This document shows positions 1 to 64,000 of a stretch of 64,000 nt of DNA, one piece after another. The notes under the pieces were generated by a model. That model saw nothing but the letters and a program-made list of their open reading frames with translations, was not told the DNA's origin and ran no database searches. This stretch comes from Pseudonocardia benzenivorans CB1190. GTDB taxonomy: Bacteria; Actinomycetota; Actinomycetes; Mycobacteriales; Pseudonocardiaceae. Each line of letters starts with the position of its first letter. Positions within the stretch are counted from its first letter, which is position 1. The stretch is from the NCBI RefSeq assembly GCF_000196675.2, contig NC_015312.1, forward strand, positions 2,294,001-2,358,000, written 5' to 3'. The position numbers were made by a program, and so were the translations under genes.

Positions 1-136
1 GCTGCGTCCCATCGGATCCCCCTGCGTGCGGAATCTCGCGCCGACCATTTCCGCGCTCGTCGAACTCGTCGGGCTCGGCCCCGTGCTCCTCAGCTCCGCC
101 GAGCTCGGCGACCGCACACGCTGCCGGGAGCAGCAC

Positions 137-175
137 GGACGGTGCGGCTCCGGACGGTGCGGCTCCGGACGTGGC
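137..175. repeat. 15-bp tandem repeat (two copies plus a partial third)
   Basis: The unit GGACGGTGCGGCTCC occurs at 137-151 and 152-166 and begins a third time at 167. It lies just before the ribokinase fossil. No function is apparent. Confidence 0.6.
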
Positions 176-460
176 GGCCGGCCTGGCAGCTCGGCCGCAG
201 GGCCCGGTCGTCGTGTGCCTGGGGGAGCGGGTGTCCCGGGTGACCGAACCCAGCGATGCGGTGGCGGCCTTGCCGGCCCGCCAGATCGCCGAGGTCCGAG
301 ATACGACCGACGCGGGCGACATGTTCACCGGAGTGTTCGCCGGTGCCCTGCCACGGGGCAGCCGTTCTGAACGCGAGCTCCCGGGCGTCACGGCCGCCTT
401 GCTGGGTCGGTCGGCTGGGTCGGTGCACGAGCAGGTGCCGCGCAGAGACGCCCTCGAGGG
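171..460 (+). pseudogene. Ribokinase (PfkB) C-terminal fossil
   Basis: The frame at 201-356 aligns with the C-terminal part of the intact ribokinase at 16856-17785. VVVCLGERV corresponds to VVVTLGGDG, and RDTTDAGDMFTGV corresponds to RDTTGAGDTFNGV, where the catalytic-base motif GAGD has become DAGD. After about 360 the match continues only in another frame (GAAVLNASS against GAAVPEAVA), so a frameshift is present. The N-terminal substrate-binding half and a start codon are absent. It is a decayed paralogue left by an older duplication of the island. Confidence 0.55.
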
Positions 461-713
461 GTCACAGGAGGGCCCCAGACTGCTGCTGGTTCCGCGAGTA
501 GGCACCCTCCTGCTCTGCCACACGGCCAAACCTGGGTGTCCCGAGCGCCGGAGTGGGCCATGCTCCCACCAGAGCCAATCGTCGGCTCCGTCGTCCGTGC
601 TGGTCGCGTCGCCCCTCGGGCGGCTCGTCGACCTCCTGACCGCGGTCCGTGCCGACCCGCCGGTCGTGGTCTGTCCCAACGGGGCGGAGGCGCCCTGGCC
701 CGTAGAGCCCAGG

Positions 714-727
714 TATAAACGTTCCAT
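714..727. promoter_or_regulatory. Candidate LacI operator
   Basis: TATAAACGTTCCAT matches the window-wide palindrome TAGAAACGTTTCTA around a central CG. It lies about 350 bp before the NIPSNAP gene at 1073. Confidence 0.4.
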
Positions 728-802
728 GTGTTGCCGTCGGCAGACGGCGACCGCTACGCTGTGCGGGTATCTTGGCGGGCCACGGCCCCCGATGCTCCCA
801 GG

Positions 803-816
803 AAGAAACGATTCAA
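803..816. promoter_or_regulatory. Candidate LacI operator
   Basis: AAGAAACGATTCAA matches 11 of 14 positions of the palindrome TAGAAACGTTTCTA. It is the nearer of two such sites upstream of the NIPSNAP/reductase pair. Confidence 0.4.
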
Positions 817-1072
817 CCCTTGCCGACTCGGATGAAGAAGACGTGTCGTCGAACGCCTGTTGGGCGAGGGGAAGGAGACGGCGGTCGCCTGATGTCCTGC
901 GAGGCCGAACATGAGCCCGCGGGTCGAGGTGAGAGTACTTCTGACGACATTGCCGTAGACGCCGCCAGGGTGGCGCTGTGTCGGTGATGAAGAATCGTAC
1001 GACGACGTCTTCATTTCGGGCGAGCCCCGGTGGCAGTTCAGTCATAGCGCAATCGATAGTGAGGGAAAGAGT

Positions 1073-1411
1073 GTGCTGTACGAGGTTCGAGAGTACGTCG
1101 TCACGCCCGGTCGCCTCGAGTCGCTCATTACGAGATTCAAAGAGCACGCATTACCCCTGTTCGTCAAACATCAGATGGACCTCGTTCAGATCGGCGTGAC
1201 CTCGGTGGGCGATCACTCGTTCAACGAGGTCGTCTACACGCTCCGCTTCACAGATGTCGCAGACATGGAGCGCAAATGGAGGGCGTTCGTCCATGATCCG
1301 GAGTGGATCGCCGCGTTTCGCGCGAGCGAGGCGGACGGCCCATTGGTGCAGTCGATGAGGCGTCGACTGGTCGACGCGAGCTCGTTCGGTGAGTGGTGCA
1401 CGAAGAGGTGA
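1073..1411 (+). CDS. NIPSNAP-family dimeric alpha/beta-barrel protein
   Basis: A small protein of 112 aa. The N-terminal YEVREYVVTPGRLE, followed by a conserved YTLRF and a DPEW(I)A segment, is typical of NIPSNAP/EthD-like ferredoxin-fold proteins, which are often accessory enzymes or binding proteins in aromatic or heterocycle catabolism. The GTG start follows a purine-rich GAGGGAAAGAG. It overlaps the next gene (GTGA), so the two form an operon. A second, clearly related copy at 24801-25127 sits directly behind an LLM monooxygenase, which suggests the protein acts with that step. The exact reaction is unknown. Confidence 0.75.
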   Translation: MLYEVREYVVTPGRLESLITRFKEHALPLFVKHQMDLVQIGVTSVGDHSFNEVVYTLRFTDVADMERKWRAFVHDPEWIAAFRASEADGPLVQSMRRRLVDASSFGEWCTKR

Positions 1412-2409
1412 ACAGTGGTAGCAGGCGCGAGTTCCGTGCGGTACGAATCCATGGAGGCGACGGATCGACCCGGATTTCGGTCGACGAGCTGACCGACGAC
1501 GACCTGCCCTGGGGTGATGTCGAGGTCGACGTCCTCTACTCGGATCTCAATTTCAAGGACGGGAAGGTGATGGAGGCCGGCTCGTCCCTCCCTCAGTGCT
1601 TTCCCATCGTTCCGGGTATCGACTTCGTAGGAACGGTGACCCGTTCTTCGAGTCCGCTGTTCGCGGTCGGCGATGGGGTGGTGGCGAACGGCTTCGGTCT
1701 CGGGACCGATCGTGACGGGGGACTGACGCAGCGGACACGTGTTCCGGGCACCTTCTTGCTGGCACTTCCTTCGCGGCTCGATCACCGGCGCGCCGCTGCT
1801 ATCGGGACCGCGGGGTACACCGCCGGGCTGGCAGTCGAGGCAATCCTCGATGCCGGTGTGAGGCCTTCGAACGGGCCGGTTCTGGTCACCGGCGCGGGTG
1901 GCGGCGTCGGAACGCTCGCCATCGCGGTGCTGGCCCAGGCCGGCTTCGACGTCGTGGCGTCAACCGGACGGGCAGACCAACTGCGGGATTCGCTGCTCCG
2001 GCTGGGGGCGTGCGAGATCATCGACCGGCTGCCGGCCGAGGCCGGCGACGGGTTGGCGACTCCCAGTTGGAGCGCGGTGGTCGATTCCGTCGGCAGCACC
2101 ACGCTCGCGTCGGCTCTGGCCGCCACCCGCTACGGAGGCGTGGTCGCCGCGGTCGGTCTCGCACAAGGAATCGATCTTCCTGCGACGGTGCTGCCGTTCA
2201 TCCTGCGAGGGGTCTCGTTGGTCGGTATCGACTCCGTCTACGCCTCCGAGTACCGACGGCGGCGAGCATGGGACCGGCTGGCGAACGTGGACCACGAGCT
2301 GCTCGACTCGATCACTTCGGTCGTGGGGCTCGAGGACGCGGCGAGGGTGTCGCAGGATGTCGTGGCAGGCCGGGTACACGGTCGTGTCGTCGTCGATGTC
2401 CACAAATGA
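1408..2409 (+). CDS. Zinc-independent MDR oxidoreductase (YhdH/AcuI-like)
   Basis: A quinone-oxidoreductase/acrylyl-CoA-reductase type medium-chain reductase of about 333 aa. An N-terminal GroES-like part with DLNFKDG and PGIDFVGTV is followed by a Rossmann segment VTGAGGGVGTLAIAVL and a conserved YGGVVAAVGLAQG. These are hallmarks of the YhdH/AcuI group, which reduces activated C=C bonds with NADPH. The GTG at 1408 is chosen because it overlaps the preceding stop as GTGA, as in other gene pairs here; GTG at 1393 is possible. Its role may be reduction of an unsaturated ring-cleavage product, which is inferred. Confidence 0.75.
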   Translation: MNSGSRREFRAVRIHGGDGSTRISVDELTDDDLPWGDVEVDVLYSDLNFKDGKVMEAGSSLPQCFPIVPGIDFVGTVTRSSSPLFAVGDGVVANGFGLGTDRDGGLTQRTRVPGTFLLALPSRLDHRRAAAIGTAGYTAGLAVEAILDAGVRPSNGPVLVTGAGGGVGTLAIAVLAQAGFDVVASTGRADQLRDSLLRLGACEIIDRLPAEAGDGLATPSWSAVVDSVGSTTLASALAATRYGGVVAAVGLAQGIDLPATVLPFILRGVSLVGIDSVYASEYRRRRAWDRLANVDHELLDSITSVVGLEDAARVSQDVVAGRVHGRVVVDVHK

Positions 2410-3009
2410 GCGACGAGGCAATGGCGGACCATCCGGTCGTGTACATCGGCGGTGAGGGGCGGGGCGGGGCGGCGCGGTCGCCGGTCTGCTCGGGGGCTCC
2501 GGTCCCCTCCTCCTGGCACCGCGAGATGCCGACGGTGGGGAGAGGGCAGCGGGTGTGGTCGTCCTGAGATCGGTGACAAGGAACGGGACGCGGCGTGCCG
2601 GCGCCGCCGACGAATGCATCTCGCGTCGACGGCGATACGCGGCGTCGGCGCCGGAAGGGCTGCGCACGAAAAGGGAGTGTCGAGCTCAGCTGGCGGTCCA
2701 CGCACGATAGTTCCCGACGTTGCCCACGACTTCCTGAACAGTGCGGCCACCGGGACTTCCGAGGGGGTGCAATTCACCCGAGGGCGGCTTGCGGCGTACA
2801 GGTTCTCCCGGCAGATCGACGACGTCCCCGAAGCCCGCGACCAGCAAGCGTGACGCCCTGCGCTCCGCGGAAGTCTCGACGGATGCATCGGTCGGCCCCA
2901 CGGTAGAAATGGGCGAAACTCAACCGCGATGAGTCAAGAGTCTCCGGCGGGCCCCGGATGGGCGTTCGGGCCCGAAGAAGCGAGAACAGCGCGAAAGGAA
3001 GCGTACAGA
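2410..3009. other. 600 bp without a recognisable gene
   Basis: No reading frame here resembles a known protein. A half-site GTAGAAA at about 2903 resembles the left arm of the LacI-type palindrome and lies about 100 bp before the cupin gene. Confidence 0.4.
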
Positions 3010-3357
3010 ATGACGCAGCATCTCGGAAACGTGTTCCGCTACCAGCTCCAGCCTGAAGGATACGAAAATCTGGAGGACGCGGGCTCGACGGTACCGACCG
3101 GTACTTACCATATCGGCACTGTCGCCGGTGCGGAGGTCGGCGTGTGGGAGGCGGAGCCGGGGCTCATCGGGGGCGTGACCGACGAGGAGGTGTTCGTGGT
3201 CCTGGAAGGACGTGCCGAGGTCACGTTCGACGACACAAGGGAAACGATCCAGATCGGACCCGGCGATGTCGTACGCCTCAATAGGGGCCAGCGCAATACG
3301 TGGCGGACCATCGAGCGACTTCGGAAGGTCTCCATCTGGTCGGCGTCGGACTCGTGA
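3010..3357 (+). CDS. Small cupin-domain protein
   Basis: 115 aa, one cupin barrel. Seen are VTDEEVFVVLEG, a RAEVTFDD strand, and the second motif IGPGDVVRLNRG followed by TWRTIERLRKVS. It resembles the DUF861/(S)-ureidoglycine-aminohydrolase type of small cupin. The ATG at 3010 is chosen over one at 2929 because it aligns with the start of the paralogue at 11413 and is preceded by AAAGGAAG. The metal-binding histidines of classical cupins are not obvious. It may be an isomerase, hydrolase or lactone-handling enzyme of the pathway. A third copy is a fossil at 29295-29520. Confidence 0.7.
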   Translation: MTQHLGNVFRYQLQPEGYENLEDAGSTVPTGTYHIGTVAGAEVGVWEAEPGLIGGVTDEEVFVVLEGRAEVTFDDTRETIQIGPGDVVRLNRGQRNTWRTIERLRKVSIWSASDS

Positions 3358-3839
3358 CGTGGTTGTCCCGGTGCCGGCGAAGCCGTTCTCGAGTCACGGA
3401 GGATGCCGTGGATGTGGAACGGTGAGCCCGCAGGACTACGGTCGGACAACCGTTGATTCCCCCACGGGCGGAGCAGGCAGCGGGTAACGCGCGTGTCGCT
3501 GTTCGCGCCGACGGCGAGCGGTTTGGTCGAATTCTCGATGACTGCTCGAGTTGTTGAACCAGGCGTCTCGCGCTGACCGAGTGTGTCCTTGTACTGCAAA
3601 CGGCGGTGAGGGCGTCTGTGCGGGGCTGACGGCCCGGTCGGCGGTGATGGTCACGCCTGGTCGGTCTTTCCGGGGACGTGGCTTCGTTGGACGCGGTGGT
3701 GAAGCTGGTCGCGGGCTGATTCGGCCGGGTGTCGGGTGGGCCGCGCACCTGCGCGGGTTGCTGGTCGGGCTGGAGCGCACGAACGGCAGAACTGAACCCC
3801 CGCGGAGCACGCGGGGGCGGTGTCTCTGATGGGGCGCGG

Positions 3840-4608
3840 CGGCTGCTGCGGACTGGGACGGCGATGGGGTCCGCGACGATCTGGGCGACTACGTCCTCGA
3901 TCTGGCGCCCCTGTGTCCGGCGTCGACCGTCGACCAGACCGGGTTCATGAAGACGGGCGTCCGCTGTCGGCTCGGGTGCTCCTCGCCGACGCGAGCGGCC
4001 ACGGTCGGGCGTTGCTCGACCGAGAGCGCTTCTTGCGCACCCCGGACCGAGGATGCTGCGCCCGTCGCCGACGAGTCGGGTGCTGCACGAGCACGGGTGG
4101 GCCGGCGATGCTCGCCCGCGCTGACGCCGGCGGCGGCTCACGAAGGACTCGTGGGTGGATCGCCGGAGCGCGTGGCCCCACACCGTGGCACGACGGCTGG
4201 GAGCGACGTCCGGTCGGGCCGGGTGCGCTCGGGTTTGCGGGTCTCCGACCGGGACCGCTGTCGCACTCACCACCGACGGCCTCCCGACGGCCTGGGGGCA
4301 CTGGCTGCCGGTTCGTCGCCAGACCGAGCCGGTCGAGGGCACGACGGAACGGGAGCCGGCCTCATACCGCAGCGCCGCACCCGCAGCCACCCCGCTGCGA
4401 CAGTCGGTCCGGGTCGCGCGAGCTCGGCCGGCGATCGAGGAGTGCTTCCGGACCGCGGAGACGACGCCGGACTCGGCCACGACCACGTCCGCTCCCGCCG
4501 GGACCGGCACGCCCACGTCGCCCTGGCCATGCCAGGTACCGCCTACCTCGCGGTCACCCGCGTCTCGATCACGAACGCGACGCCGAAAAGGGGCAACCGG
4601 CCATCGTC
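3840..4608 (+). pseudogene. IS701-family transposase fossil, 5' part
   Basis: Frameshifted remains of an IS701-type DDE transposase. Read across frames, I see DGVRDDLGDYV, VDQTGFMKTG (the family has VDETGFLKKG), TDGLPTAWGHWLPVRR, a segment ending in AIEECF (family WAIEECFQ) and HVALAMPGTAYLAVTR. Several frameshifts make it non-functional. It is cut at 4608 by the IS21 element and continues after it at 7201. Confidence 0.65.
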
Positions 4609-4670
4609 TGTCAACGGCCAGTTCGTGGTCCCCGCTGGTGGCCAGGTGAAAGTCCCCGGTCCGGGGTCGT

Positions 4671-5450
4671 TCAGCTGGTGTTGATGGGGGCTCCCTTCGC
4701 GGTCCTGGCCTCGCGCATGCGGTAGGAGTCGCCGCTGGTGACGACGACGTGGGCGTGGTGCAGGAGCCGGTCGAGCAGGCTGACCGCGGTGGTGTGTTCG
4801 GGCATGAACCGTCCCCATTGATCGAAGGGCCAGTGCGAGCTGATGGCGAGGCTGCGGCGTTCATAGGCGGCGGCGACGAGCCGGAACAGCAGCTGGGCGG
4901 CGGTGTCGTCGAGCGGGGCGAACCCGATCTCGTCGATGATGATCAGGTCGTGGCGCAGGGTCTGGCCGATCAGCCGGCCGACGGAGTTGTCGGCCAGGCC
5001 GCGGTAGAGCGCTTCGACCAGCTCGGCCGCGGTGAAGTAGCGGACCCGGTGCCCGGCCTCGACCGCCGCGGTGCCGAGGGCGACGAGCAGGTGGGACTTT
5101 CCGGTCCCTGCCGGCCCGACCAGGGCGAGGTTCTCCGGAGCGCGGATCCACTCGAGTGAGGCGAGGTAGTCGAACGTGGCCTTCGGGATCGAGGAGGCGG
5201 ACAGGTCGAACTCGTCGAGGGTCTTGGCGACCGGGAACCCGGCGGCCTTGCGCCGGTTCGCGATGTTGGAGGCGTCCCGGGCGGCGACCTCGGCCTCGAC
5301 CAGGGTGCGTAGCAGCTCTTCGGGGCGCCAGCGCTGGGTCCGGGCGGTGAGCAACAGCTCCGGAGCCAGGCGGCGCATCGCAGCGAGCTTGAGCCGCTTG
5401 AGCCCGGCCTCGAGGTCAGCATCGAGCGCCGGGGGCTTGCTCGCGGTCAT
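4671..5450 (-). CDS. istB: IS21 transposition helper ATPase IstB
   Basis: 259 aa AAA+ ATPase that assists the IstA transposase in target selection. Walker A is GPAGTGKSHLL at about residues 110-120, and Walker B is LIIIDEIGF. The sequence FAPLDDTAAQLLFRLV and the C-terminal SGDSYRMRE are typical of IstB. The ATG at 5450 overlaps the istA stop (ATGA), the usual translational coupling in IS21 elements. Confidence 0.92.
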   Translation of the reverse strand: MTASKPPALDADLEAGLKRLKLAAMRRLAPELLLTARTQRWRPEELLRTLVEAEVAARDASNIANRRKAAGFPVAKTLDEFDLSASSIPKATFDYLASLEWIRAPENLALVGPAGTGKSHLLVALGTAAVEAGHRVRYFTAAELVEALYRGLADNSVGRLIGQTLRHDLIIIDEIGFAPLDDTAAQLLFRLVAAAYERRSLAISSHWPFDQWGRFMPEHTTAVSLLDRLLHHAHVVVTSGDSYRMREARTAKGAPINTS

Positions 5451-7045
5451 GACGCATCCCCATCGACCACCGCGGTGTCCGGCTCGGTAGTGGTGGTGAT
5501 GGCGTAGTCGGCCAGGGAGCGGGTCGGGACCGCGGGCAGCTCGACGACCAGGGCTTCTCCGGCCGGGCGGGGCCTGGGTGCGGCCGCGCCGGCGGCGAGG
5601 ATCGAGCGGACGTCCTCGGCTCGCCACCGCCGGAACGCCGTCGCCCGGGCCAGCGCGTCGAGCAGCGCCTGTTCGCCGTGGGCCTGCCCGAGGCCCAGCA
5701 GCTCACCCAACTCAGTCCCGAGACGGGCCGATCCGGCCGCGGCGGCGCCGGTCAGGAACGCCGCCGCGATCGGGCCGAGCGCGCAGAACGCCTTCTCCTG
5801 CGCGGTCTTGGGGCGGACGGCCCGAACCGGAGTGGCAGGGCGGGGACCGCCGTAATGCGCGTCGATCACCGACGCCTCACCCGGCCCGACCAGGCGGTGC
5901 TCGGCCAACACCACCCCACCGGTCATGCTGCCGGGCGTGGCGGTGGTGAGGATGGTGAGCCGGTCGGCGTGGGTGCGGACCTCGACCCGGGTGCCGATCG
6001 CGGTGGTGGGCACCGAGTAGCGAGCCGAGCCGAACCGGACACAGGAGAGCCGGTCGACCTTGCGCAGCACGGCCGGGCCGGTGACCCGCGGCCGCAGCGA
6101 CGGCAATCCGCCCAACACGGCGAGCTCGTGCTCGGCCAGGCGCCGGGCCGGAACGGCGGCGATCTCCGAGTGCGTCGCCGCGTTCACCTCGACGCACCAC
6201 TGCCGGGCGGCCTCGTTGGCCGCGGCAAGGTCCACCGGCCGCTGACCTGTGCTGGAGTCGAGGTCGGCGACGAGACCACAGCCGATGATCAGGTCGGACT
6301 TGGCGTAGCCGACGAGGTTCTCCACGATGCCCTTGGACTCCGGATCGGCTCCATGGCAGAAGTCTGGGCGGAACCGGTAGTGGCTGGCGAAGCGCACGTA
6401 GTCCGGCGTCGGAACGACATGGTCGGCGACCACGGCGGCTTTCAGGCAGCCCATCCGGTCGGCGAGCACGACCTTGGGGACCCCGCCGAGGGTCTCGAAG
6501 CACTCGGCGAGCATGGTCAGGGTCGTCTCGGCGCGTTCGTCGGTGGCGAAGCGGACGAACCGCACCCGCGACCAGGCCAGCACCGCGCAGAACACGTGTA
6601 GCCCGGCGAGCACGCCCCAGTCGATGACCAGGTGCTCGCCCGGGGACCACACCGCCGGACGGCGGCCGCGGTGATGATCGCGGCGCCAGTCGGCCTTTAC
6701 CGTCGCGACCAGGCGGCGGAAGTTGCGTGCCGAGCCCTCGTAGCCGGCCGCGCGGGCTTCGGGCAGCAGCCGCTTCGCCGAGATCCTGCCCTGGGTCTTC
6801 CCGACCCGGGCCGCGACCAGCTCGGCGACCGACTCGTAGTTCCGGGGCCGTGGCTTGCGTTGCGGCGCAACACCTCCTCCCTCATGGCGTTCGATGACCC
6901 GGCGCACCGTCTTCGGGGTCGTGGCGCAGATCGCGGCCGCGCCGCGATAACTGCCCACCTCCCGATAGGCCGAAATGATGTCCATCCGTTCCCTCGCAGA
7001 CTTCAATGGGAGACCCCTGGGCGGTGCGGTGGCTGGCTTCGACAA
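5447..7045 (-). CDS. istA: IS21 transposase IstA
   Basis: 532 aa DDE transposase. An N-terminal helix-turn-helix region (YREVGSYRGAAAICATTPKTV) precedes the rve-type catalytic core, with HLVIDWG (first Asp), VVLADRMG (second Asp) and GIVENLVGYAK (Glu). A TTG start is predicted near 7045. Its length and the adjacent istB fit a complete IS21 element. Confidence 0.9.
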   Translation of the reverse strand: MSKPATAPPRGLPLKSARERMDIISAYREVGSYRGAAAICATTPKTVRRVIERHEGGGVAPQRKPRPRNYESVAELVAARVGKTQGRISAKRLLPEARAAGYEGSARNFRRLVATVKADWRRDHHRGRRPAVWSPGEHLVIDWGVLAGLHVFCAVLAWSRVRFVRFATDERAETTLTMLAECFETLGGVPKVVLADRMGCLKAAVVADHVVPTPDYVRFASHYRFRPDFCHGADPESKGIVENLVGYAKSDLIIGCGLVADLDSSTGQRPVDLAAANEAARQWCVEVNAATHSEIAAVPARRLAEHELAVLGGLPSLRPRVTGPAVLRKVDRLSCVRFGSARYSVPTTAIGTRVEVRTHADRLTILTTATPGSMTGGVVLAEHRLVGPGEASVIDAHYGGPRPATPVRAVRPKTAQEKAFCALGPIAAAFLTGAAAAGSARLGTELGELLGLGQAHGEQALLDALARATAFRRWRAEDVRSILAAGAAAPRPRPAGEALVVELPAVPTRSLADYAITTTTEPDTAVVDGDAS

Positions 7046-7200
7046 CCGCCACCGTCACCGCCCAGGGCCTCACCGCCCGGTACGACACGACGAGGGACCG
7101 GGGACTTCTAACTGGCCACCAGCGGGGACCTCACACGGCCACCCGCGAGGACCTGCACCTGGCCACCAGCGGGGACTTTTTCATGGCCACGGACATCGTC

Positions 7201-7330
7201 GGCTGATTCCGCTGTCGGGCGATGAGATCGGACGGCGACGCCCGCGAGCCGCCGCGCACGTCCTCGCCCCGCAGGCCTGCATCCATCACACCTCGTGCAC
7301 CGGTCGACGTGGCGACGCGAACGTCAGCAG
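7201..7330 (+). pseudogene. IS701-family transposase fossil, 3' part
   Basis: Beyond the IS21 target duplication the reading continues with GLIPLSGDEIGRR and AAAHVLA, corresponding to the IS701 C-terminal motif LIPLTVPEIRRL...HVLAWS. Joined to 3840-4608, it shows that IS21 inserted into an already decaying transposase gene. Confidence 0.6.
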
Positions 7331-7990
7331 CATGCTCGCGACCAGGCTTACCGGCGCGGTGGCGAACGACCGCCCGGCCGATCACTCCGCTGTTGCGGTG
7401 TCAGGTGCTGGTCGAGCGGGCTCGGCTTCCTCGAGGGCGACCCCAAGGACAGAGCCCTCGCTCCGCAGCTCGTCGTGCACAGAACAACAGCACCGCCGCT
7501 CGCGCCAGCGGGTGAGTCCGACATCGCGCTCGGTTGTGCGCGTCTGCAATGGGGGCCGGGTTGTGGCGCACCAGATGGTTGAGGCCGCGTCGGCGCACGG
7601 CTTGATCAGGGCGACCGCCTCGTCCGGGACGCCGTCTTCGAGGTTCCTCTCACCCGCGCGGGCGCAACTCCCGGAGGGAGGGATGCCCGTGTCGTTCTTG
7701 ACCCCCCACGGCGAGGGACCTATGATCCCAGAATCGTTTCTATATGTGCTCGATCGACGGGAGCCATGCTACGGCTCCATGGTCGACTGAGTGCAGGTTC
7801 TTGGCGGGGAGGAGAGGTGAAGATGGAGTCGGATCGTTTCTTCATCGGTGCCCTCGACCGCCCCGTCGGGCTCGGTTCCCCGGACGTCCTCGACCCGTCG
7901 ACCGCGACGCCGATCGTGACGGCGTGCAGTCGGCGACACCGCGGACGCCGATCGCGCGGCCTCCTCCACGTTCCGACCCTCCTCCGCGCC
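7331..7990. other. Non-coding or decayed stretch
   Basis: No convincing gene on either strand. It contains one operator-like palindrome at 7729-7742 and leads into the thuA-lacI fossil pair. Confidence 0.4.
7729..7742. promoter_or_regulatory. Candidate LacI operator
   Basis: CAGAATCGTTTCTA matches 12 of 14 positions of TAGAAACGTTTCTA. It lies upstream of the decayed thuA-lacI pair, in the same position as the operator before the intact thuA at 14993. Confidence 0.5.
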
Positions 7991-8085
7991 GGGCGCAGGC
8001 GGAATTCGTCGGGTGGTGGTACTGCGCCGTCCTGTGGGCCTCGACGCCGTCCTGGGCGGCACGCGTGCAGGCCCCGGTGAAACGG
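7990..8085 (+). pseudogene. ThuA/GATase1-like fossil (C-terminal end)
   Basis: The frame contains AEFVGWWYCAVLWASTPSWAA, which corresponds to PEFVEWEHYAVLWTSILSWAA at the C-terminus of the intact ThuA-like proteins at 14993 and 28352. Only the last 30 or so codons are clear. A decayed LacI start follows directly, the same order as in the intact locus. Confidence 0.65.
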
Positions 8086-8102
8086 GCATGAGGCGGCACG
8101 AC

Positions 8103-8345
8103 GTGACGCAGACCGACTGCGCACGAGCGGCGGACCGTGAAGGACGTGGCCGGGCATGTTCGGGTTCTCGGCGAGCACGGTGTCTCCCTGCTCAGCACTC
8201 CGGACCGGTCATGCCGAAGCAGCGCAACCGGGTGCTGGATGCCCGCCCGGGGCCTGGCGTACTCACCCCACGGGTCCCCGCGCGACCTCGACCGGCGTCT
8301 TACCTCCACTATCGGGATGGTCCTGCCGGAACCGGGCCCGGGCGG
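8103..8345 (+). pseudogene. LacI regulator fossil (N-terminal third)
   Basis: It begins GTGACGCAGACCGACTGC, matching the start of the intact lacI at 15825. In shifting frames it preserves VKDVAGHVRV, LAYSPHGSPRDL and STIGMVLPE, which correspond to MKDVAEHARV, LEYSPNESARNL and ATIGMIVPE. The helix-turn-helix is disrupted by frameshifts. Confidence 0.7.
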
Positions 8346-8585
8346 ACATGCTCCAGGAGTGGGAGATCGAGTTGTCGACGCGAAGCCGTGAACAGGTGCG
8401 GGACAGGGCGAGCTGTACTCTGTCAAGAACCGGTTCCATCCGAACTTCCCGGCTGACGTGGGGCCGGCTGGCGGCCCGGCGTCGGGCCGCCAGCGCCACA
8501 CGACGAGCGGCCGCGGGTCACCCGGAAGACTGCCCGACGTCGAGGCTTGCCCGGATCGCCTCAGGTCAGCCGGGCTCGACCAGCA

Positions 8586-8599
8586 TAGAAACGTTACGA
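8586..8599. promoter_or_regulatory. Distal LacI operator of nadV copy 1
   Basis: TAGAAACGTTACGA, 12 of 14 matches, about 170 bp upstream of the start at 8771. The second nadV copy has a comparable distal site at 32974-32987, about 165 bp upstream of its start. Confidence 0.6.
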
Positions 8600-8742
8600 T
8601 CGTGTTCATTGTGGTTGCGCGCCTAGCTTCGACGGGCTGGGGTGAGCCAGGCTCTCCGGTGTGTGAACGGGGGCGTCCATCTGAGCGACGCTCGCGGCCG
8701 GACGATGCCAAACCGGCTCGCAACGCGCACCAAGTCCACCGG

Positions 8743-8756
8743 TAGAAACGACTCTC
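8743..8756. promoter_or_regulatory. Proximal LacI operator of nadV copy 1
   Basis: TAGAAACGACTCTC, 14 bp before the nadV-like start codon. The identical sequence precedes the second copy (32828-32841), although the bases between site and start differ. The paired proximal and distal sites would allow looping repression. Confidence 0.6.
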
Positions 8757-8768
8757 ATGAAGGCGGAT

Positions 8769-10215
8769 CGATGGGGTATCTCGACAACCTGATCATCAAT
8801 ACGGACAACTACAAGCACTGTCACTACCCGCTCTATCCTCCGGGCACCGAGTACGTGTCGAGTTACATCGAGTCGCGCGGTGGTGAGTGGCCGGTCGTGC
8901 AGTTCGTCGGGCTTCAGGCGTTCTTGCGTGAGTATCTGATGCGTCCGGTCACGCTCGAGGACATCGACGAGGCCGAGTTCGTGGTCCGTGAGCAGGGGAT
9001 GCATTTCAACCGGGAGAACTGGCTGGGCATTCTGAACGATCATGGCGGCTACCTGCCGGTGGAGATCGAGGCGGTTCCGGAGGGCACCGTCCTTCCGGCA
9101 CGCAACGTGCTGGTGCAGGTGATCAACACCGATCCGAAGTACTTCTGGGCCACCAGTTTCTTCGAGACCGCGCTGCTGCGTGCGGTCTGGTACCCGAGCA
9201 CCATCGGTACGGTCAGCTGGTTGTCCAAGATGGTCATCAAGGAGGCGCTCGCGCGGACCTCGGACAATCCGCAGCTGATCCGCAACATCCTGCACGACTA
9301 CGGTGCCCGTGGGGTCAGCTCCCAGCAGTCCGCGGCCCTCGGTGGTCTGGCGCACCTGGTCAACTTCGACCAGTCCGACACGGTGCCGGGCATCTTGGCG
9401 GCGAAGCGCTTCTACAACGCCGGCAAGGTCTCCAACTCCGGGCCGAACTCCGAGCACGCCGGGTTCTGTGCCTGGGGCCGCGAGCACGAGGCCGACGCTC
9501 TGCGTAACATGCTCGACGTGTACGCCTCCAATGGCGTCGCGCTGCTGCTCACCGACACCTACGACCACGAGCACTGCGTCAAGAAGATCATCGGGATCGA
9601 GCTCAAGGAGCAGATCCAGAACTTCCCCGGTCTGGTCGGGATCCGTCCTGACTCCGGCGACATCGTCCAGGTCACCGCCGATACCACCGAGTGGCTCATG
9701 GACGCGTTCGGTCACACCGTGAACTCGAAGGGCTTCAAGGTTCTGCCCCCGTTCATCCGGGTCGTGCAGGGCGACGGGGTGAACTTCCACTCGCTGCCGC
9801 AGGTCTACATGGAGCTCGAGCGCCGAGGCCTGGCCGCCGACAACGCGGTCTTCGGGATGGGTGGTGGGCTGCTGCAGCACTGGAACCGCGACACGATGAA
9901 CTTCGGTCAGAAGGCCTCGGCGGTGTGTGTGAACGGCCAGTGGCGCGACATCGCCAAGTCGCCGACGGGTGCGGCGTTCAAGGTGTCGAAGAAGGGCCGG
10001 CTGGCTCTCAAGCACGACAACGGCGTGTACACCACCGTGCCGAAGGGCTCGATCCCCGAGTCGGAGAACGTGCTGCAGCCGGTGTTCCGTGACGGCAAGC
10101 TGCTCAAGAAGTGGGACTTCACCGAGCTGATCGCGAACAGCGAGAAGGAGGTCCCCGAGTCCTACTACATCGACCACGTCGGTCAGATGCGCACCGTCTC
10201 CGACGAGACCGCCGT
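8769..10215. repeat. nadV repeat, copy 1 (inverted partner 31364-32810)
   Basis: 1447 bp, apparently identical or nearly so to 31364-32810 in inverted orientation. The identity starts 2 bp before the start codon and ends about 10 bp before the stop. Flanking DNA is unrelated apart from the operator. Confidence 0.85.
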
Positions 10216-10225
10216 CTCGGCCTGA
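8771..10225 (+). CDS. nadV: Nicotinamide phosphoribosyltransferase-like protein, copy 1
   Basis: 484 aa, the usual NAMPT/NadV length. The family joins a heterocyclic base to PRPP, giving the N-ribosyl 5'-phosphate and pyrophosphate. Seen are DYGARG (about 176), NFDQSDT with Asp203, the position that favours an uncharged base such as nicotinamide over nicotinate, the catalytic-His segment GPNSEHAGFCAWGREHE (His229), and the ribose-phosphate loop GIRPDSGD. The ATG at 8771 follows GAAGGCGG. It heads a likely operon with the hydrolase, cupin and two aldehyde dehydrogenases, under two LacI-type operators. Because PRPP synthetase, ribokinase and nucleosidases are nearby, the base may be a catabolic substrate rather than nicotinamide for NAD salvage (inferred). 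Confidence 0.85.
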   Translation: MGYLDNLIINTDNYKHCHYPLYPPGTEYVSSYIESRGGEWPVVQFVGLQAFLREYLMRPVTLEDIDEAEFVVREQGMHFNRENWLGILNDHGGYLPVEIEAVPEGTVLPARNVLVQVINTDPKYFWATSFFETALLRAVWYPSTIGTVSWLSKMVIKEALARTSDNPQLIRNILHDYGARGVSSQQSAALGGLAHLVNFDQSDTVPGILAAKRFYNAGKVSNSGPNSEHAGFCAWGREHEADALRNMLDVYASNGVALLLTDTYDHEHCVKKIIGIELKEQIQNFPGLVGIRPDSGDIVQVTADTTEWLMDAFGHTVNSKGFKVLPPFIRVVQGDGVNFHSLPQVYMELERRGLAADNAVFGMGGGLLQHWNRDTMNFGQKASAVCVNGQWRDIAKSPTGAAFKVSKKGRLALKHDNGVYTTVPKGSIPESENVLQPVFRDGKLLKKWDFTELIANSEKEVPESYYIDHVGQMRTVSDETAVSA

Positions 10226-10235
10226 GGTCGTCCAT

Positions 10236-10275
10236 CCGGCGCCCTTGCCCGCGCCTTCCCGGGCGGGGGCGCCGG
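10236..10275 (+). terminator. Intercistronic hairpin after nadV
   Basis: CCGGCGCCC (10236-10244) and GGGCGCCGG (10267-10275) pair, with an inner GCCCG/CGGGC stem. There is no U-run. It may attenuate or process the transcript between nadV and the hydrolase gene. Confidence 0.45.
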
Positions 10276-10305
10276 GACCCCACGCGAACGAAAGAGGTTG
10301 ACCCG

Positions 10306-11373
10306 ATGGATGCCCCGACCGTGCTGGTCAGTACTGTGCACGGCCCGGTTCCGGTGGACGCCCTCGGGATGACGCTCACCCACGAGCACCTGCTCAGCGA
10401 CTGGTCCGGCAGGCCCCGTGCCGAGCCCGAGGACCCGGCCGAGCGCGCGCTGTTCCACGCCGAGGTGAGCCCGTCGATGCAGTGGGTGCTCCGCGAGGAC
10501 CCGCGCTGCTGTCGGGACAACGCCACCCAGGACGACCCGGACGCCACGGTCGCGGAGCTGGCGAACTTCGTCGAGGCGGGCGGGCGGACCGTCGTCGACT
10601 GCACCAACGGCGACGTCGGCCGGGACCCCCTGGCGCTGCGGGACATCGCAGACCGGACCGGGCTCAACGTCGTCATGGGCTCTGGCTGGTACGTGCACAT
10701 CTTCCACTCCGCCCGCCGTGCCGAGACCACCGTGGACGACCTGGTGGCGGAGATCCTCGCCGAGTTCGCGGACGGTGTCGGGGACACGGGCATCCGGCCC
10801 GGGATCATCGGCGAGATCGGGGTCTCCCCGCAGTTCACCGAGGCCGAACGGACGCACCTGCGTGCGTCCGCCCGCGCACAGCGCGAACTCGGCGTCCCGC
10901 TGTTCGTCCACCTGCCGGGCTGGCAGCGGCGCGCCCACGAGGTCCTCGACATCGTCCTCGACGAGGAGCGGGTCCGGCCCGAGGCCGTCGTGCTGTGCCA
11001 CATGGACCCCTCCGGTGAGGACCCGGACTACCAACGGGCCGTCGCCGAGCGCGGCGTCTGGCTGGAGTTCGACATGATCGGCATGCCTTTCTTCTACGCA
11101 GGCGAGGGGCAGTGCCCGGCGCCGCACCAGACTGCGGACGCCGTCGCCGCGCTCGTCGCCGCGGGCTACGCCGAGCGCCTGCTGCTGAGCCACGACATGG
11201 CCACGAAGGCGATGTGGACCCGCAACGGCGGCAACGGCTACGGCTACGTGCCCCGCTTCTTCCTGCCCCGGCTGGAACGCCACGGTGTCCCGGGCGAGGT
11301 CACCGCGAGCCTGCTCACCGCCAACCCCCGGCGCCTGTTCACGGCGGCCCGCGGCGCGCACGCCGACCACTGA
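10306..11373 (+). CDS. Phosphotriesterase-family (amidohydrolase superfamily) hydrolase
   Basis: 355 aa TIM-barrel metal hydrolase of the PTE/lactonase-like family, which usually opens lactones or cleaves phosphoesters. The HxH motif is in LTHEHLL, and GEIGVSP supplies the bridging acid: Glu here, as in many PTE-related proteins, rather than carboxylated Lys. Metal histidines are in FVHLPG and CHMDPS, and the catalytic Asp is in LLSHDMA. The ATG at 10306 follows GAAAGAGG. It probably hydrolyses a ring-opened or lactone intermediate, perhaps a phosphoribosyl-linked one (inference). Confidence 0.8.
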   Translation: MDAPTVLVSTVHGPVPVDALGMTLTHEHLLSDWSGRPRAEPEDPAERALFHAEVSPSMQWVLREDPRCCRDNATQDDPDATVAELANFVEAGGRTVVDCTNGDVGRDPLALRDIADRTGLNVVMGSGWYVHIFHSARRAETTVDDLVAEILAEFADGVGDTGIRPGIIGEIGVSPQFTEAERTHLRASARAQRELGVPLFVHLPGWQRRAHEVLDIVLDEERVRPEAVVLCHMDPSGEDPDYQRAVAERGVWLEFDMIGMPFFYAGEGQCPAPHQTADAVAALVAAGYAERLLLSHDMATKAMWTRNGGNGYGYVPRFFLPRLERHGVPGEVTASLLTANPRRLFTAARGAHADH

Positions 11374-11412
11374 CCTCTCGGAACGAGAGCCTGTACACCT
11401 GTGAGGAGAACT

Positions 11413-11754
11413 GTGAGCCAGCTTCTGGGAAACGCCTTCTCAGCCGAGCTCGACTGGAAGCCGAAGACGCCGACATTGCGCACCGGCGCCCGCTACCTGG
11501 ACAGCCTGACCGCTGACACTGCCGTGGACGTCTGGGGAGCGGAGGTCGGGGAGTACGAGGGCGTCACGGCCGACGAGATCTTCGTGGTGCTCGAGGGCAA
11601 GGCGGAGGTCACCTTCCACCGCACCGGAGAGACGATCGTGATCGGGCCGGGGGACATCGTCCGCCTCTTCGCCGGGGACACGGACACCTGGCGGACGATC
11701 GAGACCATCCGCAAGGTGTCGTTCTACGTCCCCCCGGTCGAGTCCGGATCCTGA
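11413..11754 (+). CDS. Small cupin-domain protein
   Basis: 113 aa, paralogue of the cupin at 3010: VTADEIFVVLEGKAEVTF, IGPGDIVRLFAG and TWRTIETIRKVSFY line up along the whole length. The GTG at 11413 follows a strong GAGGAGA. It lies 39 bp behind the phosphotriesterase-like gene and 62 bp before the first aldehyde dehydrogenase, so it is part of the nadV operon. The family includes (S)-ureidoglycine-aminohydrolase-like and epimerase-like small cupins, but the reaction here is unknown. Confidence 0.72.
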   Translation: MSQLLGNAFSAELDWKPKTPTLRTGARYLDSLTADTAVDVWGAEVGEYEGVTADEIFVVLEGKAEVTFHRTGETIVIGPGDIVRLFAGDTDTWRTIETIRKVSFYVPPVESGS

Positions 11755-11816
11755 CCCGTACCCCGCACCTGACGGCGTCCACGACGGGCACCGACGGAGA
11801 AGGAAAGAGATAGCGA

Positions 11817-13304
11817 GTGGACATCACGACCGCCGGCGCCGTACCCCTCGACCGGCCGGACGAGTTCTACATCGGCGGCCGATGGGTCGCCCCGACGTCC
11901 TCGGACACGATCGACGTCGTCGACTCCGCCACCGAGCAGGTGTACTTCAGCGTCGCGGAGGCGCGGAACGCCGACATCGCCGCCGCGGTCGGTGCGGCAC
12001 GGGCGGCGTTCGACGACGGCCCCTGGCCGCGCATGACGCACGGGCAGCGCGCCGAGTACCTCCGGGCGATCAGCTCCGCGGTCGAGGACCGCGTCGAGGA
12101 CGTCGCGCAGATCTGGCCGCGAGAGTCGGGGATCCTCGCCGGCGCGGCACGCGCGGTGATGGGGGAGGTCATCGGCGCGTACTCCTACTACGCCGAGCTC
12201 GCGGCGTCGTTCCCCTTCGAGGAGCCCGCCACCCCGTCCGGCGGTGGCGGATACGGGATGATCGTGCGGGAGCCGGTCGGCGTCGTGGGCGCGATCATCC
12301 CGTGGAACGTGCCGATGACGCTGATCGCCTACAAGCTCGCCCCCGCCCTGCTGGCCGGCTGCACCGTGGTCCTCAAGGCCTCCCCCGAGGCGCCGGGCGC
12401 AGCGCTGATCATGGCCGAGATCGCTGAGCAGGTCGGGCTGCCCGCGGGCGTGCTGAACGTGGTCACCGCCGATCGTGAGGTCTCCGAGACCCTCGTCCGA
12501 GACCCTCGGGTGGACAAGATCACGTTCACCGGATCGACCGCCGCGGGCAAGGCCATCGCCGGCATCATGACCGAGCGGGTCGGCCGTTTCACGCTCGAGC
12601 TCGGCGGCAAGTCCGCGGCCGTAGTCCTGGACGATGCCGACATCGCCGAGGCCGCCCGGGTCCTGGCCGGGGCGGAGTGTTTCCTCACCGGCCAGATCTG
12701 CGGCTCCCTGACCCGGATCATCGTGCCCCGCCATCGGCATGACGAGATGGTGGAGGGTCTCGCCGAAGCGTTCTCGCAGGTGAGGGTCGGGGACCCCTTC
12801 GATCCGGCCGTGCAGATGGGTCCGCTGGCCACGGAACGGCAGCGGGAACGCGTCGAGGGTTACGTCGAGATCGGGCTCAGCGAGGGAGCGAAGCTCGCGG
12901 CCGGAGGTGGACGGCCGGCCGGCCTCGACCGCGGATGGTTCGTCCAACCGACCGTCTTCGGGAACGTGGACAACTCGTGGCGGATCGCGCAGGAGGAGAT
13001 CTTCGGTCCCGTGCTGACGGTGATTCCTGCGAAGGACGAGCAGGATGCCATCCGCATCGCCAACGACTCCATCTACGGCCTCAACGCCTCGGTGTTCACC
13101 CGAGACGTGGACAAGGCGCTGGCGGTCGGGCGGCAGCTCCGGGCGGGCACCGTCGGCCACAACGACAACCGCGCAGACTTCGGCATCGGCTTCGGCGGGT
13201 TCAAACAGTCCGGCATCGGCCGTGAAGGCGGCGTCGCGGGGCTGCTGCCCTACCTGGAGAACAAGACGATGGTCCTCGAGGACAAGCCGGGTGGCAGCGA
13301 GTAG
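11817..13304 (+). CDS. NAD(P)-dependent aldehyde dehydrogenase
   Basis: 495 aa, full length for the ALDH superfamily. Visible are the cofactor segment IIPWNVP and FTGSTAAGK, the catalytic Glu in LELGGKSA and the catalytic Cys in GQICGSLTR; EEIFGPVL is near the C-terminus. The GTG start is preceded by GAAGGAAAGAG. It belongs to the nadV operon and would oxidise an aldehyde or semialdehyde released after ring cleavage. The second ALDH lies 135 bp downstream and belongs to a different subgroup, so two distinct aldehydes are likely. Confidence 0.88.
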   Translation: MDITTAGAVPLDRPDEFYIGGRWVAPTSSDTIDVVDSATEQVYFSVAEARNADIAAAVGAARAAFDDGPWPRMTHGQRAEYLRAISSAVEDRVEDVAQIWPRESGILAGAARAVMGEVIGAYSYYAELAASFPFEEPATPSGGGGYGMIVREPVGVVGAIIPWNVPMTLIAYKLAPALLAGCTVVLKASPEAPGAALIMAEIAEQVGLPAGVLNVVTADREVSETLVRDPRVDKITFTGSTAAGKAIAGIMTERVGRFTLELGGKSAAVVLDDADIAEAARVLAGAECFLTGQICGSLTRIIVPRHRHDEMVEGLAEAFSQVRVGDPFDPAVQMGPLATERQRERVEGYVEIGLSEGAKLAAGGGRPAGLDRGWFVQPTVFGNVDNSWRIAQEEIFGPVLTVIPAKDEQDAIRIANDSIYGLNASVFTRDVDKALAVGRQLRAGTVGHNDNRADFGIGFGGFKQSGIGREGGVAGLLPYLENKTMVLEDKPGGSE

Positions 13305-13439
13305 CGCACCCGCAGAGTCCTCGTCCCGTCCCCTCCCACGTTCGATCGGAAGCCCCGTGAACGACGTCTTCGTCCGCTTCAACCGACCACAGGACACCAC
13401 CGCACCCGCCAGCACCCGTGACGCCGGGTGGGCGGCGCC

Positions 13440-14897
13440 ATGACCGGCACCACGACCGTCCGGCGGGCGGGGGCCTGGATCGCCGGGCAGCCGGTGTCCG
13501 GTTCCGCAACGTTGCCGGTCCGGGACCCCTGGACGGACGAGCTCGTGGCCGAGGTCGCCCTCGCCGACCCCGAGCACGTGGAGCAGGCGCTGCAGCTGGC
13601 CCACGAGGCGGCCGGCAGCCTGCTCGCGGTTCCCGCCCACCGCCGCGCGGACGCTCTCCGACAGGCGGCCACGGGTCTGCTCGAGCGCATGGACGAGGTC
13701 GCCGCCACGATCACCAGGGAGAGCGGCAAGCCGATCACATGGTCGCGAGCCGAGGTGCAGCGCGCCGCCCTGACCTTCCGGTGGGGGGCGGAGGAGGCGG
13801 TGCGGTGGTCGGGTGAGCTCCAGCGACTGGACAGCGAGCCGGGCGGAGACGGGCGCCTGGCCCTGCAGCGCCGGTTCCCCCGGGGTCCGGTCCTGGGCAT
13901 CACACCCTTCAACTTCCCGGTGAACCTGGCCGCCCACAAGATCGCGCCCGCCCTGGCGGTGGGCGCGCCCATCGTGCTCAAACCCGCGCCGAAGACGCCG
14001 CTCAGCGCCCTGTTGCTGGGCGAGATCCTGACCGACTGCGGGCTACCGGCGGGCGCGTTCTCGGTGCTCACGGTCGACGACGAGGTCGCTGCCGGTCTCG
14101 TCGCCGACCCGCGGATGCCCGTGGTGTCCTTCACCGGGTCCGGACCGGTCGGCTGGGCCATCCGGAACGCGGTGCCCCGCAAGCACGTCACTCTGGAGCT
14201 CGGCGGCAACGCCGGGGTGCTGATCTGTCCGGACTGGAGTTCGGATGCCGACCTGCGGCAGGCGGCCCGGCGGATCGCGACCGGCGCAAACGCCCAGGGC
14301 GGCCAGTCCTGCATCTCGGTGCAGCGCGTCCTCGTCGACAGGACGGTGTACGAACGGTTCCTGCCGGTGCTGGTGGAGGAGGTCGAGCAGCTCGTCGTGG
14401 GTGACCCCTGGTCGCCGGCGACCACCGTCGGGCCGTTGATCAACCGAGCAGCTGCGCAGCGGATCGGGGAGTGGGTCACCGCCGCCGTCGCGGGCGGGGC
14501 CCGGGTTCTGACCGGCGGGACGGTCACCGACGCGCTGGTCTCTCCCACCGTGCTGGTCGACGCCCCGGCCGACGCGCAGGTCTGCCAGGACGAGGCGTTC
14601 GGTCCGGTGCTCACCGTCGCGGCGGTGGACGGCGTGGACGAGGGCCTGCGGGCACTGGACGACTCGCGCTTCGGCCTGCAGGCCGGGATCTTCACCCACG
14701 ACATCCAGACGGCGTTCCGCGCACATCGGGAGTTGGAGGTCGGAGGCGTCATCGTCGGCGACATCCCGACCTTCCGGGCCGAGCAGATGCCGTACGGAGG
14801 GGTCAAGGAGTCCGGTATCGGACGCGAAGGAGTGCGGGCCGCGATGGAGGACTACACCGAGTCGCGGCTGCTCGTGCTCTCGGGGGTGAGCTTATGA
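13440..14897 (+). CDS. Aldehyde dehydrogenase (succinate/glutarate-semialdehyde type)
   Basis: 485 aa ALDH. Seen are ITPFNFPVN, SFTGSGPVGW, the catalytic Glu in LELGGNAG and the catalytic Cys in GGQSCISVQR; the C-terminus has MPYGGVKESGIGREG. The ITPFNFP and GGQSCISVQR signatures resemble NADP-dependent non-phosphorylating and semialdehyde dehydrogenases. The ATG at 13440 is chosen over 13428. It is the last gene of the nadV operon, before the thuA promoter region. The substrate is unknown; a dicarboxylic semialdehyde is the simplest guess. Confidence 0.87.
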   Translation: MTGTTTVRRAGAWIAGQPVSGSATLPVRDPWTDELVAEVALADPEHVEQALQLAHEAAGSLLAVPAHRRADALRQAATGLLERMDEVAATITRESGKPITWSRAEVQRAALTFRWGAEEAVRWSGELQRLDSEPGGDGRLALQRRFPRGPVLGITPFNFPVNLAAHKIAPALAVGAPIVLKPAPKTPLSALLLGEILTDCGLPAGAFSVLTVDDEVAAGLVADPRMPVVSFTGSGPVGWAIRNAVPRKHVTLELGGNAGVLICPDWSSDADLRQAARRIATGANAQGGQSCISVQRVLVDRTVYERFLPVLVEEVEQLVVGDPWSPATTVGPLINRAAAQRIGEWVTAAVAGGARVLTGGTVTDALVSPTVLVDAPADAQVCQDEAFGPVLTVAAVDGVDEGLRALDDSRFGLQAGIFTHDIQTAFRAHRELEVGGVIVGDIPTFRAEQMPYGGVKESGIGREGVRAAMEDYTESRLLVLSGVSL

Positions 14898-14951
14898 GGC
14901 GGCCACCGGCCGGCGCGTGACCCGCTCGAGCGGGTGTCATCAGCCCGCAGC

Positions 14952-14965
14952 AAGAATCGTTTATA
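14952..14965. promoter_or_regulatory. LacI operator upstream of thuA copy 1
   Basis: AAGAATCGTTTATA, 11 of 14 matches, 28 bp before the thuA-like start. The lacI gene itself is next in the operon, so autoregulation is likely. Confidence 0.55.
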
Positions 14966-14980
14966 GTACATTCCGAACCG

Positions 14981-15792
14981 AGAGGAGGGCATGTGCCCGA
15001 CATCCTGAGTTTCCCGCCGTTGCGCGTTCTGGTCGCGGGTGAGTCCTGGATCAAGCACACGATCCATATGAAGGGCTTCGATCAGTTCCACTCCACCGAG
15101 TATGAGGAGGGCGCCGGTGTCTTCCTGGACTGTGTGCGGGCGGCGGGTCATGAGTTGACGTATGTGCGGGGACACGAGATCAGTGCGTTGTTCCCGAAGA
15201 CGGCGGAGGCGCTCGACGCGTTCGACGTGGTTGTGATCTCTGATATCGGGTCGAACTCGTTCCTGTTGCCGGACGAGACGTTCCTGCGTTCGGAGAAGTC
15301 TCCGAACAAGCTCTCGCTGGTGGCGGATTATGTGGGCCGTGGTGGTGGGCTGGTGATGGTCGGGGGGTACCTGTCGTTCACCGGGATCGACGGGAAGGCG
15401 CGTTATGGGATGAGCCCGTTGGCGGAGGTGTTGCCGGTGGGCTTGATGGCCACCGACGACCGGGTTGAGGTTTCTGACGGGTTGAAGGTGGACGTGTGCG
15501 ATCCGGCTCACCCGGTGTTGGGCGGCACGCCGGCGGAGTGGCCGATGTTGCTGGGCTACAACCGGACGTTCCCGAAGGAGGGTTCCACTGTGGTGGCGCG
15601 GGCTGGTGATGACCCGTTGCTGGTGGTGGGGGAGTACGGCCGGGGTCGGTCTGTGGCTTTCGCCTCGGACCTTGCTCCGCACTGGGCTCCGCCGGAGTTC
15701 GTGGAGTGGGAGCACTATGCGGTTCTGTGGACGTCGATACTGTCCTGGGCCGCGGGTGGTTCCCGAGGTCAGTGAGAGCCCCTGAGAGCCCC
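14981..15792. repeat. thuA repeat, copy 1 (direct partner 28340-29151)
   Basis: 812 bp repeated at 28340-29151 with, as far as I can see, one silent difference (GTT/GTC early in the gene). It begins at the ribosome-binding site and ends in the small tandem repeat just past the stop. Confidence 0.85.
14993..15775 (+). CDS. ThuA/GATase1-like protein (DUF1355), copy 1
   Basis: 260 aa flavodoxin-like protein of the class-I glutamine-amidotransferase-like (PF07090/ThuA) group. Landmarks are LRVLVAGESWIKHTIHMKGFD, YVRGHEIS, VVISDIGSN, GGGLVMVGGYLSF, ADYVGRG and the C-terminal YAVLWTSILSW. No canonical GATase Cys-His-Glu triad is evident, so a hydrolase or transferase role is unproven. The GTG at 14993 follows GAGGAGGG. 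It precedes lacI, ribokinase and prs. Two intact and two decayed copies occur in this window, always associated with the same palindromic operator, so it is probably central to the pathway. Confidence 0.75.
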   Translation: MPDILSFPPLRVLVAGESWIKHTIHMKGFDQFHSTEYEEGAGVFLDCVRAAGHELTYVRGHEISALFPKTAEALDAFDVVVISDIGSNSFLLPDETFLRSEKSPNKLSLVADYVGRGGGLVMVGGYLSFTGIDGKARYGMSPLAEVLPVGLMATDDRVEVSDGLKVDVCDPAHPVLGGTPAEWPMLLGYNRTFPKEGSTVVARAGDDPLLVVGEYGRGRSVAFASDLAPHWAPPEFVEWEHYAVLWTSILSWAAGGSRGQ

Positions 15793-15812
15793 TGAGAGCC
15801 CTGAGAGCCCCG
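15773..15812. repeat. Short tandem repeat TGAGAGCCCC
   Basis: About four copies of TGAGAGCCCC overlap the thuA stop, followed by GTGAC triplication leading into lacI. The second thuA copy has only two units (29132-29151), so unit number differs between the otherwise near-identical repeats. Confidence 0.7.
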
Positions 15813-15824
15813 AGGTGACGTGAC

Positions 15825-16859
15825 GTGACGCAGTCCGACCGCAGGCGCAAGCGGCCCACCATGAAGGACGTCGCCGAGCACGCGCGGGTGTCAGTGAGCA
15901 CGGTGAGCTACGTGCTCAACGACTCCGGGCCGGTAGCCCCGGAGCGGCGGGACCGGGTGCTCGATGCCGTGCGGGTCCTCGAGTACTCGCCCAACGAGTC
16001 CGCTCGCAACCTCAAGCGGCGCGGCGCGGCCACCATCGGGATGATCGTGCCCGAGTTGACCAACCAGTTCTTCGCGATGGTCACCGAGGGTGTGCAGCGG
16101 GCCGCCTCCGCTCGGGACGTCCTGGTGGTCCTGGTGGTGCCGGACGCGTCCGAGCTGCCGGAGGAGAAGCAGGCGCAGCTCCTGCGCAGCCAGCGCATCG
16201 ACGGCGTGATCTACCTGTCCGGGACCGGGTCGATGCCGGCGTCGATCTACGAGCTGGCGCGCTCCGGGCCGGTCGTGCTGGTCGACGAGCAGATTCCGGG
16301 CCTGGACCTGCCTGCGGTGGTGTGCGAGGCCCGCAAGGGAGCGCGGGAGGTCGCGGCGCTCGTGATGGAGCAGGGGCATCGCCAGGTCGCCGTGATCGGG
16401 GGGCCGCCCGGTCTGTGGACGGCCCAGCAGCGGCTGGCCGGGTATCGGGAGGCGTTCGCCGGGGCCGGGCTGGACCCGGACTCGGTGCCGGTGTTCGCCG
16501 GTGACTATCGGCACGAGTCCGGACGCGAGCTCGCGGCGAAGGCCCTGGACGCCGAGCCTCGGCCGACTGCGCTGATCTGCATGAACGATCTGATGGCGAT
16601 CGGGGCGATGGAGCACCTGCGCGAGGCCGGGCTGCGCATCCCGGAGGACGTGAGTGTGGTCGGCTTCGACGACCTCCCGGTCTCGGCGTTGCTCACGCCG
16701 CGGTTGACCACCGTCCGTCAGCCCGCGCACGACATGGGCTTCCGGGCGGCGTCGGCCCTGTTCGACCTGCTGGAGAGGGGCGAGTCCGGCGCGATCGGCG
16801 AGCTCCCCGCCGTCGTCCAGGTGCGGGAGTCCGTGTGCCCGCCGAGGTCCGACCGATGA
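15825..16859 (+). CDS. LacI-family transcriptional regulator
   Basis: 344 aa. The N-terminal helix-turn-helix TMKDVAEHARVSVSTVSYVL and hinge YSPNESARNLKRRG are followed by a periplasmic-binding-protein-like sensor (TIGMIVPELTNQFF, HRQVAVIGGP, LICMNDLMAIGAMEHLREAG, VSVVGFDDLP). LacI proteins bind palindromes with a central CG, which fits the recurrent TAGAAACGTTTCTA. The GTG at 15825 lies behind thuA. The stop overlaps the ribokinase start (ATGA). Its ligand may be ribose or a ribosylated intermediate; this is an inference from the operon. Two decayed copies exist (8103 and 29160). Confidence 0.88.
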   Translation: MTQSDRRRKRPTMKDVAEHARVSVSTVSYVLNDSGPVAPERRDRVLDAVRVLEYSPNESARNLKRRGAATIGMIVPELTNQFFAMVTEGVQRAASARDVLVVLVVPDASELPEEKQAQLLRSQRIDGVIYLSGTGSMPASIYELARSGPVVLVDEQIPGLDLPAVVCEARKGAREVAALVMEQGHRQVAVIGGPPGLWTAQQRLAGYREAFAGAGLDPDSVPVFAGDYRHESGRELAAKALDAEPRPTALICMNDLMAIGAMEHLREAGLRIPEDVSVVGFDDLPVSALLTPRLTTVRQPAHDMGFRAASALFDLLERGESGAIGELPAVVQVRESVCPPRSDR

Positions 16860-17785
16860 CGCCCCGGGTGCTCGTGGTCGGCGCGGTGAACGTCGACCTG
16901 GTGGTGCACACCGACCGGCTGCCGGGGCCCGGGGAGACCGTGGTGGGTCCGGGCGTCGCGCGGCACGGCGGTGGGAAGGGTGCGAACGCGGCGGTCGCCG
17001 CGGCCCGGGCCGGCGCAGAGGTTCGCTACTGTGGTGCCGTCGGCGCGGACGACACCGGAACCGGTGCTCTGGCCGACCTGCGCGCGGAGGGGATCGACGT
17101 CACCGACGTGGCCGTGCTCGAGGACGTCGCCACCGGCACGGCCCTGATCGTCGTCGACGGCCGCGGGGAGAACCAGATCGCGGTGGGAGCCGGGGCCAAC
17201 GCGGCCGTGGAACCGGCTGCGGTGCGCGCCGCAGTGGCGCGCTCGGCGGAGTGGGCCGGCTGCGTGCTGGTCAGCACCGAGATCCCGCCGGAGGCGGTCG
17301 CGGCGGCGGTGGAGACGACGGTGGCGCACGGGTTGGCGTGCGTGCTCAACCCCGCACCGGTGGCCGCGGGCCTGGTGGACCTGCTCCGGCTCGGCCCGGT
17401 CGTCACGCCGAACCGGTCTGAGCTGCGGGACCTCTACGCGCTGGTGGAGGAGGGTACGGCCGGCTCGGTCGCGGAGATGGCGACCGCGGTGGCCGCTCTG
17501 ACCGGCGCATCGGTGGTGGTGACGCTCGGCGGCGACGGGGTCTTGATCGTCGACCCCGAGCGGGGGGTGACGTCCCTGCCCGCCCCGCCCGCGGACGTCC
17601 GGGACACCACCGGCGCGGGCGACACGTTCAACGGGGTGCTCGCAGCCGCGCTGGCCGCTGGAGCCGCGGTCCCCGAGGCCGTCGCCCGGGGCGTGGCGGC
17701 AGCCTCGCTGTCCGTCGGCACGGTCGGGGCACGAGCCGGCATGCCACGGGCTGCGGCGATCGACGGAGCGACGGGGCCGGGCTGA
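16856..17785 (+). CDS. rbsK: Ribokinase (PfkB family)
   Basis: 309 aa. VVGAVNVDLVV at the N-terminus, the substrate-binding GGKGANAAVAAARAG, NPAPV, and the second PfkB signature DTTGAGDTFNGVLAAAL with the catalytic Asp fit ribokinase, which makes ribose 5-phosphate. The ATG at 16856 overlaps the lacI stop. It lies 37 bp before prs, so the operon converts ribose to PRPP directly, the co-substrate of the nadV-like enzyme. Adenosine kinase or another PfkB sugar kinase is possible, but the NPAPV and GGKGAN motifs favour ribokinase. Confidence 0.82.
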   Translation: MTPRVLVVGAVNVDLVVHTDRLPGPGETVVGPGVARHGGGKGANAAVAAARAGAEVRYCGAVGADDTGTGALADLRAEGIDVTDVAVLEDVATGTALIVVDGRGENQIAVGAGANAAVEPAAVRAAVARSAEWAGCVLVSTEIPPEAVAAAVETTVAHGLACVLNPAPVAAGLVDLLRLGPVVTPNRSELRDLYALVEEGTAGSVAEMATAVAALTGASVVVTLGGDGVLIVDPERGVTSLPAPPADVRDTTGAGDTFNGVLAAALAAGAAVPEAVARGVAAASLSVGTVGARAGMPRAAAIDGATGPG

Positions 17786-17822
17786 TGGGCCGACCCCCAC
17801 GAACCCCACGAAGGGTGGATTC

Positions 17823-18815
17823 ATGACGGCGTCTCTACAGCGGGGCTACGACAAGCGGCTGATGCTGTTCTCGGGCCGCGCGAACCCTGTGCTTGCCGAC
17901 CGGATCGCCGGGCAGCTGGGTGTCGATCTCGGTCCGATCACGCTCAGAACCTTCTCCAACGACGAGGTCTACTGCCGGTTCGACGAGTCGATCCGCGGCG
18001 CGGACGTGTTCCTCGTCCAACCCATGTGCGCCAACCCCGAGAGCGGGATCAACGCCAACGACGCGCTGCTCGAGCTGCTGGTCATGGTCGACGCGGCGGT
18101 CGGGGCCAGCGCCCACCGGGTGATCGCCGTGACCCCCTGGTACGGCTACTCCCGACAGGACAAGAAGTCCGCCCCCCGCGAGCCGATCTCGGCCCGGATG
18201 GTCGCCCGCACCCTCGAGGCGGTCGGCGTGGACCGAGTGCTGACCATGGATCTGCACGCAGGCCAGCTACAAGGGTTCTTCGGGATCCCGGTCGACCACA
18301 TGACCGCGCTGATGATGCTCGCCGACCACTTCGCCGGCCTGGACGACGACCTGGTCGTCGTCGCCCCGGACGCCGGCCGGGTCAAACTGAACAAACAGTT
18401 CGCCACCCGCATGGGCGCCGGGCTGGCCATCCTGGACAAGGAACGACCCGCCCAACAGGTCGCCGAGATCAACCAGGTGATCGGCGACGTCCGAGGCAAG
18501 ACCGCGATCATCGTCGACGACATCATCGACACCGCGGGCACGCTACGCGCCGCCGGCGAGGCGGTGGTCCGGGCCGGAGCCCGGCGCGTGTTCGCCGCCG
18601 CCACCCACCCCGTGTTCAGCGGCCGGGCCTACGACAACCTCGCGGCCTCCCCGTTCGAACGCATCGTCGTCACCGACACCATCCCACTCCGCCCCGGCGC
18701 CCCACCCACGATCGACGTCGTGTCCTGCGCCCCACTACTCGCCGACTCCATCCACCGAATCTTCACCGACGACTCCGTCAGCGAAGTCTTCGGCGGCAAG
18801 AACCACCTCTTCTAG
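17823..18815 (+). CDS. prs: Ribose-phosphate pyrophosphokinase (PRPP synthetase)
   Basis: 330 aa. Makes PRPP from ribose 5-phosphate and ATP in the cytoplasm. Landmarks are FSNDEVYCRFDESIRG, PWYGYSRQDKK, DLHAGQLQGFF, PDAGRVKLNKQF, and the PRPP loop VDDIIDTAGTL. It is complete and looks functional. It is almost certainly a second, accessory copy, since actinobacteria normally carry a housekeeping prs elsewhere. Its location next to ribokinase and near two nadV-like genes implies dedicated PRPP supply. Confidence 0.92.
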   Translation: MTASLQRGYDKRLMLFSGRANPVLADRIAGQLGVDLGPITLRTFSNDEVYCRFDESIRGADVFLVQPMCANPESGINANDALLELLVMVDAAVGASAHRVIAVTPWYGYSRQDKKSAPREPISARMVARTLEAVGVDRVLTMDLHAGQLQGFFGIPVDHMTALMMLADHFAGLDDDLVVVAPDAGRVKLNKQFATRMGAGLAILDKERPAQQVAEINQVIGDVRGKTAIIVDDIIDTAGTLRAAGEAVVRAGARRVFAAATHPVFSGRAYDNLAASPFERIVVTDTIPLRPGAPPTIDVVSCAPLLADSIHRIFTDDSVSEVFGGKNHLF

Positions 18816-18867
18816 GTTCACTCGATGAGGACACGGTGGTGCTTCCCGGACGGGGTCGCTACAGTCG

Positions 18868-18881
18868 TGGAAACGTTTATA
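18868..18881. promoter_or_regulatory. LacI operator upstream of LLM copy 1
   Basis: TGGAAACGTTTATA, 12 of 14 matches, 28 bp before the LLM start codon. The other LLM copy lacks such a site. Confidence 0.6.
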
Positions 18882-18907
18882 TTCCCACTGTTGTAGAGGA
18901 GAGACGA

Positions 18908-19995
18908 CATGGCATTGAAGTTCTGGGTGACGACGCCCTTCTTCTACTCGGACATGGATCGCCCGTGGGGCGAGCTGCTGCAGGACATGTTGACGATCGT
19001 CGACACCGCCGAGCGGCTCGGTTTCGAGGGCGTCGCGATCAACGAGAACGTGTTCCAGAACTACGTCGCGAACCCCAGCGCGCTGGCTTTCGCGGCGCTC
19101 GCGGCGGCCCGCACCACGCGGCTGCGGATCCTGCCGGGCGTGGTGGTGCTCCCGAGCTACAACCCGCTGCTGATCGCGTCGGAGATGGCGATGCTCGACC
19201 ACCTGGCCCCGGGTCGGGTGGGTATCGGTGTGGCCCGTGGTGGCGGCCGTTACCAGCTGGACCGGATCGGGGTGGACCCGGCCAAGTCGCGGGAGATCTA
19301 CGAGGAGGCGCTGGAGATCATCCAGAAGGTGTGGGTCGAGGACAACGTGACCTACGAGGGCCGCTACTTCTCGTTCCCGCGCACCACGCTCGTGCCCAAG
19401 CCCGCCTCGCAGCCCGGCCCCGACCTGTGGGTCGCCTCGCAGAGTGTCGACGGCGTGCGGAAGGTGGCCGCGCAGGGGCACAACCTGCTCACCGCGCCCA
19501 ACTGGGGCAACTTCGAGCCGCACGGGGACCTCGAGGCGCTCCTGGAGGCCTTCAACACCGCGGCCGCCGAGAGCGGCTCGCCGCGCGGCGAAGTCATGGT
19601 CTACCGGCACACCTGGCTGGGCCGGACCGAGACCGACGCGCTCGAGTTCTTCGACGACATGGTCAGCGAGTACAACCACTACCTCGCGCTCACCCAGACC
19701 GTCAGCCAGGGCACCCGTGAGGACCGCCTCAAGGCGCGTGGCACGGGCGAGAAGATCGAGTTCGTGGAGGCCGGCCGCGTCGTGCCCGCGAACGAGTCGC
19801 CGTCCTCGGAAGGCCTCTGGGAGAAGTACTCCGACCCGGTCCTCACCACCGCGGACAAGATGATCGAGCGGTTCAAGCAGATGGAGGCCATGGGCGTCGA
19901 CCACCTCGCCTGCCTGATCGCCTGGGGCCAGCCCATCGAGGCCGTCGTCGCCCAGATGGAACTGATGGCCGAGCAGGTCCTGCCCGCCTTCGCCG
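18908..19995. repeat. LLM repeat, copy 1 (inverted partner 25141-26228)
   Basis: 1088 bp shared with 25141-26228 in inverted orientation. Identity begins one base before the ATG and stops about 26 bp before the end of this ORF. Upstream and downstream sequences are unrelated. Confidence 0.85.
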
Positions 19996-20021
19996 AGGAC
20001 CGCACGCCCTCCAGGGTCTGA
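18909..20021 (+). CDS. LLM class flavin-dependent monooxygenase, copy 1
   Basis: 370 aa luciferase-like TIM-barrel protein. Seen are FWVTTPFFYSDMDRPW at the start, GFEGVAINEN, LRILPGVVVLPSYNPLLIASE, LDHLAPGRVGIGVARGGG and LWVASQS. Members use reduced FMN from a partner reductase to oxygenate substrates. RutA of this superfamily opens the uracil ring, so attack on a ribosylated heterocycle is plausible. The start follows GAGGAGAG. It heads a run with amidohydrolase, hydrolase, flavin reductase and tetR. The C-terminus differs from copy 2 only in the last 8 or so residues. Confidence 0.85.
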   Translation: MALKFWVTTPFFYSDMDRPWGELLQDMLTIVDTAERLGFEGVAINENVFQNYVANPSALAFAALAAARTTRLRILPGVVVLPSYNPLLIASEMAMLDHLAPGRVGIGVARGGGRYQLDRIGVDPAKSREIYEEALEIIQKVWVEDNVTYEGRYFSFPRTTLVPKPASQPGPDLWVASQSVDGVRKVAAQGHNLLTAPNWGNFEPHGDLEALLEAFNTAAAESGSPRGEVMVYRHTWLGRTETDALEFFDDMVSEYNHYLALTQTVSQGTREDRLKARGTGEKIEFVEAGRVVPANESPSSEGLWEKYSDPVLTTADKMIERFKQMEAMGVDHLACLIAWGQPIEAVVAQMELMAEQVLPAFAEDRTPSRV

Positions 20022-20050
20022 CCGCCTCAGCGGCTCGGCGACATGCCGGG

Positions 20051-20082
20051 GCTCGGCGACACGTAGGCGGCTGTCGCCGAGC
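20051..20082 (+). terminator. Hairpin after LLM copy 1
   Basis: GCTCGGCGACA (20051-20061) pairs perfectly with TGTCGCCGAGC (20072-20082) across a 10-nt loop, between the LLM and amidohydrolase genes. It lacks a U-tract and may be a partial terminator. Confidence 0.5.
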
Positions 20083-20126
20083 TCCCTGCCCCAGACGTAC
20101 CCACCTACCAGCGGGACGGTGAACAG

Positions 20127-21389
20127 GTGAACGACATCGCCATCGAGGGCGGCCTGGTCTGGGCCGCACCGGGCACACACCACGTGAACGGCCTCGTCGT
20201 CATCCAGAACGGGATCATCACGTACGTCGGACCCGCCGACGACGCCGCGGTACCCGCCGGGACACGACGGATCGACGCGAGCGGCTGCACCGTCCTGCCC
20301 GGTCTGATCGACGCGCACGTACACCTGACGACCAACTCCGACCACGACAACGTGGTGGCGAGCGCCGTCTTCCGCAGGCAGGTGACCAAGCCGGCGAAGC
20401 TGCTGCACGGGCTGCGCAACGCCCATCGCGCCCTCGCGGCCGGCTTCACCACCTTGCGGGTGATGGGACACCGCGACGTCGGAGAGATCAAGCTGCGCGA
20501 CTTCGTCGAGCGGGGCCCGACCATCGGCCCGCGGCTGCTGGTCTCCCCGTGGTGGATCACCATGACCAACGGCCACGGCGACCGGTCCTATCCGCCTTGC
20601 ACCCCCCGCCGTCGCCGGGACATCGCCGACGGTGTCGACGAGTGCGGCAAGCTCGTCCGACTGCAAGCTCGCGAGGGTGCCGACTTCATCAAAGTCATGG
20701 TCAGCGGCGGAATGTCACCCGCCGAAGAGCCCCACAGGCCGAACTACACCGTCGCCGAGCTCACCGCGATCGTCGAGGAGGCACACGACCTCGACCTACG
20801 GGTCGCCGCACACGCACTGTCGATCGACGATATCCGCCGCAGCCTCGCCGCCGGGGTCGACAGTATCGAGCACGGCTCCTACCTGGACGAGCCCACCGCG
20901 AAGGAGATGGCCGAGCGCGGAAGCTACCTGGTGCCGACCATGGCCTTCGACGACTGGTGCCAACGCGAAGGAACCCGCCGCGGACTCACCCCCGAGGGCG
21001 TGGAGGACCTGCGCGACGCCCATGACCGCACGATCGAGGCCTTCGCCATCGCCCGCCAGGCCGGAGTCCGGATCGCCATGGGCACCGACTCCTCCGGCAC
21101 GCTGTGCCCCTTCGGTGCGCATGCCCGGGAGCTGGAGCTCTACGTCGAGCACGGCATGACACCGGAGGAAGCCCTGACCACGGCCACGGTCACCGCGGCC
21201 GAGCTGCTCGGGCGCGAACACCAGATCGGCAAGCTCGCAGTCGGCTTCGCCGGGGACGTCGTGATCGTCAGCGGCGACGTGCTGTCCGATATCCGACTGC
21301 TCGGTGACCAGAACAACATCACCCACGTCCTCACCGCCGGTGTGGACCGCAGCGACTATCTCGCCGCTGCTGCGTCGGTCCTCAGTTGA
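20127..21389 (+). CDS. Metal-dependent amidohydrolase
   Basis: 420 aa amidohydrolase-superfamily enzyme (imidazolonepropionase/prolidase-like group). VLPGLIDAHVHL carries the HxH motif, ADFIKVMVSGG carries the bridging Lys, VAAHALS and IEHGSYLD carry metal histidines, and AMGTDSS carries the catalytic Asp. The GTG at 20127 is used. It would cleave a C-N bond of a ring or amide. It follows the LLM copy by 105 bp and precedes the alpha/beta hydrolase by 46 bp, so it most likely acts after oxidative ring attack. Confidence 0.85.
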   Translation: MNDIAIEGGLVWAAPGTHHVNGLVVIQNGIITYVGPADDAAVPAGTRRIDASGCTVLPGLIDAHVHLTTNSDHDNVVASAVFRRQVTKPAKLLHGLRNAHRALAAGFTTLRVMGHRDVGEIKLRDFVERGPTIGPRLLVSPWWITMTNGHGDRSYPPCTPRRRRDIADGVDECGKLVRLQAREGADFIKVMVSGGMSPAEEPHRPNYTVAELTAIVEEAHDLDLRVAAHALSIDDIRRSLAAGVDSIEHGSYLDEPTAKEMAERGSYLVPTMAFDDWCQREGTRRGLTPEGVEDLRDAHDRTIEAFAIARQAGVRIAMGTDSSGTLCPFGAHARELELYVEHGMTPEEALTTATVTAAELLGREHQIGKLAVGFAGDVVIVSGDVLSDIRLLGDQNNITHVLTAGVDRSDYLAAAASVLS

Positions 21390-21435
21390 CCGCGGCGCCA
21401 GGTCGAGCGGGCCACCACAGGGAGAGCAGGAAGGC

Positions 21436-22260
21436 ATGAGTTGGGTTCGTGTTCGGGGCTTCGGCTGCTTCGTGGCGGAGTTCGGCAGCGGTGACCGCAC
21501 CATCGTGTTGATCCACGGGTGGTGCAGCGACTCGACCGATTGGGTCGACCAGATTTCTGCTTTCGCCTGCGACGCGCGTGTCGTGACACTCGACCTGCGG
21601 GGGCACGGGCATTCCGAACGGACCGCGAGCGGGTACGGGAGCGTGGATCTCGCCGAGGACGTGATCGCCGTCCTCGACCATCTGGGCCTGAGCGACAGCC
21701 ATCTGGTCGGGCACTCCCTGGGCGGCATCATCGCCGACCTGGTGGCTGTGCGCCGCCCGGACCTGGTTCGCTCGGTCCTGCTGATCGACCCGGCCTACGG
21801 GCAGCCCGAGGAGTGGGAGGGCCGGGTTCGCGCGATCATCGGGGACCCGGCTTCCGCCGACAGCGCAGAACGCGCCGCGGTGGCAGCCGACCTCGAGCCG
21901 GAGATACACAACAGCGTCACCGCCGCCCGCCGGACCCGACGCCGGCTACAGGCGCTCGCACTCGGGCCCGGGGTCGTGTGGCAAACCTTTGCCGGCATGT
22001 GGTGCGGCGAGGACGCGCCGGGGCTTCGCCCGCAGACCGAACGCGCGATCCGCGAGCGCCGCCGGCCGACACTGTGCATCTACGCCCACGAGCCGACCTA
22101 CACCTGGGAGTCGCACCTCGTCGACGTGCTCGGTCTCGATACCCGGGTCGAGCTCTGGACAGGCGTCACCCACTTCCTGCACCAGGACGACCCGAAGCAG
22201 TTCAACGACGTCGCATCGGCCTGGTTCGAGGCAAATCAGGCGGCGCGCGGTGCTCGCTGA
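21436..22260 (+). CDS. Alpha/beta-hydrolase
   Basis: 274 aa. LIHGWCSDSTDW is the oxyanion-hole region, LVGHSLGGII is the nucleophile elbow (Ser), and TGVTHFLHQDDP contains the catalytic His; the acid is probably in the HEPTYTW region. The ATG at 21436 follows AGGAAGG. The fold covers ester, lactone, amide and C-C hydrolases. Its position between the amidohydrolase and flavin reductase suggests hydrolysis of a pathway intermediate. Confidence 0.8.
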   Translation: MSWVRVRGFGCFVAEFGSGDRTIVLIHGWCSDSTDWVDQISAFACDARVVTLDLRGHGHSERTASGYGSVDLAEDVIAVLDHLGLSDSHLVGHSLGGIIADLVAVRRPDLVRSVLLIDPAYGQPEEWEGRVRAIIGDPASADSAERAAVAADLEPEIHNSVTAARRTRRRLQALALGPGVVWQTFAGMWCGEDAPGLRPQTERAIRERRRPTLCIYAHEPTYTWESHLVDVLGLDTRVELWTGVTHFLHQDDPKQFNDVASAWFEANQAARGAR

Positions 22261-22317
22261 TACGCGCCGCTCACCCTCTGTCGCGTGACCCTGACAACCC
22301 GAGCCGAAAGTAGATCG

Positions 22318-22830
22318 ATGGCATCACAACTGAGTTTCGGTCCGCTGCCCGTTGACCAGGCGGAGTTGCGGCGGGCCTACAGCTGTTTCCCCAGCGGCGT
22401 GACAGCTGTCTGCGCGCTGGACGACGAGGAGCCCGTCGGGATCGCGGCGAGTTCGTTCACCTCTGTCTCGATCACCCCACCGCTGGTGTCGGTCTGTGTG
22501 GCACACAGCTCGACGACGTGGCCGCGGTTGCGGCAGTTGCCCCGGCTGGGGGTGAGCGTGCTCGCAGACGGCCAGGAGGAACTGTGCCGCTCGCTCGCGG
22601 CGAAGGACCGCGACCGGTTCGTCGACGTCCCGTGGGAGCCCAGCGAAGACGGCGCCGTCTTCGTCAGGGGCGCTGCAGCATGGCTCGACTGCTCGGTGCA
22701 CTCCGAGCTGCCCGCGGGCGACCACGACATCGTGCTGCTGCAGATCCACCGTCTGACCGGAGACCCCCGCAACGAGCCGCTGGTCTTCCACAGCAGCCGG
22801 TTCCGTCGCCTCGTCGCACTCGAATCCTGA
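22318..22830 (+). CDS. Flavin reductase (RutF/HpaC-like)
   Basis: 170 aa split-barrel FMN-binding protein: FPSGVTAVCA, GIAASSFTSVSITPPLVSVCV, LGVSVLADGQEEL and the C-terminal HSSRFRRLV fit the two-component-monooxygenase reductase family. It would supply reduced FMN to the LLM monooxygenases. The ATG at 22318 is preferred over 22285 because it is the first start that preserves the family N-terminus. It lies 57 bp behind the hydrolase, in the same run as the LLM copy 1. Confidence 0.85.
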   Translation: MASQLSFGPLPVDQAELRRAYSCFPSGVTAVCALDDEEPVGIAASSFTSVSITPPLVSVCVAHSSTTWPRLRQLPRLGVSVLADGQEELCRSLAAKDRDRFVDVPWEPSEDGAVFVRGAAAWLDCSVHSELPAGDHDIVLLQIHRLTGDPRNEPLVFHSSRFRRLVALES

Positions 22831-23044
22831 CCCAGCAGCCGTGTCGCGGGCCGGGGCAGTCCCAACCCCTCTCTTCCGGGCCGCATCTGGGGCACCGCTC
22901 GACGAGGCCGCAGCCACACGGCCGACCCGCCGCCCGAGCGTGCGCCGGTCCCGAAATCCGGCGGAGCGTCCTACGGCGGACGTGACGAGACACTATGGTT
23001 CTCCCAGCATTGACGAGGGCCAGGCAGGTGGAAGGAGTTGTGCA

Positions 23045-23632
23045 GTGCGAGCAAGACCTCGTTCCGATGCCACCCGCCTCGCCCTCCTCAATGCAGCCCT
23101 CGATGTTGCGGCCGAGTACGGGGTCAAGGGCGTCACCCACCGACGGGTCGCCGGCGCCGCCGGGCTGTCCCTCGGGCTGACCAGCTACCACTTCGCCAAC
23201 CTCGACGATCTACTGCTCGAGGCGTTCCGGCTCTTCGTCTCGCACACCTCGGCCCTGTACGAACGTCAGTTCCACGAAGCCACCGACCTCGAGTCCATGA
23301 TCGACGCGGCGCTCGCGGTCGTGAACGCGCTCAAGGACAGCGACCGAGAACGCACCCTGCTCTACGAGCTCTACGCCCAGAGCGTCCGCGACCCCGCCTA
23401 CCGAGAGCTCGTCACTTCATGGGCAGAATCGGCGCGCGCGGGCGTGGAACGTCTCTACAGCGCACGCACCGCCCGGTTCCTCGAGGCGGCCTGGGAAGGT
23501 GCCAGCGCGCAGCTGATACAAGGTCGCGACGACCAGTCCGACGATGAACTACGCGACCTGTTCCGCCTGATCCTGCTTCACGACCAGGGCGAGGTCACCG
23601 GTGGCACAACCGCAGCCACCCCTCCCGGCTGA
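23045..23632 (+). CDS. TetR-family transcriptional regulator
   Basis: 195 aa. N-terminal helix-turn-helix: LLNAALDVAAEYGVKGVTHRRVAGAAGLSLGLTSYHF, typical of TetR proteins, followed by an alpha-helical ligand domain. The GTG at 23045 follows GGAAGGAG. It is separated by 214 bp from the flavin reductase and so may have its own promoter. It would be a second regulator of the island besides LacI, perhaps sensing the heterocycle itself; that is a guess. Confidence 0.82.
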   Translation: MRARPRSDATRLALLNAALDVAAEYGVKGVTHRRVAGAAGLSLGLTSYHFANLDDLLLEAFRLFVSHTSALYERQFHEATDLESMIDAALAVVNALKDSDRERTLLYELYAQSVRDPAYRELVTSWAESARAGVERLYSARTARFLEAAWEGASAQLIQGRDDQSDDELRDLFRLILLHDQGEVTGGTTAATPPG

Positions 23633-23934
23633 GAGCATGCTCGAGGAGATCAACTGGCGGGTACGAAGATGCGGCGTAGCGGTAGTGGGCCCGCCGCGGG
23701 CGGGGCGTCAGGTGGCGGTGTCCTGCAGAACCCGCCGTCCGCACCGTCGGCTCTGCACAGGCCGGCCAGTACGAGACCGCATCGCGTCCGCGCAGCCCCG
23801 CAGGTGCACGCCCCGCACCCCGAGCGCCCTGAGCTCCTCGACGATCTCGTGCGGCGGGGCCTCACTCCCCGAGTCGTCGGTCATGACCCGGCTGACGGGG
23901 CCCCCGGCGGCGGAGCGCGGGAGAGGACGTCACG
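23633..23934. other. 302 bp without a recognisable gene
   Basis: Between convergent tetR and the HAD phosphatase gene. The minus strand has a short frame with EIVEELRALGVRGVHLRGC that looks protein-like, but I cannot place it in a family. Confidence 0.3.
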
Positions 23935-24561
23935 TCACGACACCACCAGGTCCCGGCCGAGCGCGTAGGCCGCACGCAGGTCGAGGCCCTCGTAGACGAC
24001 GGCGCACCGGTCGCGCAGGACGTCGGTGGGGTTGATCCCGACGGTGCGGGCGAGCCGCTCGAAGAGCAGCACGTCGGAGCGGGAGTCGCCGTAGGCCGTG
24101 CAGTCGTCCTCGCTCAGCCCGAGGTCCGCGAGCAGGCCGAGGGTGATGTCGACCTTGTCCTGGAGGGTGAGCAGCGAATCCGTGGTCGGCGGACGGCCGG
24201 GCACGACGTCCGAGCCGAACGTCCGGTGCGCACCCCACCCCTCCAGCCTGCGCACGAAGAAGTGCGGGGACTGGGAGATCACGGCGATGTGTTCGCCGCG
24301 GGCCCGGATGTCCGCGAAGACCTCCGGGACGCCCTCGATCCAGGCTGCGGCGGCGAAGGCGGCGTCGATCTCGGCATCGGAGGCGTCCATCCAGAGGGGC
24401 AGCACCGACTCCCAGAACTGCAGGTCGGTCAGCTGTCCGGCGTTCCAGGCCCGTTCGACGGCGTCCGCGACCTCGAACGTGCCGAGGTGGCGTGACAGTT
24501 CCACGGTGGCGGCGCCGCGCAGCAGCGTGCCGTCCATGTCGAAGACGTGCAGGCGGGTCAT
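23935..24561 (-). CDS. HAD-superfamily phosphatase
   Basis: 208 aa HAD-IB (SerB-like) phosphohydrolase: motif I FDMDGTLL at the N-terminus, motif II in AVISQSPHFF, and motif III/IV in YGDSRSDVLLFE. The ATG at 24561 follows AAGGAGA. A decayed nadV 3' end lies directly upstream on the same strand, and a decayed HAD gene follows nadV copy 2 at 31348, so nadV-HAD appears to be the ancestral order. A fitting role is dephosphorylation of a ribonucleotide intermediate to the nucleoside (inferred). Confidence 0.82.
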   Translation of the reverse strand: MTRLHVFDMDGTLLRGAATVELSRHLGTFEVADAVERAWNAGQLTDLQFWESVLPLWMDASDAEIDAAFAAAAWIEGVPEVFADIRARGEHIAVISQSPHFFVRRLEGWGAHRTFGSDVVPGRPPTTDSLLTLQDKVDITLGLLADLGLSEDDCTAYGDSRSDVLLFERLARTVGINPTDVLRDRCAVVYEGLDLRAAYALGRDLVVS

Positions 24562-24632
24562 GGTTCTCCTTGCGGGTGGCTCGGCGCGCCGGCGGGGAGG
24601 GGATGGGCGGGGCGGGACTGCGTCAGGCCCAG

Positions 24633-24790
24633 ACGGACATCTCAATCGAGACGGTCCGCATCCGACCGACATAGTCTATGTAGTCGGACTCCGGAACCTC
24701 GCGCTCACAGTTCGCGATCAGCTCGGTGAAGTCTCACTTCCTGAGCAGCTTGCCGTTGCGGCACACCGGCTGCAGCACGTGCTCCGGTTC
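24633..24790 (-). pseudogene. nadV fossil (3' end)
   Basis: Aligns on the minus strand with the last 50 or so codons of the nadV-like genes; for example the stretch ATCAGCTCGGTGAAGTC is shared, and TGAGCAGCTTGCCGT follows in both. There are many substitutions and no open frame. It is the third nadV copy in the window, placed just upstream of the intact HAD phosphatase. Confidence 0.75.
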
Positions 24791-24800
24791 GTGTCACCGC

Positions 24801-25127
24801 TCAGGCGGTGACCACCGGGGAGGCGTCGAGGATCCGCCGCCGCATCGTCGCGAACAGCGGTCCACCGGCCTCGGCAGCGCTCAGCGCCGCGATCCACTCC
24901 GGGTCGGCCAGCATCGCGTTCCATTTCCGTTCGAGGTCGGCGAGGTCATCGAACCGCAGGGTGTAGACGAGTTCGCCCCAGGAGTGCTCGCCGATCATGG
25001 TACGGCCGGCGCTGACCAGCTCCATGCCGTGCTTGGCCAGCATCGGCACGGTGGCCGAGGTGAACAGGTCGATCACCGCCTCGAGCCGCCCCGGGACGGC
25101 CACGTACTCGCGCACCTCGTAGATCAC
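24801..25127 (-). CDS. NIPSNAP-family protein, copy 2
   Basis: 108 aa. Shares YEVREYV, PGRLE, a central YTLRFDDLADLERKWNAML and DPEWIAALSAAEAGGP with the protein at 1073, but the two have diverged clearly, unlike the near-identical repeats. The GTG at 25127 overlaps the stop of the LLM gene (GTGA), so both are translated together. It probably works with the LLM monooxygenase, for example on its product. Confidence 0.78.
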   Translation of the reverse strand: MIYEVREYVAVPGRLEAVIDLFTSATVPMLAKHGMELVSAGRTMIGEHSWGELVYTLRFDDLADLERKWNAMLADPEWIAALSAAEAGGPLFATMRRRILDASPVVTA

Positions 25128-26227
25128 GCCCGCTCCTGTCCGGCGAAGGCGGGCAGGACCTGCTCGGCCATCAGTTCCATCTGGGCGACGACGGCCTCGA
25201 TGGGCTGGCCCCAGGCGATCAGGCAGGCGAGGTGGTCGACGCCCATGGCCTCCATCTGCTTGAACCGCTCGATCATCTTGTCCGCGGTGGTGAGGACCGG
25301 GTCGGAGTACTTCTCCCAGAGGCCTTCCGAGGACGGCGACTCGTTCGCGGGCACGACGCGGCCGGCCTCCACGAACTCGATCTTCTCGCCCGTGCCACGC
25401 GCCTTGAGGCGGTCCTCACGGGTGCCCTGGCTGACGGTCTGGGTGAGCGCGAGGTAGTGGTTGTACTCGCTGACCATGTCGTCGAAGAACTCGAGCGCGT
25501 CGGTCTCGGTCCGGCCCAGCCAGGTGTGCCGGTAGACCATGACTTCGCCGCGCGGCGAGCCGCTCTCGGCGGCCGCGGTGTTGAAGGCCTCCAGGAGCGC
25601 CTCGAGGTCCCCGTGCGGCTCGAAGTTGCCCCAGTTGGGCGCGGTGAGCAGGTTGTGCCCCTGCGCGGCCACCTTCCGCACGCCGTCGACACTCTGCGAG
25701 GCGACCCACAGGTCGGGGCCGGGCTGCGAGGCGGGCTTGGGCACGAGCGTGGTGCGCGGGAACGAGAAGTAGCGGCCCTCGTAGGTCACGTTGTCCTCGA
25801 CCCACACCTTCTGGATGATCTCCAGCGCCTCCTCGTAGATCTCCCGCGACTTGGCCGGGTCCACCCCGATCCGGTCCAGCTGGTAACGGCCGCCACCACG
25901 GGCCACACCGATACCCACCCGACCCGGGGCCAGGTGGTCGAGCATCGCCATCTCCGACGCGATCAGCAGCGGGTTGTAGCTCGGGAGCACCACCACGCCC
26001 GGCAGGATCCGCAGCCGCGTGGTGCGGGCCGCCGCGAGCGCCGCGAAAGCCAGCGCGCTGGGGTTCGCGACGTAGTTCTGGAACACGTTCTCGTTGATCG
26101 CGACGCCCTCGAAACCGAGCCGCTCGGCGGTGTCGACGATCGTCAACATGTCCTGCAGCAGCTCGCCCCACGGGCGATCCATGTCCGAGTAGAAGAAGGG
26201 CGTCGTCACCCAGAACTTCAATGCCAT
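25124..26227 (-). CDS. LLM class flavin-dependent monooxygenase, copy 2
   Basis: 367 aa, identical to the protein at 18909 up to the last few residues, where GQERA replaces EDRTPSRV. The upstream region contains no TAGAAACG palindrome, so regulation differs from copy 1. It is coupled to the NIPSNAP gene by a GTGA overlap. The start ATG at 26227 follows GGAGTGAG. Confidence 0.85.
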   Translation of the reverse strand: MALKFWVTTPFFYSDMDRPWGELLQDMLTIVDTAERLGFEGVAINENVFQNYVANPSALAFAALAAARTTRLRILPGVVVLPSYNPLLIASEMAMLDHLAPGRVGIGVARGGGRYQLDRIGVDPAKSREIYEEALEIIQKVWVEDNVTYEGRYFSFPRTTLVPKPASQPGPDLWVASQSVDGVRKVAAQGHNLLTAPNWGNFEPHGDLEALLEAFNTAAAESGSPRGEVMVYRHTWLGRTETDALEFFDDMVSEYNHYLALTQTVSQGTREDRLKARGTGEKIEFVEAGRVVPANESPSSEGLWEKYSDPVLTTADKMIERFKQMEAMGVDHLACLIAWGQPIEAVVAQMELMAEQVLPAFAGQERA

Positions 26228-26228
26228 G
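25141..26228. repeat. LLM repeat, copy 2 (inverted partner 18908-19995)
   Basis: The 1088-bp inverted partner of 18908-19995. Shared sequence starts at the C before the ATG and ends in the final codons. Confidence 0.85.
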
Positions 26229-26367
26229 ACTCACTCCATTATCGAGAACCGTGTGTGACGAGGAAGGAACGGACGAGGTCGAATCCGACGCCCCGCAGAC
26301 CAGCGCTCGGGAATGGCCGGGTAGCAGGGTGCGCTCGGGCGTCGAGGGCGGTCGTGCGTGGGTGTGG

Positions 26368-27360
26368 TCATCTGGCCTGTGCCGACTCCTTCAGGGAGTT
26401 GACCCAGAAGGGGTTGGTGAGCAGGAGCCGTCCGATCGCGACGAGGTCGCAGTCCCCGCCGGCGAGCGCGGCTTCGGCTGATTCTGCGCTGCTGATGCCG
26501 CCGGCGACGATGGTCGGCACACCAGTGCGTTCGCGGACCTGTGCGGCGAGGTCGCGGAAGTCGACCGGGATCTCGAACGATGACGCGCCCTCGACCGCGC
26601 CGCCGGCCGCGGCGTCGATGGCATCGCAGCCGGCCCGGCTGAGCTGATTGATGACCGGGATGGCGTCGTCGGCATGCCAGCCGCCGTCGGCGAGGTCGTC
26701 GATCGCCAGCCGGACGAACAGCGGCATTCCCGGCCCGCAGGTTGCGCGTACCCGTTCCACGATTTCCAGCAGGACGCGACTGTTGGCCTCGGGGCCGCCG
26801 CCGTACGGGCCTGAGCGGTGGTTGGTCAGCGGCGAGAGGAACTCGTGAATGAGGTACCCGTGCGAGGCGTGGATCTCGATCACGTCGACGCCGACCTGAC
26901 TCGCCCTGGCTGCGGCCTGCCCGAACGCAGCGACCAGGTCGCCGATCTCCTCGTCGGTCAGCGTGTGGGGCTGGTGGCTCGAGGCGTTGAAGGGTGCCCC
27001 GGTAGCACCCACGACCGGGTTGAGCGCGTCGCCGTCGGCGAAGGCCTTCCGCCCGGTGTGCCCGAGCTGCACACCGACCTTGGCCCCCTGCTCGTGGCAG
27101 AACTCCACGATGGGCGCCAGCGCCGCGGCCTGCTCGTCGGTGTAGAGACCCAGAGCACCGCTGTGGCCGCGGCCCTCGGGCGAGACCGCGGAGTCCTCGA
27201 TCATCACCAGCCCGACACCACCGACCGCGCGCGAGCCGTAGTGCACCAGATGCCAACTATTCGCGCACCCGGTCTCGTCAGCGGAGCGCTGCGACATCGG
27301 TGCCATGACGACCCGATTCGGCAGCTCCAGGCCCCGGACTTCGAGGGGGTCGAGCAACAT
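26368..27360 (-). CDS. Old-yellow-enzyme family NADH:flavin oxidoreductase
   Basis: 330 aa FMN TIM barrel. LELPNRVVMAPMSQ at the N-terminus, VQLGHTGRKA, the active-site segment IEIHASHGYLIHEFLSP, a FVRLAIDD strand and the FMN phosphate region TIVAGGISS are seen; the C-terminus has DLVAIGRLLLTNPF. It resembles YqjM/2,4-dienoyl-CoA-reductase-like OYEs that reduce activated double bonds. The ATG at 27360 follows AAGGAGA. It is transcribed in the same direction as LLM copy 2, with a 140-bp gap. Confidence 0.85.
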   Translation of the reverse strand: MLLDPLEVRGLELPNRVVMAPMSQRSADETGCANSWHLVHYGSRAVGGVGLVMIEDSAVSPEGRGHSGALGLYTDEQAAALAPIVEFCHEQGAKVGVQLGHTGRKAFADGDALNPVVGATGAPFNASSHQPHTLTDEEIGDLVAAFGQAAARASQVGVDVIEIHASHGYLIHEFLSPLTNHRSGPYGGGPEANSRVLLEIVERVRATCGPGMPLFVRLAIDDLADGGWHADDAIPVINQLSRAGCDAIDAAAGGAVEGASSFEIPVDFRDLAAQVRERTGVPTIVAGGISSAESAEAALAGGDCDLVAIGRLLLTNPFWVNSLKESAQAR

Positions 27361-27578
27361 GAGCGTCTCCTTGAACCGTAGGCGGTCGGGCAGCCGACCG
27401 GTCAGAAGATGTGGTGGGAACCGTCGGACGACGTGCTGGCCGAGCCACCCACCTCGATCTGAGCGATCGACGAAGCAAGGCGCTCGGCACACGACAACTG
27501 CTGCACCGACCACTCACCGCACTGAACAGCGCATATCGGCGGCGAACCGGGCGAACCGTCATCCGGGACCATGTCGCC

Positions 27579-27773
27579 GGGTTCCCGCCCCCGGACGAGG
27601 GCGGCAGGCATCGGAGCACACGGGATGCCGATTGTGTGCCGCACCATGAGGGTCACCGCGTTCACGGTGATCAGAAAGCCTGCCGCGATCAGATCGCCCC
27701 CGTTCTCGCGGACATGGTCATCGGCGACCACGACCAGCCCACCTGACGCACGCGCCTCATCGGCCGAACGCAC
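27579..27773 (-). pseudogene. RibB (DHBP synthase) fossil
   Basis: In one minus-strand frame: LVVVADDHVRENGGDLIAAG and TLMVRHTIGIPCAPMP, matching the RibB signature VVVVDDEDRENEGDLI...FMVRHTSGIVCVPM. The acidic Mg-binding DEDRENEG has become DDHVRENG, and no full-length frame exists. It is a decayed riboflavin-biosynthesis gene next to FMN enzymes. Confidence 0.6.
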
Positions 27774-28230
27774 TGGCTGAGCAGCGCGCTGCAGCTCCCT
27801 GGGCCTACGGACCACGTGAGGATCCCACCCTTCGCGTTGAACCGACCTGCACATGGCGACCACCTCGGTGTGCGTCACGGGTCGGACTTCCTGACGAGCT
27901 CACCGCCCCGCCGAGCTTCCCGGGCTACTTTGAACAAACGTCCAATATGGCGACTGAGTATGGGCATCCCTCGACGGTCTGTCAACAGCCGATCGGTCGT
28001 GCGCGCGAACACCAGCGGTGACGAAGCGCCCGGCGGGTCGCTGGGGCTGCGCGTCTGGGCTCCAGAGTGCGCAGAGTCACCGCGCGTCTGTTCGGCAGGC
28101 TTACGTGCATCCGATCGTGATTGCGTACGGGGTGACGACCCAGCGCCTCCCGACCGGCCGTCCGGTTTACGAGGCCCCCGGGTCGCGCCCCGGCGGCACA
28201 TCGTCCAGCCGCTCGGCCTCTGGTGTCCGG

Positions 28231-28244
28231 TGGAAACGTTCCTT
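28231..28244. promoter_or_regulatory. Distal LacI operator of thuA copy 2
   Basis: TGGAAACGTTCCTT, 11 of 14 matches, about 110 bp upstream of the start at 28352. Confidence 0.5.
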
Positions 28245-28321
28245 GGGCCTTGTCGGTTCTCCTGGATCTGGCTACTTTCAGCTCGGTAAGGCCGCGAACC
28301 AGGCGATAGGTACGTCCCAAG

Positions 28322-28335
28322 TAGAAACGTTTACT
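28322..28335. promoter_or_regulatory. Proximal LacI operator of thuA copy 2
   Basis: TAGAAACGTTTACT, with the first 11 bases perfect, 17 bp before the start codon. The upstream regions of the two thuA copies otherwise differ, so the operator is conserved independently of the gene repeat. Confidence 0.6.
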
Positions 28336-28339
28336 CGGA

Positions 28340-29151
28340 AGAGGAGGGCATGTGCCCGACATCCTGAGTTTCCCGCCGTTGCGCGTCCTGGTCGCGGGTG
28401 AGTCCTGGATCAAGCACACGATCCATATGAAGGGCTTCGATCAGTTCCACTCCACCGAGTATGAGGAGGGCGCCGGTGTCTTCCTGGACTGTGTGCGGGC
28501 GGCGGGTCATGAGTTGACGTATGTGCGGGGACACGAGATCAGTGCGTTGTTCCCGAAGACGGCGGAGGCGCTCGACGCGTTCGACGTGGTTGTGATCTCT
28601 GATATCGGGTCGAACTCGTTCCTGTTGCCGGACGAGACGTTCCTGCGTTCGGAGAAGTCTCCGAACAAGCTCTCGCTGGTGGCGGATTATGTGGGCCGTG
28701 GTGGTGGGCTGGTGATGGTCGGGGGGTACCTGTCGTTCACCGGGATCGACGGGAAGGCGCGTTATGGGATGAGCCCGTTGGCGGAGGTGTTGCCGGTGGG
28801 CTTGATGGCCACCGACGACCGGGTTGAGGTTTCTGACGGGTTGAAGGTGGACGTGTGCGATCCGGCTCACCCGGTGTTGGGCGGCACGCCGGCGGAGTGG
28901 CCGATGTTGCTGGGCTACAACCGGACGTTCCCGAAGGAGGGTTCCACTGTGGTGGCGCGGGCTGGTGATGACCCGTTGCTGGTGGTGGGGGAGTACGGCC
29001 GGGGTCGGTCTGTGGCTTTCGCCTCGGACCTTGCTCCGCACTGGGCTCCGCCGGAGTTCGTGGAGTGGGAGCACTATGCGGTTCTGTGGACGTCGATACT
29101 GTCCTGGGCCGCGGGTGGTTCCCGAGGTCAGTGAGAGCCCCTGAGAGCCCC
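28340..29151. repeat. thuA repeat, copy 2 (direct partner 14981-15792)
   Basis: 812 bp, same orientation as copy 1, with only one silent difference noticed. It carries two rather than four units of the trailing TGAGAGCCCC repeat. Confidence 0.85.
28352..29134 (+). CDS. ThuA/GATase1-like protein (DUF1355), copy 2
   Basis: 260 aa, identical in sequence to the protein at 14993. The GTG start follows the same GAGGAGGG. Unlike copy 1 it is not followed by intact lacI, ribokinase and prs: only remnants of lacI and of a cupin follow. Two operators lie upstream, so it should be co-regulated with the core. Confidence 0.78.
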   Translation: MPDILSFPPLRVLVAGESWIKHTIHMKGFDQFHSTEYEEGAGVFLDCVRAAGHELTYVRGHEISALFPKTAEALDAFDVVVISDIGSNSFLLPDETFLRSEKSPNKLSLVADYVGRGGGLVMVGGYLSFTGIDGKARYGMSPLAEVLPVGLMATDDRVEVSDGLKVDVCDPAHPVLGGTPAEWPMLLGYNRTFPKEGSTVVARAGDDPLLVVGEYGRGRSVAFASDLAPHWAPPEFVEWEHYAVLWTSILSWAAGGSRGQ

Positions 29152-29159
29152 GAGGTGAC

Positions 29160-29275
29160 GTGATCGGCACAAATGATCTGAGTGCGATCGCGGTGATGGA
29201 GCACATTCGCGAGGCCGGGCCGCGCATCCGGGGGACATGGCGTCGTCGGCGTCGACGACTTCCCCGAACGACCTG
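29160..29275 (+). pseudogene. LacI regulator fossil (internal segment)
   Basis: The frame IGTNDLSAIAVMEHIREAGP corresponds to ICMNDLMAIGAMEHLREAGL in the intact LacI, followed by a frameshift and a GVDDF-like remnant of VVGFDDLP. About two thirds of the gene is deleted between thuA and this piece. Confidence 0.75.
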
Positions 29276-29294
29276 CGTTTCCAAGGGGAGGACC

Positions 29295-29520
29295 CTGAAC
29301 CAGCTCCTGGGGGACGCCCTCCCGGCCGAACTCGAGTGGCGCCGAAGGATTCGTGGTGATCGAGGGCGAGACGGAAATCGCCAACCACAGCATCGGCGAC
29401 ACAAGCGTGATCGAGCCCGGCGCCGGCGTTCGGCTGTTCGCAGCAAAGTCGAACACCTGGCGGACGATCGAGCGGCTCCGCAAGCCTTCCTTCCACGTGC
29501 GAACCCCGGCAGGAAGCGGC
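29295..29520 (+). pseudogene. Cupin fossil
   Basis: LNQLLGDALPAELEW matches VSQLLGNAFSAELDW of the cupin at 11413. After a deletion of about 40 codons and a frame change, VIEGETEIA, IEPGAGVRLFAA and NTWRTIERLRK follow. It is non-functional. Confidence 0.75.
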
Positions 29521-29656
29521 GTCGTCGGTCGGGGTCGAAATGCTTCGTATCTCGCACAACGACGTGGCCTACGACCTGCCGGGTGTTCGCTCTCGAGGGT
29601 GGCCGCCCAACTCGTGATCAGGGAGAGGGTCGGCGGTGGCCGACCGGTCGTGGCCG

Positions 29657-29848
29657 TCAGGAGTGCGGGCTGGGGACATCGGTGGCCTTCTTCACCGCGT
29701 GCCCGTCGAACTGGTTGCGCAGCGCCGCGATCGCCTTCACGGCGGGGGAGACGCCCTGGTGGGAGGCAAAGCGTGCGAGCAGCGAGCCTGCGACCAGCGG
29801 TGAGGCCTCCACGAGCTCGCAGCGCTCGGTGTGGGCCTGCAGCTGGGC
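29657..29848 (-). pseudogene. 6-phosphogluconate dehydrogenase fossil (C-terminus)
   Basis: The minus-strand frame LLARFASHQGVSPAVKAIAALRNQFDGHAVK (in two pieces: LLARFASHQGVSPAVKA and IAALRNQFDGHAVK) matches the C-terminal signature of short actinobacterial 6PGDH, ARFASR...ALRNQFGGHAVK. No N-terminal NADP domain is present, so it is a truncated remnant just downstream of the LOG gene. Confidence 0.6.
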
Positions 29849-29861
29849 GCCCGTGGTTCTG

Positions 29862-30446
29862 CTATTCCACCGGCTTCCAGCGCTGGCCATCTAGTGGCTC
29901 CCAACGACGGAGTGCGTCAAGTAGCGTCTCGGGCTCGACCCCGTCGAGAACGAGGCTTCGGTCGGCTGGACGGATGAATCCCTCGCCGACGGCGTGGTCG
30001 AGAAATTCGAGGAACTTCTGGTAGTACCTGGCGGTGTTGAGCAGGCCTGTCGGTTTGGTGTGCAGTCCGAGTTGTGACCAGGTCAGAGCCTCGGCGAACT
30101 CCTCGAGTGTGCCCAACCCGCCCGGTAGCGCCACGAAGCCGTCGGCGAGTTCCACCATCTTTGCCTTGCGTTCGTGCATGGACTCGACGACGTGCAGCTC
30201 AGTGAGGCCCGTGTGGGCCATCTCCTCACCGACCTGGTGCTCGGGAATGACCCCGATCGCTGATCCACCGGCGTCGAGGACGGCATCTGCGAGCACGCCC
30301 ATGGTTCCGACGCTGGCGCCGCCGTAGACGAGCGTGACGCGCTCCTTCGCGAGGAGGCGTCCCAACTCTCGCGCGGCGTGGACATAACCGCTATCTCTGC
30401 CGGTGTTCGATCCGCAGAAGACGCACAAGCTGTTGATCGCTACCAT
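29862..30446 (-). CDS. LOG-family nucleoside 5'-monophosphate phosphoribohydrolase
   Basis: 194 aa Rossmann-like protein. SLCVFCGSNTG at the start, LVYGGASVGTMGVLADA, the catalytic-Arg region MHERKAKM and the signature PGGLGTLEEFAEALTW identify the LOG (Lonely Guy) family. LOG enzymes cleave the N-glycosidic bond of a base ribonucleotide, releasing free base and ribose 5-phosphate. In this island that is the reverse-type counterpart of the nadV-like ligation and would return ribose 5-phosphate to prs. The same fold was formerly misnamed lysine decarboxylase. It is full length. Confidence 0.85.
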   Translation of the reverse strand: MVAINSLCVFCGSNTGRDSGYVHAARELGRLLAKERVTLVYGGASVGTMGVLADAVLDAGGSAIGVIPEHQVGEEMAHTGLTELHVVESMHERKAKMVELADGFVALPGGLGTLEEFAEALTWSQLGLHTKPTGLLNTARYYQKFLEFLDHAVGEGFIRPADRSLVLDGVEPETLLDALRRWEPLDGQRWKPVE

Positions 30447-30559
30447 GGTCCCGATCCTTCGGTGTCGCTTTTGTCTACCATTGACTGGTGCTTGGCCACG
30501 ACAGGGCCGGCTGATGCAGGTTCGCCTTCGGCCCGTCTCGTAGGCATGTGGTGCCCCTT

Positions 30560-30830
30560 TGGGCCCGGTAGGACGTCCCGGTGGCGGGAGTTTCGTTCAT
30601 CGCCTCCCCGGACCCGATCCCAATGATCACTCGGCCCGGGTTCAGCGCGCCGAGAGTGCCGAAGGCGTGCGCCACGATCGACAGGGCTCGACACAACGTC
30701 GGGATGAGCACGACGGTAGCCGGAACCGCGCGGGAGGCCGCCACACCCGGTACGTCGAGCCAGGCAGCGCGTTCGGCGCCTGGACACCGTGGTGACGCCA
30801 GGGCTGGAACCGATCGGAGACCGGGACGGT
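30560..30830 (-). pseudogene. F420-dependent LLM (glucose-6-phosphate dehydrogenase-like) fossil
   Basis: Across two minus-strand frames: VSDRFQPWRHHG, then AHAFGTLGALNPGRVIIGIG and SGEAMNE. These correspond to SDHFQPWRHHGGHAPF and [28 protein letters not shown] of FGD-type F420-dependent dehydrogenases. The frameshift and truncation make it a pseudogene. Confidence 0.6.
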
Positions 30831-30929
30831 GTCAGGCCGAGGTCCTCGGCCTCCACGTCGGTGCGCTGTCGAGAAGCTGGCGGCCCAGGCGTAGGCGTCG
30901 CGGATGTCGTCTTCGTGTCGCGGATCGAG

Positions 30930-31240
30930 GGCAGCCACATGTCGGGAAAACGCATGGCACCTCCGCTGAAGCACACGGTCGCGTACTCACCTCGGTCGCC
31001 GATGCCGGCGAACACCTCGCGCCCGCTGTCGATCCGGGCGGACGCGGCGTCGATCTCCTCCTCGCTGACGTCGGCCCACAGCGGAAGCATCGGCTCCCAG
31101 AAGGCGACGCCACTGAACTCGCCGCGAACCCACGCACGTTCGATCGGTCGGCGGCCTCGAACGTGCCGAGGTGCCTGGCCGGCTCCACCGAGCCGGCGCC
31201 CGGGGGAAGCGTTCCGTCCATGTCGACGATGTGCGGGTGT
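30930..31240 (-). pseudogene. HAD phosphatase fossil
   Basis: HIVDMDGTLPPGAGSVEPAR and HLGTFEAAD match HVFDMDGTLLRGAATVELSR and HLGTFEVAD of the intact HAD enzyme at 23935. After a frameshift FWEPMLPLWADVSEEEIDAA matches FWESVLPLWMDASDAEIDAA. It lies downstream of nadV copy 2 on the same strand. Confidence 0.75.
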
Positions 31241-31272
31241 CGGCCATCGGCTCGAGGTCTCCCAACCGGGAT

Positions 31273-31311
31273 GGCGCCGTCGTGGCCCGGGGGGTGGGCC
31301 ACGACGGCGCC
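31273..31311 (-). terminator. Strong hairpin terminator of nadV copy 2
   Basis: A perfect 16-bp inverted repeat: GGCGCCGTCGTGGCCC at 31273-31288 and GGGCCACGACGGCGCC at 31296-31311, with a 7-nt loop, 36 bp past the nadV stop. There is no U-tract, as is common for actinobacterial terminators. Confidence 0.8.
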
Positions 31312-31347
31312 TTGGCCTGCAGTGGTTCGCACCGCAGCGGGCCTCGG

Positions 31348-32808
31348 TCAGGGCCGGGCGGTCACGGCGGTCTCGTCGGAGACGGTGCGCATCTGACCGA
31401 CGTGGTCGATGTAGTAGGACTCGGGGACCTCCTTCTCGCTGTTCGCGATCAGCTCGGTGAAGTCCCACTTCTTGAGCAGCTTGCCGTCACGGAACACCGG
31501 CTGCAGCACGTTCTCCGACTCGGGGATCGAGCCCTTCGGCACGGTGGTGTACACGCCGTTGTCGTGCTTGAGAGCCAGCCGGCCCTTCTTCGACACCTTG
31601 AACGCCGCACCCGTCGGCGACTTGGCGATGTCGCGCCACTGGCCGTTCACACACACCGCCGAGGCCTTCTGACCGAAGTTCATCGTGTCGCGGTTCCAGT
31701 GCTGCAGCAGCCCACCACCCATCCCGAAGACCGCGTTGTCGGCGGCCAGGCCTCGGCGCTCGAGCTCCATGTAGACCTGCGGCAGCGAGTGGAAGTTCAC
31801 CCCGTCGCCCTGCACGACCCGGATGAACGGGGGCAGAACCTTGAAGCCCTTCGAGTTCACGGTGTGACCGAACGCGTCCATGAGCCACTCGGTGGTATCG
31901 GCGGTGACCTGGACGATGTCGCCGGAGTCAGGACGGATCCCGACCAGACCGGGGAAGTTCTGGATCTGCTCCTTGAGCTCGATCCCGATGATCTTCTTGA
32001 CGCAGTGCTCGTGGTCGTAGGTGTCGGTGAGCAGCAGCGCGACGCCATTGGAGGCGTACACGTCGAGCATGTTACGCAGAGCGTCGGCCTCGTGCTCGCG
32101 GCCCCAGGCACAGAACCCGGCGTGCTCGGAGTTCGGCCCGGAGTTGGAGACCTTGCCGGCGTTGTAGAAGCGCTTCGCCGCCAAGATGCCCGGCACCGTG
32201 TCGGACTGGTCGAAGTTGACCAGGTGCGCCAGACCACCGAGGGCCGCGGACTGCTGGGAGCTGACCCCACGGGCACCGTAGTCGTGCAGGATGTTGCGGA
32301 TCAGCTGCGGATTGTCCGAGGTCCGCGCGAGCGCCTCCTTGATGACCATCTTGGACAACCAGCTGACCGTACCGATGGTGCTCGGGTACCAGACCGCACG
32401 CAGCAGCGCGGTCTCGAAGAAACTGGTGGCCCAGAAGTACTTCGGATCGGTGTTGATCACCTGCACCAGCACGTTGCGTGCCGGAAGGACGGTGCCCTCC
32501 GGAACCGCCTCGATCTCCACCGGCAGGTAGCCGCCATGATCGTTCAGAATGCCCAGCCAGTTCTCCCGGTTGAAATGCATCCCCTGCTCACGGACCACGA
32601 ACTCGGCCTCGTCGATGTCCTCGAGCGTGACCGGACGCATCAGATACTCACGCAAGAACGCCTGAAGCCCGACGAACTGCACGACCGGCCACTCACCACC
32701 GCGCGACTCGATGTAACTCGACACGTACTCGGTGCCCGGAGGATAGAGCGGGTAGTGACAGTGCTTGTAGTTGTCCGTATTGATGATCAGGTTGTCGAGA
32801 TACCCCAT
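31348..32808 (-). CDS. nadV: Nicotinamide phosphoribosyltransferase-like protein, copy 2
   Basis: 486 aa, same sequence as the copy at 8771 except for the last few residues (TARP instead of SA). All active-site features are kept: NFDQSDT, SEHAGFCAWG and RPDSGD. The start at 32808 is chosen because the shared repeat begins there; an upstream GTG (32820) adds four residues. It stands alone: a strong hairpin and a decayed HAD gene follow. Two operators precede it at spacings similar to copy 1. Confidence 0.85.
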   Translation of the reverse strand: MGYLDNLIINTDNYKHCHYPLYPPGTEYVSSYIESRGGEWPVVQFVGLQAFLREYLMRPVTLEDIDEAEFVVREQGMHFNRENWLGILNDHGGYLPVEIEAVPEGTVLPARNVLVQVINTDPKYFWATSFFETALLRAVWYPSTIGTVSWLSKMVIKEALARTSDNPQLIRNILHDYGARGVSSQQSAALGGLAHLVNFDQSDTVPGILAAKRFYNAGKVSNSGPNSEHAGFCAWGREHEADALRNMLDVYASNGVALLLTDTYDHEHCVKKIIGIELKEQIQNFPGLVGIRPDSGDIVQVTADTTEWLMDAFGHTVNSKGFKVLPPFIRVVQGDGVNFHSLPQVYMELERRGLAADNAVFGMGGGLLQHWNRDTMNFGQKASAVCVNGQWRDIAKSPTGAAFKVSKKGRLALKHDNGVYTTVPKGSIPESENVLQPVFRDGKLLKKWDFTELIANSEKEVPESYYIDHVGQMRTVSDETAVTARP

Positions 32809-32810
32809 CG
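31364..32810. repeat. nadV repeat, copy 2 (inverted partner 8769-10215)
   Basis: The 1447-bp inverted partner of 8769-10215. Even out-of-frame translations agree between the copies, so the DNA is identical or nearly identical. Confidence 0.85.
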
Positions 32811-32827
32811 GCTCGTCCACCTTCCGC

Positions 32828-32841
32828 GAGAGTCGTTTCTA
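32828..32841. promoter_or_regulatory. Proximal LacI operator of nadV copy 2
   Basis: On the minus strand TAGAAACGACTCTC, the same 14 bases as at 8743-8756, 20 bp before the start codon. Confidence 0.6.
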
Positions 32842-32973
32842 CCGGCCTGCCGCGTTGACCGGAGCTGGCACGGGCGGGCACGAGGTGCGTGAAACCGAGG
32901 TTCTACGCGAACGTGCACCCTTGCGCACCCGCCTGGCCGACCGCTGGAGAGGTCGGCCTTCCCAGTAGCGGGA

Positions 32974-32987
32974 TTTTAACGTTTCTA
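32974..32987. promoter_or_regulatory. Distal LacI operator of nadV copy 2
   Basis: TTTTAACGTTTCTA, 11 of 14 matches. Its distance to the start (about 165 bp) is close to that of the distal site before copy 1. Confidence 0.5.
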
Positions 32988-33204
32988 CTGTGACCGTCAA
33001 CTCACCTCGGCTCAGATTGTGTGCCGTTCGGCGCGCGAGTGGGGGTCAGTGGCCGACCCCGGCGAACCAGATGCTGCCCTCAGCCGGAGATTTCTGGCCT
33101 GTTCAAGGCTGTTCGGCCCCTCCGAGCGGCGGGACGTGCTCCCGCTCCAGAAGCACGGCCGGGGAAGCGGGTCGGGTGCTCGGATCGCCCGCCCCCACCT
33201 GGAA

Positions 33205-33218
33205 TGCCATCGTTTCTA
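33205..33218. promoter_or_regulatory. Weak LacI operator-like site
   Basis: TGCCATCGTTTCTA keeps a perfect right arm CGTTTCTA, but the left arm is poor. It lies between nadV copy 2 and the thuA fossil. Confidence 0.35.
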
Positions 33219-33309
33219 GGCCGACGTGGGCTGCGCACGTGCGGCAAGCACTGGAGGAGCGGTCAGCCGGACGTCAGAACGTGTCGACCGCCCGCGCCGT
33301 GAGCATGCC

Positions 33310-33650
33310 CTCCCGGCGCCCCTTCATCCCGTACGGACATCACTGCGACGGTGTCCCGAACCGTGCCTTGCCGTCGATCCCGGTGAAGGGCAGGTAGCCG
33401 CCGACCCTCACCAGGCCCCCTGCCTGAGGTCCAGTCGCGCAGTAGGGCGAGCCGGCGGCCAGACTTGGGGAACTTCGACGAGATCTCGTGGCCGCGGACG
33501 TAGGTGACCTCGAAGCCTTCGCGGTCGAGCGCGGCCAGGAACTCGCCGGCGCCTTCCCCGTACTCGGTGTTGTGGAACCGGTCGAAGCCCTTCATGTGAA
33601 TCGTGTGCTCGAACCGCGACCCGCCGTCGAACAGTACGCGCGGCGGTCCC
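33310..33650 (-). pseudogene. ThuA/GATase1-like fossil (N-terminal half)
   Basis: The minus strand reads HTIHMKGFDRFHNTEYGEGA and VTYVRGHEISSKFPK, then in another frame VRVGGYLPFTGIDGKARFG. These match HTIHMKGFDQFHSTEYEEGA, LTYVRGHEISALFPK and VMVGGYLSFTGIDGKARYG. A deletion and a frameshift inactivate it. It is the fourth ThuA-like copy and more diverged than the two intact ones. Confidence 0.75.
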
Positions 33651-34248
33651 TGCGTCTCCGGGCTCACGGGACCCCGACTTCTGGCAGGAGTCGGCAGGGT
33701 GCACCTGCAGCCCGCGCGAAGGAGGATGTGCTCGCCGTGCGTGGATTCGCGGGCGGTGCTGCGACCAGCCGCGTCCTCGACGACGGGGTGGATCTCCCCG
33801 CCGTAGCAGTAGCGGCAGCGGCGCCGGAAGCATCGTGCGTCGTCCTGCTCGCGAGACGTGATTTCGTAGTGAGGCCCGTGTCGAACGTCGGCCGCGGCAT
33901 CCTGTCGATCTCGTCGGGCACGGTCACCCGCGGAATTCGGCATGGGTCGGGGGCACCGCGGTCATCCTCCGCCACGATGCCGCACCCCTTCCCTGTCGAG
34001 GGCCTTCGAGAACCCGCGAGAGAGCCTGCCGCCGACCGCTCGCTGCTGACGAGTAGCCTGCCCGACGGAAACTGGATTCGTTTCTACGATAGCCTGCCCT
34101 GCCGGCGCGCGGTCAACACAGAGGTCTCAGCGGCAGTGCACCACGTGCTCTCGACGGGCCACGATCCTCGACTTGTCCGGGCGCTCGCGGGTCCGTTCGC
34201 CACAATGGCCCTGGCCGCCACAGGAGCGACAGGCGAAAGCCGAGCGAC
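33651..34248. other. Unassigned stretch upstream of the thuA fossil
   Basis: Long frames exist on the plus strand, but none resembles a known family. The operator-like palindrome at 34073-34086 is the only feature I can support. Confidence 0.35.
34073..34086. promoter_or_regulatory. LacI operator-like site
   Basis: TGGATTCGTTTCTA, 11 of 14 matches, about 420 bp upstream of the thuA fossil on the minus strand. Confidence 0.45.
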
Positions 34249-34520
34249 GTGGTCGCGGTGACGACCCCCGCGCATCGGGCCGGCCGTACGCCGGCCCAGG
34301 TCGGCCACGTACTTCCAGGTCGCCACGGCAACCGGGCCTCGATCCCCCTTCGACCTGCGCGACCCGTTCGACCGGGCGGCTGTGCGATCTCGGCGCCGGC
34401 AGCCGACGTCGTGGTCGAGGACGTCCGGTCCGGGTGATGGACCGGCTCGGCCTCGGCGCTGAGGAGATCCGTGCGGTCAGCCCGTGCCTGACCCACTGTT
34501 CGAGGTGCCGCTCCGGCAGC
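34249..34520 (+). pseudogene. CaiB/BaiF CoA-transferase fossil
   Basis: Frame one gives ADVVVEDVRSG; after a frameshift the next gives [19 protein letters not shown]. Together they match the family signature [28 protein letters not shown] (shown as two adjacent parts, [11 protein letters not shown] and [17 protein letters not shown]). Only about 90 codons remain. Confidence 0.6.
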
Positions 34521-34621
34521 CCTGGCACGGGCACGCTGTGCGCGAGACGCGGCGCTCTCTGCTCACGAGGGGCTCGATCGACACAGTTGACCATCAGCGG
34601 GCATGCCCGTAAGTTCGAGTG

Positions 34622-34635
34622 CCGAAACGTTTCTA
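34622..34635. promoter_or_regulatory. LacI operator upstream of nucleoside hydrolase
   Basis: CCGAAACGTTTCTA, with the core GAAACGTTTC perfectly palindromic, about 300 bp before the nucleoside hydrolase start. It is the best-centred site in the window. Confidence 0.55.
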
Positions 34636-34937
34636 GACCAGGTATGCGCGCTTCACCGCCCCAGGGGCCGATCGGCCCATCGTGCGCAGCCTGGCCAGCT
34701 TGACGTCAGCCCTGGGCGCCTGGTGGACCGGCCGGAGGAAGGGGGTTCCGATCCAGCAGGAGTTGGTCCAGCCGTTGAATGCCGCAGCCTCTCGGAGAGG
34801 GTGGGCGAGCAGTCGCTGCGGCACGGGCAGCAAGTTCGTGGAGGCACTGGCGAAGGTGTGCGCTCTCGCTCCGGGCCGTCTCCCGGGCCTCCGCCGAGCC
34901 GGCATTGCCACATGATGAATGAATCGAGGACGCGACC

Positions 34938-35879
34938 TTGCCAACCCCCAGTTCGCTGATCATCGACACCGACCCCGGCGTGGACGACGCCTTCGCCATC
35001 CTTCTGGCCCTGTCCAGTAAAGAGTGCGACGTCCGTGCCGTCACGGCCTCCTATGGCAACGTCGCCCTGGACAAGACATTCGTGAACGCCCGGCGGATTG
35101 TCGCCCTTGCCGGGCGTACCGACATACCGGTGGCCGCAGGCGCAGCGCGGCCACTGGTACACGTGCAGGCCGAGGTCGCACCGGAATGGCACGGCGCGGA
35201 TGGCCTCGGCATGCAGTCGAGCGGCTTCCCGGAGCCCGGGCCTGCCGACCCTCGTCCTGCCCTCGACCTCATGGTGAGCGTTCTGCGGGAGTCTTCGGTT
35301 CCGGTCACGATCGTCTGTCTGGGCCCGATGACCAACACCGCGCTTCTGCTCGCTGCGCATCCCGAACTCACCCCACGCATCGGGCGCATTGTCGCGATGG
35401 GTGGTGCTCTGGGCATGGGCAACACCCGAGGGGCGGGCGAGTTCAACGTCTACGCGGACCCCGAGGCTGCACACCGTGTGCTGACCCAACCCGAGGTCCC
35501 CGTGACGCTCGTGCCGCTCGATCTCACGATGAACTGCACTGCCGACGACCAGTGGCTCGAGACGCTCAGCCAGGCCGGGCCGCGCTGCGCAACGCTCGTC
35601 CGCACAGCGGCGCTCTACCGCGAGGCCACCCGTGAACGCTACAACCTCGACGCGATCGCCCTCCACGACATGCTGGCCATGCTGGAGGCGATCCGCCCTG
35701 GGACGCTGCGCACCACGCCGCATCGGGTCAACGTGGCCTGCACACTCGGCCCTGGACGCGGCATGACCGTGCCCGATCGCCGGCCCGACGCGTCCGGCCC
35801 ATTGGTGGACATCGCGCTCGATACCGAGGGCGAGGTCGTACTGGCAGACGCCCTCCGGTACTTGAGCACCCTGGGCTGA
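34938..35879 (+). CDS. Inosine-uridine-type nucleoside hydrolase
   Basis: 313 aa, usual length of the IUNH family. The Ca-binding signature DTDPGVDDAFAILLAL is at the N-terminus, with LGPMTNTALLL, GEFNVYADPEAAHRVL and TLVPLDLTMN following; the late HDMLAMLEAI region carries the final metal Asp. It hydrolyses ribonucleosides to base and ribose. The TTG at 34938 follows GAGGA. With an upstream operator it probably belongs to the LacI regulon. Its ribose product would feed the ribokinase at 16856. Confidence 0.88.
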   Translation: MPTPSSLIIDTDPGVDDAFAILLALSSKECDVRAVTASYGNVALDKTFVNARRIVALAGRTDIPVAAGAARPLVHVQAEVAPEWHGADGLGMQSSGFPEPGPADPRPALDLMVSVLRESSVPVTIVCLGPMTNTALLLAAHPELTPRIGRIVAMGGALGMGNTRGAGEFNVYADPEAAHRVLTQPEVPVTLVPLDLTMNCTADDQWLETLSQAGPRCATLVRTAALYREATRERYNLDAIALHDMLAMLEAIRPGTLRTTPHRVNVACTLGPGRGMTVPDRRPDASGPLVDIALDTEGEVVLADALRYLSTLG

Positions 35880-36030
35880 GTCGGTTCACAGGCGTGAAGA
35901 CGGGACCGCCACGGCCGATGCCACGCCGGCCGACCGCCACGGTCCAGACGAACTCGGCGTCAGCTGCGCCACGGTCGCCGCCGGCAACGAACCCGTCATC
36001 GTGGCTGCAACGAGCGCGAGGTGAAACGTG

Positions 36031-36480
36031 TCACGGGGGAGATCCGCCGGCAGCGTCCGATCTCCCCGGTTCGTGATCGCTTCGACGACGTCCACCTCGC
36101 GTTGCGGCCGCGCCGGCGCTCGCGTTCCGCCTGCCGCAGGTCGCGTTCCGGACGGCCTGCTCGGTCTCGAGCCCGGAGCCGAGTGTTCCGACCACGATGC
36201 CGACGGAGCTCGCCAGCCACACCAGCTCGACTAGGGGTAGGCGTCGAACGACGGGGCCGGTGCAGCTGGGACCAGAAGTGACCGGGATCGATCGGCGGCC
36301 GCAGCGGTGGCGCCGGACAGGTGGGGACCCGCCGCCACGGGTGGTTGTCGCGCACGTCCCCGGCGAGTAGCCGCAGCCTGCCGTGCAGCCCGGCCAGGGC
36401 GAGGAGCGCGTCGGTGCCCTCTTCGGCACCCGGGAGCGGGCGCCCGCGCCGGCGCCTCGGCCACAGACAGACTCGGCGGG
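36031..36480 (-). pseudogene. Decayed small membrane protein, unrecognised
   Basis: In one minus-strand frame VELVWLASSVGIVVGTLGSG followed by LETEQAVRNAT looks like a single membrane helix plus a charged tail. The preceding part, LALAGLHGRLRLLAGDVRD, is in another frame. I do not recognise the family, and the frames do not join. Confidence 0.25.
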
Positions 36481-36703
36481 GGCCGACCCTCTGACGTCTG
36501 CAGCAGCGATCGGGTCACGGACACGAACAACGTCTCGGTCGAGCGACAGCACGAACCGGTCGCGCCGGCGGAACTCGAATCGGGCGCGGGAGACCGCGTT
36601 GTCGCGGGCCGGCGCGGGTCGCAGGTACGAACCCTGCCGCGCCCACCGGGCGCCAGCGGGCGCAGCAGCGGCACCCCGAGCTCCGCGCGCCGGACGCGGA
36701 CCG

Positions 36704-37810
36704 TCAGAGATCGATGGCGTTGCGATGAGACATCCTCGGGTGACGGGGCCCGCGGGACAGCGGCTCGCGCAGCAACGGGAGGAGGTTGTCGCCGATGCGG
36801 GCGACCTCGCGCAGGTAGGGCGTGTCGGACAGGACGAAATGCGTGATGCCGAGGTCGGCGTAGCGTTCGAGCGCCGCCGCAACCTCGGTGTACGAGCCCA
36901 CGAGCCAGGTCGATCCGGCACCGCCACCGCCGTAGTGGCCCGGTGCGGTGTAGAGGCAGGAATCGAGCACCTCGCCCCGCTCGGCCAGGGCCAGCAGTCG
37001 ATCCTGTCCGACGGATCCACGGTGGCCGTCGATGCCGATCTTCGGATCGGCTGCCATCTGCGCCACGCGCTCCTCCGCGGCCCGCCAGGCGTCCTGTGAG
37101 CTCTCGCGTACGACGACTGTGACCCGGAGCCCGAACTCCAGGGGTGGAAGCTCACGGCCCAGCTGTCCGGACAGCTGCCGGAGCCGCGCGATCCGTGCGT
37201 CGATGCCCTCGAGGGGTTCGCCCCAGAACAGCTGGACGTCGGCCTGGGTGGCGGAGACCTTCTCCGCGGCGGCCGACGCGCCGCCGAAGTACAGCCGGGG
37301 TGCTTGCCCGCCGGCCGGTCGTGGGACGACGGTCGAGTGTTCGACCTGGAAGAAATCGCCGGTGAAGGTCACGTCCTCCTCGGTCCACAGGCGACGGACG
37401 AGGCGGAGGAACTCGCCGGTGCGGTCGTAGCGCCGGTCGTAGTCGGCCTCGCCGTCGCCGTAGGCGGCCAGGGAGTCGCGGCCCGTGACGACGTTGACCC
37501 ACACCCGGCCGCCGGTCAGCCGGCTCAACGTCGCCGCGGCGGTGGCGAACTGTGCCGGCTGCCAGTAACCGGGCCTGGCGGCGACGAGCGGCACGAACGA
37601 CGTGCTGCGCGCGGCGATGGCGGTGGCGAGGACGAAGCTGTCGGGCCGCCCCCATCCTGTCCCGATCAGCGCGCCCGCCCAGCCATGGCGCTCCGCGGCC
37701 CGGGCGAGCTAGACGGAGTAGTCGAGGCTGCCCCAGCCGTCGACCGTGTCGTCGCCGCGGTGGCCCCGCTCGATCATGTTGGGCACGTACCAGAGGAACT
37801 GCCGGTCCAT
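36704..37810 (-). pseudogene. SsuD-like LLM monooxygenase with in-frame TAG
   Basis: Reads as a full-length alkanesulfonate-monooxygenase-type LLM (about 368 codons). It starts MDRQFLWYVPNMIERG, continues through DGWGSLDYSV, and then meets TAG at 37709-37711 (codon 34), where LARAAE resumes in frame. A typical residue there would be Gln (CAG). The rest is intact, with VPLVAARPGYW, LSRLTGGRVWVNVVTG, YFGGASAAAEK and FWGEPLEG. Translation could restart internally at 37594, but this would lose the first strand of the barrel. It is either a recent nonsense mutation or a sequencing error. Confidence 0.7.
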
Positions 37811-38140
37811 CCGGGTCACTCCGTTCTGTGGACAGGACCGTCGGGGTCGGAGGCGGAGCTCGGTGCCGGGGTCGGGACAGGTGTCCCGGTACGGCGACGT
37901 CGGGCGCGCACGGCTGTCTCCTCGAACCCGGACAGCTACGCGGCCGGTGCGGCCTGTCGGCGAGGTCGTCGGTCGATCGGGTGGCCTCTGCGTCCAGTCA
38001 GGTGCATCGTGCCCGACGCTGTCAATGTGGCGGTGTCGCGCGGGGGTTGGCGCGTTCGTGGCGACGGGACCGCGCCGAGACGAAGTCCCAGGTGGTCGCG
38101 GGCTCCGGCTGCACTGATCGCGGTCCCTTATCGGTTCTGA
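37811..38140. other. Intergenic region before the sulfur promoter
   Basis: Divergent spacer between the SsuD-like gene and the ABC importer unit. I see no gene and no copy of the shared promoter element facing the SsuD-like gene. Confidence 0.4.
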
Positions 38141-38183
38141 TCAGAATTCGTCGTTGGACGGGCGTTGGCCGGTGGGCTTTACT
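38141..38183 (+). promoter_or_regulatory. Shared promoter/upstream element, ABC importer unit
   Basis: AGAATTCGTCGTTGGAC contains a -35 TTGGAC (38154-38159). After an 18-bp spacer the -10 is TTTACT (38178-38183). The same upstream sequence and spacing recur at 53750-53796 and, inverted, at 52750-52796. The conserved block upstream of -35 may bind the LysR regulator or an activator. Confidence 0.7.
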
Positions 38184-38189
38184 CCCTGT

Positions 38190-38342
38190 GTGGCGACGAC
38201 ACTGTTCATTCCCGCTACCGGTCGCCGGTGGCGTGGGGCGGTGTCACTGTGCGCAACGTCTTCGGCGTGGAGCGGAACCCTGACGCAGCGTCGTTTCATC
38301 GATCACGGCACCGTGAACTCGGCGAGTTGTCGTACGCGTTGA
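38190..38342 (+). CDS. Leader peptide 1 (leaderless, 50 aa)
   Basis: The GTG lies exactly 7 nt after the -10 hexamer, so the transcript should begin at the start codon. The C-terminal TLTQRRFIDHGTVNSASCRTR (read as TLTQRRFIDHG and TVNSASCRTR) resembles the short leader peptides with an L-T-x-R-R-x-x-x-x...C-R tail annotated upstream of many actinobacterial sulfur operons. Leader peptide 2 shares LTQRRxIDHGTVxSAxCR. The conserved late Cys codon suggests cysteine-responsive attenuation; the mechanism is inferred. Confidence 0.65.
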   Translation: MATTLFIPATGRRWRGAVSLCATSSAWSGTLTQRRFIDHGTVNSASCRTR

Positions 38343-38691
38343 CCGACTGAGCGCAAGCTCGACGAGGACGCCGTTGGTCGCCGCGTCCACGGCTGCACCG
38401 AGGCCTTGTGGCAGGCCGGTGGTCGAGTGGCGCGGACGCTCGTAGTCGAGCACGCGCAGGCGCTGACCATGTCGCGTCGGGGCGCATCGAGGCGTTCCCC
38501 GGCTGCCCGACCCCGCGCCGGGTGATGCGAGCCGACGCGTGCCGGCACGTGCCGGCGTGCTCGGGTCGCAAGGCCTGTGTCCCTCGTCGTCCCGGTCGGC
38601 GGCTCCGACCGCCGCGCCTTCGAGGCGTGGCCGAACGCTGCCGTTTCCTCTCGGGGCCCGCCCCGACTTCCTCCGTTCTCGAGGTCTCAAC
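38343..38691. other. Leader region between leader peptide 1 and the permease
   Basis: 350 bp with no recognised gene. If attenuation operates, its hairpins should lie here. Confidence 0.35.
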
Positions 38692-38735
38692 GTGTCCGTG
38701 TCCCAAGACGTGTCCGACGGCCCGGCGCCGTCGTC

Positions 38736-39686
38736 GTGGACCGTTGCCCGCCGCCGTGTGCGGGCGCCGTCAGCTGGCGCTACATCGGTGGGCGCTTGGC
38801 GACCGGTCTGGTCGCCGTGTGGGGCGCCGTGACGCTCGTGTTCTTCGCGCTCAACGCGACCGGCAACCCCGCGATCCTGCTGGTCCCGCCCGATGCGCCG
38901 CCCGACGAGATTCTGCGGCTGACCCACCTGATGGGGTTCGACCGGCCGCTGCCCGTGCAGTACTGGCACTTCCTCACGAGCGTGGTGACGGGGACGTTCC
39001 CGGACTCGATCCGCTACGGCGGGGACCCGTTGCCGATCGCGCTGGAGAAGATCCCGGCGAGCCTCGCGCTCGGCCTGACCGGGCTGCTGATCGGGGTGCT
39101 TCTCGGTGGCGTCATCGGCTACGTGTCGGCGACGGCGCGCTCGGGCTGGTTGAGCAGGGTGCCGCTCGGGATCGCGACCGGGATCGAGTCGGTGCCGACC
39201 TTCTTCATCGGTATCGTCCTTATCATCGTCTTCGCGGTGCGGCTCGGCTGGTTCCCGGTGACCAGCACCGGCGACGCGGCCAGCATGGTGCTGCCCGCCC
39301 TGACCTTGGCCTTCGCGTTCATCCCGGCCATCGCACGGGTGTTCCGGACCGCGCTGCTCGACGTGCTGCAGGCCGAGCACATCCGCACCGCCCGTGCGAA
39401 GGGTCTGCCGCGGCACGTGCTGGTGTGGCGGCACGTCGTGGCCAACTCGTTGGGTACCACGCTCAACGTCGTCGGGATCCAGGCCGGGGTGCTGCTGGGC
39501 GGGGCGGTCGTCACCGAGTCCGTCTTCGGCTGGCCGGGGATCGGGCAGTTGTCGATCAATGCGGTCCAGAACCGCGACTACCCGCTGGTGATCGTCTGTG
39601 TGCTGGCGATCGCCGTTGGTTTCGTCCTGATCAACCTGGTCGTCGACATCGTCGCGGCCGTCGTGGAACCGAGGTTGCGATCGTGA
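38736..39686 (+). CDS. ABC importer permease (DppB type)
   Basis: About 316 aa membrane protein of the peptide/nickel/opine permease family. Segments: YIGGRLATGLVAVWGAVTLV (helix 1), HLMGFDRPLPVQYWHFL, a five-helix core, and the EAA loop HIRTARAKGLPRHVLVWRHV. The start is uncertain. A GTG at 38692 has a better ribosome-binding site (GAGG) and a sensible N-terminus (SVSQDVSDGPAPSSW), but it is in another frame, so a frameshift near 38770 is possible. It overlaps the next permease by GTGA. Confidence 0.8.
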   Translation: MDRCPPPCAGAVSWRYIGGRLATGLVAVWGAVTLVFFALNATGNPAILLVPPDAPPDEILRLTHLMGFDRPLPVQYWHFLTSVVTGTFPDSIRYGGDPLPIALEKIPASLALGLTGLLIGVLLGGVIGYVSATARSGWLSRVPLGIATGIESVPTFFIGIVLIIVFAVRLGWFPVTSTGDAASMVLPALTLAFAFIPAIARVFRTALLDVLQAEHIRTARAKGLPRHVLVWRHVVANSLGTTLNVVGIQAGVLLGGAVVTESVFGWPGIGQLSINAVQNRDYPLVIVCVLAIAVGFVLINLVVDIVAAVVEPRLRS

Positions 39687-40603
39687 GTCTCGTACAGGTG
39701 ACCGAGGCCGACGGCGGGTCCGCCGGGCCGGCCTCGGTCGACGCCGAGGGTCGGGTCGACCGCCGGCGTCTCCGCCGGCGCACCATCGGTGTTGGTGGCT
39801 GGGTGGGGGCAGGTGTTCTGACCGGCGTGCTGGTGACCGCGCTGATCGGTCCGCTCACCGGCGGTGACCCACTTGCCCAGAACTTCGACGCGATCCTCGA
39901 GGCCCCCTCGGCGGCCCATCTGTTCGGAACCGACGAGCTCGGCCGCGACGTCTTCGTCCGGGTCGTCTTCGGCGGGCGGACGGCGCTCGCGATCACCGTG
40001 GTGTCCGCGGTCGTCGCGTCGCTGCTGGGACTCGTCCTCGCCCTGGCAGGCGCACTGTACGGCGGCTGGGTCGATGCGCTCACCAGCCGGCTCGCCGACG
40101 TCCAGCTGGCGGTCCCGTCGATCGTGCTCGCGATCGTCGTGCTGTCGTTCGTGGGGAACTCGTTCGTCCCGATCGTATTCGTCCTGGTCCTCGGGTCATG
40201 GGTGCTCACGTTCCGGGTCATCCGCGGGCACGCCCGCGCCGTCGTGCAACAGCAGTACGTCGAGGCGGCCCGGGTGGCCGGGGCCGGGCGGCTCGGGATC
40301 GCGCGCCGGCACCTGGTCCCCAGCGTCCTGCCGCTGCTCGCGGTGGCGTTCACCATCAATGCGTCCTCGGCACTCCTGCTCGAGTCGAGCCTCGGCTACC
40401 TCGGCCTCGGCGTCCAACCTCCCGACCCCGACTGGGGTCAGATGGTCGCCACCGGCCAGGCCCAGATCTTCACCGCGCCCTGGATCGCGCTCTTCCCCGG
40501 CCTGGCCGTCGTCGCGACGGCGGTCGGACTGCAGCTGCTCGGTGACGGACTGGCCGAACGGTTCGTGGGTGGACCCGTCACCCGGAGAGGACTCGCACGA
40601 TGA
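39683..40603 (+). CDS. ABC importer permease (DppC type)
   Basis: 306 aa. LFGTDELGRDVFVRVVFGGR, the DppC hallmark, is followed by several membrane helices. The EAA loop is YVEAARVAGAGRLGIARRHL, and the C-terminus has LGYLGLGVQPPDPDWG. The GTG overlaps the upstream stop, and the stop overlaps the ATPase start (ATGA), showing a tight operon. Confidence 0.9.
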   Translation: MSLVQVTEADGGSAGPASVDAEGRVDRRRLRRRTIGVGGWVGAGVLTGVLVTALIGPLTGGDPLAQNFDAILEAPSAAHLFGTDELGRDVFVRVVFGGRTALAITVVSAVVASLLGLVLALAGALYGGWVDALTSRLADVQLAVPSIVLAIVVLSFVGNSFVPIVFVLVLGSWVLTFRVIRGHARAVVQQQYVEAARVAGAGRLGIARRHLVPSVLPLLAVAFTINASSALLLESSLGYLGLGVQPPDPDWGQMVATGQAQIFTAPWIALFPGLAVVATAVGLQLLGDGLAERFVGGPVTRRGLAR

Positions 40604-42294
40604 CCGCCGCACCGCGGATGATCACTCTTGACGCGGAGCTGCTCGGACCGGAGCCCGCCGACGACCGGGTCCTACGGGTGGACGACCTGACGGTCGGCCT
40701 CCGTCCGGTTCCGGGCGACAGCGCGGAACCGATCGTCGACGGGGTGTCGCTGAGGGTGGCCGCGGGCCGCGCGGTGGGGCTGGTCGGTGAGTCGGGTTCC
40801 GGCAAGACGCTGACCGCGCTCGCGGTGGCCGGGCTGCTCCCGTCCGCGATCCAGGTGGTCGGCGGTCGCATCGAGCTCGCCGATCGCGAGCTGACGGGTC
40901 TGGGGGAGCAGGAGGCCAGGGCTCACCTGGCCGCCTCCGTGGGGGTGGTCTTTCAGAACCCGACGGCGTCGCTCAACCCGCGGATGCGCATCGCCGCGCA
41001 GCTACGGGAGGCGCTTCCCGCCGGGACGAGCCGCCGCCGGGCCAGGGAACGGTCGGGTGAGCTGCTGACCGCGGTGGGCATCGCGGACGTCCACAAGACC
41101 CTCGGCGCGTTCCCGCACGAGCTGTCCGGCGGGCTCAACCAGCGCGTCGTGATCGCCATGGCGCTGGCGCGCGACCCGAAGCTGCTCATCGCCGACGAAC
41201 CCACGACGGCCCTCGACGTGTCCGTGCAGGCCCAGGTCCTGGACCTCATCGACGAGCTGCGCGAACGGCTCGGTCTCGGTGTGCTGCTGGTGAGCCACGA
41301 CATCGGCGTCGTCTCAGACCGCACCGACCACGTCTACGTGATGTCGGACGGCCGGATCGTCGAGTCCGGGCCGACCACGCAGGTGCTGGGCGACCCGCAC
41401 CACGCCTACACCCGGCAGCTGCTCGCCGCGACGCCGAGCAGGCTCGAACCCGTCCGGGTCGCAGAACGCCTGCTCCCCGTCGCGGAGCCGGCGTCGCCCG
41501 TGGCCGACCAGTTGGAGGTCCGCGACGTCCGGCGCGCGTTCACGGTGCGCGGCAGCGCTGGCCGGGCCCGTCACGTCGCCCTCGACGGGGTCGACCTGAC
41601 CGTCACGAAGGGTCAGGCGATCGGGCTGGTCGGAGAGTCCGGGTCGGGCAAGACCACGCTCGCGCGGATCATCGTGGGTCTGGAACGGGTCGACTCCGGC
41701 GTCGTGTTCTACGAGGGCAACCCGGTCGCGCGGCACACCCGCGCGCAGCGCAGGCAGTGGCGCCGCGAGGTGCAGTACGTCTTCCAGGACCCGTACAGCT
41801 CGCTCGACCCCAGGCTGACCGTCGCCCAGACCTTGCGGGAGCCGCTGGAGATCAACTTCCCGGGGCTGTCCCGCGGGGAGGTCGCGGCCCGGATCGACTC
41901 CCTGCTCGACGAGGTGGAGCTGCCCCGGAGCTTCCGCGACCGGCATCCCTCCGAGCTGTCGGGCGGGCAACGGCAGCGGGTCGGCATCGCACGCGCACTG
42001 GCGACCGAACCGTCGGTGATCATCGCCGACGAGCCGGTCTCCGCACTCGACCTGTCCGTGCAGGCCCGCATCCTCCGGCTCCTCGCGCGGCTGCGGATCG
42101 AACGCGACCTCACCTACCTGTTCATCTCCCATGACCTCGCCGTAGTCCGCTACCTGTGCGAGGACCTCGTCGTGCTGCGCGAGGGATCCGTCGTCGAACG
42201 GGGCCGCACCGACGACGTTCTGGAACGACCCGAGAGCCCCTACACGCGGGCGCTCGTCGACGCGATCCCCGGCCGCGGCTTCGCACGATCGTGA
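40600..42294 (+). CDS. Fused dual ABC ATPase (DppD-DppF type)
   Basis: 564 aa with two complete nucleotide-binding domains. The first has Walker A GESGSGKT (about 63-70), signature LSGGLNQRV and Walker B LLIADEP. The second has Walker A GESGSGKTT, Q-loop VFQDPYSSLDP, signature LSGGQRQRV and Walker B VIIADEP. It energises uptake by the two permeases. Two-domain fusions of this kind are common in Dpp/Opp-type importers of actinobacteria. Confidence 0.93.
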   Translation: MTAAPRMITLDAELLGPEPADDRVLRVDDLTVGLRPVPGDSAEPIVDGVSLRVAAGRAVGLVGESGSGKTLTALAVAGLLPSAIQVVGGRIELADRELTGLGEQEARAHLAASVGVVFQNPTASLNPRMRIAAQLREALPAGTSRRRARERSGELLTAVGIADVHKTLGAFPHELSGGLNQRVVIAMALARDPKLLIADEPTTALDVSVQAQVLDLIDELRERLGLGVLLVSHDIGVVSDRTDHVYVMSDGRIVESGPTTQVLGDPHHAYTRQLLAATPSRLEPVRVAERLLPVAEPASPVADQLEVRDVRRAFTVRGSAGRARHVALDGVDLTVTKGQAIGLVGESGSGKTTLARIIVGLERVDSGVVFYEGNPVARHTRAQRRQWRREVQYVFQDPYSSLDPRLTVAQTLREPLEINFPGLSRGEVAARIDSLLDEVELPRSFRDRHPSELSGGQRQRVGIARALATEPSVIIADEPVSALDLSVQARILRLLARLRIERDLTYLFISHDLAVVRYLCEDLVVLREGSVVERGRTDDVLERPESPYTRALVDAIPGRGFARS

Positions 42295-42350
42295 ACCGAC
42301 CGGACGCCCCCACCCACTCCGACCCGCAGCAGAAGCAGACAGGGAAACCC

Positions 42351-43922
42351 GTGACCCACAGACCATCCGTCCGTCGCAGGCCCGCCGTCGTGGTCGCTCT
42401 CGCGATCGCGGCGGTGCTCGCGACCGTCCTCTCCGCCTGCGGTGGCGCGGCCGGCAGCGCCGACACACCGAAGGTCGGCGACGAGCTCCGGCTCGGGCTC
42501 TCCCGCCAGATCACCGGCATCAACCCGCACAAGGGCGGCTCGCCCGACTCCTCGGGCTCCATCGTCGGATCCATCTACGAGTCGCTCACCCGGATCGCCC
42601 CCGATCTCTCGGTCGAGCCGGGCCTCGCGACGGCATGGACCAGCACCGATCCGCTGACGTGGCGGTTCACCATCCGGACCGACTCGAAGTTCTCCGACGG
42701 GTCGCCGCTCACCGCCGACGACGTGGTGTGGAACTTCCAACAGCTGCTCAACCCCGACTACAAGGGCACCTCCGGGGCGCCGCTGCGCAAGTACCTGAAG
42801 TCGGTCACGAAGATCGACGACTCGACGCTGCAGTTCAACCTGTCCCAGCCCGCGCTCGACCTGCCGGGCCGGCTGTGGACGATCTTCATCGTGCAGCCGG
42901 TGTTCGCCCAGTCGCACAACCTCGACAACGAGGCGCTCGGCAGCGGCCCGTACAAGCTCGACAAGCTCGACCAGGAGAACGGCGCCACCCTGTCGCTGAA
43001 CACCTTCTACGCGGGGACGAAGCCGGCGTTCGCCCACGTCAAGTACACGGTGCTGGCCTCGGAGGCGCAGCGCGTCGCCGCGCTGCGGGCGGGGGAGCAG
43101 GACCTGATCCTCAACCTGGACCCGTTGGACCTCGCGCAGTTCAAGGACTCCGACACCTACGACACCATCCTCGGCGTCGGCACCCAGCCGCTGACGCTCG
43201 CGATCAACGAGCGCAAGACGGGCACTCCGCTGGCCGACCCCCGGGTCCGGCAGGCGCTGAACTACGCCACCGACAAGACCACGATCATCAACAGCCTGCT
43301 GCAGGGCGCGGTCCAGCCGCTGCCGGGCCAGGTCGTCTACGAGCCGTACCAGCCGCAGGACCCGTCGGTGCGCGCCTACCCCTACGACCCGGAGAAGGCC
43401 AAACAGCTGCTGGCCGAGGCGGGTCATGCCACCGGTCTGACGCTCACCGTCGCCCTTTCCAGCGGCACCTACGTCTCCCAGGACGCGGCGACCCAGGCGA
43501 TCGTCGCCCAGTGGGCGAAGGTCGGCGTCACCCTGAAGATCACGCAGCAGCCGTTCCCGGCCTGGCTGCAGAGCCAGTACGGGCCCGACGACGCGGCGGC
43601 CGACCTCTACTACATCATGTGGGGCGGCTCGTTCCGCGGTGACGTCACGGGCAACTTCGGCCCCTTCCGCAGTGACCACATCCAGAGCCACCTGCGCGCA
43701 CCGGAGTTCGACGAGCTGACGACGAAGGCCCAGAACGCCGCGACCGAGGCGGAGAAGACGACCTACGTCAACCAGGCCATCGAGAACGCCTACTCGCAGG
43801 CGCACGCGATCTTCCTCTACCCGTCGCCCTTCACCGGCGTCGTGTCCAAGGGACTGGAGTGGACGCCCAAGCCGAACCGCTACCTCTACGCCCAGCAGGT
43901 CGGCAGGGCGGCGCAGCCATAG
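42351..43922 (+). CDS. Extracellular solute-binding lipoprotein (SBP family 5)
   Basis: 523 aa. An N-terminal signal of VRRRP followed by a hydrophobic stretch ends in the lipobox LSAC (VLSACGG). The mature part shows the family-5 pattern IYESLTRIAPDLSVEPGLA, TWRFTIRTDSKFSDGSPLTADDVVW and VRQALNYATDK. It binds the substrate for the adjacent importer. GTG at 42351 is preferred for its AGGGA site; GTG at 42291, overlapping the ATPase stop, is possible. The cargo is probably a sulfur-containing organic compound, inferred from the neighbours. Confidence 0.88.
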   Translation: MTHRPSVRRRPAVVVALAIAAVLATVLSACGGAAGSADTPKVGDELRLGLSRQITGINPHKGGSPDSSGSIVGSIYESLTRIAPDLSVEPGLATAWTSTDPLTWRFTIRTDSKFSDGSPLTADDVVWNFQQLLNPDYKGTSGAPLRKYLKSVTKIDDSTLQFNLSQPALDLPGRLWTIFIVQPVFAQSHNLDNEALGSGPYKLDKLDQENGATLSLNTFYAGTKPAFAHVKYTVLASEAQRVAALRAGEQDLILNLDPLDLAQFKDSDTYDTILGVGTQPLTLAINERKTGTPLADPRVRQALNYATDKTTIINSLLQGAVQPLPGQVVYEPYQPQDPSVRAYPYDPEKAKQLLAEAGHATGLTLTVALSSGTYVSQDAATQAIVAQWAKVGVTLKITQQPFPAWLQSQYGPDDAAADLYYIMWGGSFRGDVTGNFGPFRSDHIQSHLRAPEFDELTTKAQNAATEAEKTTYVNQAIENAYSQAHAIFLYPSPFTGVVSKGLEWTPKPNRYLYAQQVGRAAQP

Positions 43923-43966
43923 CCAGCCGCACACGGCATCTCCATCCCTCCGACGAAGGCGGCATC

Positions 43967-45284
43967 ATGACCGAACGCCAACTGTTCCTCGGCGGCTACG
44001 TGCCGTTCCCGAGCGGCCACTACGCCGGCGCCTGGCGCCATCCCTACTCCACCCGCGACTGGCTGGGGCGCGACTTCCTGCACCAGACCGCCCGCACGCT
44101 CGAGGCCGCGAAGTTCGATCTCGCGTTCATACCCGAGACGGTGAGCCACAACCCGGACTTCACCCGGCACGGGCATTCCAACTCCATCAAGCACGACCCC
44201 GCCCAGGTGGCCGGGCAGATCGCCGCGGTCACCACGCACCTCGGCGTCGGCGTCACCCTGTCCACCAGCTTCAACGAGCCCTACAACCTGGCCAGGACGC
44301 TGCTCAGCCTTGATCACCTGTCGGGCGGGCGGGTCGCGTGGAACGTCATCCAGTCGCACGGCCCCGGCAACTACCTGAACTTCCCGCACGTCGAGGAGCT
44401 CTCCGGCGCCGAGCTCTACGACCGCGGCGACGAGTACGTCGAGGCGGTCCTCGCGCTGTGGCGGGCCTGGGAGGCCGACGCGCTCGTGCAGGACCAGGAG
44501 TCGGGGCTCTTCGCCGACCCGGCGAGGATCACCGTGCCCGATTACCGGGGCAAGTACCTCGCGGTTCGGGGCCCGCTGAACCTGCCTCCGAGCCCGCAGA
44601 CGCACCCGGTGATCATCCAGGCGGGCGACTCCCAGCGCGGGCGTACGTTCGGGGCTCGCTGGGGCGACGTGATCTTCGCGATCGAGCGGACCCGCGCCGA
44701 CATGCAGGCCAAGAAGGACGATCTCAAGGGCAAGGCCCGCGCTGCCGGGCGCGACGCCGACCGGATCCGCCTGTTCGCCGCGGTGCAACCCATCATCGGG
44801 GAGACGAAGGAGATCGCGCTGGCGCGGCGGGACTTCCTGCGGACCCGGATCACACCCGAGTCCGGCGTCCGGTTCTTCAGCCACTTCGCGCGGGTCGACC
44901 TCGCCGGGGTCGACCTCGACGCCCGCTACGTCGACGTCATCGAGGAGCGCGCGACCGACGGGCAGACGGAGAGCCGAGCGATCGTCCAACTCGACGAGCT
45001 GCTCGGCGCCCGTCGCGACCGGGTGACGATCGCGGAGGCGGGCGTCGAGTTCTCCACCAGCGAGCTGACCCCGCAGGTGGTCGGGACCGGTGAGGAGATC
45101 GCGGAGGAGCTCGCGGCGTACTTCACGTCGGGCGCCGCCGACGGGTTCCTGATCACGCCCACCCATTTCCCCGGGGTCGTTCGAGGAGTTCGGCCGCGCC
45201 GTCGTGCCGCACCTGCAGCGCCTCGGGGTGTTCCGCACCGAGTACACGGGCACCACACTGCGCGAGAACCTGGGGCTGGCATGA
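43967..45284 (+). CDS. NtaA/SnaA/DszA-type LLM monooxygenase (frameshifted near the end)
   Basis: FMNH2-dependent monooxygenase: [20 protein letters not shown], the family segment [44 protein letters not shown] and [16 protein letters not shown] are all present. At the CCCCGGGG run (45169-45176) the annotated frame leaves the family and runs on into the next gene. Removing one base gives [19 protein letters not shown], then [16 protein letters not shown] and a stop overlapping the next ATG. It is therefore a 1-bp insertion, either real or a sequencing error in the homopolymer run. Confidence 0.85.
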
Positions 45285-46084
45285 CGACGAGGACCGACAC
45301 CGACCTCGAGCTGACCAGCCGGTGGGGCGGCAGGCTCGCCGCCACGTTCACGCCCGGCACGGGCGACAGCGCGGTGCTGTTGCTGCACGGGTTCCTCTCC
45401 GACCGACGCGCCGGCGGCCGCTTCGACCGGCTCGCCGACGAGTACTCCGCGCTCGGGCACGCGGTGCTGCGCATCGACCTCAGCGGGTTCGGGTCCTCGG
45501 AGGGGGACGTCGTCGACGCCGACCGACTGCTCGACGACGCGCACACCGCACTCGACCACCTGGATGCGCTCGGGCTGACCCGCCAGATCCTGCACGGGCA
45601 GAGCCTCGGCTCGGCGATCGCGCTGCGGGTCGCCCCGCTGCGGCCGCGCGTCGCGACCCTCGTCCTGACCGGCGCCCTCACCGGCGCCGGCAACGGGGAC
45701 GCGCCTTACCCGTTCCTGGACGACGAGCAGCTCGCGGCCTGGTACCGCGACGAGGACGTGCGGCTACGCGTCGACGGTTCGCTCACGCGCACGCACGTCG
45801 TGGTCAACCGGCAACGCCCCAAGCTCGGCGCGACCGGTACCCAGGAGGAGCTGCTCGGGGCGGTGGGCGTCCCGGTGCTGGTGATCCACGGCGACACCGG
45901 CGACCAGGAGGAGGCCCTCGCCGCGGTCACGGCCGCGGGGGAGCACCTGCTGCCGGCGGGATCACGCGTCGTCGTGATCCCGGGGGCGACGCACACCTTC
46001 TACGAGAGCCAGGACGCCGTCGCCGCGCTCGTGACGGACTGGGTGTCGGAGCACGTGCCGGCCGCCGCACCGGGCTCGGCGTGA
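45281..46084 (+). CDS. Alpha/beta-hydrolase
   Basis: 267 aa. [29 protein letters not shown], the nucleophile elbow [10 protein letters not shown], the acid in [11 protein letters not shown] and the catalytic His in PGATHTFYE are seen. The ATG overlaps the true stop of the LLM gene (ATGA). It probably hydrolyses an ester or thioester formed by the monooxygenases. Confidence 0.82.
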
Positions 46085-46170
46085 TCTCACCGGGTGTCTC
46101 CTCGGGGGTGGTGGCGCACCCGGCAGGGGCGTGCGCCGGGTGCGGACGAACCCGTCCGCAGCCGGCGGCC

Positions 46171-46794
46171 TCAGTACGCGATCGAGAGCAGCTCCCGCGG
46201 GTGGGCCGGGGTCTCGATCTCATCGAGCAGGAACGCGACGAGATCGGCCCGGCCGACGTGCCCGTCGGCGGGGACGGCGAGCCGCGGTGCGATCCGGTAC
46301 CGCCCGGTGGCGGGGCCGTCGGTGATCCGCGGTGCGCGCACGACCGTCCAGTCCAGGGTGGACGTGACGAGCTCGGCCTCCATGGTCTCCTTGTCGCGCA
46401 GGCGTTCGCCCATCAGCCCCCACAGCCGCGTCACGTACGGCGAGCCGTCGTTGCTGTCGCCGACACCGTGGGTGCTCATCACGAGAACTCGCGGCCCGTC
46501 CGGTGGCAGCACCGCGGCGAGGTGGCGGACCGCGTCGGTGCACACCGTGACCGTCTCGTCGGCCGCGCCGCCCGCGGACAGCCCGAGCGAGACGAACACG
46601 ACGTCCTGCCCGCGCACCATCTCCTCGACCGCCGCGGCGTCGCGCGCGTCGCCCAGCACGACGTGCAGGCCCGGCCCGTCGTCGAGGCGTCCGGCTCCAC
46701 GCACGAGCGCGGTGAGCGCGTGCCCGCGCCCGCGGGCGGAGTCGACGAAGGCGAGGCCGGTCGGACCGGTGGCGCCGAGAACAGCAATCTTCAC
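46171..46794 (-). CDS. NAD(P)-binding atypical SDR (NmrA-like)
   Basis: 207 aa Rossmann protein: KIAVLGATGPTGLAFVDSA with the GxxGxxG motif, HVVLGDARD and VVFVSLGLS follow; there is no canonical YxxxK. The GTG at 46794 is used. It sits on the opposite strand within an otherwise + strand sulfur cluster and may be a flavin/NADPH-handling or redox-sensing protein. The function is unassigned. Confidence 0.7.
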   Translation of the reverse strand: MKIAVLGATGPTGLAFVDSARGRGHALTALVRGAGRLDDGPGLHVVLGDARDAAAVEEMVRGQDVVFVSLGLSAGGAADETVTVCTDAVRHLAAVLPPDGPRVLVMSTHGVGDSNDGSPYVTRLWGLMGERLRDKETMEAELVTSTLDWTVVRAPRITDGPATGRYRIAPRLAVPADGHVGRADLVAFLLDEIETPAHPRELLSIAY

Positions 46795-46874
46795 GCGACT
46801 CCATCCCTCACACCCGAGGGGAGCCCGCGGCACCGCGCCGCTGTGGCACCCCGATGTTCCTCGAGGAGACCACA

Positions 46875-48101
46875 ATGCCTGCGCCGACATCGTCGCCCGG
46901 CCTCGACCACGCCATCCCGCCCACGGCGGCGCGGAAGGTCGAGTTCATCAGCCAGTCGCACCTCAACCCGTCGACGGAGCTGAACCCCGTCCCGACGCGC
47001 GGGATCGACCCGGCCTTCTTCCGCACCTACGTCCGGACCCTGGAGGAGGCGGGCTACGACTACACGTTGCTGCCCTACGGTTCCGGCGGTCCCGACTCGT
47101 TCGTCGCGGCGTCCGCGGTCGGGCAGCTCACCGAGCGGCTGCGCCCCATTGTCGCGGTCCGGCCCAACACGGCGTTCCCGCTCGTCGTCGCCCAGCAACT
47201 CGCCACCCTCGACCAGCTCACCGAGGGCCGGGCGGTCGTGCACCTCATCAGCGGCGGCAACGATGCCGAGCAGGCCCGGCAGGGCGACTACCTGCCCAAA
47301 CAGCGTCGCTACGCCCGCACGTCGGAGTTCGTCGACCTGTTGCGCAGGGCGTGGACGGAGCCGGCGGCGTTCAGTCACGAGGGCGAGTTCTACCGCTTCG
47401 ACGACTTCGGCCCCGGCCTGCGTCCTCACGGGGACACCATCCCGATCTCGATCGGGGGCCAGTCCGACGAGGCATTCGAGATCGGCGGTCGGCAGGCCGA
47501 CGTCTTCAGCTTCTGGGGTGAGCCCCTGGCCGACATCCGGGCTCAGATCGACCGGGTGCACGCCATCGCCGATGCTGCGGGCCGTCCCCGCCCGCGGATC
47601 TGGGTCACCTTCCGGCCGATCGTCGACCGCACCGACGAACTGGCCTGGCGCAAGGCGTACGACTATGCCGAGCGCATCGGCCGGACCTTCCGCGAGGGCA
47701 CCTATGGCCTGCGCTCGCTGACCGGCTCCGGCACCCCGCAGAACGTCGGCTCGCAGCGGGCCCTGCACTTCGCAGCAGGCGCGGACGTGTACGACCGTGC
47801 ACTGTGGACCCGCACGGCCGCCGCGACGAACGCCGGCGGGGCCTCGACGGCGCTCGTCGGTACGCCGGAGACGGTCGCCGCGGCGATCCTCGACTACATC
47901 GACCTCGGTGCGGACCTGGTCTCGATCCGCGGCTACGACAACCTGGCCGACGCCAGGGACTACGGCACGCACGTCATCCCGCTCGTCCGTCAGGAGCTGG
48001 CGCATCGCGAGGCGACCGGACAGCGCGGCAGCCTGCAGGTCGAGCACCAGGGTGCGCTCGCTCCCGGGTTCGACGCCGACGCCCTGGCCGGTGTCCGGTG
48101 A
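46875..48101 (+). CDS. LLM monooxygenase (SsuD-like), cluster 2
   Basis: 408 aa alkanesulfonate-monooxygenase-type flavoprotein. VEFISQSHLN, YDYTLLPYGSGGPDSFV, IVAVRPNTAFPLVVAQQLATL, VHLISGGNDAEQARQGDYL, YRFDDFGPGL and SFWGEPLADI are seen; RPRIWVTFRPIV is typical of the SsuD group, which releases sulfite from organosulfonates using FMNH2. The ATG at 46875 follows GAGGAGA. It overlaps the DszC-like gene by GTGA. Confidence 0.88.
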   Translation: MPAPTSSPGLDHAIPPTAARKVEFISQSHLNPSTELNPVPTRGIDPAFFRTYVRTLEEAGYDYTLLPYGSGGPDSFVAASAVGQLTERLRPIVAVRPNTAFPLVVAQQLATLDQLTEGRAVVHLISGGNDAEQARQGDYLPKQRRYARTSEFVDLLRRAWTEPAAFSHEGEFYRFDDFGPGLRPHGDTIPISIGGQSDEAFEIGGRQADVFSFWGEPLADIRAQIDRVHAIADAAGRPRPRIWVTFRPIVDRTDELAWRKAYDYAERIGRTFREGTYGLRSLTGSGTPQNVGSQRALHFAAGADVYDRALWTRTAAATNAGGASTALVGTPETVAAAILDYIDLGADLVSIRGYDNLADARDYGTHVIPLVRQELAHREATGQRGSLQVEHQGALAPGFDADALAGVR

Positions 48102-49306
48102 CGGCGTCCACGTCGGTCGCGCCCCTGACCCTCCCGACGCCGGACCTGTCCGACGAGAGCCTCGCCGAGGTCACCGCCGAGGTCGCCGCCACCGCGGCGG
48201 AGTACGACCGCAGCGCCGCGATCCCCACCCGCGGGATCGAGGTGGCGCACCGGGCGGGCCTGCTCACGGCGACCGTCGCCGAACGCGACGGAGGGCCCGG
48301 CGCGTCCCCGCTCGACGTCGCGCGAATCCTCGTCGCGCTCGGCGAGGGCGACCCGTCGGTCGCACTGCTCGCCGCGAACACCCTCGCCATCCACGGCGCT
48401 CACGCCGCCACCGGGCACTGGCCTGCCGCCGCCTACGCGGACCTGTTGCGGCGCAGCGCAGACGGTCCTGCCCTCGTCAACGCGATCCGGGCGGAGCCGG
48501 AGCTGGGCGCGCCCGCCCGGGGCGGTCTGCCCGCCACCGTCGCCCGCCGCACCGCCGACGGCTGGTCGCTGTCCGGGCGCAAGGCCTACGCGACCGGCGG
48601 CACGGCGCTGGCCTACCACGTCGTCTGGGCCGTGGCGGACGAGCCGCACGGTGACCCGGACCGGCCACGCGTCGGGCACGTCGTCGTGCCTGGCGAGGCA
48701 GCCGGGATCACGTGGGTCGACACGTGGGACCACCTCGGGCTGCGCGCGTCGAACACCCACGACGTCGTCTACGACGACGTACGCGTCCCGGTCGACGCCT
48801 TCATCGAGCTCCCACGCGTCGACGGCGTCTACCGCGACCTCGCGTCCGCGACCAGCCCGACGAGCTTCGGCTACCCCGCCCTGTACGTCGGTGTCGCCCG
48901 CGCGGCCCGGGCGGCGTTCGTCCGGTTCGCCCGCGACCGCGTCCCGACGGCGCTCGGCACGCCGATCGCGCAGACCGAGCGCATCCAGGCGGTCGCCGGG
49001 GAGATCGACGCCCAGATCGCGCAGGCCGAGGCGCTGCTCTACGGGACGCTCCTGCGGATCGAGGCCGGCGACACCCGGCACCTTCCCCAGCTGTCCCTGC
49101 TGAAGGTGCAGATCGGCCGCTCGGCCGTCGCCGCCGTCCAGACGGCGGTCGCCGCGCTCGGCAACCCGGCGCTGAGCCGGCACCTGCCCTTCGAACGGCA
49201 TCTGCGCGACGTGCTGTGCGTGCGGGTCCATCCGCCGCAGGAGGACGCCGCGCTGCTCGCTGCCGGTCGCCGGCTGCTCGTCCCGACCACAGGGGGTACC
49301 TCATGA
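48098..49306 (+). CDS. Acyl-CoA-dehydrogenase-like flavin monooxygenase (DszC/SfnB type)
   Basis: 402 aa. The fold is acyl-CoA dehydrogenase: LVALGEGDPSVALLAANTLAIH, WSLSGRKAYATGGTALAYHV, TWDHLGLRASNTHDVVYDDV, and an alpha-helical C-terminal domain. Members near sulfur genes oxidise sulfur atoms or sulfones with reduced flavin (DszC, SfnB). It overlaps genes on both sides (GTGA, ATGA), so it is translationally coupled with two LLM proteins. Confidence 0.82.
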   Translation: MTASTSVAPLTLPTPDLSDESLAEVTAEVAATAAEYDRSAAIPTRGIEVAHRAGLLTATVAERDGGPGASPLDVARILVALGEGDPSVALLAANTLAIHGAHAATGHWPAAAYADLLRRSADGPALVNAIRAEPELGAPARGGLPATVARRTADGWSLSGRKAYATGGTALAYHVVWAVADEPHGDPDRPRVGHVVVPGEAAGITWVDTWDHLGLRASNTHDVVYDDVRVPVDAFIELPRVDGVYRDLASATSPTSFGYPALYVGVARAARAAFVRFARDRVPTALGTPIAQTERIQAVAGEIDAQIAQAEALLYGTLLRIEAGDTRHLPQLSLLKVQIGRSAVAAVQTAVAALGNPALSRHLPFERHLRDVLCVRVHPPQEDAALLAAGRRLLVPTTGGTS

Positions 49307-50382
49307 CCGCGACGGCCGTCGAGCTGCCGGAGCAGCGTGTGACGACACGGCTCGGGTTCAACACCCGCGTCTCCTGGACCGACGACGCCGGGCCGGGGCC
49401 GGGCCTGCGCGACGGCATCGCGCTCTACCGGGCCGCGGAGGCCCTCGGGTACCAGTCCGCCTGGGCCTACCAACGTCACTTCGACCACTACCTGTCCTCA
49501 CCGCTGCCGTTCTTCGCCGCGGTCGGGCAGCACACCGAGCGGATCGCGCTCGGCTCCGCGGTGATCCCCATGCGGTACCAGGACCCGATCCTGCTGGCCG
49601 AGGCGGCCGGCACCACGGACCTGCTCGTCGGCGGACGCCTCGAGCTCGCGCTGGCCACCGGGAGCCTCGCCGGCTGGGACCCGATCTTCGGGGGTGTCTC
49701 CACCGATGCGCGGACCGAGGCCCGGCGCCGGCTCGAGCGGTTCCTCGCAGCCGTCGACGGAGAGACCCTGCACGTCGTCGACGGTCCGGGGCAGGGCGCT
49801 CCCGTCGGGACGCCCATCCGGGTCACCCCGCACAGCCCGGGCCTGCGTGGGCGGCTCCGACACGGTGCGGCGAGCGCCGGGTCGGCGTCGGAGGCCGCGC
49901 GGCTCGGGCTCGGGCTGATCGTCGGCACCGTGCTGCGCGGGCTCGAACCGGGGGAGAGCTTCCCGCAGTACCAGGCCAGGGTGATCGAGACCTACCGCAC
50001 GACGTGGCGGGCCGAGCGCGGCACCGAACCGCCCCCCGTCGCCGTCGCGGCGTCGATCCTGCCCGGCACCACGGCGGCGCTGCGGGAGACCTACGCTGCC
50101 TACGACCTGCAGCGGCGCACCGAGGGTATGGCGGCATCGCGCCCGCGGGGCGCCCTTGAGCCGGTGATCTCGGCCGACCTGCCCGACGGGATGTCGATCA
50201 GCCCGGTCCATCACGGTGACCCCGACAGCGTCGCCGCCGCGGTGCTCGCCGATCCGGGCCTGGCCGCCGCCGACGAGATCGTGCTCTTCCTGCCGCCGGC
50301 GTTCGGCCTGGATGCCAACGTCCGGCTGATCACCGACCTGGCCCGCGAGGTCGCCCCGGCGCTCGGCTGGGCACCTGGCTGA
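49303..50382 (+). CDS. LLM class flavin-dependent oxidoreductase
   Basis: 359 aa luciferase-like protein. GYQSAWAYQRHFDHYLSS, IALGSAVIPMRYQDPILLAE and LLVGGRLELALATGS are seen, and a GAASAGSASEAARLG helix leads to the C-terminal half. It is more distant from SsuD than its neighbours. The ATG overlaps the DszC-like stop. It is the last gene of this + strand run; the molybdoenzyme gene is convergent, 10 bp away. Confidence 0.8.
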   Translation: MTATAVELPEQRVTTRLGFNTRVSWTDDAGPGPGLRDGIALYRAAEALGYQSAWAYQRHFDHYLSSPLPFFAAVGQHTERIALGSAVIPMRYQDPILLAEAAGTTDLLVGGRLELALATGSLAGWDPIFGGVSTDARTEARRRLERFLAAVDGETLHVVDGPGQGAPVGTPIRVTPHSPGLRGRLRHGAASAGSASEAARLGLGLIVGTVLRGLEPGESFPQYQARVIETYRTTWRAERGTEPPPVAVAASILPGTTAALRETYAAYDLQRRTEGMAASRPRGALEPVISADLPDGMSISPVHHGDPDSVAAAVLADPGLAAADEIVLFLPPAFGLDANVRLITDLAREVAPALGWAPG

Positions 50383-50392
50383 ACCCGGTACG

Positions 50393-52651
50393 TCAGACGG
50401 GAGGCTCGTGCGCGCGGACCGGCGGCACGGGCCCCTCGTGCCGTGCGAGCTGCACCGTCGTGTGCTGGCCGGTGCACCCCTGGGCCAGCGACGACGTGCC
50501 GCGGTCACGGGTCAGGACGTTCGGGTTGCCGTGCACGCAGAACGGGTGCTCGGCGGCGGGGTCGAGCGGAGCGAACCACGCGCCCGTCGGTAGCTGCACG
50601 ACGCCCTCGCGGACGCCGTCGGTGACCGCGGCGGCGGCGAGGCAGGCGCCCCGGTCGTTGAACAGCGTCACGACGTCGCCGTCGGCGATGCCCCGGGCGG
50701 CCGCGTCGGCAGGGTGGATCCGCGCCACCTCCCGACCGTTCACCTTGTGCGCCAGGCTGTGTGCCCCGAAGTCGAGCTGCGAGTGCAGCCGGGTCGAGGG
50801 CTGGTTGGCCACCAGCCACAGCGGGTGCCGCGGGTCGGGGACCTCGGTGGGCGCCAGCCAAACCGGGTGGCCGGGAGCGTCCGCGTACCCGAAAGCGGCC
50901 ACGGTCTCGGAGAACAGCTCGATCCGGCCCGACGGTGTCGGCAGCGGGTGGCCGACCGGGTCCGCCCGGAAGGCCCCGATGATCCCGCCGCGGTCCTCGA
51001 CCTGCGGCAGCTCCAGCTCACCCGCGGCCCAGAACTCGTCGAACGACGGCGCGGGCAGGCCCTCGTCGGCCAGCCCCTTCGCGATCCTCGCGTAGAGCCA
51101 CTCCAACCAGGCGCGTGCGTCGCGGCCCTCGGTGAACGCGGGTCCCGCACCCAGCCGTTCGGCGAGCGCGGCGAAGATCGCGTAGTCGTCGCGGGCCTCA
51201 CCGGGCGGGTCCACGAGCCGGTGCATCGCGGTCATGACCGGGTCGAACGCGCTCGCCCCGATGTCGTCGCGCTCGATCGTCCACGTCGCCGGGAGCACGA
51301 CGTCGGCGTGCCGGGCGGTCGCCGTCCAGACCGGCTCGTGCACGACGAAGGTGTCGAGCCGCCGGACGGCTCGGCTTAGCCGTCCCAGGTCCTGGTGGTG
51401 GTGGAACGGGTTGCCACCCACCCAGTAGGCGAACCGCACGTGCGGGTACGTCGAGCGTCGCCCGTCCACGTCGTAGGGCTTGCCCGGGTGCAGCAGCATG
51501 TCCGCGACCCGCGCGACCGGGATCGAGAGGTCGATCCTGTTGCGGCCCTGCGGCACCGCGGCGATCGGCACGGCCACCCGGGTGCGCCCGTAGTGCCCGA
51601 TGGAGCCCAGGCCGTAGCAGAATCCGCCGCCGGGCAGGCCGATCTGGCCGAGTGCGGCGGCCAGCGCCACCGCGGCCCATACCGGCTGTTCGCCGAACTC
51701 GGCGCGCTGCAACGACTGCGCGACGGTGACGAGGGTGCGCCCGCCCGCAGCGCGTCGGGCCAGCTCCCGGATCTCCCCGGCCGGCACCCCCGTGATCGCA
51801 GCAGCCCACCCGGCGTCCTTGTCCCACAGGTACTCCGCCAGCGAGTCCCAGCCCACGCTGTACCGCGCCAGGAAGTCGCGATCGTGCAGGTCCTCGGTGA
51901 CCAGGGTGTGCAGCAGCCCGAGGATCAGCGCGGTGTCCGACCCGGGTGGTACCGACAACCAGCGGGCGCCGATCCCGTCGGGCAGGTCGGAGCGCAGCGG
52001 CCCGATGTTGACGAAGACGGCACCGCGACGCGCGGCCGCGGTCATCGCCGCGCGTTCGACGTGCGCGCTGATCCCGCCGGCACCGACCGCACTGTTCTTC
52101 AGGTTCATCCCGCCGAACGCGAGGACCGTGTCGGTGTGCGTGGCGACCTGGTCCCAGGTCACCGTCCCCTTCGACACCAGCTCCGACGGCCCGAGCACGT
52201 GCCGCAGCACGACCTGGGCGGCCGCCCCGCTGTAGTCACCGACCGAGCGCACGTACCCGCCGACGGCCAGGTTCAGGAAGCGGTGCACCTGGCTCTGGGC
52301 GTGGTGGAATCGGCCGGCGCTGGCCCAGCCGTAGCTGCCGCCGTAGACCCCCTCCGGGCCGTGGGCGTCGCGGACCCGGGCGAGCTCGCCCGCCAGCCGG
52401 TCGAGCACCTCGTCCCAGCCGACCTCGACGAACCCGTCCCGGCCGCGCCGGTCGTCGGGACCCGGGCCGTCCTCCCACCAGCCCCGGCGGACCGTGGGAC
52501 GGCGAACCCGGGCGGCATGGTCGACGGCCGCAGGCACGTTGCGCAGCAACGGGGACGGCTCGGGATCGGCCGCGCGGGGCGTGACCCGGAGCCCGGCGGC
52601 GGTGACCTCACCGAGGAACGAGCCCCAGTGCGTGCTGTGCGGCTGGGGCAT
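50393..52651 (-). CDS. Molybdopterin S/N-oxide reductase (BisC/DMSO-reductase type)
   Basis: 752 aa. No N-terminal Cys motif for an Fe-S cluster and no twin-arginine signal, so it is a cytoplasmic single-cofactor enzyme. VYGGSYGWASAGRFHHAQSQ holds the Mo-ligating Ser position of the DMSO/TMAO/biotin-sulfoxide reductase family. The C-terminal dinucleotide domain has NQPSTRLHSQLDFG, VNGREVARIHPADAAARG and GCTGQHTTVQ. It would reduce a sulfoxide such as methionine, biotin or DMS sulfoxide. Its ATG overlaps the stop of leader peptide 3 as TGATG. Confidence 0.88.
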   Translation of the reverse strand: MPQPHSTHWGSFLGEVTAAGLRVTPRAADPEPSPLLRNVPAAVDHAARVRRPTVRRGWWEDGPGPDDRRGRDGFVEVGWDEVLDRLAGELARVRDAHGPEGVYGGSYGWASAGRFHHAQSQVHRFLNLAVGGYVRSVGDYSGAAAQVVLRHVLGPSELVSKGTVTWDQVATHTDTVLAFGGMNLKNSAVGAGGISAHVERAAMTAAARRGAVFVNIGPLRSDLPDGIGARWLSVPPGSDTALILGLLHTLVTEDLHDRDFLARYSVGWDSLAEYLWDKDAGWAAAITGVPAGEIRELARRAAGGRTLVTVAQSLQRAEFGEQPVWAAVALAAALGQIGLPGGGFCYGLGSIGHYGRTRVAVPIAAVPQGRNRIDLSIPVARVADMLLHPGKPYDVDGRRSTYPHVRFAYWVGGNPFHHHQDLGRLSRAVRRLDTFVVHEPVWTATARHADVVLPATWTIERDDIGASAFDPVMTAMHRLVDPPGEARDDYAIFAALAERLGAGPAFTEGRDARAWLEWLYARIAKGLADEGLPAPSFDEFWAAGELELPQVEDRGGIIGAFRADPVGHPLPTPSGRIELFSETVAAFGYADAPGHPVWLAPTEVPDPRHPLWLVANQPSTRLHSQLDFGAHSLAHKVNGREVARIHPADAAARGIADGDVVTLFNDRGACLAAAAVTDGVREGVVQLPTGAWFAPLDPAAEHPFCVHGNPNVLTRDRGTSSLAQGCTGQHTTVQLARHEGPVPPVRAHEPPV

Positions 52652-52743
52652 CAGCCCGCCGCCGTTCCCCCTCCGCGCCGGCCGCGACAGCTCGCCACGG
52701 CGACGGGCCGGTGGGTCAGGGGCTGCGGGAGTGGGAACGGCAC
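52651..52743 (-). CDS. Leader peptide 3 (leaderless, 30 aa)
   Basis: MPFPLPQPLTHRPVAVASCR, then GRRGGGTAAG and TGA. The GTG is 7 nt past the -10 TTGGCT, the same geometry as leader peptides 1 and 2, so the mRNA is probably leaderless. The LTxR...SCR core is kept but IDHGTV is not. The stop overlaps the molybdoenzyme start, so translation of the enzyme depends directly on completing the leader. Confidence 0.6.
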   Translation of the reverse strand: MPFPLPQPLTHRPVAVASCRGRRGGGTAAG

Positions 52744-52749
52744 TGTCCG

Positions 52750-52796
52750 AGCCAACCCGACCCGGTGCCGAGCGTCCAACGACGATTTCGCATCAC
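52750..52796 (-). promoter_or_regulatory. Shared promoter/upstream element, molybdoenzyme unit
   Basis: Minus strand: GCGAAATCGTCGTTGGAC, with -35 TTGGAC (52779-52774), an 18-bp spacer and -10 TTGGCT (52755-52750). It extends upstream to GTGATG, shared with the copy at 53750. Confidence 0.7.
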
Positions 52797-52843
52797 GACC
52801 GATCAGTGCACGTGATCGGTCGGGCGCCGCCGGACCAGGATCG

Positions 52844-53707
52844 TCAGGCCGGGACCAGAATCGTGCCCAGTACCCGGGCCGCGGCGTCGCGCAGGCGCGG
52901 GTCCGAGCCTGGCTTCGCACGCAGGTGCAGCGGCTCCGGCCGTACCGGGGGGAGGTCGTCGCGCCGTTCGAGGCCTTCCGGGACGCCGCCCGAACCGGCC
53001 AGGAGGACGACTCCGAGACCGGCGCGCGCGGCGTTGAGCACCCCGGCGAGATAGGCGGCCTCGCCGACCACCGTCGCTGACAACGCGTTGTCGGCCAATG
53101 TCTCCAGGGCGCGTCGCCGGATGGTGCACGGGCTGTCGATCACGAGGAGCGGGATGGGCGACCCCGGTGGGGGCCTGCGCCAGCCCGGAGCCGCATACCA
53201 GGTGAGTGGCAGGGAGCCCGCCGACACGCTGTCGGACCCCCGCACGTCGCCGATGTACATCGCGAGGTCGAGCGTGCCGCGCTCGATGGCGTCGTTGAGC
53301 CGGTCGCTGCGGTCGAGCCGGAAGCGGACCGCGGAGTCGGGGAAGACCTCGCTCACCGCGCCCGACACGAGACCGAGCAGCTCGTCGGCCGCGTGCTCGG
53401 TCGTCCCCAGCACGATCGACGCGCGCGTGTCGCCGACCCCGATGCGGCGCAACGCCTCGTCGTGCGCCGCGATGATCCGTCGGGCCTCACCGACGAGAGC
53501 CTCACCCTCCGGGGTGAACCGGCTGTGGCGGCCGACGCGCTCGACCAGCGGCCGGCCGACGGCCTTCTGCAGGCGTCGGACGTGCTGGCTGACCGCCGGT
53601 TGGGACAGGACGAGGTGCTCGGCGGCACGGTGGAAGCCCCCGCAGTCGGCCACGGCCACGAGGCTGCGCAGCGCGACGATGTCGAGAACGACGGTGGGGA
53701 CGGCCAT
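52844..53707 (-). CDS. LysR-family transcriptional regulator
   Basis: 287 aa. N-terminal winged helix: LRSLVAVADCGGFHRAAEHLVLSQPAVSQHVRRLQKAVG (HTH within AAEHLVLSQPAVSQHVRRL), then an effector domain with DLAMYIGDV and LAGVLNAARAGLGVVLLAG. It lies between two copies of the shared promoter element, one driving the molybdoenzyme and one driving the hydrolase/fusion operon. It is the likely local regulator, sensing sulfate, cysteine precursors or the organosulfur compound. Confidence 0.85.
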   Translation of the reverse strand: MAVPTVVLDIVALRSLVAVADCGGFHRAAEHLVLSQPAVSQHVRRLQKAVGRPLVERVGRHSRFTPEGEALVGEARRIIAAHDEALRRIGVGDTRASIVLGTTEHAADELLGLVSGAVSEVFPDSAVRFRLDRSDRLNDAIERGTLDLAMYIGDVRGSDSVSAGSLPLTWYAAPGWRRPPPGSPIPLLVIDSPCTIRRRALETLADNALSATVVGEAAYLAGVLNAARAGLGVVLLAGSGGVPEGLERRDDLPPVRPEPLHLRAKPGSDPRLRDAAARVLGTILVPA

Positions 53708-53749
53708 TCCGCGACGCTAACACCGACCGATCGCGTCTCGTGATCGATT

Positions 53750-53796
53750 GTGATGCGAATTCGTCGTTGGACAGCGGCCCGGGCCTCGGGTTGTCT
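53750..53796 (+). promoter_or_regulatory. Shared promoter/upstream element, second oxygenase unit
   Basis: GCGAATTCGTCGTTGGAC contains -35 TTGGAC (53767-53772), an 18-bp spacer and -10 TTGTCT (53791-53796), and is preceded by GTGAT as in the copy at 52796. It lies in the divergent gap next to the LysR start. Confidence 0.7.
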
Positions 53797-53802
53797 CGTC
53801 GT

Positions 53803-53979
53803 ATGCGGAGCACGGCACCCTCGAACGGCACCCGGCCGCTGCCGGCTGTCGAGGTGTCGCCGGGTGCACCGACTGGTCCACGCACCGGTCGCCGCGAGGA
53901 TCATGAGGGGCTGACGCAGCGCCGGGTCATCGACCACGGCACCGTGCACTCCGCGATCTGTCGCCCCGCTGCCGCGTGA
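53803..53979 (+). CDS. Leader peptide 2 (leaderless, 58 aa)
   Basis: The ATG lies 7 nt past the -10 hexamer. The C-terminal EGLTQRRVIDHGTVHSAICR is nearly the same as in leader peptide 1, while the N-terminal parts are unrelated, so selection acts on the tail. An Ile-Cys-Arg end and a stop about 145 nt before the hydrolase gene fit a leader-peptide attenuator. Confidence 0.65.
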   Translation: MRSTAPSNGTRPLPAVEVSPGAPTGPRTGRREDHEGLTQRRVIDHGTVHSAICRPAAA

Positions 53980-54124
53980 CCGCCTGACCGGCCTGCGCGC
54001 GACCTTCCTCCCGACGTACGCCGACCGGCGCGCGTCCGTTCCCGTTCTCCCACCACGGGCGACCGTCGTGCCGCGCCGCCGCGCGTGCCGTGGTGGTCCG
54101 ACCTGTCGAAAGAGGTTGATCCAA

Positions 54125-54889
54125 GTGACTGTCGCCGGAGCAGTACCGGTCGTCGCGTCGTGGCGCGAGCCCGACGGCATCGCGCCCCGCGGGACCGTCG
54201 TCGTGGTTCCCGGCCGCGGCGAGCACGCCGGAGTGTACGAGCGTTTCGGCCGTCGGGTCGCGGCCGACGGGTACCGGGTCTGGGCCGTCTCGGACCCGAC
54301 CTTCGACGAGGAGCGGTCGACCGGGCAGATCCAGGCCCTGCTCGCAGCCGACCCATCGGGTGAGGTCGGGCCGCACCCTCGGGTACTGGTCGGCTCGGAC
54401 TCGGGGGCGCTCTACGCCGCCGGTCTCGTCGCGGCAGGCGGCATCGGGACCGGTGTCGACGGAGTTGTTCTCGTCGGACTGCCGTCCCGTGACGACCCGC
54501 CGCTGGCCGTGAGCTGGGACGACGAGTTGGCGGCGCGGACCTCCTGCCCGGCGCACCAGGGCCGCCTCCGCAACGACGACGCCGTGCGCCGTGGGGCGCT
54601 CGCCGGGCGGGTCCCCGGCTCCTGGTTCGAACGGGCACAGAGCTCCTCGATCACGGTGCCCGTCCTGGGTCTGCACGGCGAGGCCGACGCGGTGAGCCCG
54701 TTCGCCGCCGCCGCGTCCTGGTACGCCGGGACGCCCACGGCCGAGCTGGTCGGGATCGCCGGCGGCCGCCACGACGTGCTCAACGACCAGACCCACCGCA
54801 CCGCCGCGGCCACCGTGGTGCTGTTCCTCGAACGGCTGCGGCTCGGTACCGACGCGCCGGCGATCGCCCGCGGGGTGACGCTGCGATGA
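54125..54889 (+). CDS. Alpha/beta-hydrolase
   Basis: 254 aa. VVVPGRGEHAGVYERFGRRV, VLVGSDSGALYAAGLV (nucleophile elbow G-S-D-S-G), VLGLHGEADAVSPF with the catalytic acid and GGRHDVLND with His form a complete triad. The GTG at 54125 follows AAAGAGG. It overlaps the next gene by ATGA. It resembles monoacylglycerol-lipase-like hydrolases. Confidence 0.82.
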   Translation: MTVAGAVPVVASWREPDGIAPRGTVVVVPGRGEHAGVYERFGRRVAADGYRVWAVSDPTFDEERSTGQIQALLAADPSGEVGPHPRVLVGSDSGALYAAGLVAAGGIGTGVDGVVLVGLPSRDDPPLAVSWDDELAARTSCPAHQGRLRNDDAVRRGALAGRVPGSWFERAQSSSITVPVLGLHGEADAVSPFAAAASWYAGTPTAELVGIAGGRHDVLNDQTHRTAAATVVLFLERLRLGTDAPAIARGVTLR

Positions 54890-56745
54890 CCGCATCCGTG
54901 GGGACCGCTGCGGCAGAGCGTCGCTACGTCGTGATCGGCGCCGGCGCGGTCGGTGCGACCCTGGCCGCCGAACTCCACACCGCCGGCATCGCGACCGTGC
55001 TCGTGGCGCGCGGGGCGCACCTCGATGCGCTGCGCGCGGGCGGGCTGCGCTACCTGCGCCCGGACGGCGAGCACGTCGTCGACGTCCCGGTCGCGGCTGG
55101 TCCGGCAGAGGTCGACCTGCGCGCCGGTGACGTCCTCGTGCTGGCCACCAAGGCGCAGGACGCCGAGTCGACGATCGCCGACTGGGCGTGGCGTCCGGTC
55201 AAGGGCGGGCTGTCGGCGGCCGAGTCGCTGCCGGTCCTCGTGCTGCAGAACGGCCTGGACACCGAGCTGGTGGCGTTGCGCCGCTTCGCCACCGTCTACG
55301 GCGCCGCCGTCTGGTCGCCCTCGACCTACCTCGTGCCCGGTGAGGTCGAGTCGCCCGCGGCGCCGGCCGTCGGGATCGTGTGGGTCGGCAGGTTCCCGGG
55401 AGGCCACGACGCCCGCCTCGCCCCGATCGCGGACGACCTGCGCGCGGCGCGGCACCTGGTCGAGGTCGTCGAGGACATCCCGCGGTGGAAGGCCGGGAAG
55501 TTGCTCGGGATCGTCGTCAACGCCCTGGACGCGCTGTACCGCCCGAGCCCGCTGCGCGACCGGGTCGCCGCGGCGCTGAGCGCCGAGGCGCGGGAGGTCT
55601 ACGCCGCGGCCGGGCGGCTCGCCGCCGATCTCCCCGCCGACACGACGCTGGACCTGTCGCAGTTCGTCAGCCGTCCCATCCCGGGCCGCCCGCCGGCAGG
55701 CCGCTCGACGTGGCAGAGCCTGCAGCGTGGCGCCTCGCTCGAGTCCGACTTCCTCAATGGCGAGATCGTGCTGCTCGCACGCCTGCATGGCGTCGACGCC
55801 CCGCACAACGCCGCCGCGCTCGCGCGCATCCGGCGCGCCGAACGGGAGGGCACCACGGCCGGCTCCCTCGGCGACGACGACCTGCGCGCGACCTTCCCGC
55901 GCCTCGACGTCCTCGTCGACGCCGCGGCGCTGGCCGCCGAGCTGGCGGGCCCACGCCCGCCCGTGCTCCTCGACGTCCGGTGGGCACTCGGCGACCCCCA
56001 CGGTCGCGAGCACCACCGCGACGGGCACCTCCCCGGAGCGGTCTACGTCGACCTCGACACCGAGCTCGCCGCACCCGTCGGGGACCCGCTCGCGGGCCGT
56101 CACCCGTTGCCGGACATCGCGGACCTGCAGGACGCTGGTCGCCGCTGGGGGGTGAGCACAGGCCGGCCGGTCGTCGCCTACGACGCCACGGGCGGGCTCG
56201 CCGCCGGTCGTGCGTGGTGGCTGCTGCGCTGGGCCGGGCTGACCGACGTCCGGCTCCTCGACGGTGGGCTGGGGGCGTGGGTCGCCGCCGGGCTGCCCGT
56301 CGAGACCGGCGCCGTGCCCGAGCCCGGCACCGGCGATGTCGAGCTGAGCCCCGGCCACCTGCCCGTCCTCGACGCCGACGGCGCCGCCGACCTCGCCCGC
56401 AGCGGGCTGCTCCTGGACGCCCGCGCCGCCGAGCGCTACCGCGGCGAGACCGAGCCGATCGACCTGCGCGCCGGGCACGTCCCCGGCGCGGTCAGCGCCC
56501 CCACCGGCGACAACCTCGCACCCGACGGCCGGTTCCGCCCGGCCGCGGAACTGCGGGCACGGGTCGCGGAGCTGGGGGAGGGGCCGGTCGGCGTCTACTG
56601 CGGGTCCGGTGTCACCGCCGCCCACGAGATCGCCGCACTGGCGGCCGCAGGCATCCCGGCAGCGCTGTTCCCCGGCTCCTGGTCGGCATGGTCGTCCGAC
56701 CCGGCACGACCCGTCGCGGTGGGCCCCGATCCGGACGGGAGCTGA
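54886..56745 (+). CDS. Fused ketopantoate-reductase-like / rhodanese (SseA-like) protein
   Basis: 619 aa. Residues 1-335 or so form an ApbA/PanE-type domain: VVIGAGAVGATLAAELH (NADP loop), LVLQNGLDTELV and WKAGKLLGIVVNALDAL with the catalytic Lys. Residues from about 345 to the end are two rhodanese domains. The first is inactive, with VAYDATGG where the Cys should be. The second carries the catalytic Cys572 in VYCGSGVTAAHE. SseA-like proteins transfer sulfane sulfur or act on thiosulfate and mercaptopyruvate. The fusion in one frame, with no stop or start between, is unusual. It suggests a sulfur-linked 2-oxo-acid reduction, which is speculative. Confidence 0.85.
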   Translation: MTASVGTAAAERRYVVIGAGAVGATLAAELHTAGIATVLVARGAHLDALRAGGLRYLRPDGEHVVDVPVAAGPAEVDLRAGDVLVLATKAQDAESTIADWAWRPVKGGLSAAESLPVLVLQNGLDTELVALRRFATVYGAAVWSPSTYLVPGEVESPAAPAVGIVWVGRFPGGHDARLAPIADDLRAARHLVEVVEDIPRWKAGKLLGIVVNALDALYRPSPLRDRVAAALSAEAREVYAAAGRLAADLPADTTLDLSQFVSRPIPGRPPAGRSTWQSLQRGASLESDFLNGEIVLLARLHGVDAPHNAAALARIRRAEREGTTAGSLGDDDLRATFPRLDVLVDAAALAAELAGPRPPVLLDVRWALGDPHGREHHRDGHLPGAVYVDLDTELAAPVGDPLAGRHPLPDIADLQDAGRRWGVSTGRPVVAYDATGGLAAGRAWWLLRWAGLTDVRLLDGGLGAWVAAGLPVETGAVPEPGTGDVELSPGHLPVLDADGAADLARSGLLLDARAAERYRGETEPIDLRAGHVPGAVSAPTGDNLAPDGRFRPAAELRARVAELGEGPVGVYCGSGVTAAHEIAALAAAGIPAALFPGSWSAWSSDPARPVAVGPDPDGS

Positions 56746-56746
56746 C

Positions 56747-57835
56747 GTGGCCGTCGAGTTCATCAGCGCCGTCCACACGACGCCGACCACCGAGGCCACC
56801 CCCGGCGGTCGCCGCCGCGGGTCCTTCGATCCCGAGTACACCCGCCGGTTCGTGCGCGCCCTCGACGACGGCGGCTTCGACTGGACCCTCGTGGCATACG
56901 GCTCGTCGTCGGTCGACGCGAACCAACTCGCCCAGTTCGTGCTCAACCACTCCGAGCGGATCGCGCCCATGGTGGCGCACCGGCCCGGTTTCGTCGCGCC
57001 GACCCAGGCCGCCAAGGTCTTCGCCACCCTGGACCGGATCGGCGGCGGGCGGATGGGCGTGCACATCATCTCCGGCGGCGACGACCAGGAGCAGCGACGC
57101 GAGGGCGACTACCTCGACAAGTCCGAGCGGTACGCCCGCTCCGAGGAGTTCGTCCGGATCCTGCGGCAGATCTGGGAGTCCGAGGGGCAGCCCGTCAGCC
57201 ACGAGGGCCGGTACTACCGCTTCGAGGACTTCGCCACCGACATCCTGCCCGTGCAGGACGCGCTGCCGATCTCGGTCGGCGGCTCGTCCGAGCACGCCTA
57301 CCGGATCGGCGGGCAGCTGGGCGACATCTTCGGGCTGTGGGGCGAGCCGCTCGCCGAGACCGCCCAGCAGATCGCCGCGGTCAACGCCCACGCCGACGCC
57401 GCCGGCCGGCCGCACCCGCGCATCTGGGTGTCGTTCCGGCCGATCGTCGCGGCCACCGACGAGCTGGCCTGGGAGAAGGCCCACGACGTCCTGGGGGCGG
57501 TGCGCGCCAACGGGTCCGTCAACGGGTGGCGGCCGCCGAACGTCGGGTCGCAGCGGCTGCGGGCCGTGGCCGCCCGCGGCGACCGGCACGACCGGGCGCT
57601 CTGGACCCCGCTCGTCGAGGCCACGGCGCAGCCGGGCAGCACCACCGCCCTCGTCGGCAGCTACGAGACCGTCGCGAAGGCGCTCCTGGACTACGTCGAC
57701 ATCGGCTGCGAGCTGCTGTCCATCCGTGGCTGGGACCCGCTCACCGACGCGATCGACTACGCCCGGCACATCGTGCCGTTGGTGCGCCAGGAGCTGGCGC
57801 ACCGGGACGCGGGCAGCGTGCAGGAGATCGCGTGA
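56747..57835 (+). CDS. LLM monooxygenase (SsuD-like), cluster 2
   Basis: 362 aa. VEFISAVHTTP, FDWTLVAYGSSSVDANQ, IAPMVAHRPGFVAPTQAAK, VHIISGGDDQEQRREGDYL, YRFEDFATDILP and LWGEPLAET are seen; RPHPRIWVSFRPIV is shared with the SsuD-like protein at 46875. The GTG is 1 bp past the fusion-gene stop, and its own stop overlaps the GlcD-like start (GTGA). Confidence 0.88.
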   Translation: MAVEFISAVHTTPTTEATPGGRRRGSFDPEYTRRFVRALDDGGFDWTLVAYGSSSVDANQLAQFVLNHSERIAPMVAHRPGFVAPTQAAKVFATLDRIGGGRMGVHIISGGDDQEQRREGDYLDKSERYARSEEFVRILRQIWESEGQPVSHEGRYYRFEDFATDILPVQDALPISVGGSSEHAYRIGGQLGDIFGLWGEPLAETAQQIAAVNAHADAAGRPHPRIWVSFRPIVAATDELAWEKAHDVLGAVRANGSVNGWRPPNVGSQRLRAVAARGDRHDRALWTPLVEATAQPGSTTALVGSYETVAKALLDYVDIGCELLSIRGWDPLTDAIDYARHIVPLVRQELAHRDAGSVQEIA

Positions 57836-59166
57836 CGTCGCTGCTGCCCGCGGGATGGGCCACCGACCCGGCCGTCCTCGATGCCCGCCGGCTCGACCGG
57901 TCCGGGTTCGATCCCGGCGGACGCCCGCGCGCGGTCGTGTTCGCGGAGTCGGCTGACGAGGTCGCCGAGGTGCTGCGGATCGCGAACGCCGACGGGACAC
58001 CGGTCGTCACGCGTGGCGCGGGGACCGGCCTGTCGGGCGGGGCGGTCGCGACCGACGGTTCGATCGTCCTCGACCTGTCCCGGATGAGCCGGATCGTCGA
58101 GATCTCCGCGACCGACGAGCTCGCGGTGGTCGAACCCGGCGTGATCACGTCGGACCTCGACCGGGCCGCCGGCCGCTACGGGCTGCGCTACGCCCCCGAC
58201 CCGGCCAGCGTCGCGATCTCCACCATCGGCGGCAACATCGCCACGAACGCCGGCGGGCTGCGCTGCGCCAAGTACGGCGTCACCCGGGACTCGGTCCTCG
58301 GCCTCGACGTCGTGCTCGCCGACGGCAGGCGGGTCGGCACGGGTAGGCGCACCGTGAAGGGCGTCGCCGGGTACGACCTGACGGCGCTGTTCGTCGGCTC
58401 CGAGGGGACACTCGGGGTGATCGTGGGCGCGACCGTGAGGCTGCGCCCTGCTCCGGTGCGGACCGCGACCCTGGCCGCGTTCTTCCCCGACTTCGTCGCG
58501 GCGACCACCGCGGCGGCCGCCGTCACCGCGGCACGGCTGCAGCCCGCGATCGCCGAGCTGCTCGACCGGGTGTGCCTCGACGCGATCGACGACGCCGACG
58601 GCACTGCACTCCGGGCGCGGGGTGCGGCGTTCCTCCTCGTGCAGACCGACGGGCCGGGAGCTGACGTCGAGATGGACGCGGTCCGTGCCGTCGTCGAGCC
58701 GCTGTCCGGCGACGTCGAGGTCACCACCGACCCGGTGCGTGCCGAGGCGCTGCTGGCGACCCGGCGGGCGGCGCTGCCCGCACTGGAACGCCACGGCCGC
58801 GTCCTGATCGAGGACGTGGCGGTGCCTCGCTCCCGGATGGCCGACGCGGTGGCCGCGATCGAGAAGATCGGCGTCCGTTCCGGAATCCGGATCGCCACGA
58901 TGGCCCACGCCGGGGACGGCAACCTCCACCCGATCCTGGTCCTCGACCACGGCCGCGCGTTCGACGAGGACGTCTGGACGGCCGCCGGCGAGGTCTTCAC
59001 GGCCGCGCTCGACCTCGGCGGCACCCTCACCGGCGAGCACGGGGTCGGGCTGCTCAAACGCCGGTGGCTCGTCGACGAGCTCGGACCCGACGTCGTCGAC
59101 CTGCAGCGCGAGCTCAAGGCGGTTTTCGACCCGAACGCGATCCTCAACCCCGGAAAGAAGGTCTGA
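57832..59166 (+). CDS. FAD-linked oxidase (GlcD-like)
   Basis: 444 aa. PCMH-type FAD domain: VTRGAGTGLSGGAVATDGSIV, PDPASVAISTIGGNIATNAGGL and FVGSEGTLGVI, then the C-terminal domain with the signature HAGDGNLHPILV and TGEHGVGLLK. It oxidises a 2-hydroxy acid such as glycolate, lactate or a sulfolactate-like compound. In this cluster it could process the carbon skeleton left after desulfonation (inference). Confidence 0.88.
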   Translation: MTSLLPAGWATDPAVLDARRLDRSGFDPGGRPRAVVFAESADEVAEVLRIANADGTPVVTRGAGTGLSGGAVATDGSIVLDLSRMSRIVEISATDELAVVEPGVITSDLDRAAGRYGLRYAPDPASVAISTIGGNIATNAGGLRCAKYGVTRDSVLGLDVVLADGRRVGTGRRTVKGVAGYDLTALFVGSEGTLGVIVGATVRLRPAPVRTATLAAFFPDFVAATTAAAAVTAARLQPAIAELLDRVCLDAIDDADGTALRARGAAFLLVQTDGPGADVEMDAVRAVVEPLSGDVEVTTDPVRAEALLATRRAALPALERHGRVLIEDVAVPRSRMADAVAAIEKIGVRSGIRIATMAHAGDGNLHPILVLDHGRAFDEDVWTAAGEVFTAALDLGGTLTGEHGVGLLKRRWLVDELGPDVVDLQRELKAVFDPNAILNPGKKV

Positions 59167-59168
59167 CC

Positions 59169-59501
59169 ATGACCACGACCACTGACGCGCCTGCCCCCGC
59201 GGACTTCGCCGACGACGTCGCCAGGGAACGGGAGCGTCGCAAGGTAGCGCTCGCGGCGACGCTGCGGCTGTTCGCGAAGCTGGGGTACGAGTTCGGCTTC
59301 AACGGCCACCTCACCGTTCGTGACCCCGCCTCCGACGACCTGTTCTGGGTCAACCCGTGGAAGGTCCCGTTCGGCCGGGTCCGGGTCTCGGACCTGCTGC
59401 TCGTCTTCGCAGCCGACGACCCGGCGGGCCGGATCGTGCAGGGCGCCGCGGACGCTGCGGTGTCCCAGACGATCCACGACGAGGCGGACCTGCTGCTCTG
59501 A
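59169..59501 (+). CDS. Class II aldolase/adducin-family protein, truncated
   Basis: 110 aa: RRKVALAATLRLFAKLGYEF, GFNGHLTVRDP, FWVNPWKVPFGRVRVSDLLLV. These match the N-terminal third of class II aldolase/adducin proteins (usually about 230-260 aa). The frame ends shortly after SQTIHDEADLLL, before the metal-binding HxH of the family (HAHP). It is probably a broken gene at the edge of the sulfur cluster; no continuation is seen downstream. Confidence 0.7.
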   Translation: MTTTTDAPAPADFADDVARERERRKVALAATLRLFAKLGYEFGFNGHLTVRDPASDDLFWVNPWKVPFGRVRVSDLLLVFAADDPAGRIVQGAADAAVSQTIHDEADLLL

Positions 59502-59855
59502 GGGCCGGTCAGGCCGGACCAGCGGCCCGTGCGGCGGAGGAGGCGATAGAGAAAGCCGCCGAGCCGGCCGTACTGCAGCTCGACCTGTGACACCGCCGGT
59601 CCCTCGACCACGGAGATCCCGGGCCCGACGCGCCGGTTGCGGGCCGAGCAGGTGACATTGGTGGGTCCTTCGGGGTGGGCCCGTGCTCGGCCAGGTGAGC
59701 CACAAGGTCCACGTCCTCGATGAGCAGGCAGCTCGACTCGCCGGAATGCGCCGGCATCGACGGGGCCGCGCACCGTGTCGTCGCTGAGGCCGACAAGGTC
59801 GGCCGACTCCGCAATGCCTAACTGCGTCGTGGCGTGGTTGTCCTGATCCACAACG
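59502..59855. other. 354 bp without a recognisable gene
   Basis: Between the truncated aldolase and the Mrf-like gene. There is a minus-strand frame (LYGRLGGFLYRLLRR and similar), but nothing matches a family I know. Confidence 0.3.
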
Positions 59856-61208
59856 TCAACGCGCCGCCTCCGGCGGCGCGGGGCCGGCCACACCGGCCCC
59901 GGTCGGCTCACGCGCTCCCGCCTCGGCCCGCGCGCGACCGGCGGCGCCGGCCTGGTCGTCGCGCTCGTGACGGCACCCGTCGGCGTCTCCGGTGCCGTGT
60001 TCCTGCCACGAGCCGAACGGATCGGGGAGCTGCGCCCACGCTCGTTCTCCGGCCGCGAGCTCGTCGTCGGTGAGCAGCGCGGCGTGGAGGGCGGCGGACA
60101 TCTCGGCGTGGTCCGCGGCGTAGGTCAGGACCGTGATGTCCTGGGATCGATCGCCGTAGTGCTCGTCCCAGCCCAGCGACGCCATCGCTGCTCGCTCGGG
60201 GGTGGCGTGTTCCCATGCCTCCTCGCCTGCGTCGGCGAGCCAGTGGCCCGCCCGCCCGAGGCGCAGGCCCCCGCCCGCCGACTCCAGCCACAGGACCTCG
60301 GCGGGACGGGTGGCCAGCCACACCCGGCCACGGGAGCGAACGACGCCGTCGAGCAGCAGGTCGACCGCGTCATGCAGGCGTTGCGGATGGAACGGCCGGC
60401 GGTCGGAGAAGGCGAACAGGGACACGCCGCAGTCGGAGTCCAGCGGTGGGGCACCCCGCAGTAGTGGGGCGTGCACGCCGTCGGGGCGACCACGGCGAGC
60501 CTCCGGTGCGACGACGGCGAGGCTGAGCACAGCGGGATCGAGGGCCGCGTCGGCCAGCCGCACCTGGCCGGCGGTCGGGGACAGCCGGGCGAGCACGGCG
60601 TTGGTGCGCGCCAACTCCCGCGCCGGCGCGGTGCCGCACCGGACGATCAGGTCGGCGAACTCGACCTGCGCCGTGGCGAGCTGCGCGATCGTGCGCTCGT
60701 CGTCGAACAGCTCGACGAGCCCGCGCTCGGCGACGGTCTCCTCGCCGGTGGCGTCGTCGAACCAGGTCGCCACGTCGATAACGGTGATGACCCCGAGCAG
60801 GTCCACGACATCGGTGACGGTCGTGGCGGCCGGCTCGTCACCGAGGAGGAGGTGGGCGAGGGCGAAACAGACCTGCTCGGGTTCGAGCACCGGATCCAGG
60901 TGCACAACGACGCGGCGGGCCTGGCCGGTCAGCTCGACGACCCGCGGCAGGAGATCGTCGCGCAGCGTGCAGGAGAGGCAGCCGTGCGCGAGCTCCACCT
61001 CCGTGGCCGTGTCCGAGGTCGCGTCGCGGATGCGGCGGAAGACACGTCCGTCGCCGAGGTGGCGCAGGTCGTGGTGGACGACGACGGTTCCGGGCTCGGC
61101 GAGCATCAGCTGCGCGATCTGCTCGGTGCCGTCGGGTGTCAGGCCGGCGAGCACGACCAGCTCGGTCGTGGGTTCGGGGCCGGTCGGTCGGCGGGGATCG
61201 AGTGGCAC
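59856..61208 (-). CDS. CobW-family protein, Mrf-like (zinc-limitation)
   Basis: 450 aa. CobW/G3E-type layout: a [15 protein letters not shown] motif (metal-binding CxxC), [21 protein letters not shown], and a C-terminal CobW_C-like region with [14 protein letters not shown] and [13 protein letters not shown]. The P-loop is degenerate: [13 protein letters not shown] lacks the GK[ST] lysine, so GTP hydrolysis is doubtful. This fits the mycobacterial Mpy-recruitment factor Mrf (Rv0106-like), which acts in ribosome hibernation under zinc starvation, better than a COG0523 zinc chaperone. A Zur box lies 47 bp upstream. The last 40 or so residues are low complexity. Confidence 0.75.
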
Positions 61209-61254
61209 GGCGCTCCTCGAAGGCTGACGAGTGGCGGACGGGTGCTACCTTAAG

Positions 61255-61269
61255 TGAAAATGAATGTCA
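61255..61269. promoter_or_regulatory. Zur box
   Basis: TGAAAATGAATGTCA, close to the actinobacterial Zur consensus TGAAAATGATTTTCA. It is placed between the divergent Mrf-like and rpmG genes (26 bp before rpmG), so both should be derepressed by zinc starvation. Confidence 0.8.
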
Positions 61270-61294
61270 TGTGAGTTTGGAAGGTGTGCGAGTG

Positions 61295-61456
61295 ATGAGG
61301 AACCAGCTGCGCCCGATCGTGAGGGTGCGGTCGACCGCGGGGACCGGGACGACGTACGTGACGCGCAAGAACCGGCGCAACGACCCCGACCGGATGGTGC
61401 TGCGCAAGTACGACCCGAAGATCCGCGCGCACGTCGAGTTCCGCGAAGAGCGTTGA
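61295..61456 (+). CDS. rpmG: Ribosomal protein bL33, zinc-independent paralogue
   Basis: 53 aa: [39 protein letters not shown]. The two CxxC pairs of zinc-binding bL33 are absent, so this is a C-minus paralogue that replaces the zinc form when zinc is scarce. The Zur box directly upstream supports this. The ATG at 61295 is chosen because it gives the family N-terminus MRNQLRP. Confidence 0.9.
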
Positions 61457-61589
61457 GATGCCGACATCAGCACGTGGTCCGCGCGTCCTGCGAACGGCGC
61501 GGCGCACGGCCGACCCCCTGCACACCTGCGGGCTCGATGTACGCGAGACGCGGTCGGTCGGAAGGACCCTCCGAGGAGGGACGGTCTGA

Positions 61590-62575
61590 GAGAGTGTTGT
61601 AGAACCTCGGTGGTCAGTCTTTGAGGTCTTCTGCTAGTCGGCGGGCGGCTTCCTTCTCGATGTCGCTGCGGGGAGCGGGGAGTTCCTCACCGGCGAGGCG
61701 GGCGGCCATCAGCCGGATCATCGCGAACTTGATCATCGCCTCGGCGTGGGCGGTCTTACGTTCGTAGTCCCGGGCCAACCGTCTACACCTCGTCAACCAG
61801 CCGAAGGTTCTCTCGACCACCCACCGGCGGGGCAGCACCTGGAACCCTTTCACGTCGGCGTTACGCGGCACCGCGACCACCTCCAGCCCCTCACTGCGCC
61901 GGGCCCAACCGACCAGGCCGGCGTCCACCGAGTTGACGTAACCGCCGTCGACCCACACCAACCCGAGCAGCGGGAACCGGCCGCGGGCACCGGTGAGCAT
62001 CAACCGGGCCCCGGCCCGGTCCTGCACCGACGCCGAGTGCACCACCACGTGCAGCACCAGGCCCAGGGTGTCGACCAGCAGGTGGCGCTTGCGGCCCCGG
62101 ACGCGTTTACCGGCGTCGTAGCCGATCTGTTCACCGCCCTCGCTGGACCTCGCCGACTGGGAGTCCAGCACCGCCGCCGAGGGCTGCGGGTCACGCCCGT
62201 CGGCGATGCGGACCCGTTCACGCAGCACCTCGTGGACCCGGTCCCAGGTGCCGTCGCGGGTCCAGGCCCGAAACCACTGGTAGGCGATGCTCCACGGGGC
62301 CAGATCGTGCGGGACCAGCCGCCAGGCGCACCCGCTGACCAGCACATAAGAGATCGTGTCGATGATCAACCGGCGGGAGTGCACGTATGGGCGCCCGCCC
62401 AACACCGCCGCCGGGCGGGGCAGCAACGGCTCGATCAACACCCACTGGGCGTCGGTCACCGAGGAGTCATACGCCGGTTTGCAGGTACAGACACACACCC
62501 GACCGGATGATCAACAGGTCCGGGCGACTACTACGGCCGCCACGCCGAGTGATCACCAGGTTTCACAACACTCTC
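61590..62575 (-). mobile_element. IS5-family insertion sequence
   Basis: 986 bp. Terminal inverted repeats begin GAGAGTGTTGT at both ends and extend imperfectly inward (AGAACCT against GAAACCT, then GGTG). It is flanked by the direct repeat TGA at 61587-61589 and 62576-62578, matching the 3-bp TNA target duplications of IS5-type (IS427/IS1031-like) elements. It encodes one transposase and appears intact. It inserted about 130 bp downstream of rpmG. Confidence 0.85.
61614..62498 (-). CDS. IS5-family DDE transposase
   Basis: 294 aa single-ORF transposase. LTDAQW-like N-terminus (VTDAQWVLIEPLLP), SGCAWRLVPHDL, AVLDSQSARSSEG with the first Asp, GRKRHLLVDTLGLVL, LGLVWVDGGYV with the second Asp, RRWVVERTFGWLTRCRRLA with the Glu (the Y-(2)-R-(3)-E-(6)-K-like region). 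The reading frame is uninterrupted. Confidence 0.9.
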   Translation of the reverse strand: MCVCTCKPAYDSSVTDAQWVLIEPLLPRPAAVLGGRPYVHSRRLIIDTISYVLVSGCAWRLVPHDLAPWSIAYQWFRAWTRDGTWDRVHEVLRERVRIADGRDPQPSAAVLDSQSARSSEGGEQIGYDAGKRVRGRKRHLLVDTLGLVLHVVVHSASVQDRAGARLMLTGARGRFPLLGLVWVDGGYVNSVDAGLVGWARRSEGLEVVAVPRNADVKGFQVLPRRWVVERTFGWLTRCRRLARDYERKTAHAEAMIKFAMIRLMAARLAGEELPAPRSDIEKEAARRLAEDLKD

Positions 62576-62776
62576 TGAGGCCACCACCGCGAAGATCGCC
62601 CGCAAACAACCACCGCCGCGGCGCGTGGCCGGTCGGCTCGAGAGCGCATGTCCCGGGACGAGCGCTTCGACGCGCCGCATCCCCTCGGAGGAATGCCCAT
62701 GGACGAGACCCAACGCACGACGTGGAGCGGGCCCCGCCGCACCTGTCGGCGGACGACCTCTCGCTCAGTACGTCCG

Positions 62777-63136
62777 GTGACCGAATGGGACGGCTACGTC
62801 GCCATCGCGGCGACCGGTTCCGGCTTGGCGCCGGAGTTCTACAGCCGTCTGCGCGAGGCCGTCCGGCACAGTGCCGGTGGTGTCCTGGTCCGGCTGCAGG
62901 AGCCCTCGGGTTGGCCGGGCGCCCCGGTCATCGGGGTGCAGCCCATGCGCCGTCGCGACGGTGCGGTCGGCCCGACGCTGTGGCTCGGCCCACTCCGCCA
63001 GGAGCGCGAGCGGGAGTCGCTGTTGCGGTGGCTGACCACGGGCGGCCCCGCCGCCACCGCGCTCCCGACGGCCCTGCACGGGCGGATACTCCTCGCGCCT
63101 CCAGTTCTCGCGGTACCGAGACAGACTATGAACTGA
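62777..63136 (+). CDS. Hypothetical protein
   Basis: About 119 aa, no family recognised. The GTG at 62777 gives a plausible N-terminus (TEWDGYVAIAATGSGLAPEF), and the rest is soluble and Arg-rich. An earlier start at 62648 would add low-complexity residues. Whether it is expressed is unclear. Confidence 0.3.
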   Translation: MTEWDGYVAIAATGSGLAPEFYSRLREAVRHSAGGVLVRLQEPSGWPGAPVIGVQPMRRRDGAVGPTLWLGPLRQERERESLLRWLTTGGPAATALPTALHGRILLAPPVLAVPRQTMN

Positions 63137-63229
63137 GCTACGTCTCCGGTCGTCTGACTGGCCTTCCACGGCTCTGTGGGGAGCAGTGAGGAGCGGCCAG
63201 GACCGCGGCCGGCCGTTCGCGGTTCGGAC

Positions 63230-63348
63230 TCCGCCGACGAGCCTGCCACGGCGGCGATGAACGCATCCGCCGCGCCGTGAGCCTCCTCGCTCTCGGGCGC
63301 GCCGGCCTGCTCGCCGACGGCGTGGATGAACGTCGCGTACCGGATCAC
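63230..63348 (-). pseudogene. DUF2267-like fragment
   Basis: After a strong site AGGAGG the frame reads VIRYATFIHAVGEQAGAPES, then EEAHGAADAFIAAVAGSSAE. This resembles the first repeat unit of DUF2267 proteins (YDEFLxRVxERAG...EEAxRAxxAVL). The similarity stops after about 40 codons, so it is probably truncated. Confidence 0.4.
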
Positions 63349-63670
63349 CGGCTCCTCCTGAGGTGATGACATCGGCAGAAGTACCGATCCGCGGGCGCCG
63401 CGGCCCGGGATGGGCATGTCTGCCGATACCGCTGCGTCTGCGCCTGGGGTCGGATGGATCAGCGTCCGGCGTCGCCCTGCGTCGATGCTCACGGCGGCCC
63501 GGAGGGCCGACGGCGACAAGGAGGCAACGTGAACGTGCTGGTCGGCGTTCAGGAGTTCGCCGGTGCGGATGCTCGGGCAGGTGCGCGTGCGTCGTCCTCC
63601 TGAGCCGGGTTCGTCGGGGAGAGGTGGCCCGCATGGCCGCGGTGCTTCCGTGGCGAGCGCCGCCGGCGCG

Positions 63671-64000
63671 ATGGGAGGGCCGGAGCGCCGGATCATCTCC
63701 TGGCGTCGCCTGGCGGTGTCGCTCGCCGCGGGCACCGCGGCTGCAGTCGTCGTGGCCCTGCTCGGCCCGGCTCAGCTGGCGATCCTCGTCGGCTGGGCCG
63801 TTGCCGCCTCGGTCGTACTGGTGTGGGTCTGCCGCATCTGCTGGCCGCAGGACCAGCGGGGCACCAAGCGCCTGGCGGAGGAAGAAGGACGGTCCCACGT
63901 CACGGACACGGCGGTTCTCGTCGCGGCCGTGGCCAGCCTGGTCGCGGTTCTCGAAGCCGTCGCCAGCGCCGGCCGGCACGACGCCGTGGCCGTGGCCGTC
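63671..64000 (+). CDS. DUF1345-family membrane protein, 5' part
   Basis: It runs off the window. RRLAVSLAAGTAAAVVVALL, AILVGWAVAASVVLVWVC and TDTAVLVAAVASLVAVLEAV are three membrane segments. W-P-x-D after the second helix and T-x-R-L-A-x-x-E fit the DUF1345 family. ATG at 63671 or GTG at 63650 could start it. Confidence 0.65.
   Translation, partial: MGGPERRIISWRRLAVSLAAGTAAAVVVALLGPAQLAILVGWAVAASVVLVWVCRICWPQDQRGTKRLAEEEGRSHVTDTAVLVAAVASLVAVLEAVASAGRHDAVAVAV

Follow-up and report, generated by a model that had tools for sequence, protein, structure and literature searches.

A ketopantoate-reductase-family domain joined in one frame to a tandem rhodanese: a candidate enzyme of organosulfur scavenging in actinomycetes

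Within the 64,000-nucleotide stretch of Pseudonocardia benzenivorans CB1190 analysed here (the window), one gene is predicted to encode a single polypeptide in which an NADP(H)-binding domain of the ketopantoate-reductase family (KPR), with the catalytic Lys, Asn, Ser and Glu, precedes a two-domain rhodanese (RHD) of the 3-mercaptopyruvate sulfurtransferase (MST) type. Sequence comparison points to a real, conserved and probably functional bifunctional enzyme. Very probably it is an enzyme of an organosulfur-scavenging operon; this role is well supported, and the chemistry we infer. Our best reading, to which we give a probability of roughly 40%, is a bifunctional enzyme at a thio-2-oxo-acid node, that of 3-mercaptopyruvate/3-mercaptolactate or a homologue.

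The open reading frame codes for 619 amino acids without an internal stop (Table 1). Pfam places PF02558 at residues 15-157 (68 bits) and PF08546 at 220-317 (39.2 bits), both above the gathering score, and PF00581 in two stretches of the C-terminal part, best at 348-467 and likewise above the gathering score. The AlphaFold2 model, built from 23 sequences (mean pLDDT 86, pTM 0.75; low confidence at 1-9, 516-527 and 614-619), matches the solved KPR 5ayv over residues 12-325 (Z 32.5, rmsd 2.7, 288 residues) and 5wqk, a mouse/human-type MST, over residues 333-619 (Z 32.1, rmsd 2.9, 276 residues). The uninterrupted frame, Pfam and the model uphold the original prediction of a single-frame fusion of KPR and tandem rhodanese. 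That prediction had extended the KPR part over residues 1-335: the identity of the domain stands but its extent does not, as the fold covers 12-325 and is followed by a linker of about 20 residues, with the rhodanese beginning at about 340.

Structural neighbours of the first half are KPRs together with the D-mandelate dehydrogenase branch of the family, and the whole fold (PanE/ApbA; T. kodakarensis 5ayv/5hws; D-mandelate dehydrogenase 5x20) is matched with Z scores of 32.5 and 30.9. Those of the second half are MST and rhodaneses, the tandem rhodanese fold of human MST (3olh) and E. coli SseA (1urh) being matched with Z scores of 30.3 and 27.9. Fusions of CoA-disulfide/persulfide reductase with rhodanese (e.g. 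8a56) are another pairing of a redox enzyme with a rhodanese and offer an analogy; they have an FAD disulfide reductase fold and a single rhodanese, and we know of no homology between their redox part and KPR. The match of 8a56 to our fusion is short and due to chance (E 0.092).

Table 1. Features of the fusion gene and its neighbourhood (positions in the window; TIGR entries give score and curated cut-off)
Feature	Position	Strand	Basis or remark
Dpp/nickel-type ABC importer: two permeases, double ATPase, binding protein	38796-43922	+	
NtaA/DmoA-family FMN monooxygenase and alpha/beta hydrolase, one frame	43967-46084	+	TIGR03860 364.8 bits, cut-off 279.7
SsuD-like monooxygenase	46854-48101	+	alkanesulfonate model TIGR03565 167.4 bits, cut-off 518.2
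DszC/SfnB-like acyl-CoA-dehydrogenase-fold protein	48098-49306	+	
Second LLM monooxygenase	49303-50382	+	
BisC-family molybdopterin S/N-oxide reductase	50393-52651	-	TIGR00509 864 bits, cut-off 1017.55
Divergent LysR-type regulator	52844-53707	-	
Alpha/beta hydrolase	54116-54889	+	frame open from 54068
KPR-rhodanese fusion gene, 619 aa	54886-56745	+	ORF, Pfam, predicted model, dN/dS
KPR-family domain, residues 12-325	54919-55860	+	fold, PF02558/PF08546, residue conservation
Linker, residues 322-341	55849-55908	+	dN/dS (20 codons, noisy), alignment
Tandem rhodanese, residues 342-613	55909-56724	+	Pfam, fold, residue conservation
Cys572 codon, CGSGVTA loop	56599-56601	+	sequence; C572 in 30/30 fused loci
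SsuD-like luciferase-family monooxygenase	56747-57835	+	PF00296; TIGR03565 170.9 bits, cut-off 518.2
GlcD-like FAD-linked 2-hydroxyacid dehydrogenase/oxidase	57832-59166	+	PF01565 and PF02913; TIGR00387 376.6 bits, cut-off 567.9
Truncated class II aldolase	59169-59501	+	intact, 253 aa, in sister genome G022, L027

Both active sites look competent in alignments to 5hws (KPR) and to human MST 3olh (rhodanese). The KPR domain carries a GAGAVG dinucleotide motif together with R42, N122, K205, S274 and E286, the last four of which we take to be the counterparts of the catalytic N98, K176, S244 and E256 of E. coli PanE and which it has in common with the KPR family, as it has the NADP motif. R42 and N122 are present in all 30 distinct fused loci compared, and K205, S274 and E286 in 29, with one gap each. 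What sets the fusion apart from PanE/ApbA is its C-terminal rhodanese, its place in an organosulfur operon and, in the window protein, an Ile four residues after K205, where 20 of the 30 loci have the Asn that follows the catalytic Lys. In the rhodanese half D363, H381, C572 and S574 are found in 30 of 30, and the first repeat has Asp433 where the Cys would stand. The active Cys572 foreseen in the last domain was rightly placed; it lies in a CGSGVTA loop and is conserved in all fused loci. We take a CGSGVT loop with an Asp-His-Ser triad to be the MST signature, and R188 and R197 to be the substrate-binding arginines of human MST. The fusion appears to retain the first of these arginines; the second position is Ile in 11 and Val in 19 of the 30 loci. 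R517 aligns with the first and R528 lies near the second, which itself falls in a stretch (516-527) that is the worst-modelled of this half (pLDDT < 50). Beyond these substitutions, the fusion differs from MST in its added N-terminal KPR domain.

The loop differs from CRKGVT, the signature of classical thiosulfate sulfurtransferases. A bona fide PanE would be expected to pass NCBIfam TIGR00745 (112 bits against a cut-off of 141.35) and a bona fide SseA NF008557 (118.2 against 250). As each half stays short of its curated threshold, we rejected the names PanE and SseA for them.

The GC content is 75-79%, at which an open frame by itself means little. Comparison with five congeners nevertheless shows purifying selection on the KPR half (dN/dS 0.08-0.40) as well as on the RHD half (0.12-0.22). 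Constraint is lowest in the linker (0.25-0.80), although with only 20 codons this value is noisy and carries little weight. A search among relatives gave full-length fusions in 8 of its 199 genomes, the window's own included (6 of 62 in the genus, 2 of 57 others in the family, 0 of 80 in the order's other families), and a draw of 394 genomes from the class gave 17 matches at E 1e-140 or better, from the window's genome and 16 of family f32, the match in G532 spanning residues 12-512 only. Named genomes were represented by the best 80 loci of at least 483 relatives examined; 25 of these 80, among the matches listed, hold the fusion in a single frame (L047-L069, L071, L077), in Pseudonocardia, Frankia, Parafrankia, Pseudofrankia, Amycolatopsis, Actinoplanes, Paractinoplanes, Symbioplanes, Actinocorallia and two MAGs. 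Together with the window and four loci with G handles they make up the 30 loci compared (L028, L030 and L033 were left out as repeats of L047, L048 and L053). Insertions are present in L068 and L077, and L072, from a MAG, looks like a frameshifted fusion. Genes were called with our own GC-frame script, which placed no centre gene in 11 loci; in one of them, L083, a tblastn match nevertheless spans 13-613. The fusion is thus neither a one-off nor a sequencing slip: with 30 distinct loci in many assemblies, low dN/dS in both halves and no evidence found in favour, we give practically no credence to an error of sequencing or assembly or to gene decay.

The genes around the fusion provide the context that we consider decisive, together with its split versions and clusters in another phylum, all of which the original prediction lacked. 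As in the ssu/sfn/seu operons for acquisition of sulfonates and sulfones, the island at 38796-59501 of the window has an importer, an SsuD-like FMN monooxygenase and a DszC/SfnB-like flavoprotein; it differs from them by adding KPR, rhodanese, GlcD, an Asp-nucleophile hydrolase and BisC, and all its SsuD/SfnB-like members score below the curated cut-off. The stop of the alpha/beta hydrolase overlaps the start of the fusion by 4 bp (ATGA). This spacing of -4 between hydrolase and fused gene (or lone RHD, in L040) was found in 10 of the 11 loci checked, the remaining one, L059, having a gap of 26 bp. The NtaA/DmoA-family monooxygenase and hydrolase that share a frame in the window are separate overlapping genes in L027 and L031. 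A promoter scan gave 0 promoter-like sites, nothing rising above shuffled sequences, and a terminator scan gave 1 terminator-like site where 0.9 were expected from shuffles.

We counted markers (alpha/beta hydrolase, SsuD-like, DszC/SfnB-like, GlcD-like) within 10 kb, in numbers that vary with identity and coverage thresholds and with the length of the contig. At least two were present at 17 of the 30 fused loci, one at 4, BisC only at 3 (Amycolatopsis) and none at 6. The corresponding figure for at least two was 0 of 8 for control loci with a stand-alone KPR, 16 of 54 for those with a stand-alone RHD (none in the other 38), and 4 of 8 where KPR and RHD are separate genes. L058 is a contig of 3.9 kb whose partial GlcD falls below the coverage limit and was not counted, and L037 scored as none though a Dpp-type importer and an NtaA-like gene adjoin. 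SsuD-like monooxygenases are the commonest operon partners.

The two halves also occur apart. Three f13-family genomes (L034-L036) have distinct KPR and RHD genes with a 4-bp overlap; these pairs adjoin an MFS gene, and sulfur markers are absent. They are separate and adjacent in Kineosporia (L070), and one cluster holds both as separate genes in G082 (L042), G187 (L041) and Rhodococcus jostii (L090). G042 instead has its RHD in a fusion with an alpha/beta hydrolase (L038, 531 aa), some 150 kb from the KPR (L037); on a starred branch this KPR nests in the fused Pseudonocardia KPR clade, a placement that points to fission. Thirteen Streptomyces-type loci, including one that bears just the name 'Actinobacteria bacterium OK074', combine LysR, hydrolase, a lone RHD, a Tau/Ssu-type importer, SsuD-like and DszC-like genes, with GlcD in 12; no KPR was found in the stretches retrieved. 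In both trees, which were made by a quick method, include long branches and count L072 as separate, the fused and the separate state are intermingled: parsimony requires at least 6 changes in the KPR tree and at least 11 in the RHD tree. Starred branches force at least 2 and at least 3 of these, respectively, gain and loss being indistinguishable from these trees.

Among the matches listed from a plasmid collection (best 20 of 196 matching records), KPR relatives were found in Alphaproteobacteria, and the four listed records covering at least 80% of the query, again within the best 20 of 196, are all from K. vulgare (Ketogulonicigenium) with separate genes. In R. etli, Rhizobium sp. T1473 and Pararhizobium sp. 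A13 the order is BisC, importer, LLM, SsuD-like, DszC-like and KPR, with identities to the window proteins of 68% for LLM and 47-50% for KPR; RHD was not detected in the stretch. In three Rhizobiaceae loci (L141, L144, L145) a KPR is present and RHD was not found within about 21 kb. Plasmid pAt of A. tumefaciens carries KPR, TetR, an isomerase, SseA, an FAD-binding protein, a molybdopterin oxidoreductase and an importer (identity to the window 32% for RHD and 36% for GlcD), and the K. vulgare plasmid carries importer, KPR, LLM and sulfurtransferase (identity 41% and 33%). In A. larrymoorei a KPR lies 1.6 kb upstream of an importer/SsuD/DszC/msuE set, and RHD was not detected at this locus. Since RHD-only (the 13 Streptomyces-type) and KPR-only (the three Rhizobiaceae) loci exist, KPR and RHD are not obligate partners.

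A description of a fusion of KPR with a rhodanese or other sulfurtransferase was not found in the open-licence PMC papers searched. This agrees with the earlier statement that no standard pathway joining the two was known. The prediction was to be refuted if the architecture were common and already characterised: it proved widespread in actinomycetes, and a characterisation was not found. Putative counterparts in relatives, alike by annotation, lend some support to our best reading: excerpts of the respective papers report that a 'PanG' ketopantoate reductase was among the proteins raised in Rhodococcus IGTS8 on dibenzothiophene (PMC8557817), that in Gordonia alkanivorans sseA rose 2.9-fold under sulfur limitation (PMC11852219) and that in Gordonia NB4-1Y four sulfurtransferases were up on three organosulfur sources (PMC7661421).

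An operon for organosulfur scavenging and a fold that sets 2-oxo/2-hydroxy acid redox beside sulfane-sulfur transfer make a thio-2-oxo acid the simplest shared chemical. Organosulfur compounds would be imported and then cleaved by monooxygenases, and part of the sulfur might be routed via 3-mercaptolactate, 3-mercaptopyruvate or another thio-hydroxy/oxo acid of the C3 (or a homologous) series. GlcD, quinone-linked, and the KPR domain, NADP-linked, would interconvert the (R)-2-hydroxy and 2-oxo forms; the rhodanese would move the sulfur of the 2-oxo form onto Cys572 as a persulfide, which could then pass it to a thiol, thioredoxin or sulfite. Joining the domains would confine an intermediate that is reactive and toxic. 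The coupling of 2-oxo acid reduction to sulfur transfer that was suggested originally is compatible with the MST-type loop, the triad, the KPR residues and the operon. That the two domains share a 2-oxo (thio)acid pool has in our view somewhat less than an even chance; mercaptopyruvate/mercaptolactate in particular is a rather doubtful choice of shared substrate. In human metabolism, as excerpts of PMC7504796 describe it, MST and lactate dehydrogenase compete for mercaptopyruvate, and because lactate dehydrogenase diverts it to mercaptolactate in people without MST, both activities meet at a mercaptopyruvate node.

Several observations speak against a bifunctional enzyme at such a node. Some fused loci have no markers or BisC only, the f13 pairs have no sulfur markers, and each partner is found without the other in related operons. 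The Ile or Val in place of the second MST arginine and the Ile after the catalytic Lys in the window may count against it as well, GlcD and KPR would be partly redundant on the same hydroxy acid, and two rhodanese-annotated proteins of Rhodococcus IGTS8 went down on dibenzothiophene, according to excerpts of PMC8557817. It may be that the operon is shared and not an intermediate: persulfide on the RHD would combine with sulfite from the SsuD-like monooxygenases to give thiosulfate for cysteine synthesis, and the KPR would separately reduce what C-S cleavage leaves behind, a 2-oxo acid or similar carbonyl. The prevalence of SsuD-like partners fits this, as SsuD/TauD monooxygenases release sulfite (PMC11852219, in excerpt), and so do the RHD-only Streptomyces-type operons. 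A persulfide donor would still be required, however, and the repeated joining of KPR and RHD is left unexplained; the loop, by the signatures we recall, is also of MST and not of classical thiosulfate:cyanide type, and we regard this route as unlikely.

No more favoured by us is that the fusion merely co-expresses two enzymes of one regulon, functional coupling being absent. Fusing and splitting could recur owing to the 4-bp overlaps of the genes in operons, in line with the interspersed states in both trees, with the RHD of G042 joined to a hydrolase and its KPR lying apart, and with the weak, if noisy, constraint on the 20-codon linker. Against it, the same two partners were joined repeatedly in the same order, and the pairing is also found outside the sulfur operon (L034-L036, L070). 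It is highly improbable that the KPR is a real ketopantoate reductase for pantothenate/CoA, with the RHD, when sulfur is limiting, supplying it to meet a CoA-linked or cofactor need. The KPR fold and catalytic residues are there, and excerpts of PMC8557817 list the ketopantoate reductase 'PanG' among the proteins up-regulated in IGTS8 on dibenzothiophene, which its authors placed under CoA biosynthesis. The domain nevertheless stays under the PanE cut-off of NCBIfam, and next to the fusion we recognised no pan gene. Further KPR-family genes exist in this genome, one of them in non-sulfur surroundings that are conserved across four Pseudonocardia-group genomes (L127-L130).

We speculate, with considerable doubt, that actinomycetes and Rhizobiaceae share an undescribed branch of organosulfur assimilation, of which the fusion is a mark and which would draw sulfane sulfur from a thio-2-oxo acid by means of a 2-hydroxyacid dehydrogenase and an MST-type transferase, and not only sulfite. 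Through its joined and co-operonic forms, an enzyme family filed under 'vitamin B5' is tied in two phyla to the scavenging of sulfur, and because of this link many automatic PanE/PanG labels may be wrong. If our hypothesis were correct, many KPR-family genes called PanE or PanG in sulfur-limited bacteria would be thio-2-oxo-acid reductases and not vitamin B5 enzymes. With the fusion, a sulfane-sulfur route for assimilating organosulfur becomes open to direct test in one protein.

The alpha/beta hydrolase of the operon (54116-54889) carries Asp at the nucleophile position (GSDxGA). This Asp is present in all 38 aligned rows, a set that includes repeats of one contig, and Cys144 is also invariant in the alignment. 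Asp at the nucleophile position is a trait of haloalkane dehalogenases and epoxide hydrolases. We also observed that in a congener (G042) this hydrolase is joined straight to the rhodanese in a single frame of 531 aa (locus L038, 9243-10838), and that the ketopantoate reductase of this genome lies apart, in a different importer locus. Stand-alone rhodaneses are retained in a conserved non-sulfur neighbourhood in other genomes of the Pseudonocardiaceae and of the order (L135-L139), with 60-65% identity in the four called loci L135-L138 and none placed by the gene caller in L139.

The island that holds the ketopantoate reductase-rhodanese fusion also contains a single 705-aa frame (43967-46084) of an NtaA-type monooxygenase and an alpha/beta hydrolase. 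At L027 (sister genome) and L031, two compared loci, these are separate genes with a 4-bp overlap. The 705-aa frame could be a second fusion or a frameshift.

Further downstream, a class II aldolase is cut to 110 aa (59169-59501); the copy in the sister genome (G022) has 253 aa. Three duplicated blocks, two inverted and one direct, were detected at about 8-33 kb of the window with an identity of 99.4-99.8%.

Downstream genes and paired duplicated blocks, by position in the window
Feature	Coordinates	Paired copy	NCBIfam score vs cut-off (bits)
Duplicated block	8739-10215	31364-32845	
Duplicated block	14981-15796	28340-29154	
Duplicated block	18898-19995	25141-26237	
MRF GTPase (ribosome hibernation factor-recruiting)	59856-61208		500.8 vs 375 (above)
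Transposase-like ORF	61614-62459		

The luciferase-like monooxygenase (49303-50382) matches TIGR04027 weakly (100 vs 413 bits). Its identity of about 68% to Rhizobiaceae plasmid genes, which lie in a cluster of similar order, suggests gene transfer between phyla.
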